Shown in pieces: positions 1 through 64,000 of a stretch of DNA of 64,000 bases (position 1 is its first letter; every line of letters begins with the position of its first letter). The DNA comes from Alligator mississippiensis. Taxonomy: Eukaryota > Chordata > Crocodylia > Alligatoridae. The stretch lies in the NCBI RefSeq assembly GCF_030867095.1, contig NC_081830.1, positions 38,254,781 through 38,318,780 of the forward strand, in the 5' to 3' direction. A program made the position numbers and the translations under genes. Below the pieces are notes generated by a model. The model searched no databases and was not told the origin of the DNA. It worked only from the letters and a program-made list of their open reading frames with translations.

Positions 1-3000
1 TGTAGGATCTGTATGGTGTCCAGTGCCAGAGCATTGCCTGCCCCCACAAGGCTTCCATTTCAACTGGGTGACTGCCTTGGCCTAACCAATTCTAGTTGCT
101 CTCTCCCAACAGATTGGGTGGGTTTAGTCCTAGATCCCCAACTAGACCAGATCTCTTACCAAGGACTCAGCCATGTACATTTGCAAGACTGGTTTTTCAG
201 CCATAAGCTCTGCTCTTTCACCTGCCCTTTGGACCTTTATAAGAAGACACTGCACTTAGGTTTCATTTTTACATGGAATGCAATGCTCTTCACATTTCCA
301 CAAAACAGCTTCAGAGTCCCCTCCTCTGTCTTGGTTAACTGAAACCGGGCACCATTAGAAATGATGCTGTCCTCCTTTCTGCTGACGAAGATAGCAAAGT
401 ACTGTTCAGACCTCCCCTACTGGCTCACCACATCTGCAGAGTTTGCCCTTGGGGGCTTTTGACTGCTCCATCCTTCCACTCAAGGTATTTTCTTTGTTTG
501 TTTTGCTCATGGTGCCACATGTCATTCAGATATCACTCAGAGCCCAAGAATCTAGCAGAAACCTACTTCATTTGTTCACTGAGTTCTAGCTGATCAGCAC
601 TGTTTAACATGAGCATCTGCAAGTGTAAGGGCTGGTTTCAACTGACTCATTCATCTTTAAAGCTCTCCCCCATCCCAGCAGTGAACAATGTCTCTTCTAT
701 GCATACGTACAGCACCCAGCATACTGGCTGTGGCCTTCACATTCTCCTGTTACTCTGGCAGTGAGGAGTTAAAGCAGTTCCAGTATTTGCACACACCTCT
801 GGGTGGCAGGATAAGCCAGCCCAACTACTGCTTGGAGGACGTTGGGTCTCCCTTTGGGAAGATTTGGGAAGAGAGAAAGCCTTGATGACATAGGCAATAA
901 TAGAGCTTGCTGCTATTTGACATCATATAATGCTGTCATCTGTTCACTTTGGCATGTCCTATATGGAAGATTTGCAGTAAGAATCGAGTCAGAGAAACCC
1001 AGAGGAAGTGTGTGTTACTGGCAACAGGCACTGTTCCTTAATATAAAAAATTGCTCTATAAATAATGGTTAAGAACTATCATGTTTCCAAGATTCAAGTA
1101 TCATCAGGGTGAGTCAGAAGGTGCTTGTAAAATCATCTGCCAAGTGCCATACAATGATTCCCCACAAGTGGATGAAGCCTTTCACTTCCTCCCCACCTCA
1201 TTCTTGGGCCTAGGGCAGCAGTCCCTGCATGCCAATGACATCTGCTGCCTGTGCAACAGCTGATGGAAGTTGTTTATTCTATATATTACAGCTGAATGTG
1301 AGACCCTCAAGATGACCATCCTGATCCCAAGAAGCAGTTTCACATCACCTTGAATTGTAGCCTTCAACTTGGTCTCCATCACTTCTGTTCTGCAGTCAAA
1401 ACATGTGATGGCAACAATCACAGCCAAAGCACATGCACTTCTTGTGGAAATGGAGCCCTACAGAGCATACAGCACACCCAGGGAGGCACCAATTTTAGAA
1501 GCAACAGCAGCTGCCAACTGAAGGTGCAAGGAGCATCTACACATGCTTTCTGCTGTTTACCAACTGGCTACAAAAGCCCCAGGCCACGTGATAGAGGTGT
1601 TGCACCCTGTTGTGTCAGAGCTTAGGATACAGATGAATCCAAGTTACTCCATCAAAATGTGCCCATGATCACTACACCCCAGAAGACTGTACAACTGAAG
1701 AGCTAAGCAAGCAAGTCCAAACTAGCCCTTGAGATGGCCCTCCAATACCAGGACCGTGGCTGGGAGAGGAAGCTTGTACTGTATCTGCTGGCTCCAGCTT
1801 TGTTTGTACCAAGGACTCATGTTACACAGTCATTTTAGTAGCTTTCCCCAGTACTAAAAAAAAATAAACCAGTTGATAAAGGTCAAGGCTATGAAAGACT
1901 CCATTTCCACTGTTTGCAGAGATCATCAAACATTAACTGGACAAGCAGTGTCTCCTCCCTGTCATGCCCCAGAAGGGGAGAGGGAAACAATCTCACAGGG
2001 ATCAGTGGGAAGTCTCCCTTGCACCACACATTCATGTGAAGAGTCTCTCAACCATCATCAAAGGAAACAAAGTCAGAGGAACCGCAATAGCAGGAGCCAG
2101 ACAGAGCACACACCATCTTAAGATGTCTGAGAAAGGTAAAGTCATGCAAAGAGGTGAGTAGGGAGAAATGCTTTTCTTCTCCTGAAGATTCAGTTAAGGA
2201 CCGTTTAATCCTTGTGGGCCAGAAGCTTCCTGCTGGGACTAGACATGGAGTCAGCAAGCCTATGCTAGAAGGATTAAAATAGGCAATAATATGAGAGGAA
2301 ACCAACAGGGTGTCCTGATCTGGAGCTCATTTGAATGCTGGCAATTAGCACAGACAGGGCCTGCTGGCCTTACCATTTCCAGAAAGACTTCAGAAAGACT
2401 TCAGAAGCTTCCTTCAAACACTTACTAATCCAGCAAGAGAGGTCTTCCCCTCACAGCTCGCTGACGCTATTGTCTTGGCCTCTGCACATGGTCAACAAGC
2501 CCGTTGGTGTGCACACAGCTGCGAGAGCTGTAGGCTGAGCAGCCCTCAGCATGGCTCAGCCATGGAATAGATGGAGTCTGCTTTGGAGAAAGATGTGAAT
2601 ATCCCATGCACGCTGATGTGCCTGTGTGTGCAGGTGCCTGTGCCAGCCTATTCCTTCCCATGTCAGTGTATGGGAAAGCCCTTCTTCAAAGCATAAGGTG
2701 AAAACTGGCAACTATAACCCCAGCCTTATAGGGGCCAAATCCTGATCCTATGGAAGTTAATGGCAAACCAATCTGGCCAAGACCTAAAACAACCTAGGAA
2801 TTAATAAGCACCAGTACACTGGGCATGAGATTTAGGGCTGTGTTGAAATGTAGGTCTGAGAGGAAGGGTGCTCTGTGCACCATGCGCAGGGCTAGAAGAT
2901 CTAGGGTCAATTCTGGCTCTGTGTGACTGTGCACAGACTCACTTACTTTTCTAGGTCTCTGCCCCCTATCAGTAACTTGGGGCACTAATCTTTTCCCCTC

Positions 3001-3348
3001 CCCACCTCATCAGTGCCTCTCCTTTTTAGCCTAAAAGATCTTTGAGGCAGGGGCTGTCTGCTGCATACTTCTATCAGAGACCTTTGGAAGCTCTTGAGAG
3101 GAAAATGATATTGGCCAAGAAGTGCTGGGGAATCAGTCCTGCTAGAGTCCAACAATGTTTTATCTAGTCATGCCTTTTGAGATGACTCGTTCCTCCAAAT
3201 CACCCTCTGAAGAACAGTATCCCATTGCCAGGTTCTCTCCCCTTCTGGGGGCCAGAATTGGAGCAGTCGGACCATATAACTTGCTCCTTGAATGCCCCAT
3301 GCTCTCAGAGTCTAACTCTATTTGCCATTCTCTTGCAACCCCACCAAG
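1..3348. other. 5' flank, no gene recognised
   Basis: Short ORFs on both strands show no recognisable domain or splice-consistent exon chain. The stretch near 2720-2760 (CAAATCCTGATCC) and the one near 3025-3060 (AAAGATCTTTGAGGCAGGGG) resemble old dispersed vertebrate repeats. The missing ATG exon of ALLN should be here or further upstream, but I could not fix it. Confidence 0.5.
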
Positions 3349-3506
3349 GCACAGCCAGAGCAGAAGCTGGGTTCAAGGTCACGACGGTGAGGAGTACCAG
3401 GGTGGTACTGGATAACACCATCTGCCCAGCAGAAATCCTCATCAATGATGGCAAGATAGTCAGCATTCTGCCCGGGAAGAGCAGAACCTATGCCAGTGGA
3501 GAGAAG
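3349..3506 (+). CDS. ALLN: ALLN exon 1 (first recognised; 5' boundary uncertain)
   Basis: This exon encodes the N-terminal beta-sandwich strand of the amidohydrolase: [19 protein letters not shown], then [14 protein letters not shown]. The 3' boundary is fixed by phase: AAG joins GTG of exon 2 only if the intron starts with GC at 3507 (GCAAGT, a GC-AG intron). The 5' boundary is a guess. A pyrimidine-rich tract ends in AG at 3347-3348, and another AG lies at 3353-3354. The only upstream codon resembling a start in frame is a TTG at 3225, so this is not taken as the initiation exon. Confidence 0.8.
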
Positions 3507-6500
3507 GCAAGTACAGACCAACATGCTACATTCATAGATGTTAGGAAGATATAAACACCTTGGCACCAGAGCCAGCAGGGAATGTTTGTGCTGTATTGGT
3601 TGACCAGGTACAGCAGTCTGAAAGAGTAAAGAGCTCTTTCATGTAAGAGCATCTGGCCCAAGATTTCTCTCCGCCTAGGGTTCCTGTCACTCAAGCCAGG
3701 TGGGCATAAACTGGGCACATAACCCCTTTTCTCTTCATGTGGAGGTGCTGGTACAATGTGGGACTGCTGCCCCAGGCAGAGAGAGTTGCAGGAAGGTAGC
3801 CCTGAACCAGACATCACAGGGATGTAGAGAGGAGGCTCCTTTGACAAGATTTGGGAACAAGTGTTTGCTAGGTCATAAGCAGGGAGCAACTCCAACTCAC
3901 ACTGCTGCACACTGCCTCTCCCCCAAAAATATCTCCCCTATATTCCTTGAGGAGTAAAATAATGTATCTCATTGACTCCGTATAAGGGAGGAACAGTCAA
4001 ACTGGCTGGGTACGTAGTGACTAAAGCAGGCAGCTCGTGCCAGGGCCATACATCCTGCAATGTTCTAATCTCGGTTCCCTCAGGGATGAACTTTGGGCCA
4101 TCTGCCCAACCACCTTTATCAGCAACCTGCTCCTGATTAGAGCCCAGACAATTACTCTTAGCAAATAAACCACTGTATTAAATTCTGCTTCTTTTCCTGC
4201 TTGCAATTTTCCCGTGAGCAGTTTGCAGCTTTCACAGGTGGATTTGTTACTCTAACTAGCTCACTCAGTATGTGTTGGTCACCATTCTGTTTAATGCTCA
4301 TTAGACATTTGAGCCGTCTTTTGGACTGGGCACAAAGGTCACATAATTTATTTCTCTCTTCTGATTGGATGAAGAACTTTTAGTCATTTTATTACAAGTC
4401 CTTGCATTTTCAAACGGTCAATTTGCTTTCTTCAAATAAAAACATATTTCCCTGAATGTTCCTTCCAGCAAGCCACATGCCTGGGGATATTCATGGAAAG
4501 CAGATACCAAAAGTGTTTGCAAAATATTCCAGTCAATCCATGTAGGAAACATGACTCACCGGGCTGTATTTTAGAGTTTGCTTTTAAGATCAAGCAACTG
4601 AGCTCTCCCTGTGCATTATCACAGTATTCCATTACTTTATAAAGAGTTATCACACTGCAGCCTGGGGGAGGTAGAGTCTAAGAGATCCAAGATTGGAGTA
4701 GCAAGTTGTTGCAAAGGAAGATGTGGACTGACAGAGAAATGTGCAGATGCTTTTTTAGCCATGCCTCGCTCCATCTCACTGTCCCAGATTCTGCTCTGGA
4801 TTACTCTAGTCAACCATTACATTATCAAGGGCAACACAGACTAGAGAGAACTGTGGTCAGAAATCTAGACAGAACCTGAAGGAGGCTGCCCAACTCCAGA
4901 CAGTGTCAGTTTACCTGCTGTAGAATTCAAGGGCCTGATGGATAGGGTGTCCATATGTCCTGGTCTGGCCATGACAGTCCCAGATTTTGGAGGCTGTCTC
5001 AATGTCACAGACATTGGAAAAAAAATTAAGCAAAAGCCCCGGGTTGGTGCAAACCAGGAGTCAGAAGTCAGGAGCCAAGCACATGCAGGTGGGTTTGCAC
5101 CAATCTAAGACTTTTTCTTCCATTTTTCCAGGGCTGCTCTCTTGTCCAGATGCCACTAGGCTGCGAGAAGAATTGCTTGCATGGTAGATTGGGGGGGAGG
5201 AGGGAAGAGCCGCAGGGGTGTGTGTGTGTGTGTGCACGAACTACACTGTCCTGCCCAGCCCTACTCCTTGGAGCCATGGGTCAGGGGGTTGTGTTGGCAC
5301 CCCCTAGGGCCCCTCCCTTATCCCAGATTTCCCTCAAATTATTATGGTCACTCTACTAATGAAGCTTTGCAGATTTTTAGAAGCCAACAATCTGGTCCAA
5401 AACTTTCAGAGATTAAAAATTGTTAGAATTTGGAACCAACTATTAAAAACATGGTAACTGCATTTAAACCAATGCCAGATCCTGAGTTGATGTCAGCCAG
5501 CATAACTCTATCAACTTCAATGGCACCAATTTACTCTGAACCAATTGCATTAGACTGATGCAAGTAAGACTGAAATCAGTTGCCTGGAATTTGGTGCAAG
5601 TTAAAACAAGTTGGTTCTAAAACTAGGAGTCTGATTTTGGACTGGATACAAAACAGCTTGGAGAGTTTCGCTTGTCTACATAGACATCAAGTTAGGCTTT
5701 GATCTTGGTGACACAAGCGTAAAATGTTCAGAGATAGTTAGCTGGGTTAGTCTGAAGTCAAGCAGAAGGCAAGGCAGACTAACTGGCTCAGAGACATGAG
5801 CTTTTGTAGGCAACAGCCTACTTCATCAGGTGCTATGAATGGACTAAACTGTGTCCCTGTAATATTCTTCACTTACTTAAGGGGAAATTTCTCCAGATGT
5901 ACACCGGTGTCCTTGAGACTAAGAGCTGTCCCAGGATGTATTTAACTGAGCTGTTTTCTCTTTACCTTGTTGCCAACTCTTAGAAAGTCATCCCCAGGCT
6001 AAGTTTCTGGCAAGTTTCTTGGTCTCGTCGTTCCAGTCCATACAACCATTCCCATGAACACTCTAGTTATGCCACACTATCGTAGGTTCAGAAATCTGTG
6101 ACAAGAGAAAAAGCACCGGGAGCTAAAACCAGAAAACTGTGAATGCTTTGGGCTAAATTCCCAACTGGTGTTGTGCAAGTACATTCAGCACTACATGAGC
6201 TGCACCTATTTACACTTCCTGGACATCTGGGTCCAAATTCATGTCAGTTTAGCTTGGGCTGAACTGAACCTTGGGCCTGAACTTTGGTGCAGTAATCTAA
6301 AGGTATGTTGACATTGCCTCTTGACCAGCACAAGAGAAAAGAGCACCCATGTCCCATGCATACTACGCCCCAAGCAAAATAGGAACATATGACTGGAGAT
6401 GGCCCCATAACCAAGGCCAGCCTCTTGAGCATGCAGGCAACTGTTAACCAAAGAACTCCCCTCCAAATGCTCACCCACAACTATGAGGAAGCTTCCTTGG

Positions 6501-9500
6501 AGTGGCATTTGGCACATGCTAACAAACTCACTGCCTTGGGTGTGTTTATTGGCACACACCCAGCACCATACTTGGGATAGCAACATCGCCTATACTGTAT
6601 AATTCATGGAATGGCTGTGCCATGTCCTAGTCCTTTGATGGTGAGGGTATGCCTCATTTCATGAGGCACAGAACCAGTGTCTCTTTCTAGCCCCCAGTCA
6701 TGAACATATAGCCCTGACATGACAGCTCAGAGGTTAGTGCAGAGGAACATTTTCTAAGAAGCTCCTTCTTGCCCATGTCACTTGCATGTATCTTTTTCTA
6801 GGTTAGAAGGCCAAAGGAAACTTGTCATCATCTCCTTGACCTCTTGCATCACAAGGGCCCCTGCATTTTTGCACTTGTTAGATGAACTGAAGATGTAGAA
6901 TCAGCCTTTGCACCTCTGATTCACCCTTACCATTAATTTGCTGATGCAAATCCTGCCCATACAGATGATATCTGCCAAAGCAAAGATTTCCTTTTGCAAA
7001 TTTGGCCTTTGGTAATTACAACCATGGAATACGATTTGCATTAACACCAAATGGAAGTCTTTGCAAGGTCTAGAGCACAGGAGTAAGCTGGTGACATAGC
7101 AATGAAACAAGGATGGATTAGAATCAAATTGTCATGTCACATCAAGGAGAAGGCAGGGTAGATTTGCACCTTATAGATTAACCAATGTAGATATATACAG
7201 CACAAGCTTCAGAGACTTGAAGCTCACTTCATCAGGTGCTGTGAAAGGATTTGCAGAAAGCAGAATAAAAGGAGACAAAAAATTAGAATACAAACCACAG
7301 GGGACGGGGACAGTGGGAGGAGGTGGGAATGAGGGGCAGTGCTGGAAGAGGCAAACTAAGAAGCAGTAAAGCCATCGGAACAAAGGAGTCACTAAAGTTA
7401 ACCCAGGTAATGTGTAAGAATGCATAGTTTCCATTTAAACCATACTTAATACAGTCCAGTCTGTGAATGATTTCTTCTTCTACAATTTCCCACTCAAATC
7501 AGTTTTTAAGTTTGCTGTCTGAGAACAGGCACCTTCAGGTCAGCAATGAAGTGTCCAGGGAGGTCCAAGTGTTCTGCCAGAGGCCTACATGTCTTTCTGC
7601 AGCTGATGTCAGAGTGGTGTCCTTTATTTCTATCATGTAGGGATCACCTAGTCTGTCTAATGTAGACAGTAGAAGGGCACTGTAAGCAGGTGATGGCATT
7701 GTTTCATAGTTTCATAGTTGGTAGGGTCGGAAGGGACCTGAGCAGATCATCAAGTCCGACCCCCTGCCATGGCAGGAAAAAGTACTGGAGTCAAACGACC
7801 CCAGCAAGGTGTTCATTTAACCTCCTCTTAAAGACCCCCAGGGTAGGAGCCAGCACCACTTCACTTGGAAGTTGGTTCCAGATCCTAGCCACCCTGACAG
7901 TGAAGTAGCGCCTCCTGATGTCTAGTCTGAATCTACCCTCTGCCAGCTTGTGACCGTTATTTCTAGTCACTCCTGGTAGTGCTCAGGGGAACAGGGACTC
8001 CCCCAATGCCTGCTGGTTCCCTCTGACTAGTCTGTAACAGGCCACTAGATCCCCCCTCAGTCTTCTCTTGTGGAGGCTGAACAGGTTCAGGTCCCTTAGC
8101 CTCTCCTCGTAGGGCCTGCCCTGCTGACCCCTGATCATGCTAGTGACCCTCCTCTGAACCCTCTCCATGCTGTCCACATCCCTCCTGAAGTGCGGTGCCC
8201 AGAACTGGACGCAGTACTCCAACTGCGGTCTGACCAGTGTCGCATAGAGGGGGAGGATCACCTCCTTGGACCTGCTTGAGATGCATCTGTGGATGCAGGA
8301 CGAGGTACGGTTGGCCTTCCTGACCGCGTCCCCACACTGTTGGCCCATGTTCATTTTGGCATCAGTAATGACTTCAAGATCCTTTTCTGCCTCTGCACTG
8401 ATGCGAAGGGAGTTCCCCAGCCTGTAGGTATGCTGCTGGTTCTTCCTCCCCAGGTGCATTACCCTGCACTTGTCAGTGTTGAAACCCATCCTGTTCTCAT
8501 CTGCCCACCCCTGTAACCTGTCTAGGTCCAATTGCAGCCTATTTCTCCCTTCTAGCGTGCCCACATCCTCCCACATCTTAGTGTCATCAGCAAATTTGAA
8601 TAGGGTGCTTTTTACCCCCTTGTCCAAGTCACTGATGAAGATTTTGAACAGCGTGGGTCTGAGGACCAAGCCCTGGGGGACCCCACTGCCCACATCCCTC
8701 CAGGTCGAAAATGACCCATCCACCACCACTTTCTGGGTGCGACCCTCCAGCCAGTTAGTGACCCATTTGACTGTGTAGTTGTCGACGCCACAGTCCCCTA
8801 GTTTTTTAATGAGAATGGAGTGAGAGACAGTGTCAAAGGCCTTCCTGAAGTCCAGAAAGACTACGTCCACTGCAACCCCCGTGTCTAAGGATTTTGTAAC
8901 CTAGTCATAGAAGGCCACCAGGTTGGTCTGACAGGACCTGCCTCTAATGGACCCATGTTGGTTGCCCCTAAGCATAATCTCCCCTGCTGGCCCCTCACGG
9001 ACATGTGCCAAGATAATTCTCTCAAAAAGCTTACCCAGGACTGAGGTAAGACTAACTGGCCTATAGTTTCCTGGGTCCTCCTTCCTCCCTTTTTTGAAAA
9101 TGGGAACCACATTGGCCCTTTTCCAGTCCTCTGGCACCACACCAGAGCACCACAAGTGCTCGTAAAGCCATGCCAAGAGTCCCGCAATGACCTCTACTAA
9201 TTCCCTCAGCACTCGGGTGGAGATCATTAGGACCAGCTGATTTAAATACGTCCAGTCCCTCCAGAAGTTCCCTGACTAGATCCTCACTGACCCTAGACCT
9301 GGGTGCGCCTCACTCGGGGCCTGAGGGGGTCCCGGCAGACAGGCTGATCTGGTCCCTGCCCAGGAAAATGAAGACAAAGAAATTGTTAAATAGGTTAGCT
9401 TTATCGTCTGGTGCGACAACCAGATTTCCTAGCGTGTCTTGCAGCGGCCCCACATTACCCGGCACCTTCTTTTTACCCGCTATGTATTTAAAAAAGGACT

Positions 9501-12500
9501 TCTTGTTGTCCTTGATCCGGGTAGCTAGTCCCAGTTCCATCTTAGCCTTGGCCTTCCTGACTGCCCCCCTGCATCCCCGAGCAACCGAGGTATAGTCCTC
9601 CCTGGTGGTGGCCCCTCCCTTCCATTGGGTGTACGCCTCCTTTTTAGCTAGGAGACGTTTCTGTATGCTTTTCGTGAGCCAAGGGGGCTTTTGTGCCCTC
9701 TTGCCCCCTGTGATCCTTGTTGGGATTACCTCCCTTCGAGCTTGGAGGATTGTCTCCTTAAGGAATGACCGCTCTTCTTGGACACCCGACTCCTCTCCCC
9801 TCCGGGACCTCAGTACTTCCCCAACTATTCTTCTTACCTCATTGAAGTCTGTCATCCTGAAGTCGAGGGCTGCTGCCTTACTGCAGGCTTTTGCCAGCTT
9901 GCGCTGGTTGATCAAATCCAGCAGGCAATGATCGCTGTCACCCAGGTGGTCGAGCACCTGCAGCCCCCTCACGGGGTCGTCACCTGTGGCCAGCACCAGA
10001 TCCAACAAGGTGTTTCCCCTGGTGGGGCTGTGCTCCCCCTACGTGAGTGGTCAGACCTGGCTGACTGCTCTTCCCAGCAGATGTCTGAAAAGTTCAGGTC
10101 ACCCATGATGACCACGTCTTTTGACCTAACTACCTCCGTGAGGTGACTTAAGAATTCCCGGTCTAGCTCTTCCCCTTGGTTGGGTGTCCCGTAGTAAACC
10201 CCCACCGTTAAGTCCCTTTCCCCTTTAAGTCCCTTTATGACATTGGTGGAGTTGCAAGTAAAAGAGCTTTGGATATTATACTCCTTGTTATTAGGTCCAG
10301 TGGTGATGTGGTCTGCATTTATGTTGGGGGCCTAGAAGGCATCTAGGTCCATTGCAAGGCCTGGTGCCTTGGTGAGACTGGGAGTTGGGTAGCCTGTTGT
10401 TTGAGAGTGGTTGTTTGAGGCTAGGGAATCGAAGCCAGGACCGGTTTGTCCACATGACTCTGTTGTCCTTGTCCCAGGGTTGGTACTGTAGCGGGTCAGA
10501 GTCTGGTTCTATTGATCTGAGTGGCTACAGTTTTGGGGATTGTATTGTAGTTGTAGGAATTCCTGCTTCAGATCTTTCAGATATATACCCCATCACATCA
10601 AGACCTAGTGAGCATCCTAAGCACTTTCCCATGGGCCCAGATAAGCATTGAAGAAAGGACCATCCAGTCACAAGGCCATAGTGCCCACAATAGTATAATG
10701 CCTCTCAGTGAAGCAAATAGGGTCTGTGCTCTCCCATCCCAAGAGGCCTCAACCCCCCAGCCTCCTGCATGCAGGAAACCAGACCCTTTAAATGCAAAAT
10801 AGTCATTTAAAGATGGAGACCCTCTGGCTTTGTATTACAAGCCAAGCTGATTCTCCTTCATTTCCCTTCTCTCTGCAGGTGCTGGACGTTGGAGATCTGG
10901 TGGTTATGCCTGGAATCATAGACCCTCACATCCATGCCTGTGAGCCAGGGCACACAGTCTTGGAGAGTTACTCTTCTGCAACAAAGGCTGCAGCTGCAGG
11001 AGGCATCACAACCATTGTGGACATGCCCATGTACGGTACTAGGGAGAGGGGGAAGAGCATGTTAATACCATTCCTAGTGCATGGGAAAGTAATGGCTGGT
11101 GCTGAGGGCACAATACACACATAGATTCACCCTTGGATCTTAAAAGTTTGAGAGAAGAAGAAAGTGGCTTTTCACTTTACACAGTACACCTGAGTCCACG
11201 GGGTCTTGGACCCCTGCATGGTCTTTGCATGGCTAGTCAGCCTGTCCCAGCCCCTTCTGAACTGCACAGGTGTCTCTCAAATTCAGTGGGAGCTGGAGCA
11301 TAGCCCTTCCAGACCAGGGGTCAGATCCTCAGCTGGTGTGAAGAGTGAAGTCCTGCCAGTTTACACAAGCAGGTGTCTGGCCCCAGGACTCCAATCTGTT
11401 GGGTAGAGGAGGTGTGAGGGCACCACTCTGGTTAACTGTTCCCAAGAACTGAATTACTCTAGGTGTGAAGGCAAATGGGTACAGACTGTTAGACACCTCC
11501 CAAGTCAAGGAAACACCAGCCTTTGCTGTAAAAAGTCCTTTTATGTGCAATTGAGTGAAATCTGTTTCCAGCTTCTCTCCTGACAACCATATTTGCAGTG
11601 TGAGAACAACCTCCCTCCAGGCCTCAGCTCCAAGCTACAATGGCAATAACTATGTGGAGGAGCTCTAGGATCTTGTACCTCCACTGCCTTCAGACCCTCA
11701 GGGCTAAATGTGGTTCAGCTGCGCTCTCTAATGGCCACTTTTAGCTCCTGCAGGTATTGATGCTTTTCCAGTGGGCCAAAGGGAAATGCTTTATTAATAG
11801 ATTACTCTGAGGGATGGAGGAGGAGACACCTCCTTAGCATTGATTCTGATGTCCATTCACAGGGCTGATGACTGCTGCTCCTAAACCTTACTCAATCGGA
11901 GGGGGCCCTGCAGGAAGGGAAGTCTGTGGGGATGGTGACAAAAAGTCTGTTTTGATAGGGGGCCTGGGAAACACAACTCATATGTCAAAAGTGAGGAGTC
12001 AGGAAGAAGAATATCTGCTGGGGATTATCATTTTAAATGCGCCTCTGTTTTGATGGCTCTGGACCCCATTTTGCCTTGCCAGTCCTGCCTCCCCTCCCCC
12101 TGCCCTCTATCCCCAGCCCATTACATCATTGTTCATTCTCTCTCTCTCTTCCAGCTCTACACCCAAAAACCTACCCAGACCTCACCCAAACCAAGGTCTC
12201 CTCACCCCTCCTCACTCCAGTACTCATGGCTCTAGTCATGGACTCCATGCCAAGAAGATGTTTGCACTGGGATAACCTGTCCTATCTTTGTGCCTTCCAG
12301 GAACTGTCTTCCCCCAACCACAACTATGGCAAACTTTGATGCCAAGCTGAAGTCTGCCAGAGGACAGTGCCACGTGGATGTAGCCTTCTGGGGTGGTGTC
12401 ATCCCTGGAAACCAGGTCAGTGGTGGTTATTCAGGAATGCAATTGCACATACTTCCAGTAAGACAGGGAGCAAGGACAGAGCCCAGGTCTTGGCCACTCT

Positions 12501-15074
12501 CTGGATAATTCAAGGGCAGGGATCCAGCTGCACTATTGTTCCAAAAAGCAAAGCTCCATGGGCCAGGTGCTCAGTGCCTACCAGAAGTTCAGACCTGCTC
12601 AGCACCCACTGCCAACCCAGTATGCTGAGCAGGCTTGAAAGTGTGGTCTGGACCCAACAAAGAAATATCACTTATGAACCAAAGGTCATGACATACAGCA
12701 AGGGAAGCTGATCAGGCTAAACAGGTCTTCCTCTCAGCTGAGTTAAACACCCTGTAGGCACTCACAACAGTGATACTTACTGGTAAAACTCCCATTTGCT
12801 TCAACAGGGCAGTTAGCCTCATCTCCCTTGAAGGCTTAGAGGAGACTCTGACTTAGGTTCTTGTCCATGTTAAAGAGTCTGGGCTGGTCCAGCAAGCAGC
12901 TGTTGGAAGGCACATGCTGGTTCACTCCATCCTCAAGGTTATCAGTAGTGGAGCAGTCCAAATCAAGAGTGATCATAATAATCCTTCAATCCCGAATACA
13001 TCAGGAAAACACCTTGAGATTGTCAGTGATGGCCAAGTGAAACAGCTGCGACATGGCTATCAGTGCAAGTCAGACCTGCAGCCTGGGGCATGAAAGATTT
13101 GCCCATGGAAGGGTGCTCCAACCTTCAAAGTCAACTGGAATTTGACCATAACAAACTACTGGCTTTAGCCACTGTGAAGCAAGCTTGTTCAACAGGCATG
13201 CAAAATCACTGGAAAGGCCTGAGCTTCCCACACCCTGTGAACAGCACTCAGTGTGTCAAACATTGGCTTGAATCTGGTTTGTGTTGCTGGAACACCCTGA
13301 AGCCCTGACTGTGTGTCAGGGGCTTGATACCTTGACAACATAGAACATTACATGTGTCTCAGTTGCTTAAGTTATCTGCAGTGGGCCTGACCAGCACTTG
13401 AGCATTAGGGCTCAAGAGGCAACACCTGTAAATGCTTTGTATGGCCATCCCCATGTCCAAAGTGATACCAAAACCAGAATGAAGCCTTTTGAATTGCTGT
13501 AGGATGAGCTCCTGCCGATGCTGCAAGCTGGAGTCCCAGGGTTCAAGTGCTTCCTGACTGGATGTAGTGACAATGAGTTCCCCAGTGTCTGCCTCCAAGA
13601 CCTGCACATGGTAATGAATGAACTTGAAGGCACAGAGTGTGTTCTCTTGGTAAGCATCCCTGCCCAAGCCCCTCAATCCCGTCTCTTCTAGTCCTAGTCC
13701 CTGTTTACAGCCTCTCCCCGGACTCAACCCTCAATGACACCAGATTGGAAAAGCATCATTTTACATGCATGTAGCTTAGGCATAATTGACAGCACAAAGA
13801 AGAGGGTGGAACAGGACAGGATTGGCCTATCTGTTTAGGGTTCAGCAAGGATCCCCTACTGCATAGGTCAGGGGCTCAAAGGACAGGTGCTTCACCATTG
13901 CCTCAGACAAGCATGGAGGGAAGGCATTAGACATTCGGAATGGTATTAGATGGGCAGCTTCCTACCCCAACCACATTAACCTGCCTCACTGTTTGGCTTT
14001 GCTTTCCAGTTCCACGCAGAGCAGGATCTGGGCCAGTGGGAACCTGTGGCAGAGGGTATGTGGTAAGGACTCAGATAGGGAGTTAAGGCCATACCATAAG
14101 GCTTGTCCTCAGCTACACATCCTAAGAAAACAAATGGACCCAACTCTCATTACACCAAGGGCCTGTAACAGGCAGGGATCCCTCCTGCTCAGTCTATGGA
14201 GTCCACAGCAAACTTGTCCTCAGCCAGTCCCACCACCACCCTTCCTGAGGTCCAAGCTGCTTTTAGACAACCTCTAGCACCAATCCGGACAGCTAAACCC
14301 ACATGACTCTCTTCTGCTACCAATGCATAACAAGTTCACAGGGCCAATTTTACACTGACCTGAGCTGGACCTGCAAGGCCTAATTGTCCCTCTCCACACC
14401 CCAGCACCTACTCAACCTTCATTGGGCACTAGACACCCAACCAATCTCACCCTTGGTAATTACTGCCCAAAGGTACACCATACAGATATTTGCAGCACCC
14501 AAGCACACTGCTGCCCTTTCCCTCAGCAGACTCAACCATATTGCCCTTCAGGGTGAGGGAACCCAGACCTATCCAGCTCCACTAAATCCTAGTACAGGCC
14601 TCTAAATGACTATAAGAATTGTCCAACAGACTGTATTCTCCTCCCAGCAATCAACAGCCTCTGAATCCCTCCCTACAGCCATTAAGGCAAACATCCTCAC
14701 CTCCATCCTACTTCAGCTCACAGCCACCTGTCCTTGGCTACTTTGCTCCACAGCCTTCCCTGGTCCCCTGTGCCCCCATTGGGAGCCACCCAGTGTCATC
14801 TTCCAGGGAGCTCCTACATCATCAACTGAAAAGATACAAGTGAGCTGCCTTCCTGGTTTGCACCCCTTTATAGTCCCAGGGAGCAAAGCCCCAAGTAGGC
14901 AGACTGCCCTTAAAGGGACATTCCTGAGGACTGTAAAGGTGCATCCTTGTGCACCTAAGTGATGGGATTAGAAGGCCCCCGTCACAAGCCCCTTTAACTT
15001 CACCTGTGCAGGGTGTACACACAAGTGTGTGTGTGAGTGTGTGTGTGTGTGTGTGTGTGCATGTGCATGTGTAT

Positions 15075-15110
<36 letters not shown>

Positions 15111-18100
15111 GTTCAAGAGGCAGAAAGAAGTACATTGCAAGGAAGAGCCTGCTGGTGGTTCACAGATGACATCTCAATAGATTTAACCTTTCCTGGGTAG
15201 CTCAGCACTCCTGACACATCATGGGTCAAAGTCCCAAACAGAGCAAGCAGCTCACTAAGAACAGCAGCAAATGAGCATAAATGCCATGTGCCTCTGTATG
15301 CAAAAATATAGCTCTCTTTCCATCCTCCTCCCTGTGTCTGTGCAGACCCAGCTGAGTACAAGTCCTTCCTGGACTCCTGCCCTGATGCCATGGAAGTAGA
15401 TGCCATCCACACCATTGCTGACCTCTGCCTCCAGTACAAGTAAGAAATAGCCTGTTTACAAACTCTCCCTTTCTCAGAGAGGGGGCTGGCTGGTGGGGAG
15501 GAGGGTGTGTGGGTGCTGTGGAGACAGCAGTTTGAGTCTCTGAAGTTCCCCTCTGCAGGCCTCAATGATTTAGGTTTTAGCTGTCACTGTATTAAAAAAA
15601 AAGGGTTCTTTAGCCACTTTCCTTGCAGTGGTCACCCTGGGAATGTAAACTAATGTCAACTGATCACTGGGACCTATCCAGATCCACAGGCTCAACTGAC
15701 CAGGCTGCCCCCTGGTTCAGCAACCCACCTGGAGGCTCTGCTCTCCAGTTGCAAAAGCCAAGGAGGGAAACCACAAGCTCAGTGAAAAAGCAGTGTAATG
15801 CTCTCACAATCTCTCCTGACAGGATGCCCTGCCACATTGTTCACCTCTCCTCTGCTCAAGCCCTGCCCATCATCAGGGAGGCTCGTAAGAAGGGTGCACC
15901 ACTCACTGTGGAGACAGCACACCACTACCTCACCCTGACCTCTGAACACATCCCACCTGGAGGCACCTACTACAAGTGCCGCCCCCCTATCCGGGGCAAG
16001 AACAACCGGGTAATGGGGTGCACTGGTTGCTCCTTTGTGAAGTCTTATCTCAAAAAAATCAAATATTGTAAACATAACAAAAGTCGGGAAATGAGGACAC
16101 CAGCAATGACAGAGAAAAAGGCAACCTTTTATGAATAGACAGGAAAAATCAGCTTGGGCTAATAGGGCAGCTGCTTTAATATCTATAGTTCCCACTTTCT
16201 TTTTAGTCCTGGTGCTCAGTCTCATGCTCCAGGCTGCTCTTTAGCTCATGCTTCTGTCACCATATTGTGAATAAGGATTGCCTAGAACAATGGTTTTCAA
16301 CTGTAAACCCCTCGGGGTCCACAGACTATGTCTAAGGGGTCCATGAAAGATGACTATTATCAATCAAAAGTATGTGAATACCCACACTTATAATTCAAAG
16401 GGGTCCGCACCTCCATTTAAAATTTTTTAGGGGCCCACAAATGAAAAAAGGTTGAAAACCACTGCCTTAGAGCAAGCACGGTGCCATCTTGGGAGGCGGT
16501 TGTGAGGTGAATGTCAGAAGTAGAGGGTTGCAGCATCTAGCTGCTACATGAACAAGGCTTAAACAAAGGTTTCAGACATAGCAACAGAGACAGAGATAGA
16601 TTTGGGATGTGTGGTGGAAGGGAAAGGGGTGGGATTAGCGGTAGTCTATGGGACAGTAAGAACAGAAAGGATTGCTATATGACTACACATGTGATCAGAG
16701 GGTTTGAAGTTGGACAGAAAACTCAGGTTCGTTACACAAAGCCCCACCAGATGAATCATGTGATAGATGATGAAGACACTCAATGTTAGACGAAAGAGGG
16801 AAAGGCTAAGGTCACATCTCTAATGGGCACTGACAGGGCATGAACGACGCGTGTCCCCAGAGGCTGGTCAGGCACAGTGACCGCCCACAGGTGGAAGCAC
16901 TTTTGGCGGCAGGGGCATGGCAGCAGCAAGCGGGGAGCTCCTGCAGGCAGCCACAGTGGTGTTAGCAGTGGGGGCAGGCCAAGGTGTAGGCGGCGGTGGC
17001 AGCAGTCGGGGAGTGAACACCAACTGCCCGCAGGCAGCGTCAACATCAGTGGTGCTTTTCACAGGGGGTGCACCGCCAATCTCAGGGGGTGCACGTGCAC
17101 CCATGTGCACCCCCTACATGTTGCCAGTGTGACAGGGTGAAGAGAACGTACCGCCAAAGGAGCTGCCAGATAAGCTGTAGAGGCAGCAGGAAAGTGCAAA
17201 GTCTCTGAAGTCAAAGGAATACAGTTTCTGGAAAGATTAAGTAGTCACCAGTGTCAGCAGAGGCAGTGGGTAGCTCAAAAAGGTTATAGAGAAAGAGGCC
17301 CTTAGCTTTGCACTATTGCCAGCTCTCGTGAGTTTATATGTACTTCTGGCACATTATTCAGTTGCAATACGGGTAGGGACCTACCGAATTCATGGCGAAA
17401 GTAGAGTGAGCAATGGCTCCTTTAATCCTGCATGTTCCTCCTGCATGCACCTTGCCCTACCTCCCACTGCTGCTGGTTAGCGGAGTACCCCACCACTCCC
17501 TCCTGATCAGCAGGGAAGCTAAAACCACAATTTTAAACTTGGCACCATTTTTGTTTCCCCACCAGTCAGCAGCAAACAGCAGGGCCATCAGGGGCCCCCC
17601 AGCCAATCGGTGGCAGGAGGCAAAAACAGCACCATATTTAAAACCATAGTTTTCTCCTCCCTGCTGAACAGAAGCAAGTCACAAGTGGGTCCCCTCCACC
17701 AATCAACAGGAGGTGGGGTGCAGGGGAACCTGCAAGATTAAAAGAGCCACGGTGCACCCCATTTCCACCATGAATTTGGTAGGTCCCTAAATATGGGATA
17801 AGCAGGGATAAAAAGGAGACAACGCTGGAACTCAAGCTGTACAGAGTTTGCTTGCTTGTGTCTTCTAGTAGTTTCATAAATGTTTGCCATTTAAGAGGGA
17901 CTCTGCTCCTGGATGTCATGGCAGGATGAATCAGGAATTCTGAGTGGAATAATGATCCCTGCCTGCTAAGTGAAGCAAATCTTTGCCTGCTTTCAGAAAG
18001 CCATTCTCTAGCTTCCACAGGAGGAGGAGGAGAGCTTGATCTAGCCAGCAGTGGAGTTAACCTTTCCCTTTCTCTGGGCTCTAGGAGCAGCTCTGGGCAG

Positions 18101-20296
18101 CTCTGCAAGAAGGGCTGATTGATATGGTTGTCTCAGCACACAATCCCTGCCCACCAGACCTGAAACACCTGGATGAAGGAGATTTTTTCAAGGCCCAAGG
18201 AGGGATTTCCTCACTGCAGTTTGGTGAGATGATATGGACCGAGCAGCCTGGCTGTACTGAGTCAGGGAGATGCAGGGTATACCTACCAGACCTTAGAGTC
18301 ATCTTAGGCTCTGGGGCTGCAAGAGAAGCCAGTTCTGATACTCCTGATGATTTCATTCATTGTGCTCTGTCTATTCTGCTTTCCCACCTCCTCCTCTCTC
18401 CCCATCTAATGCTTCCCTATCCCTCCAAAGCTGAAGTGATGTCTAGCACAGCCATCTGCTTTGTTCTTTCCTCTTCATCCTCTCAGCACCAGATACAGCA
18501 TCCTGCTATTTGAGCAGCTCCCACTTATGATGGACTAGTCAGGTCACTCCTGCACATGTGGCTCTTGAGTGCTTTCTGTTTTCTTTGCCCCAGGGAAGAA
18601 GCTTGCTTCTATGTTTAGACATTAATTCCAATGTGCTGCATTGAAAGGTTTTTACTCTCGGGGAAACTGAAGGATGTGCACCTGGCACTTGGAAAGAAAA
18701 GCAGTAAGGTTTGTGCTCAGAAATTTACCCAGGGCAGGTTGGCAGAGGCATGGGGAAGAAGTTTGCACAGCATCTGCCCAATGGTTGATCATTAGTCATT
18801 GATATTAGGCCCTTTTTGGCAAAAAACAATTAATGCAGCCACAGCTTTAAAAAAAGGCTGATCAGATGAAGTATATAACTTTCCACTTTCTCAGCCTCAG
18901 AAACCATAGGCAACAGCAAGCCACATAACCAGAACCGACTCATTTAACATCTGTGACCTATGTATGCATGTCCTGACTGTTGTTGGAAACCACATGCAGG
19001 GCTCCCTCTGTTCTGGACCTCAGCAAAATCCAGGGGATTCTCCCTTCATGACCTGGTGCAACTGATGTGCACACGTCCTGCTGCTCTGAGCAGACTGGAA
19101 GACCAGAAGGGGTCACTGAGGCCAGGAATGGATGCTGATTTGGTGATCTGGGATCCGGACAAGGAGTTTGAGGTACTGATGGGGAAGGAGTTGGGCAGAG
19201 AGATGCACTTAAGGGGCATGTGAATAGGCTAAGAAAGCAGTGCAATAACAGATGGGAAAATGGAATGAGAGCTTGGCTTGAGGTGTTCTTATAAGCAGGG
19301 ATCCTGGTTTTCTCTGATTTAAAAAAAAAAATCTTCAATTTTTGGTTTTAAAAAAGTAACCCAAAATCCACATTTTTGGGTGATTAAAATGAAACACCGC
19401 TGTATATGCATCTATATAAACCAAAAATAGGGGATTTTTTTTTAATAAAAAAAACCCAGGATCCCTGCTTATAACATTCCACTGAAATGCAAACACACTG
19501 CCATAATTCATGAGAGGGCAAATCTGATGGACTTGGATCTGGAGAGGATCTTTCGGTGCCAGCTTCTTTCATCTGTGACCCATTACACTGAGATGTTACA
19601 TGAACTTCAGTTTCTTTTCCCTCTTGAGGAGGTCCAGGACGATGACATTTAAAACTGCCTTTTTTATGGAGTAGCACAGATGCTCGCAGTTCAGGATCCA
19701 TTATCGAATCCATCTAAGTGTCTCCTCTCTCAATTTTTAGGTGAAGAGAAACATGATTCACCATAAGAACAAGGTACAAAAATCGTTGACATTTTCTGTT
19801 CACATAATGCACCTCTCTTCCCCCAAGCATAATGTAACTCTTTTATATATGGTAACCTGTACCACTGCCTCCTATGTAATATGCACATTCTGTGGCTTCC
19901 ATTTCCAGGGATAGGGGTACAAAAAGGAAGGGTATCAGACACTGTTGGGATTCCAGATTCCATCTGGATTTAGTCAGGGCGCAACTAATGTTGTCCAGAA
20001 ATGTATCCCAGAGGTCTACCTTTTGGAGGTGAAAGGGTGTTCACCTTCCATGCCAGTTGTCCCAAACAGAAACTCCTGCTAAAACATTATGATTCAGACG
20101 TTTGCCTGAACTGTTTGCCATGCTTTTGTTGTAGCTAACCCCGTATCTTGGCTTCCGGCTTTGTGGAGAGGTGTTTGCTACTCTTGTACGTGGCAGATTG
20201 GCTTATCTGAAAGGGAAGTTCTCAACCAAGCCACAGGGAGATCTGCTTGTGACTCAGAGAAACACATCCATAAGAATCACCTCCCCATACTACTGA
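3349..20296 (+). CDS. ALLN: Allantoinase-like gene, 11 recognised coding exons, ATG exon not found
   Basis: Allantoinase hydrolyses allantoin to allantoate in the ureide branch of purine breakdown; it is a metal-dependent cyclic amidohydrolase. Eleven exons join in phase: 3349-3506, 10879-11030, 12301-12415, 13503-13649, 14010-14055, 15346-15439, 15823-16009, 18085-18223, 19000-19172, 19741-19773, 20135-20296. They give about 467 residues, the usual family size, with no frameshift or internal stop. Family motifs in order are the glycine/His HxH site (DPHIH), [21 protein letters not shown] with the lysine expected to be carboxylated, FHAE, HIVHLS, PPIR, and the C-terminal [12 protein letters not shown] and HHKNKLTPYLG. 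The metal-ligand Asp expected in SDHSPC is Ala (SAHNPC). The first exon has no in-frame ATG, so the start lies upstream. Family assignment is secure; catalytic function is doubtful. Confidence 0.9.
5217..5234. repeat. Short GT microsatellite
   Basis: Nine GT-type units (GGTGTGTGTGTGTGTGTG) in ALLN intron 1. Confidence 0.8.
5750..5850 (-). mobile_element. Penelope-like element 3' fragment
   Basis: Read on the minus strand it gives the phrase CACCTGATGAAGTAGGCTG, then CAAAAGCTCATG, then TTAGTCTGCC. This matches the 3' end style of sauropsid Penelope-like elements (known family trait, recognised from memory). It is only a short relic. Confidence 0.45.
7160..7701 (-). mobile_element. Penelope-like element, 3' part with decayed GIY-YIG endonuclease
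   Basis: The minus strand translates, with stops and frameshifts, to segments such as [30 protein letters not shown] and [11 protein letters not shown]. These fit the GIY-YIG endonuclease core (Y-I-x-QT, R-x-x-x-H) of Penelope-like retroelements. The 3' end near 7160-7250 has the CACCTGATGAAGTGAGCTTC and ATCTATAAGGTGC tails. The element continues at 10237 after a CR1 interruption. Confidence 0.65.
7702..10236 (-). mobile_element. CR1 LINE, 5'-truncated, antisense in ALLN intron 1
   Basis: The minus strand encodes a broken ORF2. The end of the endonuclease domain ([16 protein letters not shown]) comes first, then reverse transcriptase blocks ([46 protein letters not shown]), then the C-terminal region. 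Stops and frameshifts separate them. The 3' end is at 7702 with (CATAGTTT)-type tail repeats as seen on +. It is flanked by ATGGCATTG (7693-7701) and ATGACATTG (10237-10245), a probable target-site duplication. Confidence 0.9.
10237..10600 (-). mobile_element. Penelope-like element, 5' part of the same interrupted copy
   Basis: The minus strand reads [20 protein letters not shown], then TNV, which leads directly into the AITCLQCPS segment on the other side of the CR1. This is the linker preceding the GIY-YIG domain. Multiple stops show it is dead. The outer limit is approximate. Confidence 0.55.
10879..11030 (+). CDS. ALLN: ALLN exon 2, HxH metal-site exon
   Basis: The exon lies between CTCTGCAG and GTACGG and runs phase 0 to phase 2. 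It encodes [12 protein letters not shown] with the two metal-binding histidines at 10927-10929 and 10933-10935, then [12 protein letters not shown] and [14 protein letters not shown]. Allantoinases normally read NEPGR-T-x-WEG here. In this exon the Arg is His, the Trp is Leu and the Gly is Ser, so the substrate-proximal loop is altered although both metal ligands remain. Confidence 0.95.
12301..12415 (+). CDS. ALLN: ALLN exon 3
   Basis: The acceptor is TTCCAG and the donor is GTCAGT. The first G completes an ATG codon begun in exon 2, giving [17 protein letters not shown], then [16 protein letters not shown]. The LPPTTT and VDVAFWGG blocks are typical of vertebrate allantoinases. The exon ends in phase 0. 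Confidence 0.95.
13503..13649 (+). CDS. ALLN: ALLN exon 4, carboxylated-lysine exon
   Basis: The acceptor is GCTGTAG and the donor is GTAAGC. The exon encodes [16 protein letters not shown], with the metal-bridging lysine at 13545-13547, then [17 protein letters not shown]. An internal in-phase GTAATG at 13611 looks like a donor, but reading through it restores the 13 conserved residues that lead into FHAE of exon 5, so the downstream donor was chosen. The [10 protein letters not shown] segment corresponds to the LQGTGSVLL-type strand of the family. Confidence 0.93.
14010..14055 (+). CDS. ALLN: ALLN exon 5 (46 bp)
   Basis: A short exon between CTTTCCAG and GTATGT. It encodes [15 protein letters not shown] plus one base. 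The His of FHAE (14013-14015) is the third metal-ligand histidine. The length leaves phase 1, which the next exon completes to Asp. Confidence 0.9.
15021..15109. repeat. Compound GT/CA microsatellite in ALLN intron 5
   Basis: A GT run is followed by GCATGTGCATGTGTATGC and then a CA run of about 16 units. The two halves are reverse complements, so the repeat can fold into a hairpin. Confidence 0.9.
15346..15439 (+). CDS. ALLN: ALLN exon 6
   Basis: The acceptor is TGTGCAG and the donor is GTAAGA. It encodes [20 protein letters not shown], then [12 protein letters not shown]. The pattern Y-x-x-FL-x-S-x-P-x-x-MEVDAI is the family's loop before the His ligand of exon 7. Phase 1 in, phase 2 out. 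Confidence 0.95.
15823..16009 (+). CDS. ALLN: ALLN exon 7, His ligand exon
   Basis: Encodes [20 protein letters not shown], then a block with [16 protein letters not shown], then [14 protein letters not shown]. The His of HLSS (15842-15844) is the fourth metal-ligand histidine. HHYL and PPIR are conserved substrate-side motifs; the residue before PPIR is Arg, where related enzymes usually have Cys or Ser. The acceptor is CTGACAG and the donor is GTAATG. Confidence 0.95.
16288..16464. mobile_element. hAT-type non-autonomous element, ALLN intron 7
   Basis: 177 bp with terminal inverted repeats CAATGGTTTTCAA and TTGAAAACCACTG. The flanks GCCTAGAA (16280-16287) and CCTTAGAG (16465-16472) look like a degraded 8-bp target duplication, the hAT hallmark. 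The interior GGGGTCC repeats resemble Charlie-type MITEs. Confidence 0.7.
16828..17129 (-). mobile_element. Non-autonomous DNA element, relative of 34580-34893
   Basis: Ends CACTGACAGGG on the left and ACATGTTGCCAGTG on the right. Read in reverse it opens CACTGGCAACATGTAGGGGG and shares the GTGCACCCCCTG motifs with the copy at 34580. The middle is GC-rich with GGCAGC repeats. The superfamily is not determined and no clear target duplication was seen. Confidence 0.5.
17374..17789. mobile_element. hAT-type non-autonomous element with TAGGGACC termini
   Basis: 416 bp. The ends TAGGGACCTACCGAATTCAT and ATGAATTTGGTAGGTCCCTA are inverted repeats. The flanks AATACGGG (17366-17373) and AATATGGG (17790-17797) are an 8-bp duplication with one mismatch. 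No coding content. Confidence 0.8.
18085..18223 (+). CDS. ALLN: ALLN exon 8, metal-ligand Asp replaced by Ala
   Basis: Encodes [20 protein letters not shown], then [14 protein letters not shown] and GGISSLQFG. Active allantoinases have SDHSPC; here the codon at 18136-18138 is GCA (Ala). In E. coli AllB this Asp (D315) is both a metal ligand and the catalytic base. The downstream AWGGI motif also reads AQGGI. Reading frame, splice sites (CTCTAG, GTGAGA) and flanking residues are otherwise intact, so this is not a frame error. Confidence 0.95.
19000..19172 (+). CDS. ALLN: ALLN exon 9
   Basis: Encodes [20 protein letters not shown] and then [20 protein letters not shown]. The PGxDADLV strand marks the return to the C-terminal beta-sandwich of amidohydrolases. 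The acceptor is CATGCAG and the donor is GTACTG; phase 1 in, phase 0 out. Confidence 0.95.
19289..19474. mobile_element. Palindromic MITE with TTATAA ends, ALLN intron 9
   Basis: 186 bp. The ends read TTATAAGCAGGGATCCTGG and CCAGGATCCCTGCTTATAA, perfect inverted repeats of 19 bp that continue imperfectly through A/T-rich arms. It is a non-autonomous DNA transposon of undetermined superfamily; TTATAA may be the target duplication. Confidence 0.75.
19741..19773 (+). CDS. ALLN: ALLN exon 10 (33 bp micro-exon)
   Basis: Eleven codons, [11 protein letters not shown], flanked by TTTTTAG and GTACAA. IHHKNKLTPY is the family's conserved segment across this junction, which supports the micro-exon despite its size. 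Confidence 0.92.
20135..20296 (+). CDS. ALLN: ALLN exon 11 (terminal) with stop
   Basis: Begins [20 protein letters not shown], continues with RLAYLKGKF and ends ITSPYY followed by TGA at 20294-20296. The acceptor is GTTGTAG. A C-terminal 'G-xx-ATxxRG-xxxY' strand is standard for allantoinase and dihydropyrimidinase relatives. Confidence 0.93.
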   Translation, partial: LTPYLGFRLCGEVFATLVRGRLAYLKGKFSTKPQGDLLVTQRNTSIRITSPYY

Positions 20297-20882
20297 AAGG
20301 AAAGGAGGAGAGGGAGGACCACGAGACCAACTAAACCTATGAGAAGCTCCAATACAGATCTGGAAAGAGAAGAGGACTCCTTGGGGTGGGTAGGAGAGGG
20401 AAAAGCCATGGAAGCAGAGGGAATGGCAGTTTCCTTAGTGTGCTTACATAAACTCATACCTGAAACAAAAAGAGCCAGTGTGTAGCTATAGACATTACCT
20501 GATCTGGTGCTCAGCTACTGAAGGAATCAGAAGCTCCACTGGTTCAACTGATGTGGTCTGGCTGCTGTGACACCAGGGCAGGTTACAGTGTCCTGCAGCA
20601 ACAATTTGGCTAACCCTCACTACTTCAGTTCCCCAAGAAGGACATGAAGTAGGACTGATGGCAGAGGGGGCAAAAGGGTCAGGGAAAATGAATCAGGAAA
20701 ATCCTCTTGTCTTTTCTCCTAATGTCCCACACTTGCAATATATAATTGAGTCCCTCACTTGCAATATATAATCCCCATGACTGGACACACTGGCTGCTGA
20801 CAGATATGGGGAAAAAAAACTGCTTTACCAGAAAAAGCAGTACATTAGTTCAACTCAGCTCTGCATCATCTGTGTAAGCCAC

Positions 20883-20972
20883 GTGCTTCAGCGGGGCTTT
20901 TTGGCGCTTTTATCTAAGAGCTGATTCAATCAGCTCTTAGATAAAAATGCTAAAAAAGCCCCGCTGAAGCAC
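20883..20972. mobile_element. 90-bp foldback element
   Basis: Nearly perfect palindrome. The arms start GTGCTTCAGCGGGGCTTTTT and end with its complement GCCCCGCTGAAGCAC. The centre TAAGAGCTGATTCAATCAGC is also self-complementary. No open frame. It is probably a MITE or a foldback insertion 590 bp beyond the ALLN stop. Confidence 0.7.
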
Positions 20973-21166
20973 CCAATCTATACAGAAATTGGGCGAGCCA
21001 GGTCAAGCTAATGCAATGGCTCTTGTGGACATGTACTAGGTTTGGTGATTAGTCAGTTTATTAACATCCACCTAACTTTAACTGCTAGCTCATCCTAGAA
21101 GGTTCTGCAGTAGGCAACAGCTAGATCTGTTGGCTAGAAGCTGAGGTCAGCAAAGCTCAAATTGGA

Positions 21167-21172
21167 AATAAA
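21167..21172 (+). terminator. Candidate ALLN polyadenylation signal AATAAA
   Basis: This AATAAA lies about 870 bp after the ALLN stop on the same strand. It is a motif match only, with no transcript support. Confidence 0.25.
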
Positions 21173-24100
21173 AGAGGCAAATGTTTAACAGCAAGGGTAA
21201 ACTGACCACCGGAGTGAATTTCTACAGCCCGGAATAATTTCCTCCCCACTTGGAACCTTCAGATGAAGACTGGATGCTTGTCACGAACATAGGCTTTAGT
21301 TCTACCTGCAACTGCAGTATATGACTTGGGTAGAACTAGCTGGGTAAAATTCTCCAGCCTGCATGCTATATGTGAGGTCAGTGCAGATCATTGCATTGGT
21401 TCTTTTAAAGCATATGAATAATTCATTATTCTGTTCAACTATTTTTTGCATACAATCTAATTAGCCTTTGTTTGCTGTAGGCCTGCTCTGTGGCTGGGCC
21501 ATTCACCTCCCATTCTTCTCTATGACAGAATGCAGCTATTGTTAAATCATGAATAGTCAGGGTGGCTGGTACTCCCTGGGCTGCTGCTGCTAGGAAGAAA
21601 CACCTTTAATGAAGAAGATACCAAGGCTACAATAGTGACTGACTATCAAGACTCCTATAAGGGGTCATATGTTCCTTCTCTTTGTCAGAGCCCTACCATG
21701 ATATTGCCCTTGGTGATTAAGATAGGAAAAGAATTAGAACAGACTGTTAAAATGATGGAACTGTAAGCAGGTTGCCTGGCCTAGTGGTGGCTGCAGGGAG
21801 GCTTTGCTCCCTGAGGAGCGCTTCAGGCTGTCCTCCCAAATTAAGCAGTCTTTTAAGAAACAAACAATGCAAGAAACAAAATCCTATTGTCCTGTCGTGG
21901 AACGGGGGGAGAGCCCGTTTGGTTCTGGCCACATCACAGTAGCACCTCTATGCAGGAAGCATAGCTTACTGCCTCCTGCTCTTCAAACTGTTCCTTCACC
22001 ATCTCTCTCCACTCTCCTCTGGGGCTTTTAAGATCCCAGTGAGTCAATGCCTTACCTGCAGCTTCTCCACAGCTGAAGCTAGTCAACAGGCCTGGCCACC
22101 CCCTCTGAAGGGGAGAGACCAGGCTATTACAAGGCAAACTGTATAATCTAATTTATCACTCTTTTCCTAAGTAAGTCCTGATCCAAGGCCCATGACAATG
22201 AAAATGTAGAAAATGGATTTCAGCCGCTATTGGAACAGGCCCTTATTGATGCATCAAATATCCTGATTGATTTATTTTTATCAAGCACAGAACATTTCTG
22301 CCTTTTCTCCAAAACACTTGTGTTTTGATGAAAAGTTGACATTTTCATAGAAAATGCTTTCCATGAAAATTGTTTGATTGAAAACACATTTTTTCATCAT
22401 GAAACAATTCAAATGGGGGGGAGGGGGAACAAAGCTAGTTCCATTTGGTAGCTAAGAATTCATTCAGTAGTCTCTCGTCAGCCCTGGAGCATGGTCTATG
22501 TCACTTGATTTAAGCAGCAAATTACTAAAGATCTTCCTAAACATGACCTAGCCTAACAGCCCCTCCTACACCTTTAGCTATCTTCCTGAAACCTACCATT
22601 AAAAATCATGGATTCACTGACCTTACTGGCATCATCAGAAGGAAGCAAACACCAGTAAAACTCTGGGGGACTTATCCTATGAATGGGAGGCAGGGCTTCG
22701 TAGCCTGGATAAAGGTCAGCCATTCAGTTGGCAGCCAGCTCTGGTGCTGTGCCCAAGACCTGATTACAAGGAGGCCAAGCTGCACAAAGTGAGCACCAGG
22801 CTCAGTGCCACTTTCAAATGAGAGCAGGGAAACCTGGGCAGGATACTGGGCCTGCTGGAAACCCCGAGCACTGCCACCTGCCAGTGACATGAATTTGGGC
22901 CCCTGCTCCTTTGTGGTGAGGCAGTGATGCTGCTACTGTCATTCCTACTGCAAATGGCTGTCACCAGGACCATCATCTTCCCAAGGGACAGCAAACAAGC
23001 AAAACAGTCTCAGTAGCTCAGCCCTGAATCCTGCTTACAGGGTGGTCCTGCTGCTTAAGTGTCAGATGAGCCAGCTAGTCCCACCTGCAGGTCAGAAAAA
23101 TGCCTAAACGAGCTAAAAGCATGGAGGTCTCTGTCTCCAGAGCCCTTTTTCTTCACCTCTGTTTCACTGGCTATTGCTCCTCTCTCCTCATGGCTTGTCC
23201 ATCTCTGGTCCCCTACTTCTCCTTCTGGAATCTAGAAAACGGAGACAGAGGATATCACACATAGCTGGGAGATGGGGCTGCAGGCAGGATTTTCCTTCAT
23301 TTTGCTTCTTACCAGAAACTGGTGCCACATCTGTCTTGTATCTGTAGAGTGGTGGGGGCAAAAAATCAAGTGGCTTGGCTGTTGATGTCTGGGGGACGTA
23401 GAAAGGGAGTAAGGTGGGCCCAGATCCTAGACACAATGCCTTCATTTTAAAGACTTCAGGGAGCTCAAAACTATCCATTCATCTTTTGTGTCTTAACTCT
23501 TGTCATCTTTTTATCTCTGGGTACTGAAAGTGGAGGTAGTCAGCAGATCTCCACCCTCTGCCCCTTCCCTTCCACCTCCACCCCTGGAACTCGAAATTAG
23601 AACATCACACCTTTCAACCACCCACATAAGTTGACCTTTCACACCCACTGAATTGACCCTGGCAGGCAGACTCAAATGTGTCCTCTAATTTACAGCCAGT
23701 TACCTGTACCCACAAAGTGACTTAGCATGTTTCAAAAGCATGCTACTCAAACATCTCAAAACAGAGATAAGCACAGACCACTGCACTTAAACACAAAAAC
23801 AGAGAACTGCTCAACAACCTGCTGGACTACTACTTACATGTGCTGTCCACCACCTCCATTCCTCCACCAAGCAAAACAACCCATCAAAATACTTTGAAGG
23901 ACACATCCAACCTCCTCAACCTATTTTAACACACACAGGGCAGATGTAACACTGAATGCATAGTGCAATTTGAGGGGCATTCCCTAAGCCAGACTAAGAG
24001 GTTGAAAAGCTGATAGAGACACAGCCACCCTCATCTCCAGTTCTCCATACTGGCCAGTTCATTTTGCTTATACCTCTTCTGGTTTGGGTCATTCTTCAGC

Positions 24101-24223
24101 TCCAGCTGTCCTTCAGAGAGCTGAAAGAGTATCCAAGCAGAGACAGCATATTTGCAACAGAGTTCAAAGCCCCCTTGAAAAACAAATGTATAGATAGCAC
24201 AGTACCACACACCAAACTACACA

Positions 24224-25500
24224 TGTAGCCCGGGTACACTGTGGGGGGGTGCCCTGTCCTCCAATAACCAAATAACTTACAACCTATACAACACAATTAA
24301 CACATAGGGATATTAACCTATATAACCCAAGTAAATTAACAATAACATTTCTATAAATCTTCACAAATAACAATACCAATATACACACTGAGACATTAAA
24401 ACACATAAACCATGTAAACCCACTTAAAGAATACCCCTAGCCATATAGCCCTTAACAGGACAACCTCAAAATAGGGAGTGCACTCGGCCCCTCCCTGAGG
24501 GTTTCCCTGATGCCCCACCCCTTTAGGGCCCTGGGATGTGGACACGCCCCTCCCGCAATAGAGGGTGGAGGTGCCAGACCCTCCTCACTGGTATCAGCTT
24601 CCCCTGTGGGACCTGCTTCCCCAGCGACTCACATTTCCTCTCTGGAGAAGTCAAGGCTTGTCCCCTGGTGGCCGATCCCTCAAGAGCCTCTCCCCAGCAG
24701 TGCCTTCAGCTCTCCTTGACGGCCTGGTGCCCTACACTGGGCACCCAGGGCTGTCTCGCATGGGAGCCAAGCCCTTGCAGGCTCTGACTGCCTGGTCTCA
24801 CACCAGGGGTTCTCCCCTTTCCCGGGCCCTGCTCTGGACACCAGAGCTCTTTTAGTTAAAAGTGGTGCTGCACTGCAGGGCTCCGGTCACTTGGCCTAGG
24901 GCTGGGACTAACATGAGCAGCCGCGAGCTGCTCTTTGTGGCAGTTCTCCATGCTCCGACCTGTGCACCAGGTGAGGCCCAAGCAGCCATGAGCTGCTTCC
25001 AGGGCCAGCTCTCCGTGTGCTGATCTGCACACCATGCGGGGCCCGAGCAGCCTCGAGCTACTCCCAGGGTCAGCTCCTTGTGCCAATATGTATACCAACT
25101 GCCCAGCTGCTTGCTGGGTTCGCAGGCTCAAGCCGCCTCAAGCTGCTCCTAGAGCCTGATCCCCATCCACTGATTTGTGCACTGCTGAAGCTCAAGCAGG
25201 GTCCTGAGGGTAGCCGTCTCTGAAGCTCCTCTCTCCTCGTTATCTCTCGTCATATCTCTCCAGCCTGCTGAGCATGCTCCCCTTTTATACTCTTCAGGGG
25301 CTCCACCCCCGAAGTTCTCCAGACCTGGCTGGTGCAGTTCTGATTCAGGTCCAGCTGCTCCTTGCCCCCTCGCTTTGGAAAAGGGCAGGGCATTGCTTCC
25401 CTTGTGCTGCCTCTGGATTGGTGAGTGGGCTCCACCAATCAAACAGCAGACCCTCGATCCTGGGATTCAACCCAAGCTCTGAAAAGGTAAGCCTGCTACA
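24224..25500. mobile_element. Candidate solo LTR
   Basis: 1.28 kb bounded by TGTAGC and GCTACA. Flanks are TACACA (24218-24223) and TACAGA (25501-25506), a possible 6-bp duplication with one mismatch. On the minus strand GAGTATAAAAGGGG (near 25288) and CCAAT (near 25418) could be promoter elements, suggesting minus orientation. An imperfect tandem repeat of about 80 bp occupies 24890-25200. No retroviral genes are adjacent. Confidence 0.45.
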
Positions 25501-28094
25501 TACAGAAGGGCACACTCACCAAACGGATACAGGGGAAGTGTCCCAAATCCATTCTAAAGAAACATTGGTTTGAAAGAACAACATACAACATGGGGACATC
25601 GCTAAAAACCAAACTGAGGAACCAAATTAAATTAAGAGCATTATGCCCAATAAAGGAAGAGTTAAGCCTGGGCTGCAGCCTATAGCAGTTCACCACGGGG
25701 AAAGATACCAATGAAAGAGGGTAGGGGGCAGGGGAAACGTGCCCCTGCTTCCAGGGGTGTTGCTCTTCGACGTGACTTATGAACAAAGGTAAGCACATTA
25801 GGAGCTGAGATCAGACCCCATCTACAGGGATCTGCCAGAGATACCCTGTCAGAGAGACCCAAAGTCAGAGAGCAGAACCTCTTTGCTTCAATGCCTATTT
25901 CACTGTCATGCTTTCTCCCTTCCTCATCAATTGTTCTTTGCATGTCTGGGCTCAACCTCCCAGTTACTGAAAACAGAGACAAAGCCTAGGTATACATCAG
26001 GAGCCTTGAGAATGGGACTGTAAGCAGAAACTTCTCCCTCTTGGTTCTTACCAGCAAGAACTGCTCAATCTGTCTTCCTTCTGAGGTGTGGAGTGGTCTG
26101 GAGATTTGGCTGGCAAAGTCCAGGTCAGTTCAAAACAGAAAGCAATGGGCTGGGACCCTGGACACAATGGCTAGGGCCACATGATAAATAGGGACTCAAG
26201 GACACTTGGACCCTTGCTTAAAGGGTGGTGCTCCTTCCATACAGCTGACTACCCAGGCTTACATGGGCAGCAGTTGGTCTTGGTCAATAGACCAAGCAAT
26301 GGTGTGCCTGCAGAAGAGTTGGACAGAGACTTCAACCCTCCCATCTGGACAGGCAGGGGCACAAAGACTTAAAATCAGCCTAAACCCCAACATCAAAGAG
26401 AGAGGCAACCAAACTCCTGATTACAGGAGGATCCCACACATTAGCAGTGACTGCACCAGAACTGTCTAAGGCAGCGAAGGAGCAGGAGCTTAGACCTGAG
26501 TTACAGGCAGCTCACACTGATCAGGGCTTGCAGGAGGACCTGTATCATCTGGAAGCCCGCAGCCCTGTCCCAAAACAAGTGGCCATTATCTCTGATCAGC
26601 CTCCCAGAGGAGCAGAATTCCCAGGAAAGGAAGGGCATAAGGCCTGTGCCCTGCTTACAGGGAGGTCCTACCCTCAAAGGACTTGAGAATGGGAGCTTTT
26701 TCCCTCAAGAGAGAGGGCTGTGATGGACAGGGCCAGTTAGGAAGGGCTCACTCCCCCAAGCTCACTAAAGGACCTAGACAGATGCCCTAAATGGTGGCAA
26801 ATTCTGAACCCTGTGACTGCCATGCTGACCAAAGTGTTTGCGGGTGACCTAAACCTCACCGAGGCAGGAAGAGATGGAAAGCTTGCTTGGTACCTTGGGG
26901 GAGGAGCAGGGAGAAGTTGATCAAGGTACAGCAAACACTTTCTTTGGCACTGGAAAGGAAAATGATTATATACTGCAGCAGTTTTAAGAACAAAAGGAAA
27001 ATTTAAAAATGCTTTCACACCCAGCCATTTCACTCTTGCACAACAGCACACTGGCATGAGAAAAGCAATGTTTCCAGGCCAGAGTAAAGAGCTCAGCACA
27101 GAAAGGCACTTGAGCTATAGTGTTAACATGTCTTCTTCTGCTCCAAGAGGGCAAGAAGGACAAGACCCCACCCTATGCACAGGGTAGGGTCCCACCGAGT
27201 ATGGACCCTCAGAAGGAGCAACGGGGAAAGGACATGGACCCTACTCACGGGGTGGTCCTTGGGGCTACCCATGAAGGGCACAAACACAGAGACAGTGAGT
27301 GAGGGAGAGCTTACAGACAGTGGCCAACACTTCAGGAGGACCTAGCGCCCCAGGAAGAGGAGGCACAGGACTGGTACCCTCAGTACAGGGCAGCCCAGAG
27401 ATCCAGGCATGAAGGAATGTCGTGAAGCCAGGTGAGAAAAAGGGCCAGTGCCTGAGCCCATGTTCCTGGGAGGCAGTCAGAGACATCAGCCCTAGTCACA
27501 GCAAGGTCACAAGGCTCCAGCTATACATGGAGCATGTCATCACCCCCAAGGAAGTGCTTAGCTCTCAAGGGTTCTGGGGAGATGACCAGTGATGCTAGCC
27601 CAAATCACAAGAAGGTCACAAGGTACATGGAGCATGCCACAATGCAAAGAGGTGCTCAGCCCCCAGGAGTTTCAAACCCAGCTGCGTGTGGTCTGGTCAG
27701 CAGCTTACATTCTGCTGGGCTGGAGGCTTGGAACCTGCTGGATTCAGGAGCAAGGAATTAGTGGGGAGCTACAAAGAGAGTTAGGCGCTCCAGGGGCAGA
27801 GTGCCCCAGGGAGAGGGTGAGACCAGCTCTGGGGATGGGGAGGTGCGTGGAGCCAGAAAGGTCCCTCTGCCCCTATCTGAAGACAGCAGGTTCACCTTTG
27901 CTCCTCGTTTGCTGGTTTGGTTCCTGTGCTTTGGTTCCTTTGTGTATTATGGGTAGGAAGGTTGGTGGGGAGGAATCAAAACAGCTTTGCTGACTCATTC
28001 AGCTAAGGAAACAGGGACAGGAACCTGATTACACACTCTTGAACCTGACTACACCCCTGGGGGAGGAGCAGGGAGGAGAAGCTGATCAAGGCAC

Positions 28095-28430
28095 AGCAAA
28101 GCTCGCAGGCAAGCTAAAGAAGTGTGGGTTGGATGAATGGACTGTAAGGTGGATAGAAAATTGGCTGGAGCATTGGGCTCAGAGGGTAGTAATCAATGGC
28201 TCGATGTCTAGTTGGCAGCCTGTATCAGGTGGAGTGTCCCAGGGGTCAGTCCTAGTGACCTACACAAATTGGAGGATTGGGCCAAAAGGAATCTCATGAG
28301 GTTCAACAAGGACATGTGCAAAGTCCTGCACTTTGAACAGATCAGTCCCATGCACCAGTACAGACTGGCTGGGCAGCAGCTCTGCAGAAAAGGACGCAAG
28401 GTCTTGAGCTGGATGACGGCATTCTCCCTG
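28095..28430 (+). mobile_element. Old CR1/L2-like LINE fragment
   Basis: The plus strand reads LKKCGLDEWTVRWIENWLEH, then QRVVINGSMSSW and GVSQGSVL, matching the RT palm region just before FADD. It then jumps to the segment with NLMRFNKDMCKVLHF, so the FADD box is deleted. The copy is short and degraded. Confidence 0.75.
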
Positions 28431-28841
28431 GCATGGGTACTTCACTTAATTGTGGTGAACTTTTGACCAGCTGACCCACTTTTGTATGAGTGCACACTCA
28501 GTTCAGACTGATCCCTTGCTAGGAAAGGCCTGAGGTAAAAATTACACACCCAACCAGGTGCCGAGTGCACAAACGTGTGCCATGTGAAGAAGTGTATGAG
28601 TGCCGGGTGCACAAATACCAGATTGGCTGAGGAATGAGTGACAGTGACTGACATGTGGCACCTATCTGGTATAAAAGGGGCCAGAACATTGGGATCTGTG
28701 CTCTCCATGTGTGTAGGACTGACAGGTTGGTGCAGGTGAATGAGTGCAGTATGAGTTGATGGTGAGACTGTCAAAAAGTCATGTGACTCTGAAGCATGGA
28801 CGGAGACTGAGTGAGGCCCCAGGAGACCGATCCTGTCTATG

Positions 28842-31800
28842 GTTTCATAGATTTAATAGACATTAGGGCTAGAAGGGACCTCGGAAGGTCATCAGGTCCA
28901 GCCCCCTGCCCCAGGGGCAGGAAGTCAGCTGGGGTCAAAGGATCCCATCAAGATAAATGTCCAAACATTTCTTAAAAGAGTCCAGAGTAGGTGCTTGCAC
29001 CACCTCTGGAGGGAGTCTATTCCAGGCCTTGGGGGCTTGGACAGTAAAGTTTTTCCTTATGTCCAGCCTAAAACAGTCTTGGAAGAGTTTGTGACCATTA
29101 GACATCATTATCCCTCGGAGTGCTTTGGTGAACAAGCATTCCCCCAGATCCTGATGCATACCCCTTATGTACTTATCAGCTGCCACCAGATCACCCCTGA
29201 GCCTGCGCTTTTCCAGGCTGAAGAGTCTCATGGCTCTCAGCCTCTCATCATAAGGCCTGTTCTCTTGCCCTCTGATCATGCACATGGCTCACCTCTGGAC
29301 TCTCTCAAGCTTCTCCACATACTTGAATTGTGGAGCCCAAAATTGGATGCAGTACTCCAGCTGTGGCCTACCAAAGCTGAGTACAGCAGGAGAATGACAT
29401 CCTGAGATTTGCTTGAGAAGCATCTATGGATGCTAGCCAGAGTTTTGTTTGCTTTACCAGCTGTGACTTCGCATTGGTGGCTCATGTTCATCTTGTGGTC
29501 AGTCATGACCCCCAAGTCTCTTTCGACCATGGTGCTAGCGAGCGTAGCACTGCCAAGCCTATCAGCATGCTGAGGTTTTTTTTTCCCCAAGGTGGAGTAC
29601 CTTGCATTTTTCCGTATTGAAGGTCATCAGGTTTATATCCACACTTTCTAAGCCTATCTAGGTCAGCCTGGATCACCAGCCTATCCTCAGGTGTGGACAC
29701 TCTACCCCAAAGTGTAGTGTCATCGGCAAACTTGGCCAGTCCACTTCTGAAACCAGTGTCCATGTGGTTAATAAAGACATTGAAGAGAACAAGTCCAAGG
29801 ATGGAGCCTTGGGGGACACCACTGGTCACGGAGCACCATGATGATTCACTTCCATTGACTACCACGCTTTGAGCCAACTCCCCAGCCATCAGACTGTGGT
29901 GTAGCTGAGGCCCCAGTCGGCTAATTTTTCCATGAGGAGATAATGGGACACCAGATCAAAGGCTTTTTTGAAGTCCAGATATATTATGTCAATCTCTTCT
30001 CCCTTGTCCAGGTGATATGTCACATGATCATAGAAAGAGATGAGATTGGTCAGGCAAGACCTACCCACAACAAACCCATGCTGGCTGTTCCTCAGGATGT
30101 TGCCATCAGCCACCTTGTCGAGAATGGTCTCTTTGATAATTTTTTCTAGAATCTTTCCAGGGATTGAGGTCAAACTGACTGGCCTGTAGTTCCCCAGATC
30201 TACTTTCCTCCCTTTCTTGAAGATGGGCACCACATTGGCCTTCTTCCAATCTTTGAGTACTTCACCTGAGCGCCACATGTTTTTTAATATCTTTGCCAGT
30301 GGCTGGGCCATGATGCCTGCCGGGTCCTTAAGTACTCAGGGGTATAATCTGTCAGGACCAGCTAACTTGAAGGTGTCCCGCTTCTCAGGGTGTTCCTTTA
30401 TAAGGTCTACGCTGATGCTGGGTATAAATTCACCTTCAGCCTGGCCGTCCCACATCATGCTAGGCAGGGTGGTCCCTTTGGGCTGATGGAAAACCAATGC
30501 AAAGTACCCATTAAGCAGGTTGGCTTTTTCCTGGGAGTCGACTGTCAGGTGTCCCATTTGGTTTATCAGGGATCCAATGTTACCCTTGCTTTTCTTCCAA
30601 TTCCCCACATATCTGAAAAAGGACTTGTTACTGTCCTTGATATGTGTAGCCAGTTGAAGTTCAGTTTGCATCCTACAGATACAGACCAGTGCAAAATATT
30701 CCTCCTTTGTGGTGATTCCTGTCTTCCATCCTTTATAAGCCTCTCTTTTTAGGTGTAGGAGGTCCACAAGTTCCCTGCTGAGCCAAGGGGGCTGCTGTGC
30801 CCTTTTGCTACCTTTCCTCCGAGATGGGATGGACATCCCTTGTGCTTCCAGGATCGCTCCCTTAAGAAGCAACCACTCCTCTTGGACTCCCCTCCCTGTC
30901 AAGTCATGGCCCCATAGGGCCTTGACAACGAGCCTCCTGAGCTTATCAAAGTCAGGTTTCCTAAAGTCGAGGACTTCTGCATTGCTGACTGACTTACAAT
31001 GAATAGTAAAAGTGATCAGCTCGTGGTCACTGTCTCCCAGCTTTCCTTCAATTCTTAGGTTGCTGACTAGATCATCCCCTTTAGCCAGTACCAGATCCAG
31101 CAGCACTTTACCTCTTGTTGGTCCATAGACTTCTTGAGTCCGGTAGAGCTTGTCCACGCACATGAGGAAGCTTTGTGACCATTTGGATTTGGCTGAGTGC
31201 TCTTCCCATGAGATGTCGGGGTAGTTGAAGTCTCCCATGACAACCATGCACCAAGAGTGTGCAGTCTCAGCCAGTTCCCTGGCGAATTCCTGGTCGAGCT
31301 CTTGTTCCTGGTTTGGAGGTTTGTAGTAGACTCCTACCATTGTGTCACCTGTGCCACATTCCCCACATATTTTAACCCAGAGGGTCTCTGGTCATCCTCC
31401 CTGGGTGCCAATGTCAGCCTGCAGGAACGTGTAGCTTTCCTTGACATAGAGAGCCACACCCCCACCCCTTTTTTCCACATGATCCCTCCTGTACAGGGTA
31501 TAGCCATCTATACCTGTGCCCCAGTCATAGGTGAAGTCCTACCAGGTCTGCATTATCCCTATGAGATCATAGTTATTCTTGCTTAGCAGGAGGACCAGTT
31601 CCTTCTGTTTCTTCCCCAAGCTCCTGGCACTGGTGTACAGACACATAAGCATCCCATTGGAAGCCATAGGCTTCGTTGCACTCCCAGGAGGACACTGTTC
31701 CAGAGCTGGGCAGTCGAAAGTGTTCTTTAGGTGAGGTCCTAGGAGGACAATACCACATAGTGCCTTGTGGGATTGTCTGTACCGGTGAGGGCTCGGAGTG
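28842..31800 (-). mobile_element. CR1 LINE, long intergenic copy
   Basis: The minus strand carries most of ORF2. An N-terminal endonuclease fragment (LYTSARSLGKKQKELVLLLS) is followed by a 334-residue open stretch ending at 30336 (VVMGDFNYPDISWEEHS, LGDSDHELITF), then RT fragments ([40 protein letters not shown]) and the C-terminal end. Frameshifts divide them. The 3' end at about 28842 differs from the other copies, so it may be a separate subfamily. The 5' limit is approximate. Confidence 0.88.
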
Positions 31801-32169
31801 GCCAATACCCTGTGGGGGGGTGTGTATATGTGCTCAGAGTGGAGAGTGACTGGTGTGCTGTCTCCCTGACAGGTTGCCCAGTGGGCACTCTTCTGTGGGG
31901 GTCATTGCATTCTTTGTTGTTGTTCAGAAGAGAGGGTTTTTGGGTTTGTATTATTGTATATATTGTTATCATTCATAGTTGTATAATATAGTTGTTTTTA
32001 TTCCCCCTATCTTTGGTCTCTTTATTTGCTAATTAGTTATTTTTAGCATCGGGGTAGCATTGGGCTGTAGGCAACCACCCTGACAAGACCAGGCCTGCCC
32101 TCTTTCCTTTCATTAGCTATCAATTAGCTATTTAATTGATTAGCAAATTGCCCTGCAACAGGGGGTTAC

Positions 32170-32263
32170 AGTGAACTATAAGCTCAATGTGAGCCACCAG
32201 CGTGCCCTTGTTGCCAAGGCTAACAGCATACTGGGCTGCATTGGTAGGTGTGTTGTCATCAGA
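32170..32263 (+). mobile_element. Older CR1 (+), left part of an interrupted copy
   Basis: Translates as NYKLNVSHQRALVAKANSIL, then GCIGR, a C-terminal ORF2 block of CR1-like LINEs. The reading resumes at 34521 on the far side of a minus-strand CR1. Confidence 0.7.
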
Positions 32264-34520
32264 TTTATAAATTCATAGATTCATAGATTGTAGAGTCAGA
32301 AGGGACCACAATGGATCATCATGTCTGACCCCCTGCCCCTGGCAGGAAAGAAGACCGAGGTCAGATGACCCCAGCCAGGTGGCTATCTAGTCTCTTCCTG
32401 AAGACCTCCAAGCTAAGTGAAAGCACCACCTCTCTTGGACGCCCATTCCAGATCCTGGCCACCCTTACTGTGAAAAATTTCTTCCTAATATCTAACCTAA
32501 ATCCACTCTCAACTAGTTTACACCCACTATTCCTAGTCACTCCCTGGGGCGCCCTAGTAAACAGCGCATCACCTATCCCCCGTTGACCTCCCCTAATAAG
32601 TTTATAGGCAGCCACAAGATCTCCCCTCAGCCGTCTCTTGTGAAGGCTGAAGAGATTCAGCTCTCTCAACCTCCCCCCGTAGGCCACTAATTATGCAAGT
32701 GACCCTCCTCTGGACCCTCTCCAGATTCTCCACATCCCTCTTGAAGTGTGGCGCCCAAAACTGGACATAGTACTCCAACTGCGGCCTGACCAGTGCTGCA
32801 TAGAGGGGGAGCATCACCTCCTTTGATCTATTAGTCGTGCACCTGCTAATGCATGACAAGGTGTGATTGGCCTTGTTGATGGCCTCGTTACACTGCCGGC
32901 TCATGTTCATCTTGGAGTCAGTTATGACTCCAAGATCCCTCTCTGCCTCCGAGCTGCTGAGAAGGTCACTCCCCAACCTACAGGTGTGCTGGGGATTCCT
33001 CCTTCCCAGGTGGAGTACCTTACATTTATCTTTATTAAATTGCACCCTACTTCTCTCTGCCCATTGATCCAACCTGTCCAGGTCAGTCTGAATCTGCTCC
33101 CAGCCCTCTGGTGCACTAACTTTGCCCCATAACGTGGTACCATCAACGAACTTGGAGAGGGTGCTCTTCACATCCTCATCCAAATCACTGATGAAGATAT
33201 TAAATAATATGGGTCCGAGGACCAAACACTGTGGGACCCCACTGCCCACCTCCCTCCAGGCCAAGAAGGAACCATCCACCACCACTCTCTGGGTATGGTC
33301 CCTAAGCCAGTTGGCCACCCACCTGACCATATAGGCGTCCACTCCACAGTCTGCTAGCTTCCCAATGAGGATAGGGTGTGAGACTGTGTTGAAGGCCTTC
33401 CTAAAGTCCAGGAAGATGACATCAGCCTCAGCTCCCACATCCAGGCAGTGTGTGCCCTGATCATAGAAGACTACAAGGTTTGTCAGGCAGGATCTACCTG
33501 TGACAAACCCGTGCTGGTTTCCCCTCAGCATTGTTTCCCCTGCTGGGCCTGCACAAATGTGTTCTTTGATTATTTTCTCTAGAATTTTCCCAGGGATAGA
33601 GGTAAGACTGGCTGGCCTGAAGTTACCCGGCTCATCTCTTCTCCCTTTCTTGGAAACGGGCACCACATTGGCCCTTCTCCAGCCTTCAGGGACCTGGCTG
33701 GAGCACCACAAGTGTTCAAATAGTTGTGCCGGCGGCTCAGCTATGACACTGGCCAATTCTTTCAGCAGCCGTGGATGGAGGTCATCCGGGCCTGCTGACT
33801 TGTACCCATCCAGCTCTTCCAGGAGCTCCTTAACTATTTCAGAACTAACCATAGGCGGACTGGTGCTATGTGGACATCTGTCAATGATCGAGGTAGGGGA
33901 ATTGGCTTGGTCGGTATTTAGAAATACTGAAGCAAAGAACTAATTGAAGAGCTCTGCTTTATGCCCTGCGTCAACCACCAACTGTCCTGATTTGTCCTGC
34001 AGGGGCCTTTTGTTGCTCTGAGCTTTCCTTTTGCCTGCTATATACCCGAAGAAGGACTTTTTATTGTCCTTGATTGTTGAAGCCAGCCTGAGCTCAAGCC
34101 CCACCTTGGCCTGTCTAACTAATTCCCTACAATAACACGCCATGGAGATATATTCCTCCTTGGTGGCTGCCCCCTGCTTCCATTGCCTATACATCTCTTT
34201 CTTTGCCCCTAGACTCTCCTGGAGTTCCCTGTTCAGCCAAGGGGGCTTTTTTGCCCCCTAACCTCCCTTCCTACATAATGGGATAGACTCCTTTTGAACC
34301 CCAAGGATCACTCCTTTGAGATACCTCCAACCCTCCTGGACCCCCATTTACTCTACATTCTTGAGTTGCATCCCCTCACTAACTAGCCTTCTAAGCTTGC
34401 TAAAGTTGGCCCTTCTGAAGTCCAACACCTTAGCCCCACTAGTTACTTTACCCACCCTTCGCTGGATAGTGAACTCGACCAAGTGATGGTCACTATCTCC
34501 CAGGCTACCGTGAACTCGCA
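32264..34520 (-). mobile_element. CR1 LINE inserted in an older CR1
   Basis: The minus strand has a 416-residue open frame (33852 to 32602) covering [52 protein letters not shown]. The catalytic FADD box reads FVDG, so the enzyme is dead. The C-terminal region lies in a separate frame (32361-32687). The copy is 5'-truncated before the endonuclease. The 3' tail at 32264 shows TTCATAGA repeats on +. Confidence 0.9.
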
Positions 34521-35375
34521 TGGGTAGAGGGAAGTGATTATTCCCCTCTATTCAGCACTGGTGAGGCCACATCTTGAATCAGTGGCAACATGTAAGGGCT
34601 GCATAGGGGTGCATGTGTACCCCCTGAGAGTGCTGGTGCACCCCCTGACTGGCCGCGCTCCCTACTTAAGCAATGGGCGGGGGGGTGGGAGCACTGGATG
34701 TAGCACCATGGCCACTTCCAGGAGTGCCACAGCCACTTCCTGGTCGGCGAGATTGGCTATGGGTGGACCCCCCCAACAGTTGGCAAGATTGGCTACAGGC
34801 TCCCCCCTCCCTCACCCCCAGTCACTGACTGGTTACTGGGTGGGGGCACATGCCCCCTCTGACTAAGGTGGCACCAGTCGCCCATGTCTGGCATACTGTG
34901 TTCTGTTTTGGGCCCCCCACTACAGAAAGGATGTGGACAAATTGGAGAGAGTCCATTGGAGGGCAACAAAAATGGTTTGGGGATGAGGGGATGAGGACAT
35001 GACTTGTGAGGAGAGGCTGAGGGAACTGGGCTTATTTAGTCTGGAGAAGAGAAGACTGAGAGGGGATTTAATAGCAGCCTTCAACTACCTGAAGGGGTAG
35101 GTTCAAAAGAGGATGGAGCTAGACTGTTCTCAGTGGTGGCAGATGACAGAACAAGGAGATCAGTCTCAAGTTGCAGCAAGGGAAGTTTCAGTTAGATGTT
35201 AGGAAAAACTTTGCAACAGGAGGGTTGTGAAACACTGGAAAAGTTTACCGAGAGAGGCTGTGGACTCTCCATCCTTGGAGGTTTTTTAAGACACAGCTAG
35301 ACAAAGCCTTGACTGGGATGATCTATTTGGGGCTGGTCCTGAGGTCCCTTCCAACCCTAATTTTCTATGATTCTA
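34521..35375 (+). mobile_element. Older CR1 (+), right part with 3' end
   Basis: Continues the interrupted copy: GATTATTCCCCTCTATTCAG, then GCACTGGTGAGGCCAC, then CGGGATTTAATAGCAGCC-like text near 35058, ending in TTTTCTATGATTCTATAG at about 35375. That is the classic CR1 3' terminal octamer repeat. An unrelated element interrupts it at 34580-34893. Confidence 0.85.
34580..34893 (+). mobile_element. Non-autonomous DNA element inside the older CR1
   Basis: It separates CATCTTGAAT from ACTGTGTTCTG, which are contiguous in CR1. It starts CAGTGGCAACATGTAAGGG and has repeated GGGTGCAxxTGTACCCCCTG-type motifs. An inverted relative lies at 16828-17129. No coding content. Confidence 0.6.
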
Positions 35376-37304
35376 TAGCCCACAGACAGAAGAGCGCAGC
35401 TTGTGCTGTTGAGGTGGCCATCATCTTGGCCAATACTCTGAGGATATCCAGAGCTAATGTCTATCTCAACCAAAGCTCTGTAGGTGAAGCCTGTAACAGA
35501 CTTACATCCTCCCTGGATGGTACCAGATGGGAAAGCATAATGCACACTAAACTCCATGTTCTTATATTCACTAAACATACTTCTTGTGGACCAAGGAAGT
35601 TCAGCCCCCATCTGAAGCTTCCTGCACTTTGAATGCCAGACAAGTCCCTTTGGGTGGGGAGGTTGATATTACGGCTGACATGCTGAGTTTGGATCAGGCA
35701 TCTCCAGAACTAAAGAGCTCGTGTTTCCATAGCTGACAGCTTCCTCTATAGCTGAGGGCTATGCCTTCTGTAGATCAAAGAGTGCCACTGGGACATGCAC
35801 TGGCTGGCACATCACACAGGAGTTACCTGTGTACACTGTTACACAGTGTTACCACACAGGATCTGCCCAAAACTTTCCTGAATGAAGAAATCATGGGACG
35901 CTACATAGCTACACTACCAAACCGATCGGCATGCTGCGTGAGTGTTTGTCTAGGATAGCTGAGCCACTCAGCTCTTACTTCAAAGGAAGGCTCTTCTCAC
36001 AGCCCCGTTTCCTCACCAGGGGAATAAACATGGCCCTATTGAGTCAATAAAGAACACCACCAGCTGAATTTCTGACATAACCGAGCCACCAAGAACCAGT
36101 GCAATTTGTGACAACCTGCCTCCTCTCCTCAGGTTGGCTAAAGCTGAGCCCTCAGAAAGATAACATGATCAAAATATTCCTTGATAGTAAGGAAGGTGCT
36201 TCTAGAAGAACATGACAAAGAAGGGCCTAATTGACAGAAAGGGTTAATGACCATTTCATAAGTGGGTCTTATATCACCACATACTAATATCTGGCTGTGG
36301 GGTATTTCTCCCCAACAATCAGATCAACTAAAATTTAAAAAAAAACAGGCAAGGTTCTGCTTTTAGTTATACCAGCATCAGTCTAGAGCCGAAATCCAGC
36401 CCAGGGAGCCATGACATCTGGCTCGTGAGGATCCCATGGTCAGGAAATTTGGCAGCAGATGACTAATAGCAGCTCCGTGCAACCAGATCCAGCCCTGCCC
36501 AGGCCATTGCTGCATGGCTGGATCAGGTCCAGGGCCCATCCCCCCCACAACCGAACAGGGGCCAAGCCAGACTGCTCCACCCTTTTCCTCCCCACTGAGT
36601 AGCTGGTTTGGGTTCCTGCAGCCAGACCAGGCCCCCATAGCACCCACCCTATACTCTGGATCTAGCCCACAAGCCAAATCCAGCCTGCAGATTAATCTGG
36701 CACCACCCATCTGACCTGAGGGGTACAAAGGTTGGGCTAGAGCAACCCCACTAGAGACAACAGTGTACAGGAGATGGTGTGGGGGAGTGCCAGGGTTTCC
36801 CTGTGTTCCACTGATGCACTGTTGCTGGGCTTTTTGGGTGTATTGTCAAGCAGTGTGAGTTAGAGCAGTCTTCAGGGTGTCAGTCTTGCTGTTGATCTAG
36901 TACTGAATCAAGGCCATACAGCAGTGCTCAAGGGCTGCCCTCTTCATGAGACCAAAAATTGCAGGCCTGCTTCTCATGTGTATTAAACTGCTCATGGAAC
37001 ACATTTCCATCTGCCAAAATGATGCCTTAGCCCTAACCTCCTGGCAGTTTCCAACATGTGCCTTGCATCCAGCCTTTCTATGTTCCTCCTGAAGTTTCAG
37101 TATGGCAATCTTTATGTCTTGGGTCACGTCATATTAAACAGTTGCTAGGTTTCAACCCAGAGACAGCTGTCTTTCAGTGGGTAGTGAAGTGAGTCCTATA
37201 CACATACTGCAATTGTCCGTAAAGTGCTTCAGGATAAAAGGATGCTCTCTCATTTGTTTTGCTTTGTTTAATCTAGAACCTTGTAAAGGGACTTCTGTGT
37301 AAAT

Positions 37305-37485
37305 CAGGGGTGGGCAAAATGCAGCCTGGGGGCCAGATGCAGCCTACCAGGCCATTCTATCTGGCCCACAGGGCCCCCCCCCCAAATTAAGAAAATTAAT
37401 ATTTATCTGCCCCTGTCATGCGGCCCTCAATGGCTTGCCAAAACTCATTAAGTGGCCCTCCGCCCGAAATAATTGCCCGCCCCTG
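37305..37485. mobile_element. hAT-type non-autonomous element, copy 1
   Basis: Starts CAGGGGTGGGCAAAATGCAG and ends AATTGCCCGCCCCTG. AAAT recurs at both flanks but a full 8-bp duplication is not visible. Its neighbour at 37504 is a close relative in the same orientation. Confidence 0.8.
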
Positions 37486-37503
37486 AAATGATTCCAGTTA
37501 GCT

Positions 37504-37690
37504 CAGGGGTGGGCAAAATGCTGCCCACGGGCCAGATGTGACCCACCAGGCCATTCTAACCGGCCCATGGGGCCCCTAAAACATTTAGAAAATGAATACT
37601 TATCTGCCCATGGCTGCCTGTCATGCAGCCCTTGATGGCTTGCCAAAACTCAGTAAGCGGTCCTCTGCCCAAAATAATTGCCCACCCCTG
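37504..37690. mobile_element. hAT-type non-autonomous element, copy 2
   Basis: 187 bp, CAGGGGTGGGCAAAATGCTG to AATTGCCCACCCCTG. A perfect 8-bp duplication AGTTAGCT flanks it (37496-37503 and 37691-37698), which establishes hAT-type insertion. Confidence 0.9.
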
Positions 37691-38005
37691 AGTTAGCTGA
37701 TAATAAATGAGGTTAGGGGCATGAATAAGCCAGGTATAACACCATGCAGGACAATCACTGATGTGCAGTAGTGAAGGGGGTTGGGAGAATCCTCCAGGAC
37801 AGAAGATGGCAGCAAAGACGTTGCCAGAAAAAAATGAAGAGTGCAAATGTTGTTTTTGCAGTGGTGAATAGAATTTCACCTGACTTTGGAAGCATCAGAG
37901 GGGAGGAATTGGAAGAGCAGGCAGGAGCACAGATCATATTGTCTATTAACCCCTGTTAATCTGTAGCTCCCCTAAAGAATATATTAACAGGGTTCATTTA
38001 CAGGC

Positions 38006-38140
38006 CTGGTCCTGCACTGCTTAAATCATTAGTAAAGCTCCCATTGACTTCAGTAGGATGTGAGGGGACCTTTAGCCAAAGTCCACTCACGCCCAGGAAG
38101 TGATTTCCGTTGGCTTTAGTGGGTTTTGGATCAGACCCTA
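38006..38140. repeat. Old dispersed sauropsid repeat
   Basis: Phrases GGTCCTGCACTGCTTAAATC, CCATTGACTTCAGTAGGA and GGCTTTAGTGGGTTTTGGAT match a common SINE-like or ancient repeat of reptile and bird genomes. The family name is not assigned. Confidence 0.4.
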
Positions 38141-38764
38141 GGTCAGGGAGGGGGAGCTGAATCAGGAGGGAAAAGAAAAGAGGCCAACTCCTCCAGGGGA
38201 ATTCACAGTACCCTCCCACATCCCACACCCCCCAACTCCCTGGGGGTGAGCACCTCTGAAGAACAAAGTTCACAAACCTACTGTATCATCGGGGTCTCTT
38301 TGTCCGGTATTTGTCACATCAGCCTCCACATCCAAGGGGCTGCACTGCCGTATCATCTATGCATGACTAAATCAATCTGGCAGGAGGAGGTAAATGTCTG
38401 GGAAACCACTGGTGTCTGTTAGTCCCCCAGTATCTCAGCAACCAACAGCTTCTTGACCAAAGCTGGGCCTTTGGAAAGCTGAGCTCTATGTAGGGCTGTG
38501 CCATGGACCAGCTGTGCTGCCTCAGATTAGCACTTCACTTCTCTGGACAGTTTCCCCTCCCCTCTTGTCTTTTTGGACCATGCAGTCTTCAGGGAGGAGG
38601 CTGGATGTGTGTATGTTGGGCTTGGCTCTAGTTTCAGCAGGTTCCAGGACCTACCATAATATTCCTGAGGAGAACAGCAGAAGGAATCCATGACAGGAGG
38701 GTGGAGGGTCTGAATAGGGAAGCCATTCAACATGGCAACAGTCAGCTAAAGCCACACACAGGAA

Positions 38765-39594
38765 TAGGGTAACCACCTTTTCCAAACTGGAAGGAGGGAC
38801 ACATGCCCCCCCAACCCTCCAGCTGCACAGCCAGACCAGAGCAGAGTGGGGTAGGGGGCAGATCCGGGCTGCCTGCTGCAGGCTCAGGGCTCCTTGCCCT
38901 GCTGCCCTTCCCCGAGGAGCCCCATGCCAGCTGTGCATCCCCTACCAACCTGGCAGCAGTGAGTGACACTATTCCATGCCGCTGTCACCACCCCGACTGC
39001 TGGTGGGCAGAGGGTGTGTTGCTATGGCAGTGCAGGGCTTCCTGGGAAAGAGCAGCAAGCAGCCCACATCCACTCCCACCCCATGCACAATTCTGGGAGG
39101 GCACATGCCCCCGTGCTGTCCTGCAGGGGGCATGCAGTGGTGGGGAACCGTCCTCGCCTATGCCCACTGGACAAGCCACCCATAACTGTCCTGCTCCTAG
39201 CCCCAGGGCCCCATGCACTGCCCCGGCTGTGCAGTGCCTCCAGCCCCTGCCCTGCTCCTTCCCTGACCATGGAGACCTCGATCTGCCCCCGCCATTCCCC
39301 CTCAGCCCGCATAGACTTGCCTATTGGGAGCCGCTCTCCAGGCTGCCTGGCTCTTTCCTGGCCACATGCATGTGTGCAGGCATGGACATGCACGCAGCGC
39401 CCCCTGCAGCCCACTCGCTCCTGGCAGCCGCTTGCAAGCTGGATCATTGCCTGCCTGCAAAAGGAAACCTGGATCCCTGCATCGTGCTGCAAATCTGGGA
39501 CAAATGCTGTCCTGGAGTCATGCGGCCCAGGCCTGGGATTTGATGATCCCATTTTGGGACTATCCCTCCCAATTAGAAACTGGTGGTCACCCTA
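38765..39594. mobile_element. GC-rich TIR element, 830 bp
   Basis: Opens TAGGGTAACCACC and closes GGTGGTCACCCTA, with extended similarity (CTGGAAGGAGGGACA against the complement of ACTATCCCTCCCAATTAG). The interior is GC-rich, and its long open frames on both strands are compositional. No transposase seen. Confidence 0.65.
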
Positions 39595-40036
39595 CCCAAG
39601 AAGGAGCTCAGGTGCCTTAATTCTGCCTCCGTGCTGTGCCAGGCTTCCGCCTCCTGTTTGGGATCTGGGCCCAATCCGGTGTAGGTCAGTCTGGCAGAGT
39701 CTTGTTGTGGCTCTTTATCTCACAAAGCCATGGGGAAAGCTGCCCCAACACTACAGCTTAAGCAAACACAGGGGCTCTTTTTCTCGTTGGGAAACTGTGG
39801 TGAAAGCAAGAATCAGTAAGGCAGCTAGTGGCACATTAACAGCAGTCCTTCGTGTGCCAGCTCTGGCCAGGTGCAGAGTTCACAGCCAGATGGGTTGGTA
39901 GGGGAGGGTGCTATTTTAGAGGATAGTTTTCTCTGTGGGAGGAGCAGTGTAGAAAAAAGGAATAGGGAACATCAGGGACCTGGGTAGTGGCTGGGCTCTG
40001 TAGTTTCAGACTCAGTCTCCTGCTGACAGGACACAG

Positions 40037-40084
40037 AAGGTCAACACAGCCTGCCAGGGGAAGGTCAGCACAGCCTGCTTTGAG
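40037..40084 (+). promoter_or_regulatory. Tandem 24-bp unit with two AGGTCA half-sites upstream of AGXT
   Basis: Two adjacent 24-bp units begin AAGGTCAACACAGCCTGC and AAGGTCAGCACAGCCTGC. Each carries an AGGTCA nuclear-receptor half-site (40038-40043 and 40062-40067) about 120-146 bp before the first AGXT ATG. A liver enzyme controlled by nuclear receptors would suit this, but binding is inferred only. No convincing TATA box was seen nearby. Confidence 0.35.
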
Positions 40085-40183
40085 CCACCACTGCCAGGGA
40101 AAAGGGGAGGTGTAGAGCCGTGTGGGGTAGTCAGGGCTAAGGTTCATCCTGTTATCGCTGCTCCAAAGAGCCTCTTGTGGGAT

Positions 40184-62501
<22,318 letters not shown>

Positions 62502-64000
62502 GTTCCTTGTGCTGCAGCTTCAGAAACAAGGATGGAGAGGCCAGCTCCGGCCTTGGTCATGCCATTGTCTTATCTAGAATTCAAATCAGAAGGTGGAAAG
62601 GAGATGGTGCCCTCTTTCCCTCACGTCTATTGTACCTGGCAAAATATTGGTGAACACCTGGCCAGCTGAAGCACCTTCCAGGGGAGAAAGGAGTCTTTCA
62701 GACTCAGAAGGGCAGAACGTTCCATTGAGAACTGGCTGTTTGCAGTATTGATTGGATCTGCACATGGACATTCAGAGTGTTTGCTTTACTGGCAAATAAT
62801 CAGCATGTGGGAGGGGCAGTGTGGGATTGACAGGAAAAAACAAGAGGGGACAAGGCCAATGAAGTGCTGGAGGAGTGGAATAACATGATCCAGCTGATAG
62901 GTGCAGTTATAGATCTGATTTGGCTTTCAACCTGTCCACAGCAGGAGGAGGTGGTGAGGCAGCAGCATACAGAATTATCCCACAGCCCTGATCATGACTT
63001 GATTTTGCAGCATTCACTTGTGGAACAATGCACTCCAGCATACAAGGGGAAAGGTGAGGTGGTCATAGAGACCCAGTGCAACCTGAGTGTGCATCAGCAG
63101 TGTTGTGTGATGCTCTTGCCCAGAAGCCAGAGTGGGCCTACATAGGGGGGCAAGGAGCTAAGTGTCCTGTTTACATGATGGGGAGCACAGGTAAGCCCCT
63201 GTCTCTTCAGCCAGGCCTACTTTGCTCCTATGTCCCCTCCTTAGCACCCTGCAGTCTTTAAAAGTTATAAGCAGTGCAGGATCTATTGCTGCCTAGTGCA
63301 GAGAGCTGGCTTATCTACACCCTCTGCACTCATAGCCTCCCTTTACACTCCTTGCAGCATGGCAGCTGTGCTCTGATCTGCAGGCCCAAGGCCTTCTAGG
63401 AACATGGCTTCTTGTTCAGCCCTGTCCACTTCTTCCTTCTCCTTCCTTGCAGCTTCTGCCCCAATTGTCCCCACAGCCAGCAGGGGCTAGGCCACCAGCA
63501 CACAGTGGTCCTGCAATTAGGAAGCTACATCCTCCAAAAAAGGTATTTTAAACCAATCAGGACCATAGGATCAGATGCCAGGCTCTAACTGCAGGATTTG
63601 ATATACAAAACCATACAAAAACAAACACCATGTGCATGTGTAAATTTGCCAGTACGTGCGATGTGAACAGAGGGTGGAATACACTATATTAATAAACAGA
63701 GACATGTGGCACAACAGGTCTTTGTGTGACTGGATTTGCTCAGGAGCACCATATTTCCCAGCAGAAGATCCAGTCCAAATAACAAAAAATATTTAGTGTA
63801 ATTGAAACCAGCTGGGCTTGCACAGTATGTACAGAGAATTCAGCTACTGGTATGATGATAAGGGACTGCTGAGTGTCCTAAACAGAAAACCATACACAGA
63901 GTATATTCACCTGCTCATTAAAAGGCAGAGGTTGTATAAAATCCATAAGTGAGCCCATCACCTCTCCCCTTCTGCTGACATGACCTATCCATCCCAGGCC
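62502..64000. other. AGXT 3' flank
   Basis: The 3' UTR and downstream sequence. No further exon, gene or recognised repeat was found; short ORFs at 62864-63261 have no domain. Confidence 0.55.
63691..63696 (+). terminator. Candidate AGXT polyadenylation signal AATAAA
   Basis: An AATAAA about 1.2 kb after the AGXT stop. This would give a longer 3' UTR than in human AGXT, so it may be a chance match. Confidence 0.25.

Follow-up and report, generated by a model that had tools for sequence, protein, structure and literature searches.

The 64,000-nucleotide window of Alligator mississippiensis analysed here (contig NC_081830.1, forward-strand positions 38,254,781 to 38,318,780) contains a gene for the vertebrate allantoinase ALLN in which, according to an initial annotation, the SDH motif of the active site reads SAH. 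The question raised by this locus is what a uricotelic reptile does with an allantoinase gene whose metal-binding aspartate has been replaced.

Gene model and active-site residues

All ALLN exons lie on the forward strand. Coding exon 1 (2123..2135; 13 bases, ATGTCTGAGAAAG followed by gtaaag) was inferred from its ATG, its translation (MSEK...) and a phase that fits the next exon; an MS-K start is present in several turtle and lizard orthologues. Exon 2 (3355..3506) ends in a GC donor (AAG/GCAAGT) and is followed by exon 3 (10879..11030; ligands H59 and H61 kept, W70 replaced by Leu), exon 4 (12301..12415), exon 5 (13503..13649; the K146 position still Lys), exon 6 (14010..14055; H186 equivalent retained), exon 7 (15346..15439), exon 8 (15823..16009; H242 equivalent retained), exon 9 (18085..18223; AG acceptor and GT donor), exon 10 (19000..19172), exon 11 (19741..19773) and exon 12 (20135..20296), which ends in TGA. 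The frame and splice sites are intact and no stop codon was found, so that the 11 exons described earlier are indeed all open, the 13-base 5' exon being our addition and the exon formerly numbered 8 becoming exon 9.

Within exon 9, positions 18130-18150 read GTC TCA GCA CAC AAT CCC TGC (V-S-A-H-N-P-C), which bears out the reported SAH: the GCA codon at 18136..18138, codon 320 of the 470-residue model, places Ala where E. coli AllB (chain 8hfd) has D315 in the alignment; the Asp of this family acts as a proton shuttle. The Asp is also a metal ligand in the allantoinase family (PMC9863593). Five of the six metal ligands (H59, H61, K146, H186, H242 and D315) are present in the window protein, D315 alone being changed, in agreement with the earlier statement that the remaining ligands are intact. 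Little should be made of the further argument that two base changes separate GAC from GCA: one substitution turning Asp into Ala, with a silent one at the third position, would suffice. Four additional residues, absent from the initial annotation, are also changed, and none of the four is kept: Asn at the position denoted Ec63 is Cys (N76C) and R67 is His (both exon 3), while S317 is Asn and W332 is Gln (both exon 9).

Orthology and comparison across sauropsids

In the sequence tree, the window gene is an orthologue of vertebrate ALLN: sauropsids formed one clade (support 100/100) that was sister to mammals, with amniotes supported at 97/94 and amphibians next outside. The root-to-tip distance from the amniote node was 0.37 for the window protein and 0.29-0.41 for six mammals. 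A search of the same genome with the 46-residue exon-9 peptide gave one match only, and a second, catalytic copy was set aside on that single match; as far as this peptide reaches, ALLN appears to be single-copy. An intact sequence grouping with Gekko was found on a contig of 2,143 bases, which could not hold a gene with exons as widely spaced as those in the window, and is therefore probably an mRNA.

The comparison set, drawn from the 120 matches listed, comprised 100 other sequences and 20 sauropsid protein clusters representing 17 named species (alligator, turtles, lizards, python and tuatara). Over residues 5-470 (466 positions), the A. sinensis protein (P0001) and the window protein showed 6 differences. 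Among these matches, the D315 position was Ala in 20/20 sauropsid clusters and Asp in 100/100 others, while Ec63 (Asn), R67, S317 and W332, invariant in the 100 others listed, were lost from all 20 sauropsid clusters. The replacements were themselves recurrent, with Ala at D315 in 20/20 clusters, Cys (otherwise Tyr) at Ec63 in 18/20, His at R67 in 18/20 and Gln at W332 in 17/20; S317 was replaced by Asn, Thr, Val or Arg. An error of assembly or annotation, or a chance error, is excluded by the same Ala in A. sinensis and in every other one of the 20 clusters; we found no point in its favour and regard its probability as negligible. Comparison of the residue across crocodilians, turtles, lepidosaurs and others thus upheld the substitution as real while removing its crocodilian-only scope, and since the Ala is common to all sauropsid clusters retrieved the change is best placed on the sauropsid stem and not treated as a crocodilian event.

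The remaining ligands followed different courses. Both crocodilian and three turtle rows retained five of six, so that metal may still bind in these proteins, whereas K146 was missing from 15/15 lepidosaur clusters retrieved and, in squamate rows, K146 was missing from 13/13 and H242 from 11/13. In one mononuclear dihydroorotase two beta-site His residues were removable without effect, whereas their removal is reported to abolish activity in binuclear members (PMC3880350). The Chelonoidis and Sphenodon gene models were judged by eye to be without one exon, and those of Salvator and Sceloporus had odd ligand regions. No bird or advanced-snake sequence was present among the matches listed (two lists of 120).

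Constraint on the pocket and the fold

Constraint was assessed by contrasting classes of sites and from the number of stop codons expected, in place of dN/dS, this genome being the only reptile DNA used. The active-site set consisted of loops 58-67 and 141-165, the six ligands and docking contacts 94, 168, 317 and 332, as given in PMC9863593; it is thus defined by literature and not by measured distances, and was picked after the changed sites had been seen. Conserved columns were those at least 98% conserved in the 100 others listed (n=164), with 19 sauropsid rows scored. Five of these columns (D315, S317, W332, R67 and Ec63) were lost in all 19 rows, and all five fell in the active-site set taken from that source (5/29 vs 0/135 other columns, p 1.3e-4, columns being treated as independent in this and the following column contrasts). 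When the docking contacts N94, Q168, S317 and W332 were left out, the contrast was 3/25 vs 2/139 (p 0.026), and for the six ligands alone it was not significant (1/6 vs 4/158, p 0.17).

When the window protein was compared with the non-amniote state, 9/27 conserved pocket sites and 8/124 other conserved sites were changed (7/23 vs 10/128 without the docking contacts, p 0.005), whereas six mammals showed 0/27 pocket changes and 1-2/124 other changes each at the same sites. The 33% of pocket sites changed is about the 31% predicted from the average rate of the protein since the amniote node, while the 8/124 at other conserved sites lies far below the 20-31% predicted at the average rate. Without constraint, 4.3-5.3 stop codons would be expected on the path and none was seen (P 0.005-0.014), a value taken from the window lineage alone because protein collections list intact proteins, and biased in that the window gene was itself noticed as an open gene. 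Fold sites were nevertheless changed at 7-16 positions per sauropsid row vs 1-2 in mammals, and in Chelonoidis the difference between pocket and fold was not significant (p 0.13). These relaxed fold sites, together with the odd gene models and the lack of bird and advanced-snake sequences among the matches listed, argue against strong constraint everywhere. Judged on the residues, ALLN appears to combine lost catalytic residues with a constrained frame and fold, the combination that marks a pseudoenzyme, with a strength that depends on the pocket definition.

Profile and structural comparison

The A. sinensis protein P0001 scored 477.2 bits against the NCBIfam allantoinase profile TIGR03178 (EC 3.5.2.5), above the cut-off of 357.85. 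Reptile ALLN is annotated as allantoinase and the curated profile agrees, so that automated reconstructions of metabolism would assign allantoin breakdown to reptiles. Best matches of P0001 were allantoinases both by sequence and by fold, including the closest solved folds to the A. sinensis model, with CRMPs ranking lower; these rankings do not support a place within the dihydropyrimidinase-related (CRMP/DPYSL) clade. AlphaFold gave a mean pLDDT of 71.2 for the A. sinensis protein vs 85.3 for that of platypus (same 40 sequences), and some active-site loops were less confident in the former. The A. sinensis model also has a long extension at its N-terminus, apparently from read-through, which limits the structural conclusion to the barrel; in the predicted structure, that barrel is kept.

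Explanations for a retained ALLN gene

The combined evidence makes it probable that ALLN, as a single-copy gene, turned into a pseudoenzyme just once, along the sauropsid stem, and persisted because of a non-catalytic function. A single set of changes there would be the simplest origin of the five lost active-site residues. Allantoin would then no longer be hydrolysed by sauropsid ALLN, the enzyme presumably having become redundant once uricotelic sauropsids ceased allantoin production, and the protein may have been kept for a role that uses the folded barrel or oligomer and leaves the old active site unused. Such a role would resemble that of the CRMPs (DPYSL), dihydropyrimidinase-related, non-enzymatic proteins that use the dihydropyrimidinase fold without catalysis. 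The initial annotation had proposed loss of activity without ordinary pseudogenisation, which holds as a deduction from sequence but with its scope widened to all sauropsids retrieved, five residues and the additional lepidosaur ligands.

The passing profile score and the five ligands kept in the window protein are what would be expected if ALLN were still an allantoinase that tolerates Ala at the Asp site; this we consider very improbable, given the joint loss from 20/20 sauropsid clusters of five residues invariant in the 100 others listed, the missing K146 of 15/15 lepidosaur clusters and a pathway reported as interrupted upstream (PMC10517255). A changed enzyme, in which crocodilian and turtle ALLN would bind metal and hydrolyse another substrate through the new pocket Cys, His and Gln, would account for the conserved replacements (Ala 20/20, Cys 18/20, His 18/20, Gln 17/20) and for the five ligands of the window, A. 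sinensis and three turtle rows. The lost Asp is, however, a metal ligand (PMC9863593), and a sauropsid-wide role cannot need the full metal site when squamate rows are without K146 (13/13) and H242 (11/13); of the two roles suggested by the initial annotation, non-catalytic or different, the former is thus the better supported, and we think a changed enzyme rather unlikely.

Slow decay, by which ALLN would have been functionless since uricotelism arose and would survive because decay is slow, fits the greater number of fold-site changes than in mammals, the Chelonoidis and Sphenodon models without an exon (by eye) and the lack of bird or advanced-snake sequences in the two lists of 120 matches. 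It fits poorly with a window gene whose reading frame and splice sites are intact, with 8/124 fold sites changed against 20-31% expected at the average rate, with the lack of a stop codon (P 0.005-0.014) and with the shared Ala (20/20) and Gln (17/20), and we judge it unlikely.

Relation to known systems and the urate pathway

Compared with vertebrate ALLN and bacterial AllB, sauropsid ALLN remains an orthologue with the same barrel fold, a similar length and, in the window protein, four His and one Lys ligand, but the 20 sauropsid clusters are without the Asp ligand and the four residues invariant in the 100 others listed. CRMPs share the cyclic amidohydrolase fold and were found among the structural neighbours; they are, however, a separate paralogous family, whereas here the orthologue itself has changed and no duplicate was seen. 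No account of active-site loss in a reptile allantoinase was present among the literature matches listed, most subscription papers being outside that scope, and a study of the purine genes of birds and reptiles by Keebaugh and Thomas in 2010 may describe the ALLN gene as retained.

OHCU decarboxylase is reported to be missing from sauropsids (PMC10517255), in which little allantoin should therefore be formed enzymatically. The cysteine-rich reptilian uricase CRUOX, which sauropsids retained once its metabolic task had gone, keeps weak activity, is present in chicken and has been proposed as a co-option that accompanied the transition to uricotelism (PMC10517255). If the pseudoenzyme reading of ALLN is true, one orthologue would have changed in this way throughout an entire clade of vertebrates, no spare copy having been seen, and would stand beside the published co-option of uricase. 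The broader proposition, that two urate-pathway enzymes were repurposed at the origin of uricotelism, uricase and ALLN, the latter without duplication, as a non-catalytic protein still under selection, in the common ancestor of every living reptile, and perhaps later lost in birds, is in our estimation about evenly balanced. The fate of the pathway at uricotelism would be directly testable with recombinant crocodilian, turtle, lizard and platypus proteins.

ALLN resembles CRUOX in belonging to the same pathway and in having been retained by sauropsids, but differs in that CRUOX is strongly enriched in cysteine and present in chicken (PMC10517255), while no bird copy of ALLN was among the matches listed. 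A CRUOX-like co-option would further involve a shift of expression out of liver into skin. CRUOX-like enrichment of ALLN is weak and falls short of marked: the aligned core holds 15 Cys in the window protein and 9-19 in the 20 sauropsid clusters, against a mean of 12.05 (SD 2.17, range 7-16) in the 100 others listed.

The ALLN gene and its metal site

In the 2.35 Gb assembly, an open ALLN gene lies at window 2123-20296 (+ strand), with 12 coding exons, 470 residues and no inner stop; its splice sites are AG acceptors and GT donors, except that a GC donor replaces GT at the end of exon 2 (3507-3508, AAG/GCAAGT). The first of these 12 exons, 13 bases long, is inferred. Its nearest protein among the best 120 matches listed was P0001, the Alligator sinensis allantoinase-like protein, with 6 differences over shared residues 5-470. 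Some 70 residues of P0001 (1 to about 71) read through sequence upstream of exon 2, and the N terminus as annotated is probably wrong. At 18136-18138 the codon GCA encodes Ala and aligns to D315 of E. coli AllB, which the accessible text of PMC9863593 describes as a ligand of zinc; the initial annotation, which had reported Ala at the metal-ligand Asp and intact exons, was correct on both points.

The protein collection was searched with the window protein, then with a 15-sequence reptile alignment, and the best 120 matches of each were taken. Both returned the same 20 sauropsid clusters, each of several members and viewed through one representative, from 17 named species (Alligator sinensis, Terrapene, Pelusios, Chelonoidis, Gekko, Hemicordylus, Anolis, Lacerta, Varanus, Pogona, Elgaria, Rhineura, Salvator, Phrynosoma, Sceloporus, the python Liasis and Sphenodon) and one further sauropsid sequence that groups with Gekko in the tree. 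Ala occupied the D315 site in 20/20 clusters. The first list also contained 100 non-sauropsid sequences, from fish, sharks, lungfish, coelacanth, amphibians, marsupials, platypus and other sources, and 100/100 had Asp there; no sauropsid ALLN with Asp at this site was among the best 120 listed per search. No bird or advanced-snake ALLN appeared in the best 120 of either search, which describes those lists and is not a genome survey.

For further comparison, 19 sauropsid rows were used (the 20 clusters minus the second same-species models P0009 and P0032, plus the window). The Asp ligand is absent from all of them. Lys146 is present in the window, A. sinensis and turtles, and is Gln, Gly or Leu in 14/14 lepidosaur rows; in the window the five ligands other than D315 are kept, as the initial annotation stated. 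The Leu of Sceloporus sits within an odd stretch of that model. H242 is Asn in 11/19 rows, every one squamate, and remains His in two gekkotan rows and Sphenodon; H61 is Asn in Gekko, and Sphenodon and Salvator lack H186. According to the abstract of PMC3880350, removing two beta-site His from a mononuclear dihydroorotase had no effect and beta-site His removal abolishes activity in binuclear members; because of the former, we give more weight to D315, to K146 and to the residues of the pocket than to H242.

Losses in the pocket and constraint on the fold

A column was called conserved where one residue was common to at least 98% of the 100 non-sauropsids (164 columns). Five were lost in 19/19 rows (E. 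coli positions 63, 67, 315, 317 and 332), that is, 5/29 active-site columns versus 0/135 others (Fisher p 1.3e-4), the active-site set being drawn from the accessible text of PMC9863593 and picked after the changed sites had been seen. Losses in at least 14 rows numbered 9/29 versus 2/135 (W70 and V246). Without the four docking contacts the set gave 3/25 versus 2/139 (p 0.026), and the six ligands alone 1/6 versus 4/158 (p 0.17). S317 and W332 were retained as pocket residues because they flank ligand D315 in sequence and are docking contacts in that text; pocket statistics including them carry lower confidence. The mammal control used the 151 columns conserved across 94 non-amniotes: one column was lost in all six mammals and three in at least one, none inside the active-site set.

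Ordinary decay fits these patterns poorly. Window ALLN differs from the non-amniote state at 9/27 conserved pocket sites versus 8/124 other conserved sites, and each of the six mammals at 0/27 and 1-2/124. The average ALLN rate since the amniote node predicts 31% of sites differing, compared with 33% in the window pocket and 6.5% at non-pocket conserved sites (P 2e-11); the crown path alone predicts 20.5% for the latter (P 1.3e-5). Measured from that node, the root-to-tip distance of the window protein is 0.37; other sauropsids span 0.30-0.60 and mammals 0.29-0.41. Window ALLN has 0 stop codons versus 4.3-5.3 expected without constraint, given its missense changes since the sauropsid node. The gekkotan-like coding sequence is intact and comes from a contig of 2,143 bases that most likely represents a spliced transcript (its source label, 'lgn', we take to denote assembled public reads). 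Judged from sequence, window ALLN is probably not undergoing ordinary decay, and the non-pocket sites and missing stops support the initial view that ordinary pseudogenisation had not occurred. Constraint on fold sites has also relaxed, since 7-16 other conserved sites changed per sauropsid row versus 1-2 in mammals; in Chelonoidis the pocket versus fold contrast lacks significance (p 0.13).

By eye, models P0006 and P0009 (Chelonoidis) and P0024 (Sphenodon) lack the exon preceding the HIVH motif, possibly through exon loss or an annotation fault, and the Varanus model lacks a short late exon. Odd regions occur in the Salvator and Sceloporus models. Such odd or incomplete reptile models may reflect annotation faults or decay.

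Phylogeny and timing

In a maximum-likelihood tree of 45 proteins, the 19 sauropsid rows formed one side of a branch (support 100/100). The six mammals were their sister group (97/94 for amniotes), and amphibians branched just outside the amniotes; within sauropsids, crocodilians joined turtles (93/80) and Sphenodon joined squamates (93/85). Two cartilaginous fishes fell closer to tetrapods than lobe-fins (85/82), unlike the species tree. The amniote part matches the accepted species tree. The most likely reading is that the sauropsid copies are orthologous and that the residues were lost in one set of changes on the sauropsid stem. The age assigned to these changes, >300 million years, is that of the uricotelism transition in the accessible text of PMC10517255.

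Annotation and possible role

The NCBIfam allantoinase cut-off (357.85 bits) is exceeded by A. sinensis (477.2), Elgaria (455.4) and Liasis (435.2), platypus scoring 540.3; automatic naming will therefore go on labelling these proteins allantoinase.

Little allantoin should be formed in uricotelic sauropsids, because OHCU decarboxylase is absent from sauropsids and uricase is repurposed in skin (accessible text of PMC10517255, in which allantoinase is not named; term count 0). Five allantoicase matches lie near one another in the alligator genome, and one matched stretch contains a stop. This TAA, noted with match L002 (PF03561; G000:C1:36054118-36054255), could mark the end of an exon or be a lesion. 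With scarce substrate, ALLN could have lost its pocket and still been retained as a folded protein. A fold search placed the predicted A. sinensis model nearest to allantoinases, with CRMPs also among its structural neighbours. CRMPs use an allantoinase-like fold without catalysis. Sauropsid ALLN probably acts non-catalytically, via surface or oligomer contacts.

Five long open frames on the - strand of the window (7986-10038, 29506-31391, 32605-33939, 41951-44579 and 47329-49913) resemble, by eye only, the reverse transcriptase and endonuclease of LINE-type (CR1-like) retrotransposons.
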